Positions 1 through 64,000 of a stretch of DNA of 64,000 bases are shown here, one piece after another. The DNA lies in contig JAJEKV010000169.1 in the NCBI GenBank assembly GCA_021234155.1, forward strand, positions 1 to 64,000. The letters are read 5' to 3'. Numbering within the stretch: position 1 is the first letter of the stretch; the number at the start of each line of letters is the position of its first letter. Source of the stretch: Isoetes taiwanensis. Taxonomy: Eukaryota > Streptophyta > Lycopodiopsida > Isoetales > Isoetaceae. The translations under genes and the position numbers were made by a program. A model generated the notes under the pieces. It worked only from the letters and a program-made list of their open reading frames with translations, had not been told where the DNA came from and did not search any database.

Positions 1-885
1 TTACATGCCCAAAGGAATACCGTAATACCTTCGAAAGTGACAAACATTATTAAGGATACATCTTCCTGGATGAAATCGATCAGATTGCATTGATGGAGTC
101 CATCGTAACATCTTGAATTCTCAAAGATAGAGACATATTATTTTATATACATAAGAAAGCAAATATAATCGATCATCAATGAGTTGTGCTCTTTACTTTA
201 GGAATTAAATGATATGCAACAGATAAGTTTGAAACCAATGCCTCACCAGATCAAGTCCTCATATGTCAACTATTCAAATGAAATAGATCATCCATTTCAT
301 GGCGAGCTACGTTCACGCCCACTAGATAGTCCAAATAAATATTGTAATGCCATCCCAGAAAATAGGAAAAGGTTTAGAGGCATAGTTAAGGCAATTTATG
401 CTCACCACCCTCACAAATTTAAAGTTGGCTAAAGTATTTTGATGACCACTACAACTTAAGTTAGTGCTAAATCATTATCCAATGATATCGTGATAGGACC
501 CTTTTTGCACCATCAATGAGAACTTAAAGAAGACTTCAACAATGCTCTACCAATATCTATCTTCTTAGTCAAAGAAGCCTATGTCTTGCCAAAATGCTTT
601 ATGTTCCTAGAATCATTTCATTCAAAGAATAGAATCTTGAGTACATTGATATACTTGCACCTATGGAATGCAAAACTAATAAGTCATTAATGTTATGAGA
701 GTGAGGAATAATTCAAAAGTTTATTAAGTGTAGTATTGCATGAAAACCACGTGGCTCTGCAATTCATCCCAATTTGTGTTTTGAAAGTAAATGGGCAATA
801 CCTATCATTCTAGCAATTCGATTAGAAAATGTAAGCATTCAAAACCACGCCGCCTCTATGTCTCTAAAATTCAAAGCTTCAAGAT
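1..885. other. Unassigned intergenic DNA
   Basis: AT-rich sequence without a recognisable coding region, RNA gene or paired terminal repeat. The short open frames here show no familiar motif. It borders the simple-sequence tail of the LINE that begins at 886. Confidence 0.5.
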
Positions 886-1587
886 TAGAATAGAATAGAA
901 TAGAATAGAATAGAAGGGTTTTAACATTCAAGGAGATCCAAAGCAAATTCATGGGACCCAATACAAAGAATGCATCAAAGTTACTATCGACCGATTAAAA
1001 ACCCCGCGGCGGGTTTTCGAGGAAAAACCATGGCAAAAGAATAAGAATGTCAGAAAATTGTACACATGTACAAAATATACAAAACACATTACCACACATC
1101 GAGTGGTGCCGACATAGCTGATCCTCGCATGTCCATGACCTACTGAGGTACAAAATGCCGTCCGCTCGAAAGTCGTGGCCAATATCATATGTAGGATCGG
1201 CGGGCCCTGACCACCAAGGTAAATATATTTAAATTGGATTATGTGGCATTCATCCTCAACGCTCCCCGCCATAACATTGCCAAAGCTTATCCCGCGCCTG
1301 CTCCCCATTCTAATAACCCATCTCAATTCGTGAGATGGTGTACCCCTATGCGGATCGAGGCAATGAGTTTATGCTCTTTCATAGGCGCATATGTGCGCCG
1401 GATAACATACTGCGCACTTGGCATTCTAATGTGGGGTTGATGTGGTCCCGTAATATGATGGCTTGACCTGTTCAAGAGCCGCATCCCGTGAGCTTGTCGA
1501 GGAAGTAGGGCCAAGATATTGCCTCAAGCTATGGGCGAACCACGCCTATTCGCACCTATATGCACCTGCGGCTCTTGTCCATTCCAT
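886..1587 (-). mobile_element. LINE fragment, 3' end (segment C of an interrupted LINE)
   Basis: This is the 3' end of a non-LTR retrotransposon read on the minus strand. It starts at a TAGAA repeat (886-915, ATTCT on the element's sense strand), the simple-sequence tail of the family. Further in it encodes IASIRIGVHHL and VEDECH, which match IASIRRSAHHLRIETGRW and AIEDESH in the copy at 48.3 kb. These resemble the C-terminal part of LINE ORF2, after the reverse transcriptase. The piece ends exactly where a CACTA element starts (1588), and LINE sequence resumes at 11320, so both belong to one insertion. The frame is broken. A shared 3' hairpin region lies at 975-1030. Confidence 0.7.
975..1030 (-). 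other. LINE 3' region: conserved GGTTTTTCCTCGAAAACC motif, copy 1
   Basis: On the minus strand this reads GGTTTTTCCTCGAAAACCC followed by a GC-rich bridge and GGGGTTTTTAATC. The same order is found at 29296-29376 (+), 48690-48750 (+) and 60134-60214 (-). Here the outer stem seen in the other three copies pairs poorly. Confidence 0.55.
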
Positions 1588-1600
1588 CACTACAAGAGAA
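1585..1600. repeat. Left end of CACTA element (TSD CAT plus TIR)
   Basis: The target-site duplication CAT (1585-1587) is followed by CACTACAAGAGAA, the diagnostic start of En/Spm (CACTA) transposons. The mirror image lies at 11307-11322. Confidence 0.9.
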
Positions 1601-4600
1601 ACGCGTCATATTGTCGTATTACGCCAAAATTGTTGACACAAATGGGATCTTTTGAACTCCATATAATCGTCACATCCTTGTCACTATGATGACATATTCA
1701 TTGGCCACAAAGTTGTCACCGAGGCCAACTATTATGACAAGATTGTGGCATTTTCAATTGTCATGACGTTAGACGCAAAGGCAATTTCTAACACCATTGA
1801 AGCAACATTGCAACGACAAAGAGTCAAGATAGCATTGATATCATTAAGGACATTATAACAAGTTTATTAGCAAATATATTATAAGTCATTTGACATCTTA
1901 GTAACACATTTGTAGTAAATAGTTGTGAGATATAATAAGAGACATTTCATCAAAATTGTGGCAAGCTAATAACAAACGTGTTGAGTTTATTCCTTCAAAT
2001 TGTAACAAATTTTAAGGCTCAAATTGTTCAACTTTGCATCAACTATTGAGTCAAGTATTGTGCCAAAGTATGGAACAAACTTTAAAGGCTCAAATGTTTC
2101 TACTTTGCATCAACCTAATAACCAAGATATTTCGTTAATAACAACATCTCTCTCAAAATCGCTTATTTTATTTATAGTGAATAATTTTTTTTCTACGTTG
2201 CAAAAAAAATAAGGTGGTACAAAAAGTTGAATGCTTTTTTTATTCATAATGATAAGGTTTTAACAAATGCTCAATGGCAGAAATACATGTTGAAAGAAAT
2301 AGATTACTAAAATTATTTTGAAGGCACTATTTATATCATCTCCATGTTCGTGGTCATCTTCATGTTGTGGATCGCACAGTGAAGGAGAGATGCCTTCACC
2401 GACACCATTCTTCTCTCCGCAGATTCTCCATTGTTCTCCTTCTCTCTCGCCGATTCTCCGTTGTTCTCCTATTAGCCACATACATATTACATATCGACTT
2501 ATCAAATTTGAGACGAGGAAATTAATGCATGTACTATATGTTTGACATGTCTACAATCTACCTCAAAACACAATCTTTTGAGCATACCTATAATATCTTG
2601 GCCATATTTGGTGGCCATGCCATTTCAAATCTTAAATACAAGAAGACCAATGTCATTTTATATAGTTAGATCTAACTTTTTTACATGACCTCCATTACAA
2701 ATTGAAGAAAATTAGTTCCAAATGCCTTGAGAAAAGAATAAACTTTTTTACCTCTTTCCTTCTCTTCCCCGCCGATTCACTATCCACATAGCACACATCT
2801 TTTACCGGCAAAAATACGAGAATTAGAGAATTAATCATTAGAAGATAATTGTACAAGTAATAGAGATGTAACACTATGAAATTAATAGTTGATGCCATGT
2901 ATTTGAGAACTAGGGGTCAAGAAATAATCTATGCCTAGGTTAATTATTGCGTAGATTCATATTGTACGCCAAAGAAGACCTTTTGCTCAAAATGCGATGA
3001 TTAGTGTTTGAAGGTCTAGGATTTTAGCAAATAAGTAGAAACCTATTATAAACAAAATTCATATAAATCAGTATGGCTGGATTTCTCGAAAGCGCATCGA
3101 TTGATAATTGAGGGCGTAAGATACGATGTCTTACAGGAGTTGTTCAAAAGGTTTTGATGTATCAAAATGACTCAAATCAATATGAACCGCGTAAGCACTA
3201 ATGATATTTGCTACGCGCCATTTGAGTTGCAATTTTTAAGAGACACTTTACATGATTTCATTCCCCTTTTTGACTTCTCGCTTTGAATATTATTCCCGGC
3301 TTTTTCCCTTAACATAATCCAAAGGTTATATGAAATTAAAGAAACACGTAAATTTAGTAACCTCGCCTTATGCAGAAAATTAAAGAAACATCCGCGTGTT
3401 TCAACCTAGAAAAAAGTAAAAGAAAGTACATCTAATTTTGGAAGATTACCACAGCTAAGGAGCAAGAACAGTTGGCAGGGTATGACAATGACCTAAACTA
3501 AAAGGACAAAGAGAAAATACCAAGTAGAAAAAGGACAAAGGAAATACCAAGGGCATGAAATATTGAATGGCGCCCGATATGTTAGGTAAGATCTATCACT
3601 AGCCCTTTATGGAGCAAAGGATCTCACAATGATAAGCAAATCCATGGGGAATACCAAAGATTTTATCCGGAACAACAACGTAACCGGGTTGTCGATTGAA
3701 TTGCATCAAGCTAAAAGAAATCTAGTGGTATAGGATATGCCATTGCTTATGACTCCACTACAAGGAGAACACAATTGGCATTGAATTGAAATGATTCTAC
3801 TTAATCTCGACTTGCCATTCCAAAGTTGCATGTTTGAAACTCGCCTCATGCTATTTTTTGTTTTGACACGCATGCATATACATATTCTCGGCATAATCGG
3901 GTTATCACCAACATGTGAAGAGGACATGGAAAACTACAATGAAAAATATGCAAAGAAATGCAAATTCTATAATAGGTTATCCGTGGAGGCTATTAAATAA
4001 GAACAATGAAAGAGCACAATCAAATCAAGCCAAGAGCAAAGAGGAAGGATAGTGAGAAATAGCCGATACAACTCAAAACTTTTCCAAACTATGATCTTGA
4101 AATGTACAACTAAAAAGTAACATGTTATGACCTCGCAAATAATTTTGGACATGCATTGTTTAGGGCACATGGATGTAAACTTAATGTGACGCAACGTAGT
4201 GCCGCTATGGAATGACAAAGATTAAGACAAAAGTGCATAAGAAAGCAAGTAAGAATCAGCTTCAATTTTGCTTGTCAATGACTTGGGGTCTATGATGATA
4301 AACGATTTGCGTGTTATGACCACTATTCTTATGCATGTCACACATGGGAGGCATCCTTATTCCTTTGAAAGGCTTGGGAATGTGATGTGTCAGCAAAGCA
4401 ATAAACTCATGGTAGTGGTCCGGCAATCGGCTTGCTTGGTCAAGCAATCGTGCTTGCTTGTCGCGATCAAGATCTCAAATAGATATGCACATAAATGTAT
4501 TGTCCTTAAACTAACGCTTTTGATGGCTCGGCTAATACATGGTAATGCGTAATATCTATGAAAGAAAGGCTAGCCGTAAAAATAAATCCAATGCAAATTA

Positions 4601-7318
4601 TGTTTTACTTCCGTGATACAAGGAATATGGATGCTCGATGAGTCGACTTTAATAAACAAGAACCACCTTCCTACCTAGATGGATAAGCAATTTCATCGGG
4701 TGCAGCGTAACCCCATGCATTCGTGAGACTCGCTAAAACACTAAGCGGACCTTTTTAAACTTCAAACCTAATTTTGCCACCTTACATAGATAATCCTTGA
4801 AGTTTAATGTAGAAAATTCAGTCAAGAAAGGCCCACTCCGTAATTCCTTCAATCTCACCAATTGAAAAGCCTTATTTAAGGCAAATACTTGATATAAGAT
4901 GGTACTTGTATTTTTTAGGCATAGAGCTTTTTCTTGTTACCAAGCAACTTTCCTACCTTCCGTATATAATTTAGTTAGAAGATATCATCCATGTGATGAT
5001 AAATGTACAAAATGCATGGTTGTTGTCTTACAGATCTATTGGCAACAATCAACTGATAAGTGTCACAAAATATGATTATCATACTAGAGACAAGGCAAAT
5101 ACCTTTAGATCTTTCTCGAATAGCGCATGCCAAATCACCTAACCCTATCTTCCGAGAGAGTACGCCAGTGATCTTTCACCTCGATCCGAAATTCGCCTCC
5201 AAATGGGTTGTACTACCCGATTGAACCCAAAACTATAGTCAAAGATATCAAACGATACATCGCTTGTTGCTCCCCGGAAGGGTTAATGTGATGTTAAAGA
5301 TCAGGATCCATTTGTAGAAAAAATCTCACCCAAAAGATTCTTCACCTTCCCCGAACAAGAAATAACGGCATCCACCATGTCAAATAAGGGAGATCAAGGA
5401 TGCAGAGAAATTAATGAACAAATGCATACCGTGAGGTTGCATCATCTTGTTCTAAGCTTTTCCTCCACTCCGCATTACTTGAAAACCAAAGTTCCCCGAT
5501 TCCAAAAATGTTATTACATTGCAGAGACGCATCCTTGAGAAACATCAAGCATAATATCATTATATAAAATATCCACAATTTGAGTTTCGCCTTTTAGAAA
5601 TGAAAGCTTCGATAATACTATTTTTCCATTACAAAAATGCTCCCCATTAGAAGAGAGTCCATTTGTAGAAAATGAATTGTATACATCAAGCAATGATCCA
5701 ATGCTATTGTTCTCAAATGCAACTGCCCCCTTTGTTCCACGGATAGAGGATCGCCTTAAAATGAGAAAATATCTAAATTGTCAACAATAGTACGCCTTTA
5801 GTAGCATGAACCTCGTGTCGGTCAACCGGGGCTTAGGGCTCTTGTCAAGAATATCCAAACAAGTCCCTATTGAACCCATTGGAAATCTTAGAATGTGCTT
5901 GTGGAGATGGTAGCACAAAGTCAGCCCCAATCATCGTAATCATCATTATTCACAAAGAAGCTCCTCTTCCCCGACTTGATAGATATGCACCATTAACATT
6001 CGATGAGATTGACCGCTCCATTAGGGGTGTATTTGTTTATAGCATGAAAGTCGAAATTTGTGGGGTGAAGTTATCTAATGGTGAACACCGTTTGCAATGA
6101 ATTCAATCCGCATCCATGTGCCATTAACATAAAGTTGCCGGAGATAAGTCCCATTCTACGCCATGTAAAAACTCGCCATCGATTTAATTAGTCGCCATGA
6201 AAATGGTGCCCGTGCCAAACCTTAAAGAATTCAAATAAGGATTAATATGGGGATTATGTGCAACTAATTTATAAGGCACGCATCGATAATGCGTTACTAC
6301 GGTTTCTTTGTACCTATTATCTCCGCAAAATCTATATGGGCAAAGATTTTCCAGCCCGCCATCAAGGGGATCGTACATCATTTCGCTAAACTATAGAGCC
6401 ATTAATGATCCACTTGATGTAAGCAAAGCCCGTGCAAATGATACATTTTGCATTTCCGCTTTCACTATTTTTTTGCATTGGTCCCGCAATACAAACATTT
6501 CTTGACATCTCTAAATTTTAAATACATTGTTTAGTTGTAATTCATTTGTTGGCATCGTAATTTCAAACACCAAATCAAGGTGAACAAGTCAAAACTCGAT
6601 GGGTCTCAAGAGAGCACTCTTTGCTTGAATTCCTTGAATTGAGCAAGCAAGTCTGAGTATTGAGCTAAAAATGGCTGAAAAATGGTTGATGGAGTCGGGC
6701 GGTCGCACTCGCAGACAAGAATATCGTAACCGTAGTTGCATCCTTATATCCGAGATTGTAATACACATGCATAGCATACAAAGAGAACACGAAGCCATCC
6801 GTGTTTTGGCATGTCTAAACACCGTAATATTTCAAAAAATAGGGTGCTTACGTAAGAAATCGATGCCTAGCTAGTCTTCCATCGCTTTTGTCGCTTTGTG
6901 AATGGCTTTTCTTGCCATCTGCAAAAAAATATGGCAATATTGAGCTTGCTCAATATATTGCGTAATGCACTTTCAGCCAAGTTGAGATTTGCTAAGTGGT
7001 GCACTGATTCTATAGTGCTTTACTAAGTCTAGAAATTCCTTCTACATGAAAACCAAATGTATATATGTTCCTGATCCCACAATGATCCTTAGAAAAACAT
7101 TTGAGGGGAGCGATCATTATAGAGAAAAATGGATTTGTAGGGAAATTTAAGTGCTTTGGGTTCACTTAAAAACAATCTCCTCGGGATGCCAAATATTGAG
7201 ATGAAATGGGTAATGCACGCACACAAAGCATTTCCATAAACGATCTTAGGTGGGTTATGCTTACAAGGGATAAGATATGAGCCGCCGCATTGTGTGTGGG
7301 GTCATTTTGGAAGGCTTT

Positions 7319-7367
7319 AAATTTTGTGAGCTGAAAATTTCACCGAAATTTTCAGCTCACAAAATTT
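7319..7367. repeat. Perfect 23-bp inverted repeat with 3-nt loop
   Basis: The arm 7319-7341 (AAATTTTGTGAGCTGAAAAT...) and the arm 7345-7367 are exact reverse complements, separated by ACC. It lies inside the CACTA element. It could be a nested foldback remnant or a small-RNA hairpin; nothing shows that it is transcribed. Confidence 0.85.
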
Positions 7368-8206
7368 GCCAACGAAAAAAATCCGCACTCCGAAATTTTG
7401 TCTTTTTGCTTTTCCTACAAGCTTTTCCACGGAAATATTGGCGGCGCCCGCTAGAAGGGGACAAATAGGGGGCGGACGGAAGGGGGACGGAGGCAGGGGT
7501 CGACGGATCTGTTTTTGCAAAATGACGGATCTCGACTCTGCTTTTCGCAGCGAAAATCCCCGCCGCTTGGCCCTATAATTTCGTGGTGCCGCTTTTTTCA
7601 GGGTCCGGAATGGGATCGCGGAAACAAAAATGAAGGAAGCAAAAATTAGAAGCATTGACCGTAAAACGCATCTCCTTCTTTGAAGATCGATTGCACCCGC
7701 CTCGATCGTGGAGCAACTTAAGGAAAAGAAAAGCATGAAATCCCCCGAGATATCCCTCGCCGATTGTTTCCGCCAAGCACTAGCCGCAAAAGAAACATCT
7801 CCTCCGATATGTTCCCTTCTCGCTTGAACGCAGTGCAATGGGTGCCAAGAATCGATTTACAATTTGTGAAAAAAATCTTGATTAGGGAATGAATTCAATG
7901 GTCGATGGTGGTTCCTTAGTATTTGGTTGGTCATGCATCCAAAGGAAAAGGATCAATGGTTTCATGGTTTCAATATTTTAAGCCATTAAAACAAGGTGTC
8001 ACTGCGACGAGGGATTGCACTCTAGAGATATATCGTGCTTATCATGCATTATATGCGAATCATTGTATTCCACATCACAAGATTTTGAACTCAAGCACTT
8101 GCCAAAGATCCTTTTGCCTCTTCAAAGCTTCCACATTCAAAGATACATGCCCAACATGCATCGCTCCAACAAAAACATCAGTTGAAGTTCATTGTCAATG
8201 AACCGC

Positions 8207-8823
8207 TCATGAGTATATCCGCCTTTCTATGACCCCAAGGTTGCCACATGCTTTCATTATAATTGAAAACATGATAACATCAGCTTTCGTTCCCTCCTGC
8301 TGCATTTTATCAAAATATTCTAGGGCAAGACAACCTTCTGCCTGCTGAGCATATCCACCAATCATTGTGCTCCATGACACTAGATTTTTATTTTCCAGAC
8401 TAATGAATACCAAATATGCCTCATCCAAGCTCCCACACTTGGCATACATGTCAACAAGTGTGCCACCCACAAAAGTATTGAATTGAAGCCCACTGCAGAT
8501 AATCTGTTCATGAATCAACCTCCCTTGTTTGATTGCTGATGTCTCAATGCATGCCTTTAGCATTGTAACATACACATGCTGATTGCTTTCGCCATCCACT
8601 TATGGTATAACTTCAGGGCACTCTCAGCTAGCCTCTGATCAACGTAAGCTGAAAGAATTGCATTCCATGTATAGATACTTGATTGGGATATATTGTTAAA
8701 TGACTTATTTGCTCCAATCAAACATCCACAATAAGCAAATAAACGTATTAGATGGTCTCCTAAGACAGCAATTAAATCAAGGCCAGATTGCACCATCACA
8801 GTATGCAGTCGGTTGCCAGACAC
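8207..8823 (-). pseudogene. PPR protein gene fragment carried in the CACTA element
   Basis: PPR proteins are RNA-binding factors that act on organelle transcripts. Read on the minus strand from 8823, the sequence encodes GNRLHTVMVQSGLDLIAVLG...SIYTWNAILSAYV, then after a frame change near 8590 KACIETSAIKQGRLIHEQII, FVGGTLVDMYAKCGSLDEA, NLVSWSTMIGGYAQQ and EYFDKMQQEGTKADVIMFS. This is the P-L-S repeat pattern of the plant PLS class, about 200 residues and roughly six repeats. There is no start, no organelle transit peptide and no C-terminal E/DYW domain; the frame ends at 8207. It sits in the interior of the CACTA element, so it is best read as captured host sequence. The single frame change is either decay or a sequencing error. 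Confidence 0.85.
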
Positions 8824-8971
8824 CAGGTCTTTCTTTCTGCAACACTCCTTCGACAGATCTGCTGAATGTTTGAATCAAAGTTCCGGTTAACCGGTTTGCA
8901 CAGCGGCCGCTCTGCAATAGTGGCGACCGCCAGTTTACAGGCGACAACGAGTTTTGAACAGTTTCCCGCAT

Positions 8972-11306
8972 ATTCTAGGTATATTCTAACATATACTTAG
9001 AATATGCTGGAAACCCACATAAACGAGGGTTTGCCCCCTTGGGGCAACCCAAAAATGGGGTGTAAACTTCTATGTGTTATGTGTTTTATAAGGCAAAAAA
9101 AACTATAGCTAAAAACTACATATCAAACTATAGTTAAAATTACAATTGTTTCAATAGTCAGTACCTTGGGATGGCATTTAAAGGAAGTCGCATTTTTTTG
9201 GAGATCCTTCTAACAAGTAAGAGAGAAGTAGAACTTGGTGGGAGGAGTTGGTGGGAGAAGTTGTTAGAGAGGACCCAAAGCTTTTATTGACCCAACGGGT
9301 TTTGAAACCCACTGGAATCCAATGCTCATATAAATAAATGAAAGACAAATACAAATAGCTCAAATTCATTAAATCATGGTGCAACATTGCCATAGTCGTA
9401 GCTAGGTATTACAAGCTGCGCTAATAAAAAGTCTCAGCACAATACATCTAAAGCATTCACCATTAGCTGCCAGAATCCGCCATAGCCCTCAAAACAGAGG
9501 AAGCAAGACTAAAAGTGCCGCGGCACAATTGGAGCCGTCCGATCTAGGGCAAGATTCAAAACAGACGTCCAATATAATTTTATCATATAGGATGGCATGC
9601 TTGAAATTACCAAAAGGAAAAAATCTCCCATGTATAGCACATTATCCCGCTAGAAAGACTCATTATCCATCATGCACCTAGGATTGCCAACTTGCTCTGT
9701 CTAATTAGAAGAAAACATTCGAGACCAACATAAAGGGCATACGAAAAGGGAATATAATAGTAGAAATATTAATCTAACAAAAAAAAGGGTACTCATCATG
9801 CCCCCACAAGATGCATAAAATAATTATCGGGGGATAACCCTTCCTAACATGACCAATGCAACATAACTTAGAGTAGCAAACCAATTGGTGTTGGACATGA
9901 AAATACTCGGACCCTAGTGATATAGGTCAAATCTAGGCTAATATGCCTTTGAGAGTAGTAATCGAAGATTTCCTACCTCTAAAGTGGTCGAGAGTTATGC
10001 GTGGTTCCCCGATATTAGACGAGAGACCCCAAGAGGAAGAACTAAAAACCCTCCCTATGCACCGTTCCAAACTTCCCCGCAATGATGGCTCGTGAATAAG
10101 CTAAACATCATGCGATCGACATGACAGTAAGGCATGAAATGACAGCCGACCGCAAGATTAGCCAAAGTTACCCCAAGGCACATGTTTGAGAAGTAGACGA
10201 TCGATCAAATGCCCTGACTACTTAAGAACATACCCCTTTACACTATAGCACTAGGCTAGAGGGCAAAGGCATTGATGACTGGGGTGGTAGTTACAAGGGT
10301 GTTCTCGGTATATCTAATGATGTTGATGACCCATTGTTGCATGACGCTAAGAAGGAGAATTGGAAGATATTGGCATCAACTTTGAAAAGGATGGCGGTAT
10401 TTGGGAGAAGGTTTGCTTGAGGATGATATCGATGAACATGTTCCTTTAGATTCCATTGGCACTTACACAAGAGGTTGATAAAGAAACAACTTATCTCCGC
10501 CCCTGCCTCCATGTAATTCGGCCAATAGCCATTCATGGTCATGATGAGGATTATATTGAAGATGAAGAGATTACCGACATGTACATGATCATTCCAAGCA
10601 ATTAGAGGTTTGGCTCTTCATTTATATCTAGATGATGATGAGATAGAGGACATTGAGCATGATCTAAGTGAGCATGTATCATATGATTAATCAGCATTGT
10701 TAATCTTATTGCTATAACTACTATGGTACACATAATTTTTGTTGAGCATTGTCTTATCTTCTTTATCGCTTTGTTCCCTTCTTCATTTTGCCGTACCCTT
10801 TACCATTACATATTTTCCTTCGGCCCCACTAGTTCTTGGTATTCACATCATTTCTTGGATTATTCCAAGTAATAACCCTTGCTGCAATATTATAGGTTTA
10901 ATGACGATGAAAGTATTGGGCAAGCGCTAGTAGTGACTTAGTTATAATATTGCTTAAAAAATGTTGCAACAACCCAATTTAAATTGAGATATAAAGTTGA
11001 CAAATGCTCCATAAAATTCCGCTGAAATATTAGATGAAATTTTGGATAACATTTTGTTATAAGTTTTAAGAAAAGATTGTCACAACTTAGCTATAATATT
11101 GTACGTAAGTTGTTGCAATAACTTGCTCAAATAGTGCTAAAATTTTGACAAAGGGAAGTCATTGCTTTGACGAAAAAATTTGACGCCATGCATTAGACAC
11201 ATTTTTGACATAACACAAAAAAGCTTGTGTCAAGATAGTAGCATTTGACACAAAATTGACACAAGATCTCAAGGGCTTGTCACAAAGGTTGACACTATAT
11301 CCCCAT
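8972..11306. other. CACTA interior, right part: no gene recognised
   Basis: No familiar protein motif. Around 10270-10690 a plus-strand stretch encodes acidic peptides (such as HGHDEDYIEDEEITDMY and DDDEIEDIEHD) in a broken frame. It could be the remains of a transposon protein, but I cannot assign it. Confidence 0.4.
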
Positions 11307-11322
11307 CCCTCTTGTAGTGCAT
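11307..11322. repeat. Right end of CACTA element (TIR plus TSD CAT)
   Basis: CCCTCTTGTAGTG ends at 11319 and is followed by CAT (11320-11322), the same triplet as at the left end. Confidence 0.9.
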
Positions 11323-12390
11323 CCGCCCGACCAATCGAAGCTATCTTTGTCTTTTTAGCGTGCCTTCAAGCAATCGCAGCCCCATTGCCATTGTATAGGC
11401 CGTGAGGGAGACGAGAATCACCCATACCCACCACTTTCTAAACGAAGTTGATGTGGCGGCCAAGGGCTGCTCTTGAAGAGGTAAGAAGCCTCGATACGGG
11501 CCCGCGGACTTCACCCCTAGCCTCGTGACAAGAAGGCTTTTACGCCGTTTCTAATTCATTCCACGTGGCTTAGGGACACCATTGGCCCCCGTGACTTCAA
11601 CCCCGTGATAAAAGGACGTACTCCACCAAGACCCTAAACAAAAGCGACCGATGAGCCGAAATCATACAAACACGCCTCGCGGGTCGTTGTTCTCGCATCG
11701 CAGATAGTGCCTTCCAAACCGCCAGCACCGCAAATGAATGGAAGTGTCCAAGTACATGGCAGAAGGAAACTCCACTCCCATGTACTGGTAACTTCGTGCC
11801 ACCTCTACATTTTGTCTGTAGTAACTGATGGAAGGGATCCTTTGGCTGGCATGATGATGATATGATGACCACATTAGTCTTGGCCAGGTTAACGCGCATG
11901 CTTGTCGCCTGCTAGAATATGTCCAAGGCATCAAGGTGGCATTGCATGTCTGCCGAGGTGTAGGCTAGAATGTCTACATCATCCACATATATTAGCTATC
12001 TGGTGACACGATGCAGTAGTTGAACATCGTCCCCACCATTATTGATAAACCAGCGTTCGAGCTGATCAATGTAGAGATTGGGGAGAGAGGGCATCCCTGA
12101 TGGACCCTGATACCGCTATCAAATGGCCAGTTGTAACTGGCCTGAACGCCTCTCATGTAGCCTGTAAGCTGCATTTTGTAGATCTGCAGGGACCCCTAGC
12201 TCTCGCAACCGTGCCCACAGCTTTTCCCGAGGCACAATATTAAAGGCTTTGGCAAAATCTACGAAGCAGCAATACAATACGATTCCTGTTGTCCTCGACT
12301 AGACTTCCCAACGTGAAGATTGGTCAATGGTTAAGTACCAAGACTTGAACCCTACCTGTGTTAGCCCACACTACGCCGCTTCTACCAAAT
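11320..12390 (-). mobile_element. LINE fragment, reverse transcriptase core (segment B)
   Basis: The minus strand encodes reverse-transcriptase landmarks of a non-LTR element: VHQGCPLSP (about 12085-12110), the catalytic YVDD followed by VDILAY (about 11961-11989) and MRVNLAKTNVVIISS (about 11860-11900), the usual order of RT blocks 4 to 6. Downstream QYMGVEFPSAMYLD matches the post-RT region. The frame is broken several times. The piece is bounded at the left by the CACTA duplication and at the right by the 5' LTR of the copia element; segment A (17808-18235) continues it upstream and segment C (886-1587) continues it downstream. Confidence 0.8.
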
Positions 12391-12942
12391 TGGTTGGAAA
12401 TGACAAAATTATGTGTCATGTGATATTCTAATCTATGAGAAGCAAAGGGCGTGAGATTAGAGTTGTTAAATGGTGTCATGTTATTCAAAGTTAAGCAGCT
12501 TGAATGGGGGGCCTATGAGAAGCAAAGGCGAGGGTCAAGGTCAAAAGTCAAAGTCAAAGTCAAAGTCAAAGTCAAAGTCAAAGGTGGCGGGCACACCCTA
12601 CCCGGGTGTTGCTGGGCTCGCTAGAAACACACGCACACCCCCGCCCGCCACTTAGGGTTTTGGGTTGATCGGTCCACGGTCAAAGTCAACGCAAATTGGA
12701 AGATAAGGACGTGAGGCATCCTATTATTTAGGCAAGTTGAAAAACTTTCTATATGAAGGGCATGCACGATTTGACAAGTGGATATATCCAGTTGATGAGA
12801 AAATATATATATGACCCGATTGTCATAGAAAATATATACCGAAAGTGCGATATAAGTGCATGTATGCAAATATAGGTGCGGAGGGGTTTGAAGGAGACAG
12901 AGTCTTGGCATACTTGGTTCAATCCCAAGCTCGATTCTAACA
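12391..12942 (+). repeat. 5' LTR of the copia element
   Basis: Starts at a TG-like end and runs to ATTCTAACA. It matches 17268-17807 along its length, including a GTCAAA repeat run (about 12540-12585 here), a GGTGGCGGGCACACCCTACC block and a T-arm-like block near its end. Confidence 0.9.
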
Positions 12943-12956
12943 TTGGTATCGAGCTA
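12943..12956 (+). promoter_or_regulatory. Primer-binding site (initiator tRNA-Met type)
   Basis: TTGGTATCGAGC lies immediately after the 5' LTR and resembles the TGGTATCAGAGC complement of plant initiator tRNA-Met used by most copia elements. Confidence 0.75.
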
Positions 12957-12969
12957 ACTAAATCCCCGC

Positions 12970-15900
12970 CTGATAATGACAAACAGATTCGGGGCAAATC
13001 TATTGAACTCTATTGAAGTTTTAAAGGAGATGGAGGATTTCAAACTGAAGGAGAGTATTAGAGCTTTACCGGAGTTTGAAAAATTGTGGTATTTGTTTGA
13101 TGGTAGTCCAAGAGGGGTGCAACTAGCTCGTGTGATTCAAGTCCCGCCGCTAGTAGTAGTAATGCTCAATCTGGTGCAGGGGGAACTTCGTGAAGGTGTG
13201 TCTACCGGAAGGACAACTTCTCCGAAGTTCGAGCGAAGATGAAGCTAAGATTATGGAGGCCCGTGCCATAATCATGTGTAAGGTAGGCACCACTGCCTTA
13301 AAACTGAAGCTTCGAGGCATGAAGCCTAAGGAAATGTGGGATTATTTGATAAAGCACTATGAACAAAAAGTTCTTCACAAATAGATGTGCTAGAAAAAAA
13401 ACAACGCTAAGGAAGATGAAATTGTTTGAGAAAGATAACTTGACCGACTTTTTGGAGATTTGATTCCATTATTACGCATCTTGAGGGAGCGGAAATATCT
13501 TGAATGAACAAGATCAAATACTAGCTTTGGCAAGAGCAAAGATCTCATAATAGTCACTTGGCAACTTTACTCCGAAATGTAGCCACTTCCAAGGAGCATG
13601 CTATCGAATGATACGCACGTAATTTGAAACAGTCTACTATTACCGTGGGAGGAAGCTCATCACCTCTCGAGATCTTGTATCTGCGTAAGACTAAAAGAGG
13701 TGGTTTTTCAAGAGGAAAAGTAGGACCTTGTTATGCATGTAATCAATTTGGTCACCTAAAAGAGTGAGTGTCCAAACAATAGTGAGAAGGAATTTAGATG
13801 TTTCAATTGTGAAGGCAAAGGTCATTTTGCTTCCGATTGCCCAAGCCCTAAAAAAGGGAAGAGGTCGAGGGAGATTTTCTGAACTTATAGAGGTGGCAAG
13901 GGGCAAAGGAAAAAATTCAAAGGAGGCTCAAGTATTAATGTGGTAGAAAAACAAGATAGTAGTGAAGGTGAACTTGAGGATGACACCTTGGAGGTAAGGA
14001 AGAATTTAACTTGCAATGTTTGAGTTTCCAAGGAAAAGCAATAACCAATTTGTTGTTATAGATTCAGGAGCGCGTAAAAAGTGTGATGTGTGATTTGTAT
14101 ATGCTTAAGGAGTGGGAAAAGAAAGAAGGACATGTGCAACTTGGTGATGGGGGTTTGAAGAAAATAGAAGATACTGGAGTTTTAGAGTTGTTTGACTTAA
14201 ATGGCAAAATTGTAAAATTGAGAGATGTTTTGTGTGTGCCCAGTCTTGTTAGAAATCTCATATCCGTATGCCAGCTGGTGGATTTGGGATATAAAGTGCT
14301 GTTTGAACAGATCCATTGTAAAGTGTTTCTTAATGGTGAATTAAAGTTTATTGGCAAAAGAGTTGGTAATCTTTTTGGATTGAATATGGAGCATCTTCAT
14401 GAAATTAATCTTGTGGAATATTCAGATGTGAAAGTATGGCATAACAGATTATGTCATGTAAATGCTGCAATAATTAAAAGGCTTGGGGAAAAGGGATTAA
14501 TATCTGCCAAGGTACAAAATGAAAAGTTTTTATGTGGAGGCTGCCAACTTGGAAAGCAATCAAGATTGCCATTTAAAAGGTCACACAAAAGAGCAAAGGG
14601 CATTTTGGATTTGGTACATACAGATTTATGTGGTCCTATAAATGTTACTAGTTTGAGTGGGCATAAATATTTCATGAGCTTTATTGATGATTTCAGCAGA
14701 AAAACCAAGTGTTATATTTTGAAAACAAAAGACCAAGCTAGTGATGCTTTGAAGTTATTTACTGCTGAAACCGAGCTAGAAACTGGAAGAAAGATAAAGT
14801 GCATAAGGTCGACATTGTGGGAGGTGAATATATCTCCATGAATTTAAAGCTTTTGTGTAAACAGGGGAATCAAGAGGCAATTGACATGCAGATACTCACC
14901 ACAACAAAATGGAATTGCGTAAAGGAAAAATAGAACCTTGCTTGATGCTGTGAGATCCATGTTGAAGTATTCTGGTTTACCAAATTATTTATGGGATGAA
15001 GCTGTGAAGACAGCTGTCTACATTCAAAACTTGTTACCTTCATCAAGTATTAAAGGTGCAATTCCAGAAATGCTTTGGTCTGGTAAGTCACCTTCTTATG
15101 ATAGATTAAAAGCATATGGGTGTTTATGCTTTGTACATGTTCCTGAAGAACTGAGGAAAAAGTTGGATGATAGAGCATACATATCTTATCTAGTAGGGTA
15201 TGATTCTAACTCAAAAGCATTCTGATTATATGACCCTCTAGAAGAAAAATTATAGTAAGTAGAGATGTGGTCTTCAATGAAAACGAATTTTATAGGAAAA
15301 TTCCTAAGATAAATACCAAGATCCATGTGAAAGTGAAAGGAAAGATAGTATTGAGGAAACAAATCAGTCAATAAGTGAAGAAGAAAAACTCAAGGATTGG
15401 AGCAGTAGATTTGAGTGACTCGATAGTGAGTCGAAATGATTCCAAGTAATGTTGTTGAGCCGAAGTGGAATCGTGTTTGAGCAAGAGATTGAACACCAAG
15501 AGGCGTATGGATAAAATTGATAGACCAAAAGAAAACCCAGACGAACGAAGCTCAAATGTTGGCAGAAGAAGCCAAACATGATTTAGAGTCTCATGGTAGA
15601 ACTGAACTTGGAAAAAAAGTAAAAGACTTAGATCTCGTGTAGGAGAAATTAATAATCGTATTTGACATTTTGATACTTGAAACAGCACAAGATTCCACAA
15701 AATTATATGGAGGCGCTCAAGATATGAATGGAAAGAACTGAAAATGTGCTATGGAAGAAGAAATGAGAGCATTCAAAAGAACAAACACTTATACAAGAGT
15801 GGATATTCCTTCTGATAAGAATATAGTTGGAAGTAAGTGGATCTATAGAATAAAACCAGAGTAGACAAAAATACAAAGAAATTTAAAGCCGTAACTTGTT

Positions 15901-17235
15901 GCACAAGGCTTTACAATTTAAAAAAAGGAGAAGATTTTGATGAAACATTCTCACCATTGGTAAAGATAAATAGTTTGAGAATGTTATTAGCTATTGCTAA
16001 TGCTTGTGACCTTGAAATCCATCATATGGATGTAAGTACAAACATTCTTGAATGCTAAGTTAGAGGAGGAAATTTATTTAAGACCCCGCACTGGATTTGA
16101 AGAGGAAAAAGGAAAAATTTGGAAGTTGAATAGAGCAGCTTATGGTCTTAAACAATCTCCTAGGGAATGGTATAAATGTATGGATGGATATCTTGTAGAA
16201 CAAGGTTTTGAGAAGCTCAATTATGATGGTAATATCTATAGGTTCAAAATGGGAGATGCCCTGGTGCATTATTGCTTTATATGTTGATGACAATATTATG
16301 ATATCAAAGGGAACTCAAGTACTAAATCATTGCAAAGATATCTTAAGGAAACGATTCCAAATGAGTGATCTTGGAGAGTTAAAGAGGTTTCTGGGCATAG
16401 ATGTTTACAGGGACAGAAATCACAAGATATTAGCTTTGAGTCAACAAGGGCATATTCAAAACATGTTGAAGAAATTTCATATGGAAGATTGCAATATGGC
16501 ATATACTCCTATGGTTCCTGGTCACAGAATCTCTGCAGATATGAGTCCAAAAACAGAAGCTGAAAGCAAACAAATGGAGAAAATACCTTACAGAAGTTTG
16601 ATTGGTTGTTTGTCCTATGTAGCCAATTGTACTAGGCCAGACATTGCATTTGCAAGCAATATTCTCAAGTAGGTACAATGACAGGGCTGGTAAAGGACAC
16701 TGGATTGCAGCAAAAAGGATCCTCAAATACTTAAAAGGTACAATGCATTTTGGTATAGTATTTAATGAAACCAATTTACAATTGCAGGCTTATTGTGATG
16801 CTGATTGGGGAGGAGATTTAGACAAACGAAAATCAACTTCAGGGTATGTTGTTTTATTAGGTGGAGCCCCAGTTGCTTGGAAGTGCAAGAAGCAAAGCAG
16901 CATTGCTTTATCTAGTGCTGAAGCTGAGTACAACTCAGCAGCCCTGTTGACTAAGGAACTTATTTGGGAAAGAAGGCTTATGGCAGAATTTGGATTTGCT
17001 CAAAGAGGACCAACAATCATTTATTGTGATAATACTAGTTGTATTGCCATGACAAAAAATCCAGTTTTGCACGAAAGGTCAAAACACATTGAAATGGAAG
17101 TTCATTTTATCAGAGATATGGTCAAAAGAAATCAAGTGCATTTGACCTATGTTAGTACAGCTGATCAAAGAGCAGATATTCTTACAAAGGCTCTACCTTT
17201 ATCCAGATTCCAGGAAATAAGGAAATTGTTACAAT
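12970..17235 (+). mobile_element. Copia internal coding region (gag-pro-int-RT-RNase H remains)
   Basis: Parts in order: gag at about 12970-13960, with two CCHC zinc-knuckle-like blocks (CYACNQFGHLK and FNCEGKGHFASDC) near 13730-13850; a protease to integrase junction near 14030-14300; the integrase zinc region (VWHNRLCHVNA ... CGGCQLGKQ) at about 14440-14570 and core (LVHTDLCGPI, FIDDFSR) at 14610-15230; reverse transcriptase at about 15730-16670 (AAYGLKQSPREWYK, ALYVDDNIMI, LIGCLSYVANCTRPDIAFA); RNase H at 16750-17235 (AYCDADWGGD, ALSSAEAEYN, HIEMEVHFIRD). No full-length frame remains; it is a fossil. Confidence 0.92.
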
Positions 17236-17255
17236 GTGATGACAGGGAATATCAC

Positions 17256-17267
17256 ATGAAGGGGGAA
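17256..17267 (+). promoter_or_regulatory. Polypurine tract
   Basis: GAAGGGGGAA directly abuts the TG start of the 3' LTR, as expected of the plus-strand priming site. Confidence 0.8.
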
Positions 17268-17807
17268 TGTTGGAAATGACAAAATTATGTGTCATGTGAT
17301 ATTCTAATCTATGAGAAGCAGTGGCAGTAGATTAGAGTTGTTAAATGGTGTCATGTTATTCAAAGTTAAGCAGTTGAATGGGGGAGACCTATGAGAAGCA
17401 GTGGCAGTAGGTCAAAGTCAAAGTCAAAGTCAAAGTCAAAGGTGGCGGGCACACCCTACCCGGGTGTTGCTGGGCTCGCTAGAAACACACAGACACCCCC
17501 TGCCCGCCACTTAGGGTTTTGGGTTGACTGGTCAACGGGTCAAAGTCAACGACAGCTGGAAGATAAGGACAGCAGGGCATCCTATTATTTAGGCAAGTTG
17601 AAAAACTTTCTATATGAAGGGCATGCACGATTTGACAAGTGGATATATCCAGGTTGATGAGAAAATATATATATGACTGATTGTCATAGAAAATATGCGG
17701 CTGAGTGCAGATACAGGTGCATGTATGCAAATATAGGTGCGGGAGGGGTTTGAAGGAGACAGAGTCTTGGCATACTTGGGTTCGAATCCCAAGCTCTGAT
17801 TCTAACA
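17268..17807 (+). repeat. 3' LTR of the copia element
   Basis: Begins TGTTGGAAATGAC and ends ATTCTAACA. Near its end (about 17776-17795) CTTGGGTTCGAATCCCAAG forms a T-arm-like stem around the GGTTCGAATCC B-box word of RNA polymerase III genes. In the 5' LTR the same block is altered. Confidence 0.92.
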
Positions 17808-18235
17808 AGCTGGTCAGTTGCTGCTCGAGAATTCCAGCTAGCAATTTGGCGAATATTGAACTGACCATGATCGTCCAACAATTGGCTAGGCAATGCGAGT
17901 CACCTACCTTGTAGATGGGCACAACTCTGCTAGCGGCCCACTGTGGGGGGAATCCTTCTTGTGACGCCCTGTTGAACAAGGCAGTTAGGACTGGTGCTAT
18001 GGATGGCCCTGCCTACTTGAGCAACTTTGCCTACATGCCATACAAGTCTGGCGCTTTCCCATTGGCCAGATGTTGCAAGCCCCAAACTACATCCGTCTCC
18101 GTGATTTCCAGTGTCGTGGCATCCTAGATGGGTACCACTATCTGGGCACCCCGTGGATCGTAGATCTGCTGTAAGTATTCCCTCCACTGTTTGGGAGTGA
18201 TGTCCCTTGTAGGGGGTTGCAAAAAAATGGATGGA
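17808..18235 (-). mobile_element. LINE fragment, 5' part of the reverse transcriptase region (segment A)
   Basis: Minus-strand peptides include PPTRDITPKQWREYLQQIYD, TLEITETDVVWGLQHLANGK, NRASQEGFPPQWAASRVVPI and FAKLLAGILEQQL, the region just before and within RT blocks 0 to 2 (consensus ...G.AP.......W....I.P..K.G). The frame shifts at least twice. Homology stops near 18235, so this copy lacks the endonuclease and is 5'-truncated, as is common for LINEs. It joins segment B across the copia insertion. Confidence 0.8.
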
Positions 18236-18395
18236 GTGTACGTATCTATAGATAGGAACTCTAGGGTGTACTATAAAGCAGATTGTCGTATCCTAGGTGA
18301 GTAAATAGCTCACATGTTTTCATGATGTCATGCCTACTGGGTGTACTATATAATGAGTTGTTGAATCCATAGTAGGTGCCATGGCTACAAATGCT
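18236..18395. other. Unassigned DNA at the LINE 5' junction
   Basis: Contains two short related words (GGGTGTACTATAAAG and GGGTGTACTATATAATGAG) about 90 bp apart. No gene is seen. Confidence 0.4.
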
Positions 18396-18690
18396 TTGGA
18401 TGAAATAGTTATTTCAAAAGTAATGGCACTAAAGTGCATCCAAAAAAATAACATCAAAGCACTTTGTTATCCAATGCAAGGAGATGCACCTAAAGGTTTA
18501 GAAGGAACACAAGTATTCATTCAATCATATTATATTTTCTTATTTTTATTAGAAGCAATCATTCATCAAAAGTTTTGCTTCCGATTTGTAGGAAGGATGA
18601 CACTAAAGTTCATCCAAGAAGCTTAAACAACATCAAAGCATTTTGTTATCCAATGCAACGAGGTGCACTCAATAAAAGGTTTAAAAAGGC
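18396..18690. repeat. Direct duplication of a roughly 100-bp segment
   Basis: CACTAAAGTGCATCC ... CAAAGCACTTTGTTATCC ... GGTGCACC around 18428-18500 recurs as CACTAAAGTTCATCC ... CAAAGCATTTTGTTATCC ... AGGTGCACTC around 18600-18690. It is moderately diverged and has no coding content. Confidence 0.6.
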
Positions 18691-21600
18691 TTAACAATAT
18701 TCTCATATTATAATCTACCAGCTCTCTGCTTTTATAGGTTGATCCTACTAAAGAGAGCCAGCCATATACTCATCGTAGAAATCCCATTGTACATTCTTAT
18801 ATGTTCTACATTGTCAAGTTTTTTGCATGATTTATCTCATACATTTAACAAATTATGTGAGCTAACATACGTGAGTAACAAAAATAACAAATTTTGCATG
18901 ATTTATCTCATGCATTTGAGCCTGTTCTTTATAGAAACCAATGCTCGTCATAGCAATAAAAATATTATCGAATTTCTATCCACGATGTGGTGGTAGGATG
19001 GAAATATTAGCTTCAACATGAAATAAATAACAATCCTTGAAAGACTAGATCAACCTAAGAAAGAAATTACGCAAATCAATTTAAAGAATGTGGTGGTCCT
19101 ATATTTTCACCATTACAACATCCACATGGGCCAGGTGCAATCCCAAGCACAACCCCAATGTGAATGGAGTTACTTACTTGAGTGAACCTAATCCTTTTTT
19201 GTTGAAGGAAGAGGAGGTTATAGTCTGTCCAACCTTGAATTCTTTTTGGATCTATCTTCCAAGCCCTTTAAGTTCATCCCGAAAGTGTTGGAATACATGT
19301 TGATCTACGACTTTACAAGCCCTCAGATTTATGATGAGAAAAAATGCTTCTTTCTATCTTGGCACAGGTTATTCATGTCAAACATATATTTAACAATGTA
19401 AACATGTGAAAGATTTAATTTGAAATAAATGAGGGTGCATACGTTGCTACAGGAACCAAGAACACGTGCAATGTGTTTGATGCAGGTAATTCAATCGGGA
19501 CTAACTGAGGGTAGTCAATCTACCACATATACATGAATTAGCTTTGGATAAAAATGGGATGCAATTAAGACAACTGTGCTCTTTGGTTATGTAGATGTAC
19601 AGTTGAATCCAATACCAATTGAAACCAACTAACAGTAGAGTGGTGGCCACTCCTATTTCTAGCTCCAAACATCTGCCATTTGGTACGCCTGCACATATTC
19701 ACTATTCGACTGAATACAAATATTATATTGTAATGCAAAAAACTTTCAGATCTGAACACATATGCATATGGCGCACTGAGCATCGACATACAAAAAGAAT
19801 GTTTCCTCCCTTGGTTGGGACAATTCCTATACCTCTGTAGAATCATCAGAAATAAGAGAATGATTTAGAAGAAAATAAGATGATGACTTTTACCTGTCAT
19901 CCTACTTCTATGGTGTTAAAAGCATCCTAGAATGATCCGACCAATAACCAAATTTGAGAAAGGTTGAAAATGATCCGACAAAAGTTTGTATGAGCCTGCA
20001 TGCCGAAAAACCTTGAGCTTAGCAATCGTGGCATGCATCCAGCTGCAATCGGATTCGAAAAGCAAGGGAAAAACCAAAATCATACGAAAGGAATTTCTCC
20101 TGATTTTTGGACTACCAGGAATTTATTATGGCGCCCAAACTTCTCAAAACCTTAGAGAAATTATAAAAATATTTGCCACTATATTGGAAAATCCTAAATT
20201 AACAAGATAGATTTTTGTAGATATTACTAATAACTAGCTAAGTTAGCATATTTTCTTCCCTTATGTTAATATGTTTCCAACAACTGTGTATCTAATAACC
20301 ACAACTTGCATTAAAGAATTTTAGATGTCTGTTGGACGCCTCAAAATTAATTGGTGGTACAACGAGGACAATTCATGATAGAAACATCAACTATAGAGCT
20401 CAATCCTATACCTAGCGCATAAAAAGTTCCAAACCAAAGATTGACGTTAACGCCTCTTCAAAGCTTTTCCGAGATAGAAGGCCTCGGTCTTCTAGGTAGG
20501 TTATATTGTCTAGGGAGTCTCGGTCTTCTAGGTTACATTGTGCAAATCCGTTTGAGGAGGAGTCTGATTTTGAGTCCACGGCTGATCCATTGCGTTTGAA
20601 TATCCCACAGGCGTTGTGAGCAAAAAAAGGAAGAGAACGAGCTATATATTCAGGTATGCTGCAAGTATTCGTTATCTTTGCGCTTGGGGCAATGACGCAG
20701 TTAGTGAGGTTTATCCGAGACGCGTCAATTGCTGGTTGAAAACTATTTCCAAACCCTTCCTCGGCTTCCTCACGGGAGCCAGGAAAATTCTGGAAGGCTG
20801 GCCTTTGGCTCCGGCCTACAAATTAATCGTAACTAGAAGCATTAGTTCTGCATATTGTTGCTGAGTTAAACAGACTGAAGCATGCTGAGGTATTAGCATT
20901 GTTTGCCATACTGAAAGCATTATCTTCGTAACCTTGGTCCTGGTATAAAAGATGTGAAGGGAAAATGACTTGCATCAATCTTCATTTCAGCCCTGGATCT
21001 TATAGTTGATACTTCAATTTGATGATTTTCCTCTGTTTAACCAAGTTGAAGCTCCATCTTCATAGCAACTAAGCTTGTTCGGTGATGGAGTCCAAAGCAA
21101 GTATGCATGGACTTGGCAAACGCTCTGCCACTTCTTGGCAAAGCCCACCAATAATGGCTAAAGCAGCTTTGTGTCAAAGAAGGCAACCGGGAGAGTGAAG
21201 GGACAGTCCAGAACTTGTATAGTAGAATGAATTCAAAGTAATAGCCCTTGGGAGAGGTGGTTGCCTTTATAGAAACCTCGCAGTAAATAAATAAATGCCC
21301 AAAAACGTGGATCTCCTAACCTGCTAACCAGATATTCTCACTTTTGCTAGATGTGCTGACTAATCCCCATGGTGCATCTTTGAGGAGCATGGGCTTAGCG
21401 AATAGACCTGCCAAGATTTTCTGTAGAGTAGAACCTGGTTAGAAAGTAATATGGTGGTAATGTGTTTCAATATGCTTCCTGGTCTGATTGTCATAGTTGA
21501 GGCTACTTCTGTTACCATATATATATATGGTCCTAATCCATAAGAACCCTTTCCTAGATGCTATCAGGAGCTAAATAAAGAGTCACAAAGTAGAGATAAA

Positions 21601-22079
21601 TCTTCACAAATGTAACGTTTATTACGTAAACCTTGCTCTGCTTGGCTATGGAGAAGAGCTAAGATAAATGTCAATGTCAAGAACAGACTGGGTCCTACAT
21701 AGCCAGCATAATAATTGCCTGCATGTTTCTTACCAATAGGGCATCTGGGGGTATATCCCTTGAATTAGTAATATGGGCTAGCTCCTATAATCTGAGGCAA
21801 GGTTAACCTCGACCAAGCAAAATTGTATCTGACCACACTCTTTAGTTCCCTTGTTTGTTATCGCAGTTCATTAATATTCTTGATAGAACTTCTTAAAGAC
21901 CACATTAAAAATCAGTTGCACGATTTAAAATCTATATACAGGAGAGAAAGGATCTCTGTATCTTGGGTAATAAGCTAAATAAGCATCTCTTGCTATGTGG
22001 CACTGCTCTAAGGGAGAAATTGGATTGCAAATCTGGAAAAAACCAAGTATAGATCACATCAATCTAGTGATATTTTGTG
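18691..22079. other. Unassigned DNA, no gene recognised
   Basis: Ordinary intergenic composition. One plus-strand stretch (about 19190-19395) encodes NLEFFLDLSSKPFKFIPKVL and MLIYDFTSPQIYDEKKCFFL without interruption and has a protein-like look, but I do not recognise it. A run of TA repeats lies at 21520-21530. The part next to 22080 may hold the LTR of the decayed copia element that follows, but I could not define its borders. Confidence 0.4.
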
Positions 22080-23250
22080 TTTTTTCGTGATCATGCAGTT
22101 GAATCAATGGAAGCTTTGTTCTAATCCAATGTTTGATGGTTTTAATTATCAGTTCTGGATCGCTTCAATTATCAGACTTGGAGAGGCTTTTCATAAGTAT
22201 TTCTAGATCTAGCAACTTTTATTATTTGAATGGAAATAAATCTTACATTCATTAGGATCAGGTGAGAGTCTGATAAGATTTGTTGCAGGGATGCAGGCAG
22301 ACATCCAATCCAGTCTTGTATGTCAAACGTTAGTGAGCCTAGAAAGATATGCATTTGCGATTGCTTGATTTAAAGTATGTGCAGGTCAGATACTGGAAAA
22401 TTTAAGGTTTAAATCATAAAGGATCCAGATCGGAGGCCATATAGGCTTTCAAAGATGTTTGAGAATTTTTGAAAACTTTTGGCATGCTATCTGGCCTCAC
22501 TAAGCAAAGGAGCACGTCAATCTGTGAGCAGGAGCATATGAGAAGGACTGTAGGGAGGATTTTATTGCAGCAAGAGACAAGTGCCACAGAGCTTATCATT
22601 TAACTGCTGAGAAATTGTATAAACACATAGCCACAAGTGCCATAACCCAGAAAGCTTTTAAATGGTAAGCAAGAGTTCTGAAAGACATTCACATCGACTA
22701 GCAAGAAAAGATCACAATATCAGTGCTGGAATTGAGGCACTAATTGACAATGCAAAAGGAACCCCCAAACTTTGAAGGAAGTGGATTTTGAAGTCTGCTT
22801 AGGTTTTTATTGCGGTATTCGAGGAAGAGTTTCTTAATACGACTGTAACTTCAGCTGGTCCCTTCAGGTGCCTTAGGAATATGCTACTTGTTTGACGTCT
22901 TTGCATGTTAATGATGTGGTCCATGCATGGGTATCCTAAAGTTATTAGGACAAGATAGCTTGCTGCCTTTCAGTGTTATGTTTGGCGTGCCAGGCTTGAA
23001 CATCTAGGAGGTTGGTGAATTGGCTTAGAATGATATGGTTATTGGGTTGCCAATGTTTTTCCTCATCCTGATTGCCTTCTGGGTAGCGACCATAGGAGTT
23101 TCTGTATTAAGACTTGGGCTGTATGCCTCCCCAGACTTTTGGAAGAGCTCATATTTTATGGCAAAGCATGTCCCAAGATTATAAGTTTTCTCTAATTCCA
23201 CCTCCTTGTCAAAATTCAGACAGGAAGTAAAATTAAAGCTGTAAGGACGG
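22080..23250 (+). mobile_element. Old, degraded Ty1/copia fragment
   Basis: Plus-strand peptides match copia gag (NPMFDGFNYQFWIAS, about 22120-22170) and the segment before the integrase (VWRARLEHL, then NDMVIGLP after a break, about 22980-23050). It is heavily decayed with many breaks, and no LTR pair could be defined. It lies directly left of the Harbinger-like element at 23472. It is older than the copia element at 12.4-17.8 kb. Confidence 0.55.
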
Positions 23251-23690
23251 ATAAAGTGAAGTGGTATATTGATAACGACTCTGATGAATACCTTTTGTCT
23301 CAGGACATAGACGTAACGAGAGACTTCTGTATGTACATGGTAAGAGCGTGGCAGAGAAAAATAACAGAACCCTGCAAGATATGCACTTTTAACTGCTGCA
23401 CAATTAAATTACTAGGAAAGGAAATTTATTTTATGGTTAAAAAAGGATGTTCAGGGCGTTTGCTTGTCTAAGGGTACCTTCGCACTCGCCGTTAAATTAG
23501 GATTCCGTTAAGCTTTTATCGGTTTTTGGATTCACACCACAAGTTAGGTTAGCATTCCGTTAAGTTAAATTGTTAGCATTCCGTTAACTTTTTTAACTTA
23601 AAATCCTTAACCCAAACAGCTTTCAGACTATTTCAAGTTAGGTTAATAAAATTAACACAAAGTTAACCCAAAAAAAATTATGAACGTAAA

Positions 23691-23720
23691 ATTAAAGTGA
23701 CCTCCGGAGGTCACTTTAAT
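23691..23720. repeat. 30-bp perfect palindrome
   Basis: ATTAAAGTGACCTCC (23691-23705) is followed directly by its exact reverse complement (23706-23720). It marks the inner border of the AGTTAA-rich left end of the Harbinger-like element. Confidence 0.9.
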
Positions 23721-24279
23721 GGCGGCAATTATTTTGTAGCTCGGCTTCGAGCAATGTCGATGGCGGACGATCGTCGAGTTGTTTGCAGAGAGGCAAGCCG
23801 ACCTCCTCATGATGGTGCCTCTCTCCTCATGATGGTCGTGCCGGACGTGGAGCTGTATGTGAAGGTGCAGGTCGGCGAGACCTACTAGAACAGTCGTGAG
23901 AATTTTTTTTGAATCCATTTTCAATGGAGTTCCTCATCCAAATGTCTGCTTATAATGCATAATACAAGGAATGCGTTTAGGTGGTCATTCTCATTCCACA
24001 TTCCGGATGCAAGAAATACATTGGGCTTCCTGAAGAAAGGACCTTTTTTTCCGAAGCCCTTACAAGAGACTATGCTGTTGTTGCAATTTTTAGCAAGAGG
24101 AGTATTGGTTTGTGCATGATTCTAGCAGTTCAAACGGTTTTGAGATATTGGAGCAAACAATACAAACTTTAAAAGATTTTCCTTGTCGGTCTTGGCGCCT
24201 CTTCAGGTTGGTATTTTCCATCTGGATTTGCTCTTTCAGATTTAGTTTAGAGCTCTGGCTTCTGGTAAGCACATTCATT

Positions 24280-25251
24280 GCAGCACCATCAGATGTAAAC
24301 TCGGTCCCGATGTTATTGGGGATACTCTTCTTACGGGGTAGCATTGAGAGTCACAATGATATCGTGTTTTGCCCATATGGGCAATGCCATTGGAGCTTTG
24401 AACTAGCTTAGTGAAATGCAGTTTCAAAATTAAGAACCAGATAACGTTACATTTGTGAGTGTTTTGTATGCTTGTGCTTGTCTGCAAAATAACTACCATC
24501 TGATAAAGCTCGCAAAGTATCCGACAAAATGCAAGTGAAGAATGTGGTGTCCTGGGATGTTATGGTTTCAGCTTATGGACGTTTGTAATGATTTTAGGAT
24601 ACCTTCTTCATAAAGATGAGAAGAAAGGACTCACTTTATTTAATCAAATGGAAAAACTTGGTTCAAAAGCAGACAGTGTGACATATATTATAGTAGATTA
24701 CGTCTCTGCGTCCAATAGAGGAGCTTTAGAATGTGGTAGATTAGTGCACTCCCATTGCATAAAAGATGGTATGGATATTAAACTCTTTATTCAACCAGAT
24801 GACATCACATTTGTTTCTCTACTTTTCTACATGTAGCAATGTGAATCTTATAGATTCATGAGAGCATCTCTTATCTTATTTCTATGAGTGAAGTTTATGG
24901 CCTAAAAGCAACTGCTGAACATTATGAATGTCTGACTGATCTTCTTGTTCGCGGGGTTCCTTGTATGAGGCAAAAGACCTTCTAGATATGTTGCCATTTC
25001 CCTCCAATAACGTGTCATGGACATCTTTGCTTGCCTCTTGCAGAACATGTTATGTAACAGTGCTAGTGTTAGTAGAAATCGTTAATTCAGATCCTCAAGA
25101 TTTTGAGCCTTTAGATGGAGCAACTCTCATTTTGTTGTCAAACATTTATGCTCTTGCTGCTTGTGATAAAGGCAAAACAGATCCGACCAGTGACCAGATT
25201 TGTTCGGATATTGAGGAAGAATTGCAAAGAGCTAAAAGCTCGCACCAATAG
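24280..25251 (+). pseudogene. PPR protein pseudogene with E domain, inside the Harbinger-like element
   Basis: Plus-strand peptides in register with a PLS-class PPR protein: EPDNVTFVSVLYACACLQ (about 24441-24495), ARKVSDKMQVKNVVSWDVMV (about 24508-24570), FNQMEKLGSKADSVTYIIV (24636 onward), GALECGRLVHSHCIKDGMD, then the E region: GLKATAEHYECLTDLLVRG (about 24900-24957), YEAKDLLDMLPFPSNNVSWT, LLASCRT, LLSNIYALA and TDPTSDQICSDIEEELQRAK. The E domain order is that of plant organelle RNA-editing factors. The gene lacks its 5' part and a DYW domain and has at least four frame changes or stops. Its borders lie within the transposon, which suggests capture. It is a different gene from the PPR piece at 8.2 kb. 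Confidence 0.8.
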
Positions 25252-25284
25252 TTGAGGCGGTAAAGCCGGATACAAGTGCCTTCA

Positions 25285-25425
25285 AGATGATGCATGAAAT
25301 TGAGGAGGGACAGACATCAGATTACCATACTAATATCAAGATGCATTCTGCACTTGATATTAGAAGATATAATCCAGCAATCTCGAATGAGGTTGACAAT
25401 ATTTTCTCTGGGTTTGTGAACATAA
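25285..25425 (+). mobile_element. Possible Helitron helicase-like scrap
   Basis: MMHEIEEGQTSDYHTNIKMH then LDIRRYNPAISNEVDNIF recalls the RRYN.P...EVA.I block of plant Helitron N-terminal domains. Only about 45 residues align and there is no Rep or helicase motif, so it is a weak call. Confidence 0.3.
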
Positions 25426-26443
25426 ACTACTGTCAGATTTGGTAAGATTTGAAGTTGGAACTTTGACGCTTTATATTGACGCTTTATTAAGTATACCCAT
25501 TTGCTTACGATAAACGAAGGATACTCTCTAAGTCGCTACCATCCGAAATGCACTAAATGTTTCAAGATAGACTACACTAGACCACGCTTATATTGTTGGG
25601 TTCTTTTCTTTGTATCAAAAAATATGTTCCCCAATGCAATGCATAGCAGTCAGATGAATTAGCCAAATCCTAGTGCCTAATGGGTCTAGTTTTCCTCGCA
25701 TCTCTAGAGGGTTGTGCAATCAAAATGCAACAGATATCAAAGGTCCCTTAACTTGTATTGTTTGAATAGTTGGAAAAACATTCGGCTGCTGCTAGACATC
25801 AATTTATTTTAATAATTGATAATAAAACAATTCTTATGCAAACAATCATTCAAATTGGATATCATGTTTTCTGTTTCAGTTTCTTTGCATCCAGGCAAAA
25901 TGGAGATGATACAAATGTTAAACATGACCTCTTTGAACTAACACAAACCCATTATGAACACAATTGTTAAATATGACCTCTTTGAACTAACACAAATCCT
26001 TTATTAAGTATGCATTCCACTAGGCATTATAGCGACACAAGTTTAAAACCAAAGCAATGTTCATGCCGTAATAAATTTTTCGTGGTTAACCAAAGATAAG
26101 TTAAGAAAAAATAACTTAACGAAGGCAGTGCGAAGCATTTACTGTTAACATTAGGTTAGTACTAACTTAACGAAAGAAATGCGAAGGAATTGCCGTTAGC
26201 CTTAGGTTAGTGCTAACTTAACTAAGGCATGTGGGAACCCTTTTTTTTGTTTGCCTTTAAGTTAAGAAAAATAATATAACTTTTTTTGGTGCGAAAGGAT
26301 TTAACTAGTTTCCGTTAAGTTAAAGTCTTAACGGAAAGTTAAATTAATCTTGGTGCGAACATAAAGATCTTTCATTAATTTAACTGGGCAGTTAAAAAAT
26401 TTAATTTAATCTTAACTTAAAGGCGAGTGCGAAGGTACCCTAA

Positions 26444-27100
26444 ACTATGTATCCGAGATGCAGAGAATTTGAAAGAACAAGGCATGGACTGCAGTTGGCT
26501 GATCGAACTGTTAAAAAGTATTTTCAAGATAGATAGATAGTAACATACGATCATGTTAGAGACAAGGTTTTTGTAGCAGTGTTCCATTTATTGAAGATGA
26601 GGTTGAAGTTATCGGCAGACCCAGGTGAGTGTACATGCAGCATTTGTTTGGTCCTTTTTTTGGAAACACTTGTTTGGTCCTTTTCTTGAAGTTCTATTAG
26701 AATCTGCATAGTAACAGCATTCGAGAATGGTCAGCAAGACTTTTTAACCGTATGAACACAACAGCAAAATGAGATGAGTTAGTTGATTTCCAGCTTCGTC
26801 TTTGTAGAATTTCAAATGATTGTGATCTGTAGCCTGATGTTCTCAAGGGAATTTTCATTCTCAGAAACAGAGGACTCACAACAAAATACCCCATAGCTCA
26901 AGAGTCCTGCATGTATTGCCAAACCAGATTATAGGTGTATTTATGCCTGATGGCTAAAGTGATGAATCAAGCTCCACTGTTAAGACTAGGCTGCATGCGG
27001 TGATTGAAAATGTATGAACAGTTGGATTTCAGTTTCACGAGGAGTGTTGGAGTATCAGGCTCATTACATAATCTTACGACATGTCATCAGTTTGCTAAGT
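26444..27100. other. Unassigned DNA right of the Harbinger-like element
   Basis: No gene is recognised. The sequence next to 26444 may continue the decayed copia fragment interrupted at 23471, but I could not match it to a copia domain. Confidence 0.35.
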
Positions 27101-27104
27101 AGGT

Positions 27105-27545
27105 GGCTACAAAATTTACATGTCAAGTTCCAATCCGCACAAAGTTTACCGAATTTGCAGGTTAATCCAGAATTTGCATTGCATGTCACGGGGTTTTGTG
27201 GAATTATTTAGCGTAAACTCACCGCATTTCGTTTAGGTAAGATAGGGGGTGAGGACGGTTGAAGACATGAAATAACTTCTTTATGTCGTAACACTCCCAA
27301 GTATGTTTTGATGTGTTTGTGCATTTACATTTTATTTCATGGGGCAACCTAAGATGCTAAGTAGATGGTCACAAATTTACATGTCAAGTTCCAATCAGCA
27401 CAAAGTAAGTTAAACGAATTTGCAGGTTAATCCAGAATTCACATTTTGCAGGTCAGGAGGTTTTGTGGAATTATTTAAGGGAAACTGCTGCATTTCAGAG
27501 GTAAGATAGGGGGTGAGGACAGTTGAGGACATGAAATAACTTGGG
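27105..27545. repeat. Direct duplication of about 175 bp
   Basis: Copy 1 is about 27105-27285 and copy 2 about 27360-27542 (ACAAATTTACATGTCAAG to TGAAATAACTT). The two are nearly identical except where copy 2 has CAG/CTG: there copy 1 reads CCG, CGG or similar (for example ATCAGCAC against ATCCGCAC, and GGACAGTTG against GGACGGTTG). Confidence 0.8.
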
Positions 27546-27856
27546 TAGACTTCGTTATTCGCCGCCCCCCTTCCCCCACAGATGAGATGAAGAATAGTTG
27601 ATAACATGTCCTGTCAACTAAACAGGCTCTTAGTTATTATTTAGTTCTCGACATATCAAATTATATCCAAGTTTGCTATATTACTGATTATGCATTGAAC
27701 ATACTCGCAGACAAAACTACAATGCATTAGCAAATTCAGGAGTGTAGAAGAACATACCTCAGTCATATAAGCATGCACAAACAAACATGAAAGCGACTAA
27801 TGCCTGCGACATAAACCAGTTAATAATTGGAATTTAGAAAATCGTTACAACCATCT

Positions 27857-28010
27857 CAGATCACAATACCTCTCAGGTTGTTCTTCTTCACATACTTTGC
27901 CTTCTCAATTCTTGGTCGAACATTTTTATACGAGTCAAAGGTTTTGCGAACAGGATCATAAGCATGCCCTGCCTTGGCTTCATCATCCCACATATCTTCA
28001 GATCCTTGGC
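27857..28010 (-). pseudogene. GH18 chitinase C-terminal fragment
   Basis: The minus strand encodes SEDMWDDEAKAGHAYDPVRK then TFDSYKNVRPRIEKAKYVKK and NNLRGIVI. This is the C-terminal block of GH18 (class V) chitinases, where a WDDEAK segment precedes a SYDD.RSI..K..Y segment and GL.G.M.W. GH18 enzymes cleave chitin. The catalytic DxxDxDxE motif is not in the fragment, and the expected tryptophan after GIVI is replaced by a stop. I found no other exon. It is probably a relic or a captured exon; an exon of a broken gene is the alternative. Confidence 0.6.
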
Positions 28011-28552
28011 ATTCGATTATAGAGAAAAGAGCCACTTGATGATTTTCCAGTCCAGACCTTCAGTATTGGAAAATCTGATGGCAAACATTGCACCCGCAAT
28101 GAAAATTTTGGAACATGGAATGTCATGCTTGATCCACACTATGAGAGCCATAATGACTAAAATACAAGTTACTTTATGAGTTATTAGCCTCCTTGCCCAT
28201 TCGCCACTATAAAAATTATGAGTGACCAAGTGAATCCACAAAGCCAACTGCCTTTTCAATTGGCCATTGCTTATCATAAAAAGGGGTGCATGTCAAGGCA
28301 GTTATGAAACTACCATGTTGGGTCTGCGCAGAACAAGAACCAAATCATCAACATCATTTGCATCGTTAATATTGTCATGCTTATTATAGTTTCTACCATT
28401 ATCACCAATGTACATTCGGTCTATGACAAGGTTGTTGAAGGATGGATATTGATGGTCAACAGAGTGTGCATACATGTGACAGATTAGTCGGGGACTTCTC
28501 ATAAATTCAGCCTGCTGGATCTGGATCTAACTGAGGAAGACATACAAGGTAT

Positions 28553-29125
28553 ATGCAACCTATTGTTGCACTATGCAATATGGAGATAGTGGAAATAAAG
28601 AGTACTCTCTTTCCGAAAAGATTTTTGCTGAAGGATTTGGAGGTAAGAAAAAATATTGAATGGCTCAATAAAAATATGTATATATCAGCTTTAGATAAGG
28701 CAGCAAACAACGTTGGTTCATTTGCTAACACCACACCTTTGATATGGCTATTAAGAGATTGTTTAGTGATGATTTCTACAAATGTGATCAAACTTTTGAA
28801 AGTATAAAAGCAAGGTGTATCAATATGATTGAAGAGTTTACTAGTAAGCAGCTGCTACAAATGAAGTTTCCATATCTCATGGCTAGCTACAAAGCATATA
28901 AAAAGGATATAGGTGGCTGACAACTTCTAACAATACCATATATTCTGATTTAACATGTATCGTTACTACAATGTTAATTAATGTGCTTGAGTTCTGGCCT
29001 AAAGTTTGCCACATACAAACAACAAGAATCAAAATGTGGAATCCAAACAAGATTAATGCTTGTTGGATCTTTGAGTCTGCGTATGACATTATAGTGAACT
29101 TGCCATGCAAAGTACATCTTTTGTT
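28553..29125 (+). mobile_element. Penelope-like element reverse transcriptase fragment
   Basis: Plus-strand peptides give the N-terminal part of a Penelope-type RT: FLLKDLEVRKNIEWLNKN, YISALDKAANNVGSFA (the family's conserved DKA.NNVVF block), MKFPYLMASYKAYKKD, then YRWLTTSNNTIYSDL and NKINACWIFESAYDIIVNLP. The order agrees with RT motifs 1 to 3 of Penelope-like elements, known in plants from the conifer Dryad lineage. There is no catalytic YADD block and no GIY-YIG endonuclease; the unit is a broken fragment. Confidence 0.55.
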
Positions 29126-29169
29126 ATCGCGTGGCACGCGTGATCAGCCCCTCCACTTTGGGAGGTTTA

Positions 29170-29510
29170 ATTTTTCACATTTGTTCTAGTGTTGGTGATG
29201 TGCAGGTACAGGTTGGCAAGCGACAACAGCTTCGACTTCTCCATTCGTGGGTTTTTTGGGAGCGATTTTTCAGCCTTACGTTTGTCCAAGCCCCTTGCCG
29301 AAGGCTTATCACTAGGGTTTTTCCTCGAAAACCCGAAAGGGCAGGGTTTTTTAATCTCGGTGATAAGCTTTCTGTAGGTACATAAACCAAACATTTATTA
29401 GCATTGTATTTTTTGGGGTCCAAATTGTATAATTGGACATTCCCTTTATTTTTCATGGGTAGTTCGCATGTGTGCTGCTACCCACTATCCAAATTAGAAA
29501 ACTTATGGGG
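29170..29510 (+). repeat. Dispersed repeat R1, copy A
   Basis: GGTGATGTGCAGGTACAGG ... GGGTAGTTCGCATGTGTG. The same sequence lies in inverse orientation at 60010-60335. It contains the structured motif at 29297-29375. Downstream words (TGTATT...GGGTCCAAA) resemble the 3' ends of the LINEs at 0.9 and 48.8 kb, so R1 may be the 3' end of a related LINE or SINE. Confidence 0.7.
29297..29375 (+). other. Conserved hairpin motif in R1, copy 2
   Basis: GCCGAAGGCTTATCAC (29297-29312) pairs with GTGATAAGCTTTCTG (29361-29375). The loop holds GGGTTTTTCCTCGAAAACCC, itself able to fold, and GGGTTTTTTAATC. The same loop with a differently spelled stem lies at 48690-48750. Confidence 0.65.
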
Positions 29511-29938
29511 TATTAAAAGGTCTATATAGGTTTGATGACAAGAAAATACGCAACCAATAAGATTGAAGGCCTTGACAGGTACAGTTGGCATTTTCTTCAA
29601 TCTTTTCCACATGGCATAGTACTATTGGTTAAGGGTTTGCCCGAGTTCTCTAGGCTGCCCCCTTTTTTTTGGACTTTTGCATTGAATCAATAACCAACTC
29701 GCCATAATAAAACAAAACTAATTTTAATGCTCGAATTTTCCCCCGTCGAAAGATTCCCACGAGAAATTCGAAAAGAGAGATGCATAGAACCTATCCTTCC
29801 GAATTGCTGGACGCTGGGCAATTGCACGAAATATAGCAATCCCCATTCAAGCGCATAGGTATAGCTTATATTCACTTACCGATGAGTCTTGTTTCTTCTA
29901 AAATTTTGGTTGGAACTCACCTCTTGTAACTTTTGCAG

Positions 29939-31192
29939 ATGGCTTTCAATGGAAGATTATCTTCTATCACACTTGAAAGGGAAGGAGCTGATGGTTTTGT
30001 AATTTCTATAGGCTCGTTCATTACAATGCAACCTTCGACTAAAGGTCCTCATCGTGTGAAGAGGGCTCACAAAATGATATTACTTGTCATTGGAAGGGAA
30101 AGGTGCTAGATCTTCAACAAAGAAGAGGAGGAGTCGAAATAAAGGTGCTACATCTCTATAGTCCTACTGACATGGCAAAAGAAGCCATTTCTAAGAGAAG
30201 AACGTTCCCTGAATTGCAAGCTAATTGTAAGTCCATTTCTTTGCTCTATTATGATGTACCATCTCTTCTATACTTGTACTTGTTGATAATCTTTTCCTTA
30301 ATTTCCAGGGTTATGCTTATCTGATCAGGAAGATACAGTATCTCCAGATTGCATTACAAGTGTCTTCCAAGCCTTCCATTATGAGATTGGTTCCCTATTA
30401 TTTGAGGGAGAGACACCAATTCATCTACGAGAGAATTGGATATGGTTTTACAAGCATATATACTTTCCAAAGCTCAAGAAAATCACTGAAATTACTTTGC
30501 CCAGTTTTGCAAAGCTTGATTTTGCTCCAAGAGATGCTTCTGATATTTTGCTACTTCAAAGAAAGCTTTGGATAGAAGTGCAAAGCTCTTTAAAGGAGAG
30601 AGGTGGAATTTGTGCTCATGTGAAGTTAAATTTGTCCATTGGCATGTTTACTTCTATCTTTAGAATGGTCAAAACAAATCAAGAAAACTTCAAAATGTTC
30701 ATAATTCTTGACACCAGAGGATTACATTGAAAGTGTTGTTCCTCGTGAGGTGGCAAAAACAAAGTACATGACAGTGGGCTGTAAGTAATTGAGTGCAGAC
30801 TTGATTGTAAGACTGTGAGATTCAGGTATTGCCTTAGGAGGCAAACATTGTACATGACATTTAAGTTCCGAAGATGGAGATATGTCCTTGAGGGAAGTAC
30901 TTGGAAGTGGATACCGCAAGAACAAGATGAAAATGATGGGACACATTCAGAGTTGGTGCAGATTCATTTGCAGAAGGATGCACAACTATACAAGGTCTTT
31001 TCAGTGGAAAGCGAATGGTCACTTTTTGATATTAGAAGTCTCTTGGAAGTAGAGGATGAGTTGGATCATTTTAGATTCATTCTTAACGGAATTCTGATAG
31101 GAAAGTGTAGGGAGGAAATGATAAAATCAAGAGAATGTATTTCTCCGGATAAACTCTTATGTCTTTCTTATTCTAATAAATTGAAAGCATGA
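29939..31192 (+). pseudogene. Unrecognised spliced host-like gene, broken
   Basis: A two-exon unit can be read. Exon 1 begins after TTTTGCAG (29938), perhaps at the ATG at 29939, and ends at 30226 before GTAAGTCC. Exon 2 starts at 30309 after TTTCCAG, and splicing keeps the frame (FPELQAN joined to WLCLSDQEDTVS). Exon 2 encodes FHYEIGSLLFEGETPIHLRE, KITEITLPSFAKLDFAPRDA, LQRKLWIEVQSSLKERGG, then after one frame change TPEDYIESVVPREVAKTKYM, after another VIECRLDCKTVRFRYCLRRQ and TFKFRRWRYVLEGSTWKWI, ending at 31192. The last 60 residues (VFSVESEWSLFDIRSLLEVE ... FRFILNGILIG) could be a small alpha/beta fold. Exon 1 also needs one frame change. I do not recognise the family. It is either a recent pseudogene or a real gene with sequence errors. 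Confidence 0.5.
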
Positions 31193-32920
31193 TTCGATTT
31201 AATATGGGTTTCTAACAAGAGTTTTTTATGTATGCTTCCTACATTTGACATGTTATTTCTTACCCAAATGCACTCATAACATGTAAAAGCCTGGGGAATG
31301 CTTCAAGTGATTGTATCTGGGTGTATCAGGGTCATGGAAACTGCTGTGTGAAAACAGGGATGAGTAAGTGGTCATCATGCATAAATATTGCATTTTTTTC
31401 TTGTTAACCTTGTTTATAATTGCTTGGGCTTGCCTAAATTCGTGGTACAATGATCAGCTTTTCCAGTGGATGTAATGACATGTATTACCATTCTATTATA
31501 ATCAAAATTATTGTGAACAATGGTAACAGATCTTATTTCTCAGATCAAAGTAGAAGTAACCTATTAAATGCTTAAATGTACCTTGTTATTTCTTGCTTGC
31601 TTTATGCATTTACATGTATTGAACGTGATGCATTTACATGTATTGAACGTGAACTAAGCATTTACATGTATTGAATGTTGATGCATTTACATGTATTGAA
31701 CGTGAACTAAGCATGCCTATGGAAGCTATCTTTTCTCACGCAATCACACCATCACCAATAGCACCGCAAGCCTTGGCCAAGTCTACAAGGCACGCTTAAA
31801 ATCAACAGTCAAATAGTTGCCGTGGAAGGTACAAAGGCACGGAATTAGTGCAAGCATAGGCCTTGATTTTTTTCCTTTTAAGGGGACCGCTACAACTTGT
31901 TGACAAGTATGTGGATATAATTACTAGCTTACCTTGTACCATTGTCGGATGAGTTTGCAAAGCGTAGTATACCAAGAGCTTAACTATGTCCGTGTGAGCG
32001 CTTGGGTTACTTCATAGTCAACTCTTATAACTCGCTTTCTTCCTTTCATAACCGAGAACAAATTCATCATAAAACTTGCGGTGGTCCTTGACAGAGTGCA
32101 TCGCTTGGCTCCTATATTCGTGAAGTAGTCCTTAGATGTTTCTCGAACCTGCTACATGTTTTGCCTCCCTACATGTTTGGCCACTACATCATTGCTTTTT
32201 TATGAATGAACTTATATGTAACCGATTCTCATGAGCTGCTGTCTATGGACTTCTTGGGAGATAATGGAGTGTGAAAAAGAGAAGATAAAGACATATCTTT
32301 GAAGATCTTTCACATAGACATGGTTCATGCTAAAACGTATGATGAATCCCTAATGGCCATATGCCAAAGTAGCATACAGCTATGAAGATGAATTACATAG
32401 CTTAGCTAATATTTGTATGGAGATACAAATATACTTCAAGGAGTTGTATGGAGATAGACCAGATGTCATAGTCCCTGGTATGTTTTGGGATTATACGAGC
32501 ACCAAGTACCTTGGTAAATCTGTAACTCTAAAATGCAAGCAACCTATTCTTACATTCAACTTCCAAGCCTGCACCTCCAAAGATGCATGGATAAAGACAC
32601 AAGGATAATAAGTCGTTATCATGCAAAAATATTACATATGATAACAATTTGAGCATTTTAAAATTCCATTGACTTGTCTTCACTGTACATTCTGAGCATT
32701 TGAGTACAAATCATGTTGCATGAGCTATCTCAACAGTAAGAAATAAATAAAGGGGTAAAAAATTTGAATTTCAATGCTGGATATTGTGGTACAGTGACCA
32801 TCTTTTCCATTGCATTGGCTTCCATTTACTTATGTACAGTATTGCAAACCTGTGAATAGTGGTAGCACCTACGTGAATGGTGTATAAGCCACCATGCCCA
32901 CCCAATAGAAGAAGCTAAAG
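31193..32920. other. Unassigned DNA with diverged internal repeats
   Basis: No gene is recognised. Segments around 31368-31500 and 32600-32860 share words (TCATGCA-AATATT-CAT, GTGGTACA-TGA-CA-CTTTTCCA), which suggests an old duplication. Confidence 0.4.
31606..31712. repeat. Tandem repeat, four copies of a 22-27-bp unit
   Basis: GCATTTACATGTATTGAACG recurs four times with spacers GTGAT, GTGAACTAA and GTTGAT. Confidence 0.85.
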
Positions 32921-32939
32921 ACATCTTTTGTGGCCACAC

Positions 32940-33110
32940 GTATGCTAGCTGCACCAAAGTGATAAAGCTAAAGTTATTTAAGTCAAAGTGATAGCTAGCT
33001 GCACCAAAGTGATAAAGCTAAAGTCATTAAAGCTATTTAAAGCTAAACTTGCACCTCACATAAGCTATCATTGTCAAAAAGTTGCAAATCATAATCTTAC
33101 CTATTTTTTA
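32940..33110. repeat. Short tandem repeats next to the Mutator-like element
   Basis: AGCTGCACCAAAGTGATAAA occurs twice (about 32948 and 32998). The adjoining AGCTAAACTTGCACCTC ... GTGCAAATCATAAT block (33030-33095) recurs at 35830-35890 on the other side of the transposon, so the array predates its insertion. Such arrays often lie near transposon ends; the transposase-like gene at 36-38 kb is close by. Confidence 0.6.
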
Positions 33111-33121
33111 CATACCTCTAA

Positions 33122-35725
33122 GGGTTGAAAATATCCTTACCCTGGTTTTGGTGATTCCATCGCAAATAATTCCATCCCGCGGAATCACTAACCCTCCGGA
33201 AACGGGATCCGTTCCGAAGGCCCCGTTAACCGTACCTGACAACGTCAGGTGTACCTTCTGATGGATCCCAGCCATCCGTCTGTAGGGTCCATCCTAGCCG
33301 TCCGTTTTATACCTTCCGGCGGAATCACATTCGCAAAATACTGCCAGACGGAATCACCCCTCTGTTATTCCATCCGACGGAATCACCATTTGAAATATAA
33401 AATTAAAAAATTCAAATTTTTTACGTTCTTGGAGGTTTTTTCAGCCAGTGCAGTGCCGGCTATGGCGGCTTGCTCCGGGCGATCCGGCGTGGCCGGCATT
33501 TTTTTGAAGCTTTAGGGATGGCGACGATGGCGATGGCTCCACATCCTTGTTGCAGCTTCTAGGTTTAACTAAATCAGAGTTTAGGCGATCCACCATATTT
33601 TTTCGCAGGCTTAGACGAGTTCTTGTTTCTTCTTTTCTTGTTCTTGTTTTATTTTTGCTTCTACAGATCAGGCAGCAAAGGAGCCCAGAAGCTCAGCCTC
33701 TTCTGTTGTTCTACACTGTAAGTAGGTTATTCCGTTGTCCCCTTTCGCAGCTGGCTGACCTGCCATAGCCACCTTCTTCATTCAATCCGGCGCAACCCAA
33801 CTTGCTTTTCGTCTTTTTTTAAGCTCTGGCTATGGCGCTTGCGGTTCCGGCCGCCTTTCCTATTCTTTTCGATTCGGCGGAGCCAGCTCTTTTTTCTTTT
33901 ACCGTGGCATACATTCCGGTTCCTGCACATGCATTGTACAGCTAGATAGATTGGCTTTGTAGTGCTCCTCTCTATCCTGCGTCTTTCCTTCGATTCAATC
34001 ATTTTGATTCTTCTTCCGAGCTCTTCCGGAGCGGGATCACAGTGCAATTTTGGTAGTGCATTATTTTGAAATCTAATCTTTCTTGGTTCTCATGAAGAAA
34101 AAGATTATCTTCTTGTGAAATCCGAATAACGGCAAAAGAATGAGGATCAAGCGACTTCTTTGGGTTCCGACGGCAATGCAATGGGTTCTTCTTTGTTGAG
34201 ACGCTGCTTTCTTTTTTCTTTCTTGTTTCTTGTTTCCGCAGCAGAAAGGCACGAGTATTTGTGTAGACTGTTGCGAAATAGACATGCATTTTCAAGGATT
34301 TTGAGAAGACCCTCTAGATATTATTTCCCGATGCCAACAGAGGCGTCTTTTTAAATTCCTCGGCCCCCAAAAGCAAGCAGAGTTACCTGTGGCTCAACTT
34401 TAGCAGCAGCATAATTACCATGCTCTGCATTCCTTATGAAGATGGAGTAATGGATCTAACCTTTTTCCTACCAAGCTCAACCGTTGGGATATGGCTAGGC
34501 TTCCTTTTCAATTTTCGGTTCTCGGTTTTGCTTTCAAATTAAGAAAGCATTCATAAGCCCAAGCTGTTAAAATGCTTCTGTGCAAACGATTAAGTGTTGA
34601 ATTGATATAGATGAGAAAGTAAGCGTGTTTGTTTTTTTTTTGTCTACCAGTTTGTCACAGGGCTCTGGTGAGGCCGATCTGGCCTGGAGGTTCGAATCCT
34701 CCAACCCAAAGAGAACATCCTTCATTTCTTATTGCCGGAACAGGGTTATGTATGCTTAGCTAAACCATCCTGAACCAGTTTCTATGGAATTAGAGGAAAT
34801 TTATCTTGAACCATTTTCTATGGAATCAAATGAAAATTTGGGATTGAACCATGGTAATTTTTCCTCCCTGTGGCCTGGCCTGCAGACAGATAGGTTCGGA
34901 GCAATTTGAAATTCCATGATGATTCCACGGGAAGGAATATTATGGTATGTGATTCTACGGGGTAGAATATTATGGTACACGGTGATTCCACGGGTTAGAA
35001 TATCACTTAGATGTGATTCCATCCCGTGAATTACAAGTTGTTGGTGATTCCACTTTCGGCGGTATTTCACGAGGTGATTCTACCGGGGAATTTTGACGGA
35101 CGTGATTCCTACGGAGGGTATTTCACCATGGTGATTCCACCCCTACGGTATATCGCCGACGTGGTGATTCCATCCCCCGGAATCACATGTTGGTGATTCC
35201 GGCGGAATAACAGGTTGTAATTCCGTGCGGCGAAATAACACAATTGTGATTCCGTCTGCCGGAATAACACCACGGTTGTGCCAGATGCGGCCCGAGAATA
35301 GCAATGTTGTGATTACGTCCCACGGATCGTGAAGTGGTGATTCCATCTCACGGAATCAGACGCGTTAGGTGATTCCATCCGTGCTAATAGCATGGTTGTG
35401 ATTCCCGTCCGGCGGAATAACCGATTGATTAAATCTCGGAATAAATAATAATGTTGTGATTAGATGCCCGGTGGAATACATGAGCGATGATTCCATCTCA
35501 AGAATCGTAAATTGGCCATTCCATCGGCGAATAGTAAAGTTGTGATTCCGCCAGGAAGGTATAAATGACTCGAAAATTTTGTCGCACAAAACGGATAACG
35601 GGGGCTCGGGTACGAATAATCGGGGGGAATCTAGTAATGCGAATACTGGGGTCTGGGTTGGTGATTCCGCGGATGGAATTATTTTACATGGAATCACCAA
35701 AACCAGGGTAAGGATATTTTCACCC
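33122..35725. mobile_element. Mutator-like element (MULE), 2,604 bp, non-autonomous
   Basis: Terminal inverted repeats of about 37 bp: GGGTTGAAAATATCCTTACC at the left (33122) and, as reverse complement, GGGTGAAAATATCCTTACCC at the right (ending 35725), both continuing to GGTTTTGGTGATTCC. TACCTCTAA flanks both ends (33113-33121 and 35726-35734), the 9-bp duplication typical of Mutator. No MURA transposase is recognised. The interior has a GC-richer block at 33450-33560 and pyrimidine-rich exon-like sequence to 34400, possibly captured host DNA that I cannot identify, followed by an array of GTGATTCC modules. Confidence 0.85.
34905..35700. repeat. Array of GTGATTCC ... GGAATCAC modules inside the MULE
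   Basis: About twenty GTGATTCC-like words recur at irregular 30-50-bp spacing, many followed by a C/G-rich core and GGAATCAC or GGAATAAC, so that single modules are near-palindromic. A shorter set is present at 33150-33390 inside the left end, so these are extended subterminal repeats. Confidence 0.8.
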
Positions 35726-35734
35726 TACCTCTAA

Positions 35735-36157
35735 AGTATAAAAGCATGTGAGCTATCATTGTCAAATAATAACTTTAACTCCAAGATAAGGTCTATGCAT
35801 TTCTAAAGAAGCAACCTATTAAACTTATTTAAAGCTAAACTTGCACCTCCCGTGGTTATCATTCTCAAAAAAGTGCAAATCATAATAAGGTCTAAAACAT
35901 GCAAATATGATGCATATAAGCATGAAAGTGATAAAATATGCATGTATATTTATTCTTAAATAAGAAGAAAGCTTACAGGCTATGCTGCTGCTTTTGTAGC
36001 TAAGAAATATTTGTAGCTTTTGTGAGTAAGACCTATTGCAATGAGACATCATTCTGAATTGTTGCCAACAATCCATCACTGCCTGCACACAGGAACACTA
36101 CACCAAATACAGTTCCAGCATTAAAGAAGGGATCAAAGTCTTCAACCTGTTCATTCT
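35735..36157. other. Region downstream of the transposase-like gene
   Basis: AT-rich; holds the second copy of the AGCTAAACTTGCACCTC block. On the minus strand 36033-36245 is a second frame overlapping the end of the 671-codon ORF (KKAEARKKICAYQMKNEQVE); it could be an alternative C-terminus. Confidence 0.4.
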
Positions 36158-38173
36158 TCATCTGGTAAGCACATATTTTCTTCCTTGCCTCTGCCTTTTT
36201 TCTCTCCATTGCCTCAAAGAATCCTTTGCAGATGACATGTGCCATGCATTAGCCCTTAATCTTTTTCTTATTGTTGTTCTTAATCTCGATGCTAGTGTTG
36301 TCTCATTTGAACCCTTCTCCTTTTTTTCTAATCTGGCAACCATTCTTCTATAAAACCAATCTGACATTTGCTGTAAAGAACTAGAGAAATGTTTTGTGCC
36401 ACCATGTTGAGTAAATCTAAAATATGCATTTTTGGCCTGCTTATGTGACTTCTCCATGCCCTGAGTGTTCCAAATTCCCAAGCTTCCATACTCCTTGACA
36501 AACCAGGGACCATGAGCATACAAAATATGAATATAATGTGTTACTTCTGCTTCTCCCCATGCTGCAATAAATGATTTTGTAAAACTTGAAACAATGCTCT
36601 TAAATGCTTCCTTATCTTCATCTGTCAATTCCTTTTTGCTCATGAGTTGTACCAAAGGAATCAAAGACTGCCATGCTTTCATCTTTTTCTTATATGATCT
36701 TCCATGTTCTGTTCTATCATCTTCAGCTTTAAGCAAATCCTTGTAACATTCCCATTTACCATTAGCTCCAAGTTTTGGAGAGGGCAGAAACCTTTTTGCC
36801 TTCATCCCTCCCATTGAAGGTTTCGATGGCACATTTCCAGAGCGTTTGGGATCTTCAACTATCTTATAATTCCTCCCATGGAGGCCCAAATTGGATAGTA
36901 CCCTTTCTATTTCTGCAATGCTAGCATCCCTTGCTGACTTTGGAGTTTTATTCCATGCAAATAATATGCTCAAGTACACCATTTTGTCAAGTATTCTCAA
37001 GAAAGCATGCAAAGTACATATATGTACCCTCTTCAAATCAATTGGAAGAATAGGATCCAAAGTGCTGTCCTCTTGCTCTCGAGATGGAGGAAGACTTTGA
37101 TCGCAATCCAATGTGCTTTTGTTTCCTTGATTCTTCTTTGAGCCCTTGTCTTTTGGTATGAAGAGACAATAAGGGCATGCTGCAATGGTCTTTGCAGCGC
37201 CATGCTTCATCTTAAACATGCATTTGATTGTTTTTAAATCTGCAGCCATGTGCCATTCAACGTCGTAAGCTCCATAATCTGGAACAACTAGCTTCTCACC
37301 TACATTATGTGAAGCAATGAGTGTGGGAATGGAAGTTTGGTCAAAAACCCATTTTAGAACATGATACGACTCCTTGGGGACTTGAAATATTCCAACCCAC
37401 CATATATGTTCTTCGGATTGCACAGAAAATTTCTCCTCTTCAAGGTTAGCTGATGTAGAACAAAGAGCCCTGTTCATAAGAGTCACAGAAACACGCTCAT
37501 ACTTCTCACCTTTTATCATCTCCATCTCATCTAATTTTATAACAACCACCAATTTGCCATTGCAATCATCTATCTTCAGATTGTAGTACCTGACCATCAG
37601 CTTTAGTAAGCTTTTTAGATCAACCCAGCAATTGTTCTTCATGTCAAGGACAAACATGTTCAATGCTTCTTTAACTATTGTTGCTTTTTTTTTTGCACTA
37701 TTCTGCTCCAAAGCATCCAACCTGATCGATGAATTGATGTAAATCATATCCCCTAGGAGCTCTCTAATTTTTATGTTTCTGTATGTACGGCAAGACCAAA
37801 TCTTAGAGGCTGTAGGCAAAATTACTTTCTTCATAGCCATGTTTGATGATGTTTTCAAAACTTTATACAATTGCATGTAGGCCTTTTTGCTAAAACCTGC
37901 ATTATCACAAACATATTGAAGATCATCCACACTTTGCTCTTCATTTAACTCTTGCAGCACATTCTCAATTATTGCTTTTCTTAAAAGATTAGTACCTGGA
38001 AGGTTGATCAGCCTAAGGACATCATTTTTACTTACAATCTTCTTTAGTAACTTCAAATAGATGTCCTTCCTATTCCCTTTGTGATCTAGCATGGGATCCA
38101 TTAGAGTTTTTATGGCCCCGATTCTTCGTTTTGCTCCTCCTCCCACCGGCTTAAGTGTATCTATTGATCTCAT
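36158..38173 (-). CDS. Putative DDE-type transposase-like protein, 671 aa, superfamily unassigned
   Basis: This is the longest uninterrupted ORF of the window. The chosen start is the ATG at 38173; an in-frame stop lies 13 codons upstream. Visible features: a basic N-terminus (residues 1-50), a hydrophobic strand with acidic residues KLVVVIKLDEMEM (D215), WHMAADLKTIKCMF (D312) followed by HGAAKTIAACPYCLF with a CxxC pair (C333, C336), RVHICTLHAFLRILDKM (381-397), GLHGRNYKI and KPSMGGMKAKRFL (430-463), THYIHILYAHGPW (545-557) and GSLGIWNTQGMEKSHKQAKN (E574). D215-D312-E574 could form an RNase H-fold catalytic triad with a zinc-binding insert. The D.K...CxxC...LHA.LR order recalls large uncharacterised transposon-borne protein families of invertebrates and fungi; that likeness is from memory. 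It has no GAG/pol motif. It may be a recently active transposon gene or a domesticated one; no terminal repeats were found around it. Confidence 0.65.
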   Translation of the reverse strand: MRSIDTLKPVGGGAKRRIGAIKTLMDPMLDHKGNRKDIYLKLLKKIVSKNDVLRLINLPGTNLLRKAIIENVLQELNEEQSVDDLQYVCDNAGFSKKAYMQLYKVLKTSSNMAMKKVILPTASKIWSCRTYRNIKIRELLGDMIYINSSIRLDALEQNSAKKKATIVKEALNMFVLDMKNNCWVDLKSLLKLMVRYYNLKIDDCNGKLVVVIKLDEMEMIKGEKYERVSVTLMNRALCSTSANLEEEKFSVQSEEHIWWVGIFQVPKESYHVLKWVFDQTSIPTLIASHNVGEKLVVPDYGAYDVEWHMAADLKTIKCMFKMKHGAAKTIAACPYCLFIPKDKGSKKNQGNKSTLDCDQSLPPSREQEDSTLDPILPIDLKRVHICTLHAFLRILDKMVYLSILFAWNKTPKSARDASIAEIERVLSNLGLHGRNYKIVEDPKRSGNVPSKPSMGGMKAKRFLPSPKLGANGKWECYKDLLKAEDDRTEHGRSYKKKMKAWQSLIPLVQLMSKKELTDEDKEAFKSIVSSFTKSFIAAWGEAEVTHYIHILYAHGPWFVKEYGSLGIWNTQGMEKSHKQAKNAYFRFTQHGGTKHFSSSLQQMSDWFYRRMVARLEKKEKGSNETTLASRLRTTIRKRLRANAWHMSSAKDSLRQWREKRQRQGRKYVLTR

Positions 38174-39384
38174 TGATCTTTTTCTCTCCCTTGCTCCTAA
38201 AGGCGTTGCTTTTCAGCCTCTTCACCTTCTTTCCGCACTTTCTTTGTTTTCCAACAAACGCTTTGGACAGTAGAGTTTCAGCCACAAGAGTTTCTTCCAC
38301 CTGTTGTTCTTTTTTTGAAGCTTCGAGAATTTGTTGGCTTAAAGAACTATAAGAATCGGATCAAAAAGCATTGTGCATGGCTACCGCATTGAACTGACAT
38401 GTAAGGTTATATTTCATTGTCTCGCTTGATGAAGAGCAGCTCTCAAACTTGGATCGAGGAACCACTTGCTAAATTTCGCAATAGCCCAAAGAAGCCAAAA
38501 TTACCCTTGCAAGTAAACTTGATTAGCCCTGGAAATAGAATTGAATTCGGGATGTACTTGAAGAACAGGATCTCTTGGATACAAATTGCCCTTTGTCCAC
38601 GATCAATATTCATCCGCCTTGTGCTCTTAGAAGGTTCTCATCAATATCGTGCCTCACTTTAGTTATGGATTGGCATGCATTTCTCAGGAACCTCCACCCG
38701 AAATTGGCATCATTTAGTAGAAGAATTATCTGCAATACCCCAGCAATGAATAAGAAACTACAGTAAGAAAAATATAGTTAAATGATCAAACCTTGATTAT
38801 CCATCTTGGTGAAAACTCGATTATCCATCTTGCTCTCACAATTCCATCTTGAATTCAAAATTCCACTCTATTACAGTGTGTAGGATATGCTTCTTAGATT
38901 ATTTTAGGAGAACCGTAATGGAATGGGATTGATGATCCATCAATTCTGAACAATCCTTACGAGTGCCTCCAAAATAATTAAAACAATTACGGTATAAATG
39001 AGTGAATTCAAAATTTAAAAAATGATCCCTAACAAATTCATCCCCTATGCCGCCAGTGCGATTCTTTCCGTATGGCGCCATTGCAATTCTTCTAGTGGGA
39101 GCTTCTCCGTTGAAATATACGAGGATTGTGAACGATAACAAAATGCATACGAATACATACACCTCTCTTCCCTCCATTGTAATTATGACGGCCCATTTAG
39201 AAACGACAAATAAGAATTAAAATGGTTATTTCGTGGTTTCAAATGAGACAAAATTTGGGCAACCCTCCCTTGCTGCCCTATACTACTCCCAACTGCCCAA
39301 AAATGATGACGTGGGCAACCTAAAAAAATTTGTGTACAGGGCCCTTTTATGACCCCAGGTTTTCTCTAATGCCATTGTAGAAAA
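38174..39384. other. Upstream region of the transposase-like gene
   Basis: No gene is recognised. Directly upstream, another minus-strand frame encodes the basic stretch VKRLKSNAFRSKGEKK, which could be an N-terminal extension if a frame change or an intron exists. The rest is AT-rich with words such as ATTCCATCTTG repeated near 38840. Confidence 0.4.
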
Positions 39385-40255
39385 TCAGCTGAGATGAATG
39401 AGAAGCCTATCTATCGGGAGGTTTTTGTCGTTTTCATGCGAGCCCCATTCTAGAAATACTTTCATTATGTTTTGCATCATATATGTCACAATTATTGAAA
39501 GTATAGTGGATCCTTTGTAATGAAATATATCAGGTAACTTATTGACCTTCTTCACTTCTGGTAAGAGTAAACCAAGATATAGGACCATGTCCTTATGATA
39601 TGTAACTATTGAACTTACATCCTTCTTTTTGGTTTGACTTGACCCCCATAGACCACGGTGAATAAAACCACCAAAGCCAAGGATGGCACATCAACTGTAT
39701 GATCACAAAAGTTCCAAAGCCAATGATAGTGCATCAATACTATTTAAAAAAGTTGTCTGCATCACAGAAAAAACAGGTGTTTTACAACAAATAATAACAA
39801 TAATGATCGATTCTTATATTATTTTATCATTACTAAATAAAACCATAAAATACCACAACCTGCAAGAGAACGTCAATGATTCTTTTGTATGCTCATTTGA
39901 GTCTGCAATGCCGATCAACAAGGTTGGGACAAGTTTTCCATGAGGAAGAATTGAAATAGTCAGAAAGTATTGTTCTGAAACATCCATGGCAGACTGCTTT
40001 AGCATATCAATAGGCTTAAGCAATATTTTCAAATTTGTAAACCATGCACATAAATTATAAAGAGCAAGAGCATAAACTAAATCGATTTGCAAGATACACA
40101 ACTTGAGTATTTAGCTCCTCAAAGATCTGTGAGAAGAACGATTTTCTAAGCATCTTTAGTGCCAGATTACGCCTTGCTCCTCTTATCTGAGAGCAAGTCA
40201 AATGCTGCAAGTGTGATGTGCGCATCCTAGGAACCACTGTTTCATCGAACAATAT
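39385..40255 (-). pseudogene. Unrecognised gene fragment with exon-like pieces
   Basis: Minus-strand peptides look coding but are not recognised: LFDETVVPRMRTSHLQHLTC and GARRNLALKMLRKSFFSQIF (40252-40100), then in another frame LYNLCAWFTNLKILLKPIDM and SEQYFLTISILPHGKLVPTL up to SLTFSC (40085-39870), where CAG/GTTGTGG could be a splice donor. Further on PEVKKVNKLPDIFHYKGSTI (39580-39400) may be a later exon. Helical, leucine-rich character suggests a repeat-type scaffold protein, but no family can be named. Confidence 0.35.
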
Positions 40256-40699
40256 GGTATTTGGGTCGCCTATTTCGTGTATACGTTAATCTGGTGACGG
40301 CACGTGGCATCTCTCTCCACTCCGGAATGCACCTCCGGTTCCAGCCAGTTAACATCCTCTGGTTTATTGAACAATTACTCTGTTTGTGTTTCGATCCATA
40401 GTTCCGTCCATAGTCCCTTTAGGCCCTTTTTCCACGGCCCTTCTGTCTTAAAATCATTGAACTAGGATTGGGCCACATCAGCATATAAGACACCATGGCT
40501 TTTCCATGGTAACTTTTAAGACGTGTCGCATTTCAAGTCCGTACAATCATGGTGTCACATTTTCTTCCGGGGGAAAACCCCCGCCACAAAATGCGACAGA
40601 CAAACATGGCCAATCCCAGGGCTTTCTGGCCGCAGTTTTAGGATGTCTTAGAAAAGGTACGCCACGAGGATGTTTATCGCCGGATTTGTGCCACAGCAT

Positions 40700-40830
40700 G
40701 AAACGCCCTGAGATTGCAGATGCCCTGAGATTGCAGAGGACCTGAAACGCCGGATTTGTCAAGAAATTGCAGACGCCCTGAAACGCCGGATTTGTCAAGA
40801 AATTGCAGACGCCCTGAGATTGCAGAGGCG
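40700..40830. repeat. Tandem repeat, 36-bp unit
   Basis: CTGAAACGCCGGATTTGTCA followed by AGAAATTGCAGACGCC occurs twice in tandem (about 40742-40814), flanked by partial units CCCTGAGATTGCAGA. Confidence 0.8.
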
Positions 40831-40965
40831 GGCCTCCGTTTTGGCACAAAGGGCAGCTTTCTTGCGCAGAGAAGATCCCAGAGGCCCAGAGATATTGTTG
40901 TTGCCCAAGGTCACGAAATTGCAGAAGAAGCAGAATATGGCCTCCGGAAGTAAGATTTGAGCAAG

Positions 40966-41158
40966 TCACAGAACAAAAGGGCCGAAGTCTGGCCGAATTC
41001 TTACTTGATTATATTGTTGACCACACAGAGGAATTGCAGTATGGAAATCGGATAAGCTTTTTGTACCAATGCCTTGATAATCTGATTCAAGTTTTGAGCT
41101 CTGCTGCACATAAGAAAGCTGAAGACGATCTTATCCAAGCTGATGACTGCTGTTAGAT
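40966..41158 (+). pseudogene. Unrecognised exon-like fragment inside the small Harbinger-like element
   Basis: An open stretch encodes KGRSLAEFLLDYIVDHTEEL, then QYGNRISFLYQCLDNLIQVL and SSAAHKKAEDDLIQADDCC before a stop. It is helical and protein-like, unlike its surroundings, and is probably captured host sequence. The family is unknown. Confidence 0.35.
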
Positions 41159-41438
41159 GACGGTTTACCAAAATAAGTTAGACTGTTGTTGATACTGCGA
41201 TTCATCTTCAAAATCCAAGGGGAAGGCAGACACGAAATTGCAGAAGAAGCAGCATGTGGAAAAGCTCAAATATAAGACACGTCTCATATTCATATGACAT
41301 GTCCTATATTTGAGCAATGGAAAAGTGATTTTTTTAGGGCGTGTCTTATTATGACGTGGAGGTGATGTGGAGCTTAAAACGGTGTCTTATAAAAATGTGA
41401 CAGCCATAAAATACGACTGCTGTGGAAAAAGGGCCTTA

Positions 41439-41868
41439 TACCCTGTTTCTTGTTTTTTTTTCTTTCTTATATTTCTTTAGCTTGCCTGCGCCCTGCCAAG
41501 CACTATGTTTCTTTGTGCAGTCCTGCGCTGGGTTAGGAAAGAGGCCAGCCATGAGTCGCCTGTAGCTGTAGCCATAGCTTGCTTGTAGCTTAGAAAAACA
41601 GAGCATGCATAAAGCTTTGTCTGCTTGACTGCCGTGCCAGAGCCAAACATAAGAAACACAGAGCATTTCAGTTCTAGAAATAGAAGAAACACAGACTATT
41701 CCAGTTCCTTTTGGCAAAAACATGCTGGATCCTTGTAAAACTAAACCAAATCATTTGCAATAAGCTTTGCGACAAGCATAACCTGATGCGAGAACAGGGA
41801 GCAGAGAGAAAACTCGCCATCGCCATCGCTGGACCTTAGAAATACTATCTGGCTCCCCAAAATACCAT
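41439..41868. other. Unassigned DNA
   Basis: No gene or repeat structure recognised. Confidence 0.4.
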
Positions 41869-41982
41869 ATTGTAGCTTCAAGATTTTTGGTCGGGCATTC
41901 CGGCGTGGCCGGTGACCCGCTCCCGGCTAGGGACCCCACCGGTCCACACCGGAATGCCCTCCCAAAAACCTTGAAGCTATAC
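41869..41982. repeat. GC-rich foldback repeat
   Basis: GTAGCTTCAAGATTTTTGG and GGGCATTCCGG at the left are matched in reverse complement by CCGGAATGCCC and CCAAAAACCTTGAAGCTA at the right, enclosing about 40 bp. It looks like a very short MITE or hairpin-forming repeat. Confidence 0.75.
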
Positions 41983-42872
41983 ACTATCTACATCTATTTA
42001 TCTGGACACTTGCAGCTCTGGAACTGCGGCAAAATCTGTTTCTGCCTATGCTTAAGGTTAAAAATGCATACGACAAATCCAGAGGAAGGATTAACTCGGT
42101 GACAACTTCGACTTCAATGACACTGCATATAGAAGGCAAGATGTGAATGGTGCTTTCAAGTTTGCTTTAGCTTCATTTCAATCTTAGCCTTCAGATCGTC
42201 ACCCTCCCATAATCTACATCTTTCAAAAGGAATATGTGTGGGCATATTCAATCTCCACCACAACCATCTCTAGGGTTTGTCCTCAGGCAATCCAAAAAGG
42301 GTTTACAACTTCACAACTTCAATCTGGCTTTGCATCGGCACCAAATTCCTTTAAAAAAATATTGAAGATCAAGTCGGCCACTAGGAACGATAATGTAGTT
42401 ATTAAAAACTCTAACTGTTATGCTTGTAGATCCCACACTAACATTCAAACTCAAAGCTCTCCTTAAAACAGGATTATCACCTGCAATCAGCTCCAAGTCG
42501 ACCTCCAAGTCGATAGTATCAAGCAAGTATCTATTAGATCAGAATTAGTAGATCCACTCGCTACTACATTTGGTTGAATAATGGCTACCACATTCTGATT
42601 CTGTTGATTACTGATTGAATTTGCCACAATATTTTTCAAGTTTTCTCCTTGCGACCTCCCTAAACTCTTAGAATTACCTATAGCATTCTCACTTGCAGCC
42701 TGTAACGCAGTAAATATCCCAAAATACAGCAGTGCATCAAAAGCACACAGGATAGATATCATCAGACATCTTTCTCGACCCATCTTGATTGAAAGGTTCA
42801 ATATTAGTTTTCAATTCAATTGTCTTATCATACCTAATAAAGATTAAATAGAAATAAATAACAACCAAAAGC
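41983..42872. other. Unassigned DNA upstream of the LINE
   Basis: A minus-strand open stretch (42490-42801) encodes a Ser/Asn/Gln-rich peptide (SLGRSQGENLKNIVANSISN) of unknown nature. Nothing else is recognised. Confidence 0.35.
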
Positions 42873-45349
42873 AACAATTACAAAAGACTGGAGCCGAGCA
42901 CAATCAATGACTGGAGGCCCATGTAACTTCTATTTGCATTCTATAAAATCATAGCTAAGGCTATGGCAGAGAAGAACAAGCCAATCTTAGCTGAAGGCAT
43001 CTCACATGCCCAATCTGGCTTTCTACTAGGTAGGAGTATCCTAAGCAATGTGGCAACAGCATTTGAAGGCTTGCATTGAAAAAAAAAAAAAAGAGGATAA
43101 AAAGTAGCATACCTAAAGCTAGACTTCACCAAGGCATACGACAATATTAGATGGAGCTTTCTGTATAAAATGATGCTCAAGTTGGTTTGTGGGAACATTT
43201 TTACAGAAGGAGTCATGAAACTTCAAAAGTCGCATTTAATTAAAGTGAGTCGCCTTTTGACGTTTGGTGGGACTCAATCAGAAATAAGTAAGTTGGCATT
43301 GAACCATCGCGACATTTTTTATGATACAACAAGAACAATATTTACAAAAAAAATAACTCGAGAAAAGAACAATATTTACAAAGAAAATTATCTAATCCGG
43401 GTCTGCAATCTGCTCGAGCCTTAGTCTTATTTCAAGGAGAACCCTCTTCCATATTTGATATAAAGAAGGGTATCAGACAAGGTTGTCCCCTGACTCCATT
43501 ATGTTTCAATATAGTAGCAGAAGCATTGTCACAGATATTCCTGCAAGCCTCTGTAGATGGTCTGATTCAGGGATTACAAATGATGGATGGCTCTCAACAA
43601 ATTTGTAATTAATATGCAGATGACTCATTTCTATTTATAGAGGCAGAGGAAAATAACCTATCGTGTGCAGGAAAACTATTATCCTCCTTTTCAATTGCTT
43701 CAGGATGCCCCATAAATTGGGAAAAAAATGCCTAGTGCAGTGACCGTTGGAGAACTCGCATCCCACATGCTTGGAAAATCTACCATGGAGAATAATTCAC
43801 GAGGGCGAACACTCCAACTTGCTAGGAATTGCAGTGGCATCAACATCGCCAAAGCATAAATATGGGACGAAATGTTGTTGGGCCTACAAAAACATTTAAA
43901 TTGGTGGAAGGTAGGATTACTGTGGCAAAACATGTGCTAAGTAATACCTATGTATACAAGTCATCAATTCTACTTGCCCCATGAGAGAAGGCGCAGGAAT
44001 TAGAAGGGATGATTCGCAACTTTGTCTTGGGGGGAGGGGAAGGGGAGGGGGAACAAAGAAGGAGCGGTGGTAAAAATTTCTTGGTGGAAGTGCAAAAGGG
44101 ACAAAACAGAAGGGGGAATTGGTATGTTTGACATATTATTACAGAGCAAAGTATTAATAGCCAAATTCATATGGATGATCTTACAGAAAAATACGAAGTC
44201 TCCAGGTATGGACCTCATCAACCAAGCTCTATTATTTTCATGTAACCATAGTAAAAACTCCCTCAATGTCTCGCTCCCAAGGTTAGTCCTTTTTTATCTT
44301 AAGCCATGCAAAGAAGCTTCTCCCTTCCTAAAGGGATTGATTTCCTCCATGGTGGATTCCAGTGGAAATGGGCAATAAACAAGGCCTTATCCATTATGGT
44401 TGCAAGGATTGTGAAGAGATGGAAAATTTGTGAAATAGACTCTTGTGCTCAGTGGTATATGGGAGAGCAATTAGCCAGTTGGGCAACATTTCAAGTCCTT
44501 TTTGGTTTAAAGGATGCAAATAAAATAATATGGGAATGTATGGCTACCGTACTCCCAAACACAATAAATAGAGGTGATCAAAATCCATGGGCCTTGCACC
44601 CCTCTATATAGCCAAATAAGTTTGTGAAGTCGTGTTACAGTAGCCTGAAGACTAAGGCATTACTTCCAATGTCTACCAAGCGGGAACTAGTGATCACGGA
44701 GGATAGTCTTAAAAACATATGGAGAAATGCTTGGCTGAAATATATGCACCCATGTATCAACGTCTTTCTTTGGCAAGTGATCTACAGGGTCCTAATGAGT
44801 CAATCATCTCGTCTCCAAATGGGACAATAACGTCAGTCCTCTTTACCCCATATGTGAAGATGAAGAGAAGTCCATAAAACATCGTCTAGTGGAATGTGAG
44901 ATGTTGCAAGTAGTATGGCCATGGAGTCTGGATACCCTTTAGGAAAGGAATTGTTGTTTGGAATTCTCCCCCTAGAATGGTGTCCCAAGAAGAAGAAGGC
45001 CTTTCATATAGCTAGAGCCTTGACAATCTGGTCAATATGGAAAAGGAGAAATGCCCTAATCTTTGATAAGGATCAGGAGAAATTCATATCATCAAGTCAA
45101 CTACTCCACATGGTGCTTGAAAGACTTAAAAATTTTAGGCTAGTGTTTGTGTACACAGAAGAGGAAAAGATAGAAATATCGAGTACTTATCTCAATCTAC
45201 TCTAGATTGAAAAAGAGAATAATACAAGTTGGAGCCATATACCTATCCCCATCTCATATTCATAGATGGGTATACCCCTGCCATGTGGCTTGGTATTGTT
45301 TTCTAAAAGTAAATAAAATCTGTTTTATCCCTCAAACAAAAAAAAAACT
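42873..45349 (+). mobile_element. L1-type LINE, 5'-truncated, broken ORF2
   Basis: The RT begins with DWRP and YKIIAKAMAEKNKPILAEG (42873 onward), then SGFLLGRSI (43015), LKLDFTKAYDNIRWSFLYKM (43115-43170), IKKGIRQGCPLTPLCFNIVA (about 43465-43525) and the catalytic YADDSFLF (43613-43636). Downstream come the IRNF block and KRDKTEGGIGMFDILLQSKV (about 44095-44150), and the zinc-binding region typical of plant L1 elements (HPCINVFLWQVIYRVL near 44750; CEDEEKSIKHRLVECEM near 44855-44900). The 3' end has AATAAA (about 45310) and an A-run (45339-45348). The AP endonuclease and ORF1 are missing, and the frame is interrupted more than ten times by shifts and stops. It is a different lineage from the LINE at 0.9-18 kb, which ends in ATTCT repeats. 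Confidence 0.85.
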
Positions 45350-47035
45350 AGTCAAAAGCACGTTTGGTTACTTTTTACAGAAATTACATGTTTTAGATAA
45401 TGTTCTTTTGCCTCTGTAATTTGTAATGTGAAGCTCCCTATATCAATGTCAACGATTGTCTAATTTTTCTAACAATGTCGTTCTAATTGATTCCTATATT
45501 TGGAGATTTTGATTGAAATGGCAATGAACATCTTCACGTGTATCGAACATGTTATTGTAGCTCCTAGCTCATGTGTATTAACATGAAACTGCCATGATCT
45601 TTTTGATTTTGTAAAACATCGGCTGTCATATTTTTTCCCTACGCTTTAAGTACCAGTATTTCGTAGAACTGGATAAATTGCTCTGTAAGTTGTTGTATCC
45701 GTGCGTTGTTGTGTTTATTTTTGCGATGTAAATTTTCTCTAGTTTGTTTGCCTCTTTTTTTGTCTTGTGTTTTTGATGGAGTATTTCCAATTTGAAATTG
45801 TCTATCGCTAGATGCGTCGTGAATCATTTTTATGTTTGTTTTTTTTAGGTGTTGGAAAAATCTTTGTGTTGGATGCTTGGATTGGCCATGTACATTTTGT
45901 TATTTCATATGCAGGTTATCTTGTATATTTTGATTGGATTGTTTTGTTTTGATCTGCCATCAATATGTACTGGCTTTTCAAAGCATGAAGACTACTAGCT
46001 CCTTCTGCCCTGTTGCAGCTCCCATATCCAAAACACAATTCTGGAAGTGTGTGCTAATTTTCCAGTTTCTAAACCCATTTCCACATTAGTTATCTAGGAT
46101 CCACAAGCCACTATAGTCTGCATAATCTTCTTTTTTCAACACCATCACTCCACAGCAAACTTATCATGCAAACCCTCTTCTTCTTTAGCATAACATCCGG
46201 TGTTTATCCCAACTAAAATCATCCGCAAACTCGTCCAAGTTTGTTACTCCTGCAGTTTTCCTCCATGCCATACCTATATCTAACTCTCATCTCTTATTTC
46301 GCATGGTTCCTGCCAATCAAAAACATCAATTTTTTATGCCAGTGTCCGCCAAGCTATTCAAGTTATATTATTCTTTAACAACAGATGTCTCATAGCTCTC
46401 TTTCTGCATTGCACAGTCATTTCTGCTTCTAGCTTTGCACATCTGCATATAGCATATATTCATGCTTATGATTCAGCTAAACTGAAATATTATATTGAAA
46501 TACAAAGAACTTGAAACTTATACATAGGAACATTAAAACATGTTTAATTCTACTGAACAATTGTATGGACTATGATTAGAGTCGTGCGTCATTGTCTGAA
46601 CGTGCCAAAAAAGATAGTCAATGTTCCTAGTCTATGATAAGTGTGCCTTGCATTTCCAAATCATTGTTTGAAACCTCGTTCTCTATCATAGGTGCAGTTG
46701 ATCATTGTTTTTGAGCAAGATATCATTGCTACTTCCCTATTTTATCCAAGATAATAGCCTCTGGCTCCTTTTCTGCACAAACAAAACTGAATAGAACATC
46801 CAAAAAAACATGTTATACATCAACGTGCCATAGCCACAAAGGCGCTTAAAGCCACGAAATAATAATCAAGCCATCTCCTTAGCCATACAAACAAGGGCAT
46901 AACCATCTCTTTAATTTCTTCCTTTTTTAAAATACCTATCTGACATCAACGTGGACACTCTAAAATTGCTTTAAAGAGTTAACGTACATAAAGGATCAAG
47001 CAAGCAACTGAATGTGGAATTCCCTAGTTCCAAGA
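45350..47035. other. Unassigned DNA
   Basis: No gene, RNA gene or paired terminal repeat is recognised. Confidence 0.4.
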
Positions 47036-47305
47036 AAAGGGCATAGCCATTCATTCCCAACTTGCAAATACCGACCATGAGTTGGACATTTTTGTGGCAG
47101 ATGCTTTGTTGGATATGTATGCTAAATGCTCAAGGATGGAGCCTGCTCATAGAATTGTTAATATAGGATGCTGTACCATTCGACCGTAACATGGAATTAC
47201 CTGATATTTGGGTATGCAGACAGTGGGGAGGCAGAATTGGCGCTACATTTATTTAAGTGCATGCAGGATGAAGGTTTTATACCACATGCTCTAACTTTAA
47301 GAAGT
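47036..47305 (+). pseudogene. PPR protein gene fragment
   Basis: The plus strand encodes GIAIHSQLANTDHELDIFVA, DALLDMYAKCSRMEPAHRIV and, after a frame change near 47170, YLIFGYADSGEAELALHLFK and MQDEGFIPHALTLRSV. This is about two and a half PLS-type repeats (...HSQ...D.FV..AL.DMYAKC...). No start or end domain remains. No transposon ends were found around it. Confidence 0.75.
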
Positions 47306-48309
47306 GTTAAGAACAATGCATAAATAGATAAAAATGAAGCAAAGTAACAGTATGCAGAGATTCAAAGGCAGTCTGGATAATACAAACTCCAAGTTGCTGC
47401 TGAAACATTTTTGAATTATTATAACTATGTTTAATAGGAAGGATGTATTCTACTATTTCTGAGTAGAATAAGAAAACAATTTCTAGACAACAGGGTTAAT
47501 TGCACATGGTAGAGCTCTTCTTCTTGCCTACAGTGGAGGCCAGTGGAGGTACCATAATTTAAGCTAGCTGCATCTGTACAGGCTAAGACCAAATGAGCAG
47601 GGGATTATGGAGATTTGGGCTAACTGCGCATCCGTAACAGTGTTATCTGCCTTTGCCTTTAATTACGCATTTGTAACAGATTTATCTGCCTTTTCCTTTT
47701 TAATCAACTTTAAAGCTATTAGTGGTGCAAAAGCCCTGTATTGTATTGGGAATCAAATGTTCTTTTAATTGACAATGCACCTTCTGTCTAAAATATATTA
47801 ACGATGTGATATGGAACATTTTTTTTTGTCAACATCCTTTTCCTCCGCCTTCCATGGTTTCTTTCAGAGCTTGAAAACGAAGAGTCTTTAGGCAGCGGCA
47901 TTACCAGCAAATTAGAAAATGTGTGCTGATGTTGGTGGCGTTTTACCAGGGTGACCAAAAAGCAAAGTTTTGCCAGTGACTTTCGACATTGGTGCAAGAT
48001 CCGTTTGTGCAGAACACGTATTGAAATAGCTCCAGCTTTGGCAGTGGCGATGGGCCCGCAGCGACTCAAAGCCTGCTGGAAAGACAAGCAAGCCCAAAGT
48101 GGTTCTCGCTATGGAATGTGCGTGCACACACGATGTGGACCGCTGCATACACCGAAGGAACGCTCGCCTTTGAAGCAAAGATTTGATGCTTGCTTCATGG
48201 CCAAGCTTTGGGATGCAGAGGCCCCATCCACATGTCAAGGTGGCAAATTATCGACAAAGCCAGGTTAATCCTATGCTCACGAGGGCCCACACCACTACCT
48301 GCGCACCCA
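47306..48309. other. Mostly unassigned; right part probably LINE
   Basis: The segment from about 47940 shares the GC-rich style of the LINE end that follows and may be its upstream coding part, but the match is too vague to state. Nothing is seen in 47306-47900. Confidence 0.35.
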
Positions 48310-48841
48310 TCTACCCATGAAAAAGCGCAGGGTGATTGCTTCCATTCGCCGCAGTGCACACCACCTCCGCATTGAGACAGGGAGATGGATTCGAGCCGCG
48401 TGAGGACCGAGTCCGCCGCCGCTGTCAACAGGGCGCCATTGAGGATGAAAGTCACGCCCTCGTGCCCGCCCAAAGGTACCCAAGATATCCGCTCGGTATG
48501 CTTTCGGTTAGTTGTGCCCCATCGGGCCTTGCATGAGCTATCGAGCACGACCTCTCAGAGGCTTGTTGGGATCAGACCTCCCAGGAGGTAATGGATACGC
48601 TGGACTCGCTTATGCCCCCGTCCGACATTAACCTCAAATTGCATTTGTGATTATGTATATAATCGTAGCAAAGATGTCAAAGATCCTTATTGCTACTAAG
48701 GTTTTTCCCGAAAACCCTTTCTGGCTGGGGTTTTTAATCCTCGGTAGTAATACCGCGCTTCTCTCTCTTTGTACTTGGGTCCCATAGGCCAGTTGGTCTC
48801 CGTGGATGATAAAATCATATTCTATTCTATTCTATTCATTC
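48310..48841 (+). mobile_element. LINE 3' end, same family as the LINE at 0.9-18 kb
   Basis: It encodes MKKRRVIASIRRSAHHLRIE and TGRWIRA, then (shifted) CQQGAIEDESHALV, the C-terminal part of ORF2, followed by a 3' untranslated region with the hairpin motif (48690-48750), TTTGTACTTGGGTCCCA and an ATTCT tail (about 48819-48838). The same order occurs on the minus strand at 886-1587. 5'-truncated; frame broken. Confidence 0.75.
48690..48750 (+). other. Conserved hairpin motif in the LINE 3' region, copy 3
   Basis: TTGCTAC (48690-48696) pairs with GTAGTAA (48744-48750) around GGTTTTTCCCGAAAACCC and GGGGTTTTTAATCC. The stem bases differ from those of the R1 copies although pairing is kept. Confidence 0.6.
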
Positions 48842-51418
48842 TATATGATGAAAGGTTTACAAGGACAATGCCATTTCAATTATTAAAAGGTACACACATC
48901 TTCAAAATTTTGAGTTTCTAATCGATGTATTGTCTAGCAGTAGCTTCAAGATTTGCCAGGAAATCAAAGTTTTTCTGTTTTTATTCTTAATCATACCTAC
49001 GCCATTGCTTTCTTCTTCCGTTGGTTGTTTTTGAATCAAGGTCAAACCCAAGCTCTCCTTGCTCAAGCACCTGCACAAGTTCTATTTTGTCCAGTCTTAC
49101 AATTTTCCTCTTACTTATTATCCATAGATATGATAAGTGTTAATTTTATTTTAGCTTTCCACTTCATTGTTTTGCTTCAAGATGCCTCGAAAATGCAATC
49201 TGATGTGCTATAGTTCTTTTTTTTTTTTTATCTTGATCCACTTGATTGTCATAGCAGGATTTCCTGCATTAGGTTTGACGTTGGCATCATCCATAAGATT
49301 TGAGTGCCTGCATTAGGTTTGACGTTGGCATCTTCCATAAGATTTGAGTGCATGACATCTCTACCATCATTTGGTCTCTAGCATCATTTGTAGTTCTGTA
49401 TTTTTGCAATTAGTATTTTATTAATATCCATCTCCAGTCTTTCTGACTCAGGTTTGGTGCAGATATTTTTGCATATTTTGGAGCAAGAGGGAGCTGCAGT
49501 ACAAAGTATATAATTATTGGAATAACGTTTTTGGGCTTTTACTCAATTTGGGCCTGAGGGTCCGAAATGGCTTGAATAAATATATATTTATTTATTTATT
49601 ATAGAGTTCTGCTACAATAGATCCGTTTTTTCCCAAATATGTATTATGCATGCTATAAAAGAGTCAAAGGCAATCTGTATGAGGGAACGCTATTGTTCCA
49701 AACGCTTTCTTCCAATTGCTCATACAATGGATGGCTTATTTATGTGTATTGCCAGCAGCATCTGGCCATTAGTCTCTTAAGGGGTTTTAGTTTTCCACAG
49801 ATCTTTACTTTCTGCCAAAGAAGAAGAATTATCTTCCACATATTGCCACTTCTTACCATAGCAGAAAAATTAACTCCAAAACTTATTTGATCTGAAACTA
49901 GATCTCGCTTCAGCAGCAAAAAGCTTCAGGCATGTTAGTTTTGCTTCTCCACTATAATAAATTGACATTGGATGCAGTTTTCCATATGTTACTCTTGCAA
50001 TAAATTCATTTTCCTGGCGAAGTAGCTGAGGAATGATTGAACGTGTTAGCAGTTAGAACTTGGAAGTGTGCAACCGATCATAACTGTTTCAAGTTGCTCC
50101 ATTTCAATCAATTGTTGTCCATTTCAACTAAACAAACTGTAGAACATACAATGCATTTGCTAGACTATTCTCTTTATAGCAAACATGGCAAACTTACATA
50201 TGAAGGTTTCTTTATAGCTTTATGCATCCTGAATTTGAATCACGCAGGATGCGAAACAATGAAACAATGATTTGGCCTAAGACTAGGCTATGTATATTGA
50301 GAGAGATCCCTAATTTTTTGTTTCAATGACCTCTCTTATTATTCTAGCGTTTATGCTAATGTACGTTATTATAATTATCGAAATTAAAACTTAACCTAGG
50401 CAAGAGTTCATGTAACGTATATGATGAACGTGTATATGATGAATATGACGACCACATATATTATTCAATCATTTTTGGGTTGTGACAATTTAATGATGTA
50501 TAAAAGCTTGTGCTAAAGAGTAGTCCTGTTGTAGTTTAGCGTTTTGAGAATTCATGGCCAATATTGTCAAACATAGCTCCAAAAATTCTATTGTCACACT
50601 TCAGCACTCAGGAAACTCATAGCCATCATGCAATATGTCATGGCAATGCTGGTATACATCGTTGTGTTGCCAAGCTGTTTGGCAAAATTGAGCACATGTT
50701 TGTGTAAATTTTTACTCGTCACAACATCAACACGCATATTTCAATTAGATTTTTGTGTATTACGTTGAATCAATATATAAATTGGTACATATCCTATTAT
50801 TTGCATATCTAATATTCAACTTCATTTACATGCATTTACCACACCATATGAGAAGGCCCACAGAAAGAAGTTCTGTAGAAAGATTTGTCTTATATAGCCC
50901 GACTTATGCATGGCGTTCAGTATGTTGTATTAGATAAATGTTGAATAAATGTATATATTTAATGATTTTATAATTGCATTATACTTAAACAAAGAAAAGT
51001 TGCAACCAACGTAACATATCGTATTACTTAGGGGTTGAAAAATAAACTAGATAAAACCATGCAATTTGGTGGAATAATGTGAATCATAAGGAAGACAAAC
51101 ACAACTAAAACCACCATGGCAGAATTCATAATAGGATAATCTCACATCAGAGGTCGATATGTGAACACAACTTATGTGCAATCCATATACGTACACTCCC
51201 ATAATTGCTATGGCAAAATGATCAATCTTACATCAGAAACATATACGAACACATGCTTCTACTTGTGTGTAGCCCATGTAAACACTTTCATCCTTATTAA
51301 CCCATATAAACACACTTCCATACTTATGCGCGGCACCGGGCACATGTTTACTAGTATGTTTCTATACAAATGAAAAAATAATCTTATAGGAAAAATGGAT
51401 TGCATTCAATCATGAGCT
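48842..51418. other. Unassigned DNA
   Basis: No gene recognised. It contains a short tandem repeat (49266-49352) and a TTTA run near 49580. Confidence 0.4.
49266..49352. repeat. Two-copy tandem repeat of about 47 bp
   Basis: CTGCATTAGGTTTGACGTTG ... ATAAGATTTGAGTG occurs twice in succession with one internal difference (ATCATCC against ATCTTCC). Confidence 0.85.
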
Positions 51419-51423
51419 ATAGT

Positions 51424-51518
51424 TTTTCCTCCCTCCCCCCCTCCCTCCCTCCCTCCCTCCCTACCTACCTACCTACCTACCTACCTACCTATCTATCTAT
51501 CTATCTATCTCCTCCCTA
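51424..51518. repeat. Compound tetranucleotide microsatellite
   Basis: CTCC repeats pass into CTAC repeats and then CTAT repeats, each about five to seven units, ending CTCCTCCCT. Confidence 0.95.
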
Positions 51519-52815
51519 AGTGTTAAAAATAGAAGCACTACACCTGAGCTTAAAAATATAGTCACATGTACAATGCAATGTCTCCACATATTTACACCGG
51601 GAAGTAATTGGACATAGTGAAAATTTGAAAGAATTGAATTGCTTCTTTGGCATGGCCATTTATGGAATTAATCAAGAGTTATGGTAGTCCATCCTTGTTG
51701 CACCTATTTTTCTTTAATATGACAAATGTTTTTTTTTTTTGCGGAGTTTGTTATGCGCTATCTAAGTATTTGCAAGGAGTTTTTGAATGTGATAAATGAG
51801 ATCTTATGCCATGTTTGAAATGTTGCATGTAGCTACAATTTTCTATGCATATCCTACAATTTGCTATGCAAAGTAATCAAACGTGCTTTTGACTTGTTTC
51901 AAATATAGTTTTTTTAACATAGTATTGTACCCTTTTTTCAAACATAGTTTTTTAACATAGTATTGTACCCTTTTCTCAAATATAGTTTTTTTTAACATAG
52001 TATTTTACTCCTTTTTTCAACCTTAATTAAATATTGGCATCCTTAGATAAATATCGCATGGGCTACAACCGAAAAGTTTGTATGGCCATACTTTAGGATC
52101 AAAGAAGTGAGGCCATATATTCTACTGGGTAAAATGAGTTATGCCTTCTATTCGCATAGGGATCCACACCCTACTATTTTCCTATATATTCTTCTATGTT
52201 ATGTTGAATATATTTCCATTAAACCTCTAAACAATGTTTTATGTATTGGGGAATGGAAGGGGGGAGCCCCTTTCCGGCTTGGAAGGGGGGGCCCCCGACC
52301 GGCGGCTTTCATTCCCTAACAAAATGGAAGTTGGGGAAACCGATTTTGACAATGTTTTTTTCAATGGAGCTCAGCTATGGCACAAGGGAATCGCCCTCGG
52401 GTAACCAAGCAACGAAAAAGATGAGGCAGATAGGAGCTCCAGCTGTGGAATCACCATAGCCAGGATCTTTTCGCTTTGCTTTTCAAAAGCTTCTGATTTG
52501 TTTTCTAATCCCCCTTTCTGCTCTCAAAGCTTTTTGATAGTGGAGCAAGCTTTCTGCTCTTTTTTTTCAGAGCTTTGAAGGTTTTTCAGGAAGGGGGCAC
52601 TACCAAGAGCTCTGTTTTTTCAGGAAGGGGAACGTATGATATATTTAGTAAAATCTGGACTTATTCATATTAAATAAATAGCACTCCAAGATGCGATTAT
52701 AAGACTATAGTATTGTTTAATCTTTCTTGATTTTAATAATTCTTACAAGTTTTAACTATATAAGTTTATCTTTAAATTAAAAATATAATAGTTATCAAAG
52801 CATAAAATTACTTTC
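51519..52815. other. Unassigned DNA with a tandem repeat
   Basis: AT-rich apart from a GC-rich pocket at 52250-52310. No gene is recognised; a three-copy repeat lies at 51895-52021. Confidence 0.4.
51895..52021. repeat. Three-copy tandem repeat of about 40 bp
   Basis: CAAATATAGTTTTTTTAACA then TAGTATTGTACCCTTTTTT is repeated three times with small changes. Confidence 0.85.
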
Positions 52816-52819
52816 TACA

Positions 52820-53375
52820 CTACTTTTCACTTGAATCTATTTATAATTACACATTTCGAGAATATATAATTTCAATTTTCAGTGATTTAACAAATTTAAA
52901 ATTTAGCAATCAGGATACTATGTATATGAAACCTGATAGCTTGATAAGCGATTGACTTAATACTACTATGAGGATTTGACAATTTACAAACTCTTAGCCA
53001 TCTTAAAAATAATTTAAGAAGAGTTTCAAATTAAAGTTAATTAAATGATAAACTTTTATTTTCGTTTATTATTGTTAAAATTTGGGATTAAATTATTTTT
53101 TTTAATAATTTTATAAGTTACTTCATCAATAATAAACTTTCCAACCTAAAGTTTCATCGTATATGGTTCTTCCTATAAAAAAATTAATTTTAAATCGATT
53201 GGAGTGAAAATTAATGTAGAAATTAATTCTATACTGTAATAGCCATCATAATTTTAATTTAAAAACAAACTGATGAAATTATAAAAATAAATAAGAACTA
53301 AAATACATATAATTTTATCGTGGCATCTTGAAGGCTATCTATTAGATTTGAATAAGCCCAAGTTTTGTTAAATAT
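52820..53375. repeat. AT-rich duplicated repeat, copy 1
   Basis: TTTTCACTTGAATCTATTTA ... GATAAGCGATTGACTTAA ... TCTATTAGATTTGAATAAG. The same landmarks in the same order occur at 53745-54800. Copies are diverged by small indels; no coding content. Confidence 0.7.
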
Positions 53376-53489
53376 GTCATCTTTCTTGCTTGTAAAGGCA
53401 AACAGGAAGAAAACAAAAGCAGAAGCTTCAAATATTAATGCATGTGCACAAGTTATATATAGAGAACAGGAATGAAATGACATATCAGT

Positions 53490-53740
53490 ATATGACTTTG
53501 ATGCAATTGGTATTCCTGGAGGAGTTGTTGGTCTTGGGAAGTATGGAAATATGCTTGCAGAGGGATTTCTAGGCACAAAGATAGCTTTAAAAACATTTGA
53601 TGCATGTGAAGGCTTGTCTTTGAAGTCTTTTATATCAGAGCAAGTTGCATATCAGTGACTGCAAACTTTACAAGGAGTTTGCATCCCTCGCTTATTGTTT
53701 GTGGGGAGATTATCGCACATGTCAATGGTTTATCTTGCTT
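53490..53740 (+). pseudogene. Protein-kinase-like N-lobe fragment
   Basis: The plus strand encodes GIPGGVVGLGKYGNMLAEGF then LGTKIALKTFDACEGLSLKS and FISEQVAYQ, and after a stop LQTLQGVCIPRLLFVG. This resembles a kinase glycine loop, the strand-3 lysine (IALK) and the E..AY..L..LQG..IP.LL.G helix region. Only the N-lobe is visible, with no catalytic loop. It lies between the two AT-rich repeat copies and is probably an old insertion or captured scrap. Confidence 0.45.
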
Positions 53741-53744
53741 TTCA

Positions 53745-54800
53745 AACTAATTTTCACTTGAATCTATTCAAAATTAGACATTTCAAGAATATAAAATTTT
53801 AATTTTCAGTGAATTAACAAATGTAAAGTTTGGCAATCCTGGTAATTTGTAAATGAAATCTAATGGTTCGATAAGCGATTGACTTAAAGCTGTTATGAGA
53901 ATTTTTCAATTTACAAATTTTTATACTTTTAAAAACACCTTTAAGAAAAGCTTTAGGCCAAAATGAAGTAAATTATAAAGTTAATATTTTAATAATAACT
54001 TGAATAATTTATTATTAATGAAGGAAAATATATTATATCTAAGTTACAGTCTTCTGTTTTGTGCTTTGTGCTGAGATGATAATAACCTTGAAGGCCCATA
54101 ATTCATAGTTCTTGCAGCTGGAAAATGCAAACTTTCTTGAGAAATCCACGAGCAATGCTATTTTTCTTGAAAAATCCACTAGAAAGTACTGCATCCAAGA
54201 CGCGTTACCCTGGGGTTCGTGGAACAACATCAAATCCTTAGAATTGCTTTGCTGATCTAATCTCTTCAATCTCTTGGTTAGATCCGCAAACAGAGTTTCG
54301 CGGGGAATGCTTCTCCACGTGGCGAAAGATGAGCATTCGGCACAAAAAATTTTTGTTACGACCAGGGTTCGTGGAACATATTGTTGCAGACGAATGTATG
54401 ATTTGTAAGTTTTGTAGTGGCTATAATATTAAAATTAAGTTCTAATTGCTATAGTCGAATCTCACCCTTAATCAATAATAAATTATAGAATTTTTTTAAA
54501 CATAAGCATAATCATTTTAATTAATTCTAAATCTAAAACTTTCTTTAAATATTTTAAAAGAATAACCTTTTAATTATACAGAGTTTATTTTTGATGAAAA
54601 TATAATTCTAAATAAATAAAAGTGAAAATAAATTTTGAAAGCAATTTTATATACTTTAGTAGCAACCATCATACCTTTAATTTACAGATAGACAAAACAA
54701 ATGATTAAAATTAACAAGAGTTAAAAAAAACTGTTAATCATACCATGATATCCTTGAAGTATATCTATTAGATTTGAATAAGTCTAAATTTTATTAAATA
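53745..54800. repeat. AT-rich duplicated repeat, copy 2
   Basis: Second, longer copy of the repeat at 52820-53375, with insertions (54040-54440 has no counterpart). Both copies end at CTTGAAG..TATCTATTAGATTTGAATAAG. Confidence 0.65.
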
Positions 54801-54827
54801 CACCATAGCGCTGTGCTTTTCACACAC

Positions 54828-55326
54828 AACACACAACTACCATTAACACACAACTCCCATTAATATTATTAACATAAACCATTGCATTTAACACATTTAA
54901 ATTAAAACCCCCCTTAAACCCCCTTTGGTTTGGGTGCATATTCACACGGGGGGTTACTCCGGGCAATGAGGGCTGTCAGATGGACATATTTGCCCTTTAT
55001 TCCAAGATCTGGACCATACACAGCGATCCTCGTTTGTGGGGTATGCATGTACAAGTTTTTGTATACTGTATATTAAGGTTTGCAAAATACTATAAGGATT
55101 GAGAGAATGTACTTAATGGTGTTAATTTTGTACATGTATTGTAAACATATTTTTGGGGCTCTCGCTGCCCTACGTAACCCCCCATGTGAATATGCACCCA
55201 AGCCAAAGGGGGTTTAAGGGGGATTTTAATTTAAATGTGTTAAATGCAATGGTTTATGTTAATAATATTAATGGTAGTTGTGTGTTGATTGTTATATTAA
55301 AAAAAAATTTGGGCCCTTCGGGCCCT
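54828..55326. mobile_element. Foldback (MITE-like) element with terminal hairpin, copy 1
   Basis: Long inverted repeats of about 120 bp: CAACACACAACTACCATTAA at the left and TTAATGGTAGTTGTGTGTTG at 55268-55288, continuing inward to GGGTGCATATTCACA and TGTGAATATGCACCC. A 220-bp spacer follows the arms. To the right of the arm comes AAATTTGGGCCCTTCGGGCC (hairpin 55311-55325) and CTAACTAA. Copy 2 at 57140-57505 carries the same hairpin, so it belongs to the element. Confidence 0.8.
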
Positions 55327-56451
55327 AACTAAAGCAGAAAGAAAATGGGAAAATCTTCCACCAAACGGAGAAATGAAGAAACATCCATTCAGCACTATTA
55401 CAAGTTCAAACACCATATATATTAATTCTTGCTCAACAAGCAATAGAATGTGAAAAAACATATCTCATAGAAATCTTTGCATTTCCACACAACAATAAAC
55501 AATTGTGTGTGTTGTGGTGGCACACTCGCTCCATGGTAAAAGGTGCAGGTCGTTGTAGAAGCTTGCCACTGTTAACCATTTTGCTCCACCATTTTGCTCC
55601 ACTATTTTGTGCTGAAGCAATTTTTCTTTGTCCAGTTTTTACGGCCACAAAATCCCCTGTGTTTCTATGTTTGTGCCAAGCCTAAAAAATAGAAAAATTT
55701 CAGTAGTAAGAAGGTCCTTTTCTTTCTAGGGGAAAATTGACTGTGGCAATCAGTTTGGACCAAAAAGGCGCTTGATTGGTAATGGCATATATGTCAAAGC
55801 ATCGTTTCAGAATTATTTTAAAAAATTGCAACTTGCAAAATAGCAGTTGTGATATGCTGCAGCATACAATGTACAGAGGCAAAAACACCCTAAAAAGTGG
55901 CCAGAGAGGAAACATTAAGATCCTATGCAACTTAAATTCACATTCTCCACATCTTACCGGGCCATTGTCCCTGCTCATAGTAACAAATGCGCACACTTTT
56001 TGCACCACTAGCAACAAAGAAATTTGTTCTCCGGAAAGAGGAAAATAAAAGAGACAATAGAAAATTATAACAATAACCGCTCTAACAGACCAATATTTGG
56101 TATATGTTTCATGCATGGATAAATCAAGATTTCATGAGCATGTTACACGCAAATGCAGCTGCAAACATGTGCACGCAGATACCTATTAGAGATAGATTAG
56201 AAATGAAATACCTTTTGGACTCCATTTCACAGAAATAGCTGCACGATTAAGCCGTAAAATGACAAGTGTTGCCTGCCAATCATTCTTCTCTAGGTTCCAA
56301 ATATACCTGACAGAAGTGCAGCTGTGTTACTATCCAAGCCAAAATCAATAGCCACATTGTCATGACATATTCGACTCTCTCATTGCCTAATGAAGTCCAG
56401 TCCTTTCAAATTTATATTAGCTGAGAAAACTATATCCAACAGATTCGACCA
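55327..56451. other. Unassigned DNA; possible NFU downstream region
   Basis: No further exon of the NFU-like gene (expected to carry the CxxC motif) could be recognised on the minus strand here. Confidence 0.4.
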
Positions 56452-56584
56452 TCAATATGACCATCAATTTCGTGCAATGCTACATTCCCTCCATCAGACA
56501 TTAAGTAGGGTCTCACTTCATCAAGAACCATCTCCACATTTTCTTCTGTCAACGGCAAGCCATCATCTGTTTCGTCCAGGAGTT
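56452..56584 (-). CDS. NifU-like (NFU) protein, one exon
   Basis: NFU proteins are iron-sulphur scaffold or carrier proteins of plastids or mitochondria. The minus-strand exon starts after CTTGCAG and encodes [20 protein letters not shown] and [20 protein letters not shown], an almost invariant block of plant plastid-type NFU1/2/3 at the start of the first NifU domain. The downstream exon with the metal-binding CGSCPSS motif and the transit-peptide exon were not found, so this is a partial gene or isolated exon. The exon itself is unbroken. The donor is uncertain: the frame runs on as [10 protein letters not shown] to a stop. Confidence 0.65.
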
Positions 56585-56619
56585 CTGCAAGGAACATCAA
56601 AGGCATTAGGTTTGACATG

Positions 56620-57000
56620 TCGGCAGGTCATACAACGAAAAGGCTACTACAATAGAATGATGCGCAGAACCAGAAGTAACCAAATAGATCTTAATGGCGT
56701 CGTCTACAGGAGGCAATCCTCTAGGTATGCCAGAAAATCTATCTTCTGGTGCTAATGGAAGCAGAATGAGTCTGGAAGTCGCCATTACTTCTAAATTTTT
56801 TGCAACTACGCTAAGCTAATGGTCTTGAATCTTACATCGAGCCTCTATGCCTGTAATCTTATCTTGCTAATCCCTGTTGTTGCAGATTTGCAAGCCCTAT
56901 TTCCTGCCCTAAAATGCTATCCACGAGGCTTGCATGTTCAGTCCCTAAAATAAAAAGAGGGCTTTTGTTGTGAGCCCTTGGATGTTGGACCATTCAAAAA
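56620..57000. other. Unassigned DNA between NFU exon and repeat
   Basis: If the NFU gene is real, this is intron on the minus strand. No second exon is visible. Confidence 0.35.
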
Positions 57001-57140
57001 AAAAAGCTAAATCAACGACTAAGAAATGGTGCACTCTAGATGTACGCATTAGTACATCCATTCGAATACGCCATGAAATCTTAGGAAAACCTTTGTGAAA
57101 AGCGTACAAAAACACAAAGAAAACCCCCTGTTATTATGCT
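57000..57140. repeat. Dispersed repeat, copy 1 of 2 flanking the xylulokinase piece
   Basis: AAATCAACG.CTAA ... GGTGCACTCTAGA ... CCCCTGTTAT.ATGCTA matches 59517-59665 in the same orientation. Confidence 0.65.
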
Positions 57141-57505
57141 ACATATTCACACAAAGAGAGCCTTCGGATGGGCATATTTGCCCTTTATTCCAAGATCTGG
57201 ACCATACATAGCGATCCTCGTTTGTGGGGTATGCATGTACAAGTTTTTGTATACTGTATATTAAGGTTTGTAAAATACTATAAGGTTTGAGACAATGTAC
57301 TTAATGGTGTTAATTTTGTACATGTATTGTACATTTTTTGAGGCTCTCGCTGCCCCCACGAACCCCCGGTGAATATGCACCCAAACCAAAGGGGTTTAAG
57401 GGGATTTTAATTTAAATGTGTCAAATGCAATGGTTTGTGTTAATAATGTTAGTTATATGTTAATAGTTTGTGTTAACTAAAAAAATTTGGCCTTTCGGGC
57501 CTTAA
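57140..57505. mobile_element. Foldback element, copy 2, left arm truncated
   Basis: From TTTGCCCTTTATTCCAAG to GGGTTTAAGGGGATTTTAA it is closely alike to copy 1 and ends with the hairpin GGCCTTTCGGGCC. The left arm is missing up to ACATATTCACAC. Confidence 0.8.
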
Positions 57506-58133
57506 AGATGGTGTAGGGGTGTAGATATAGACAATTTAAGTAGTTGCAATGACCTTACTAGAAATAAAGGGCATGTTTCTACCATCACTAGTCTCATTGA
57601 CCAAATTTAGGTCGGGCAGAATATGCAAAGCTAGAACCATATGGAGGTAGTAGGAAAAAGATATTGCAAATATTCAAAGTAAAATTTCTCTAAAGAGGAG
57701 CAATAGAATTATAAATAATCACCATAAATGAGATAATAGAATTTTCTATTCCAGCATTTCCATGTGTGATAGTGGCTGGATTATAATATAATATGCCTCT
57801 GCCCTATTCATGAGTGACTTGCCAAGCCCGATTCCTTCAGAAGAAGATACAACAACCAGATACTATACGGATCTTGCACCTGTGGATGATGGCAATACAC
57901 CTTCCATTTCTGCTTCAATTAGCGGGGACCGACCAAACCTTTGAAAAGTACAAATAATGTCCCCTGCAATAGAACATGGAAAGGACCTAAAGATAACGAA
58001 AGAGAACCCCGCAATGGTAAGTATAATCACTAAAAAGCATATAAATTTAGAGACCTGATTTTATGAAATGCTTAATGCTCACATCTTTCTTTTAAGAGAA
58101 AAAATCATTAACCTCCGTTTTAGTGGATCGATC
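57506..58133. other. Region upstream of the xylulokinase piece
   Basis: No gene is recognised; would include the xylulokinase promoter if the gene is real. No clear TATA box was singled out. Confidence 0.35.
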
Positions 58134-58935
58134 ATGTCCCCAATTCCGTCGGATGCACTTTTCCTTGGGCTGGACTCTTCAACACAGTAAGCAAATCTTT
58201 CTTCCTTGCACACGTATTCATGGATTTTAAACAAATGATTTAATGGCAAATCACTCAAAGCAGCTTATCATTGATGCCGGTCTTAGGATACATGGCTCAA
58301 AACAAGACATTTTGACACGTAATTACCTCATTACAACACAAAAGGGGGTGCTGACAGAGGGCTCTGTGGTGAAGGCAGAGTTACAGCACCTCCTCTTATG
58401 TGGGTGGCAGCTCTAGAGCTTGTGTTAGACAAGTTACAGAGAGCATCTTTTCCGCTAAGAAAGATAAGGGCTATTTCAGGTAGTGGACAACAACATGGGA
58501 GTGTTTATTGGAAGCAAGGCGCTCTGAAAGACCTCAAGGAATTAAAACATTCCGATAGTCTTGTTCACCAATTTCGTGGATGCATTTTCACCAATAACTC
58601 ACCTATATGGATGGATAGCAAGACCCGCGCTCAATGTAGAGCCATTGAAGTTGCATTGGGAGGAGCTTGAGGTTGCCAAACTCACATGTGATTTAGAGCA
58701 TATGAAGGTTTCACCGTCCCCGTGATAAGGAAAATATTTGAGAAACAACCGAAACTTACCATATCAATGAGAGGATATCTTTAGTAAGTTCTTTTATGGC
58801 ATCTCTTTGCTTGGAGATTATGTCGACATTGATTATGCCGATGGAGCTGGCATGAATCGATGGATTTCGATTTCCCAAAAAGATTTGGTCCGATAAAAGC
58901 TCTTCCATTTAAACCGTAAAAGGGTTGCGGGGCAT
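58134..58935 (+). pseudogene. Xylulokinase (XK) gene, 5' exons, apparently broken
   Basis: Xylulokinase phosphorylates D-xylulose (FGGY kinase family). Exon 1 (58134-58186, start ATG at 58134) encodes MSPIPSDALFLGLDSSTQ, the first phosphate-binding strand, followed by donor GTAAGC. The next coding stretch reads SLKA near 58252, DAGLRIHGSKQ, HFDT, LPHYNTKGGADRGLCGEGRV, APPLMWVAALELVLDKLQ, ISGSGQQHGSVYWKQG, SPIWMDSKTRAQCRAIEVAL, then RAYEGFTVPVIRKIFEKQP, ERISLVSSFMASL and GDYVDIDYADGAGMN. This is the order of plant cytosolic XK (SGSGQQHGSVYW and SPIWMDSST are family blocks). At least four apparent lesions exist, and the expected RFTGPQIRK appears as GFTVPVIRK. Several lesions lie where CAG or CTG is expected (a TAA in HFDT-LPHY, ACCGT for ACTGGT, CCCGTG for CCCAG), so they may be consensus errors. 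The C-terminal half (ATP-binding) was not found. Confidence 0.75.
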
Positions 58936-60009
58936 TCATGGATGGAAATTTGAAACCGAAAGCGCATAAATTTGTTACCGCATGACTTATTATTTGCATG
59001 GAATCGAAAGCCCAAAGATTCAAGATGCCCAAAGATTTGGATTAACACACAAAATATACAACTTAGCCCTATTTCTTAAACCCTAAACCCTCCAAACACA
59101 AAAAAAGATATCCATGGTAGATGATTTACCACGAAAAAAACATGTGCAGATTTCCCCAGCCCGACATGCCGCCGCAAAGACGCCTCGCCGCTTTTTGGGG
59201 TGTGTAAGATCTCGATCGAATCGTTGGTAAAATTGTAGAGCTGAAGCTTTCTTCGTCGATGCAGCTTGCGGCTTAAAGGGTGCAATCTACTCCGCGAAAT
59301 CCTCCATCGCCCAACTCCTGTGAATTTCGCGGCTCAAGGAAAGCGCCGTATTAACGTCCCTCCCCGGGGCCAAAGATAGCCGCTTAGGGCAACCATGCCG
59401 ACTTTGCAAATTATCACCGCTATTGGCATAAAGCTTTTTAGCTTTTATCCGTCCCGCTTAGAACCGTAAAAAACCCTAAAAATAATGGGAGGATATCCAC
59501 CACGGGATTTGCCCCTTCTCTAAAATCAACGGCTAACAAAAGGGTGCACTCTAGAAATACTATTTAGTACACCTGGATGAATACGACCACCAAATCATAT
59601 GAAAACCTTAGAGAAAACAGTACAAAAACAGAAAAAAAACCCCTGTTATAATGCTAGATATTCAAAGCACTGCTCTATTTTATATCTGATAAGGGAGCTC
59701 CGGATCGCATTGCATAGCTGCAGGATCACGGTTGGAGCCATCCTATTCTGTAATACAACAGGAAAAAACAGGGGAAGACGAACAACTGGGAAAAAACAGG
59801 GGACGGCGAACCTGTACAACATGTCAAATTTGTTGTTGCCGGAATGTTGGATTCAACTTCCATTCCGTCGTGGAAAACATACCAGGTGGCATCAAGAGGT
59901 TGATTCTCCAACAAAATAGTGACCCCAACCTCCATTCTAGAATGGGACTCGCAAGAAACCAACAAAGCGCCCATAGATAGGCTTCTCATTCATCTCAGCA
60001 GATTTTCTA
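58936..60009. other. Unassigned DNA with dispersed repeats
   Basis: Two adjacent CCCTAAA words (about 59077-59093) match the plant telomere unit but are too few for an array. A short block (59930-59975, ATTCTAGAATGGGACTC.GCAAGAAACC) recurs at 60612-60657. Confidence 0.4.
59517..59665. repeat. Dispersed repeat, copy 2 of 2 flanking the xylulokinase piece
   Basis: Matches 57000-57140 in direct orientation; both contain GTGCACTCTAGA and end near CCCCTGTTAT.ATGCTA.ATATTCA. Confidence 0.65.
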
Positions 60010-60335
60010 CAATGGTGGACAGTGGGTAGCCGCACACATGCGAACTACCCACGAAAAATAAAGGGAAAATCCAATTATATCATTTGGACTCCAAAACAAA
60101 TACAATGCTAATAGATGAGTGGCTGATGTACCTGCCGAAAGCTTATCACCGGGATTAAAAAACCCCGCCCTTTCGGGTTTTCGAGGAAAAACCCTAGTGA
60201 TAAGCCTTCGGCAAGGGGCTTAGACAAACGTAAGGCATAGAATCGCTCCCAAAAACCCCCGCATGGAGAAGTCGAAACGGATGCCGCTCGCCAACCTGTA
60301 CCTGCACATCACCAACACAACAAACGAGAAACATA
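60010..60335 (-). repeat. Dispersed repeat R1, copy B
   Basis: Reverse complement of the R1 unit at 29170-29510, closely similar over the whole length, including the hairpin motif (60134-60214). Confidence 0.75.
60134..60214 (-). other. Conserved hairpin motif in R1, copy 4
   Basis: GCCGAAAGCTTATCAC and GTGATAAGCCTTCGGC pair over 16 positions with one mismatch; the loop reads GGGTTTTTCCTCGAAAACCC on the minus strand. Confidence 0.7.
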
Positions 60336-60435
60336 CTAGAGAATAGCATCACCCAAATGGGTGGAAAAGCATCACCCAAATGGGTGAAAAACATGATAAA
60401 ACGAACTTGTACAATAAACAAAGAAGGGGGGAGGG

Positions 60436-60990
60436 TGGGTTCAAAGAGAATAAGGTAATCTGAGAGAAGAGGAAGCGCCGATGAGACGTGGATGCGTAAA
60501 CGCCACCGGGGAAATAGCGAACTCCCAACCCAAACGGGCATGCGCCGCCAAGATGCATGCATGACATGCATGCTCGTCCCATTCTAGAATGGCGATCCGA
60601 TGTCTCTGGATCGATGCGATTCTAGAATGGGACTCTGCAAGAAACCAACAAAGCGCCCGACTACCGAGAACTTCCTTACAAACTAGGATCAAGGACGAGG
60701 TCACGGGACGAGGCCAAAGGCCGCAAGAAGGATAGCAAGAAAGATACGCCAAATTGGCTAAACCCAGGCGTGAAGAAGCCCCTCCCCGCCTCGAAACAAT
60801 TCAAAGAGAATAAGGTATCACTTTGGCGAGAGAAGAGGAAGCGCCGATGAGACGCGGATGCGTAAACGCTACCAAATAGCGAACTCCCAACCCAAAACGG
60901 GCATGCGCCGCCCGCATGCATGCATGACATGCATGCTCGTCCCATTCTAGAATGGCGATCCGATGTCTCGGATCGATGCGATTTTGTTCT
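60436..60990. repeat. Direct duplication of about 190 bp
   Basis: 60436-60640 and 60797-60990 share TTCAAAGAGAATAAGG, GAGGAAGCGCCGATGAGACG, CATGCATGACATGCATGC and TTCTAGAATGGCGATCCGA. No coding content is recognised. Confidence 0.8.
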
Positions 60991-63900
60991 ATGTTGCACA
61001 TCCCCTAGCAGTATTAATGCCACAATTTCTCTTTAGCATCATCATTGATTTGACAATATTTCTAGTTCCTAATAGATGCTCATATTTAATTCAACTAGGC
61101 TATGACACATTATCGTGACTTTAAAACTATTGTTCAATTTTCAGCTTGTCGAAAAAGCCTTATTACAGCCTGTCTCTTAGACCATACTTATAATGATTCA
61201 ATCAAAACATGTATGTGATTATCTCCTCCTCCAAATTTAAAATTTGGTACATACTTTTAGATGGGAAATTTGGTACACAGCTTTTAGGGCGCCATAACCA
61301 TTTCTTCTTTTAAGGTATGGCCGCTAATCCTCTGCTATCAGAGTAGAACTCTGTGCTGCATACTTTATAGCAAGGTCATAGCCTCTTTACAACCGGGTTG
61401 ATTGAAGCTTCTTTTCGCCATAGCTCACAGGCAAGGAACTATATAAAGCATCTGAGGCAGGAAGTTGGATCATCTGAAATTTTTAATATGTTCAAATCAC
61501 AAACAGATAGAGACACATAACAAGGGAATCAATGCCTAAGTGATCGAAGCTTATTGATCAAAGCTGGGAGTTCATTGTGCTTCGAACAAACAGAAGCAGA
61601 AGCGATACGCATTCGACTATAAATATGGTAACGACTAGCTATGTGGAGTAACAGCGCTGATCCTTTTTTTTTTTTGTTATAGCTATGGCTGGAGATCTTT
61701 CTTTAAGGGCGGGTGCCCGGTAGTGGAACAGGGGCCCTGAGATGGCTCACCTTTATGGCGCGATTGAATGGCCAAGATCTTCTCATTTGACCTTTCTATT
61801 TTAACTTTTGGTTTCAACGACCAACATCTTCTGGTTTTGCTATTTTTACATGTACTAAAAAATCGTTTTCCACATGAGGCGGCTAGCTAACGAACAAATG
61901 CCATTGCAAAGTGCTCCACATGAGCTTTAATTTAATTTGGTTATTGATACATCATATTTTGACTATGTTAGGACGAAAAACCACAGGTAGGAGACCTAAC
62001 TGCGCTATCAGGGGCAAAAAGTGGGGTCACTTTAGGGCCTCCAAATTTTTTGTCTAGGGCACTGGTGTGGGCGATTTTAGGGTCATTAGAGAGAGCAAGT
62101 CTTAGGGATTCTAAAGAGCCATTGCTTGCCCAGATCTGAGCAATGAAGGCCCTCCATCGATCCCTTTTCCTGTTAAGTGTGCCGTCACCGGGCACCCTCC
62201 CTTACCATCAGAATGCAGATGAAGCTACAGAAAACTTCTACAGAATTCAAATCCAGCCATGTTCTGCTTGAGGCGTCTTATTGAGCTATAGCGCGATGTC
62301 GGAGAAGATTGCTCGTGTATGATCTGACAAGAGTGCGCATAAGGAAGAAGATCTGTAATATTATCAATGCACATTCCGTCTCGGAATTTTAGCCCTGAGT
62401 TTAGCTCAAGAATCAATAATCTGTTGTGAAATCAGGAGGAGCACAAAACTAGTATAGTATGTTGTTTAGCAAAGGCTTGCCATATTTAATATAGTATAGT
62501 ATGGAAAATCTTGTTTTAGAATCATGCTCCCCTTCTAGCCTCGCTGGTCGAGAAATAAGATATTTATACATTATTTTTTTCTTAATTAATTATATTAGTT
62601 ATAATTTTTATTAATTAATTATACTGATTACCGATTTGCTGCGATTCTAGCTATGCCATGTGTCATGCCATGTCAGCTTTTTTTCATCTCAACCGTTAGA
62701 TCTTCTAATTTATTAATCGACGGCTAAGAAAAATAGAAAACCCAGGTAATTCCTTCGACCGATCGCGGCCATAACCATTCCGACCAGAGGTTTTAATTTT
62801 TTGCGATCTATTGTGGAGGTGGATATGAATCGCTTTTTCTTTTCTATGCTCGAATTGCTCAATGTCCAGCCAAGGCCAAGCTCATCATGAGAACATCTTT
62901 ATGTGCGGCTTCTACTGGAAGAACAGGCTTTGCTGCAACATGTAGAAGGAAAATATGGAATGGCTCGAGGGGACAACTTTCTTTTCCTAGAAATCTTTTA
63001 TCACATTTTTCGTGGCCAGCAATCTTATGTGATAGCAACAATTCAAACAACTGAAGATGACTTAGAGGTGATGTATTTCAAGTTGATTGAGAGTTGGCTT
63101 CATTTGTCATTCTCTTACAAATTATATAAATGACAATGTCTAGCATTCGAGTTTGTTGAATCTTAGACTATAAGAACAATTTTATGATATTATGTATCTT
63201 CATGTGCTGCATGACTAGTTTTTCTAACTTGAGCATGGTTGCCTCATGCACTTCATAATTATTTTTTCTATAGTCTCTAATAAACTGCTAACAGGCTAGT
63301 AGTCCAAGCAACACTCATCATCACTTCGGCACCTAATAAATGAGGAGAAGAAGGAGCTTAAAAACTTACGGTTTAAGGGCTTGCCTCGTCACTCACGATT
63401 TAGTGAAATATTTATCAGGATAGGCCAGGTATATAGTGCTTGATTAGAAACTTGTTGCATAACTCATGGTATGTTCAGTTGCTGCTGGCAGGATGGTTCT
63501 AAAATTATTTTTACTTTAAATCCTTTCCATTCACCTCTGGAGAATGTGACAAAATGCCCTTTGGCTAAACGAGGCCCTATGAAACGCTTGGCACAAGATG
63601 CTAATGTTTCTTTACCATCAGAGAAAAGTGTGTGCAAGCTTCTAAAGAATTTTGCAGAACAATTCTTTGGATACAACAATGAGTTATCTTCAATAAGTAT
63701 TTCTTGATTTGTAACTAATATCCGAGATAGATTGTTGTTAGAATACAGGTTCCACAATTTTAGCTCTTGAATATAGTATTAGAGGAAATAAGAACCCTGC
63801 TAATAAGCTGCGTTGATTTACAGTTTTACATGCGCCACTCCTTGGCTTATCCAAGCAGATAATGGGAAACTATAAAATCAGTAGCATTCAAGTCCTGACT

Positions 63901-64000
63901 ACATTTGAGACAAATTTTATGCCAGAAAATGCGGTATTATCCAGATCTCCCTATAAGATTGGACCCCTTTTTATTCTCCATCTTCTGTGGAATGCTCCTG
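60991..64000. other. Unassigned DNA to the end of the window
   Basis: No gene is recognised. Two plus-strand open stretches (62903-63133 and 63471-63707, the latter with VTKCPLAKRGPMKRLAQDAN) look somewhat protein-like but match nothing I know. A gene running out of the window at the right cannot be excluded. Confidence 0.35.

Follow-up and report, generated by a model that had tools for sequence, protein, structure and literature searches.

What does the one long open reading frame of this locus encode, and is it held by a transposon or by its host? The frame occupies 36158..38173 on the minus strand of the window (the whole 64-kb stretch of DNA that was analysed), coordinates that take in the stop codon, and runs from ATG to stop over 671 codons without an internal stop. 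A first-pass annotation, which gave no strand, had described it as an intact, transposase-like protein of unassigned superfamily. On the sequence features set out below, we consider it highly probable that the product of this ORF is a cut-and-paste transposase of the DDE/RNase H type and belongs to the CMCT clade (CACTA/EnSpm-Mirage-Chapaev-Transib, including RAG1). We adopt this reading because the segment of RAG1 with its catalytic Glu and zinc ligands is matched significantly and because the full D-D-C(2)C-H-H(4)H-E set is present, D215, D312 and H389 being placed by order and spacing only; the transposase-like character proposed earlier is thereby supported. The assignment to the CMCT clade is well supported.

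An unbroken frame amid decay

The intactness of the frame was borne out by frame scanning and simulation. Between stops it extends over 684 codons, as against a longest stop-free run of 230 codons (mean of maxima 155) when the window was simulated 200 times with a first-order Markov model; the plus strand over 36158-38170 holds 37 stops. It is also, as had been claimed, the sole long frame, the runner-up among ATG/GTG/TTG frames being 252 aa in length and belonging to a broken Copia-type element. The pieces scanned with Pfam agree with the description of the window as full of decay: among 10 other frames, short pieces of Copia-type pol, pentatricopeptide-repeat (PPR) and weak reverse-transcriptase sequence were encountered, and 5/10 gave no match at E≤0.1. 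The residues singled out at first pass, namely D215, D312, E574, the pair C333/C336, HILYAHGPW (from H549) and GMEKSHKQAKN (with E574), all lie at the positions named. Among the matches listed, no description of this protein was found in the open-licence PMC literature.

No relatives emerged from the prokaryote, viral and phage collections that were searched. None was confirmed for the whole protein among three pattern matches in viral contigs and seven in prokaryote genome contigs, nor for a 76-aa C-terminal piece, which had one pattern match in viral contigs. A tblastn search of phages gave no match at E≤10. Pattern scans in the viral and genome contigs yielded 17 loci, which produced no tblastn match to the protein at E≤1 when searched together; the best value against two of these loci alone (E 0.45) was dismissed as chance.

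Similarity to RAG1 and the CMCT residue set

Scanned as a whole, the protein matches no Pfam model above cut-off, and RAG1 is absent from its matches at E≤1. Pfam was also run on four fragments (residues 1-200, 190-345, 375-620 and 480-671), and the best family of both C-terminal fragments is PF12940 RAG1 (E 0.011 and 0.0048), at sub-threshold scores of 15.5 and 14.3 bits versus a gathering cut-off of 25. A phmmer search of the PDB likewise ranks RAG1 first, with E 0.018 for the whole protein and 0.0059 for its last 297 aa; RAG1 accounts for 15 of the 20 matches listed in each search, the remaining five being a helicase that matches further on. The similar segment spans residues 493-578 (36440..36697, minus strand). 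Against mouse RAG1 702-1007 it attains a Smith-Waterman score of 88, which was reached in 0/1000 shuffles (mean 38.5, SD 5.7), and BLASTP of the protein paired with mouse RAG1 gives E 2e-6 over residues 541-578. The ORF has the top RAG1 score among the 123 window frames of at least 80 aa, the second scoring 45. Both the PDB and the Smith-Waterman alignments put E574 (36452..36454, minus strand) on RAG1 E962 and H549-x4-H554 (36512..36529, minus strand) on H937/H942, which we take to be the catalytic Glu and zinc ligands of RAG1, respectively.

A yardstick for such values is offered by RAG1 and Transib, whose shared ancestor is accepted on functional and structural grounds, according to PMC7204232: with the same tool, mouse RAG1 as query retrieves HzTransib at E 0.009, the aligned region overlapping the one matched here. 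When our protein was added to a RAG1 profile, HzTransib was absent at E≤10 in one search and appeared at E 0.06 in another, versus 0.009 for RAG1 alone, the query lengths of these searches being different. In sum of its likenesses, the protein resembles RAG1 (PF12940) in the order and spacing of the catalytic and zinc residues and in the significant similarity of residues 493-578; it differs in a D-D half that lacks significant similarity and in length, at 671 aa versus a chain of 1040 aa.

The signature of the CMCT clade, as defined in PMC12730594, comprises C(2)C and H(3-4)H between the second D and the E, the Figure 4 legend there speaking of "2C and 3H". The order of residues here is D215, D312, C333-x2-C336, H389, H549-x4-H554 and E574; that of mouse RAG1, with positions read from the chain, is D600, D708, C727-x2-C730, H795, H937-x4-H942 and E962. 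Residues fitting all eight clade-defining positions are present in order, and the spacing is RAG1-like for the seven that were measured: D-D 97 here versus 108 in mouse RAG1, D-C 21 versus 19, C-C 3 versus 3, C-H 213 versus 207, H-H 5 versus 5 and H-E 20 versus 20, with 359 and 362 residues, respectively, from the first D to the E. C333-x2-C336 (37166..37177, minus strand), the proposed zinc pair and counterpart of RAG1 C727/C730, is the single CxxC of the protein, whereas the HxxxxH spacing of H549/H554 is present also at 384 and 590. The first-pass statement that no signature of CACTA could be seen was not quite right, as the C(2)C and H(3-4)H motifs, which here lie between D312 and E574, are shared by CACTA (PMC12730594). 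H389 (37007..37009, minus strand), located in ICTLHAF, is proposed by order as the third conserved His. We infer that the third His of the signature in PMC12730594 is RAG1 H795 and that H389 is its equivalent, the local alignment being neither significant nor in that register. A loose ordered pattern omitting H389, the limits of which were set after both proteins had been seen, occurred in 25/20,000 shuffles of the protein, and it fits the real protein two ways, one with H595 in place of H554.

Nothing significant was detected outside residues 493-578, so that D215, D312 and H389 are assigned by order and spacing. For residues 190-355, no solved structure was matched at E≤10. Residues 200-345, aligned with RAG1 from V596 to past the zinc cysteines, were equalled by shuffles in 496/1000 cases (local) and 716/1000 (semi-global), and the best alignment pairs neither D215 nor D312 with D600/D708. 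Residues 373-480 compared with RAG1 were no better than shuffles (317/1000), and 90-residue tiles outside the RAG1-like segment had z of at most 2.8. D215 (37529..37531, minus strand) and D312 (37238..37240, minus strand) are accordingly proposed as first and second catalytic Asp, counterparts of D600 and D708 by order and spacing. Among the acidic residues put forward earlier as plausible DDE positions, E574 therefore stands by its alignment with E962, while D215 and D312 fit in order and spacing and remain unpaired with their RAG1 equivalents. AlphaFold models built without relatives had a mean pLDDT of 35.8 (whole protein) and 35.5 (residues 190-620), both unusable. In the latter, D215 comes after a strand, D312 ends a strand and E574 is in a helix, as would be expected of RNase H; in the whole-protein model E574 is again in a helix and D312 neither in nor beside a strand. 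Both models are too weak to count.

At first pass, a confident hit outside the transposase families had been named as counting against a transposase; none was found in Pfam, PHROGs or NCBIfam. PHROGs and NCBIfam gave one weak match each (E 0.097 and 0.052), both rejected. SRPRB and Ebp1_C, matched in the N-terminal helical part at E 0.005-0.06, were regarded as noise, although in their own fragment their E-values are as strong as those of RAG1, because neither functional residues nor a second line of evidence back them. IML1 (E 0.018-0.072) and other Pfam matches from the fragment scans were rejected likewise, as were five helicase/UvrB sequences on residues 585-639, past the catalytic segment (E from 0.067 with the whole protein and 0.024 with the last 297 aa).

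Could the likeness to RAG1 itself be due to chance or convergence, in a protein that is not a transposase? Database-wide E-values of only 0.005-0.02, and a signal confined to about 85 residues with none in the D-D half, would accord with such an explanation, but we think it very improbable: E574 was picked before any search and lands exactly on E962, the score is reached by none of the 1000 shuffles and is the best of 123 window frames, and C333/C336, H389 and H549/H554 are all present in order. Pfam and PDB also concur, though both matches rest on the same RAG1 proteins. As for the superfamily being "unassigned", this holds insofar as no curated Pfam match lies above cut-off; it does not hold in view of the CMCT residue set and the RAG1 similarity.

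A CMCT transposase of this kind would presumably adopt an RNase H fold that carries a zinc-bound insertion and catalyse its reactions by the two-metal DDE mechanism. The N-terminal 200 or so residues may bind the transposon ends, at which the enzyme would cut before joining these ends to target DNA. By analogy with RAG1 and Transib, a hairpin might possibly be formed on the flanking DNA.

Placement within the clade

No match to the Pfam models for CACTA, Mirage, Chapaev or Plavaka was reported for the protein or its fragments, the presence in the library of models other than PF18759 being assumed. The models in question are Transposase_21 PF02992 for CACTA/EnSpm, PF06869 for Mirage and PF06918 for Chapaev, following PMC3985635, as well as PF18759 for Plavaka. 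The protein shares C(2)C and H(3-4)H between the second D and the E with these four groups (PMC12730594), but their models do not report it, and it would therefore be a divergent or less-studied CMCT member. No Pfam or solved-structure match was reported for hAT, MULE, PIF/Harbinger, Tc1/mariner, piggyBac or P, in searches whose HMMER filters drop weak matches. Transib-like, ESTA, Lanisha and unnamed lineages are all open as candidates.

Transib, with which Chapaev has been grouped according to PMC4411706, has the CMCT signature in common with our protein (PMC12730594), and mouse RAG1 recognises HzTransib at the overlapping segment with a strength similar to that seen here. It differs in that HzTransib (6pqn), the single Transib chain seen in the structure library, was not matched by the protein at E≤10, and in that CAC-type ends with a matching 5-bp target site duplication (TSD) are lacking here. 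Lanisha and ESTA, compared by description, have the same motif set (PMC12730594); that source also relates that ESTA was recognised through its RAG1 likeness by HHpred, and cites the proposal of Lanisha in Repbase Reports 2020 by Maumus, McDaniel and Carey.

These comparisons bear on whether the protein belongs to a CMCT lineage that already has a name, most plausibly Lanisha or a plant Transib-like family, a reading to which we accord somewhat less than an even chance. The authors of Lanisha reportedly work on a moss. In favour of a named lineage, Lanisha is described as EnSpm-similar with the same C(2)C/H(3-4)H motifs (PMC12730594), and 39 plant Transib-like proteins are on record (PMC9435367), whereas the failure to match HzTransib argues against it. 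A further proposal, in which the protein represents a land-plant CMCT lineage apart from CACTA and all named lineages, has the RAG1 core as its closest solved relative and survives in this copy as a host gene, strikes us as unlikely.

Cut-and-paste elements of land plants are divided into six TIR superfamilies in PMC9033089, and that review makes no mention of Transib. A plant transposase closer in sequence to RAG1 than to plant CACTA would, if true, extend the repertoire known from plants and serve as an outgroup in tracing how RAG1 and Transib arose. Were it kept as a gene, it would offer a plant parallel to the domestication of RAG1.

Transposon or host gene

A generic scan for terminal inverted repeats (TIRs) with 4-10 bp TSDs returned three candidates versus 0-5 in 12 null runs, which is chance level. 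Transib termini carry a heptamer of CAC type. Such ends with a 5-bp TSD, the length given for Transib in PMC7204232, formed 33 pairs in the window, with a best TSD match of 3/5. CMCT ends are described in PMC12730594 as 5'-CA..TG-3' with a TSD of 2-5 bp "in most cases"; within 24000-50000, CA..TG ends with TSD amounted to 40 pairs versus 25-55 in 20 null runs, a scan by which decayed ends would be missed, and the best score was 14.5 versus 13.0-14.5 in null runs. Two further candidates for the ends of the ORF's element were rejected: a 28-nt inverted pair (35902-35929/39458-39485) is at chance level (E 2.1), and the inverted arms 33123-33177 and 35671-35725 are part of a separate inserted element.

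The ORF is poor in CpG. Its observed/expected ratio (O/E) is 0.23, the lowest 5% of 2-kb windows lying below 0.29, and its 16 CpGs compare with 77.5 under free synonymous choice and 32.2 with its own codons shuffled; Arg is encoded by AGR 33 times and by CGN five times. Elsewhere, O/E is 0.62 in the 527 bp upstream of the ORF, 0.23 in the broken Copia, 0.98 in the inserted downstream element, 0.27 and 0.45 in the PPR pieces, 0.37 in a LINE-like piece and 0.40 in 31200-33120. Between the 3' end of the ORF and the inserted element, 431 bp (35727..36157, no strand assigned) have an O/E of 0.08 (one CpG) and are possibly the 3' part of the same unit. Since the frame is CpG-poor yet unbroken, its CpGs would have been lost while it was kept, which suggests that selection held it open, whether in a transposon lineage that stayed active or in a gene of the host.

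The second of these possibilities, a domesticated CMCT-type transposase that lost its terminal repeats and is now of use to the plant, for instance as a factor that binds or cuts DNA, appears improbable to us. The frame is intact amid decay and no TIR or TSD rises above chance, but decay or nested insertions also explain missing TIRs. O/E falls from 0.62 in the upstream 527 bp to 0.23 in the ORF, as in a body-methylated gene; yet a long-methylated but active transposon lineage gives the same pattern, and low CpG is common in the window. The depletion fits synonymous avoidance, as the Arg codons illustrate, so that coding constraint probably applied while the CpGs were being lost, and the broken Copia has reached an equal O/E without an intact frame. 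Domesticated transposase genes often lose catalytic residues, while all those proposed here are retained.

Other features of the window

Several further features of the window were noted. The stop of the ORF is separated by about 430 bp from a non-autonomous DNA element (33122-35725) with near-identical inverted ends of 55 nt (93%; 33123-33177 and 35671-35725), the same 9 bp TACCTCTAA on both flanks (33113-33121 and 35726-35734), internal TGATTCC/GGAATCAC subrepeats and a CpG O/E of 0.98, measured on 33121-35726; it looks like a young MULE-type insertion. A 70-bp direct repeat (86%; 33026-33095 and 35818-35886) flanks this element, and its two copies would therefore have stood in close tandem before that insertion.

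The broken Copia-type pol lies at 12393-17807 (gag_pre-integrs, SH3 and weak rve by Pfam). Direct repeats at 12393-12942 and 17269-17807, 89% alike and both containing an AGTCAA microrepeat, are possibly its LTRs. Apparent PPR pseudogenes occur at 8207-8874 on the minus strand (Pfam PPR_2 on 8210-8599, E 1e-11) and at 24507-25251 on the plus strand (PPR_2 on 24507-24833, E 8.4e-6, sub-cut-off). Together with the U4 RNA match given below, these PPR pieces would be in keeping with a plant host, which the first-pass annotation had supposed. Inverted ends of 18 nt, AGGCCCTTTTTCCACGGC (94%), together with inner inverted repeats, mark 40421-41436 as a possible small DNA transposon. A foldback-like structure at 54839-57505 contains the inverted repeat 54839-54973/55158-55292 (91%) and, at 57152-57505, a second partial copy 88% identical to 54964-55328. 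A 330-bp repeat is present in inverted copies, 88% alike and 30 kb apart, at 29170-29501 and 60003-60334. Finally, 20674-20809 on the plus strand is a full-length match to U4 spliceosomal RNA (98.7 bits), either a gene or a pseudogene.
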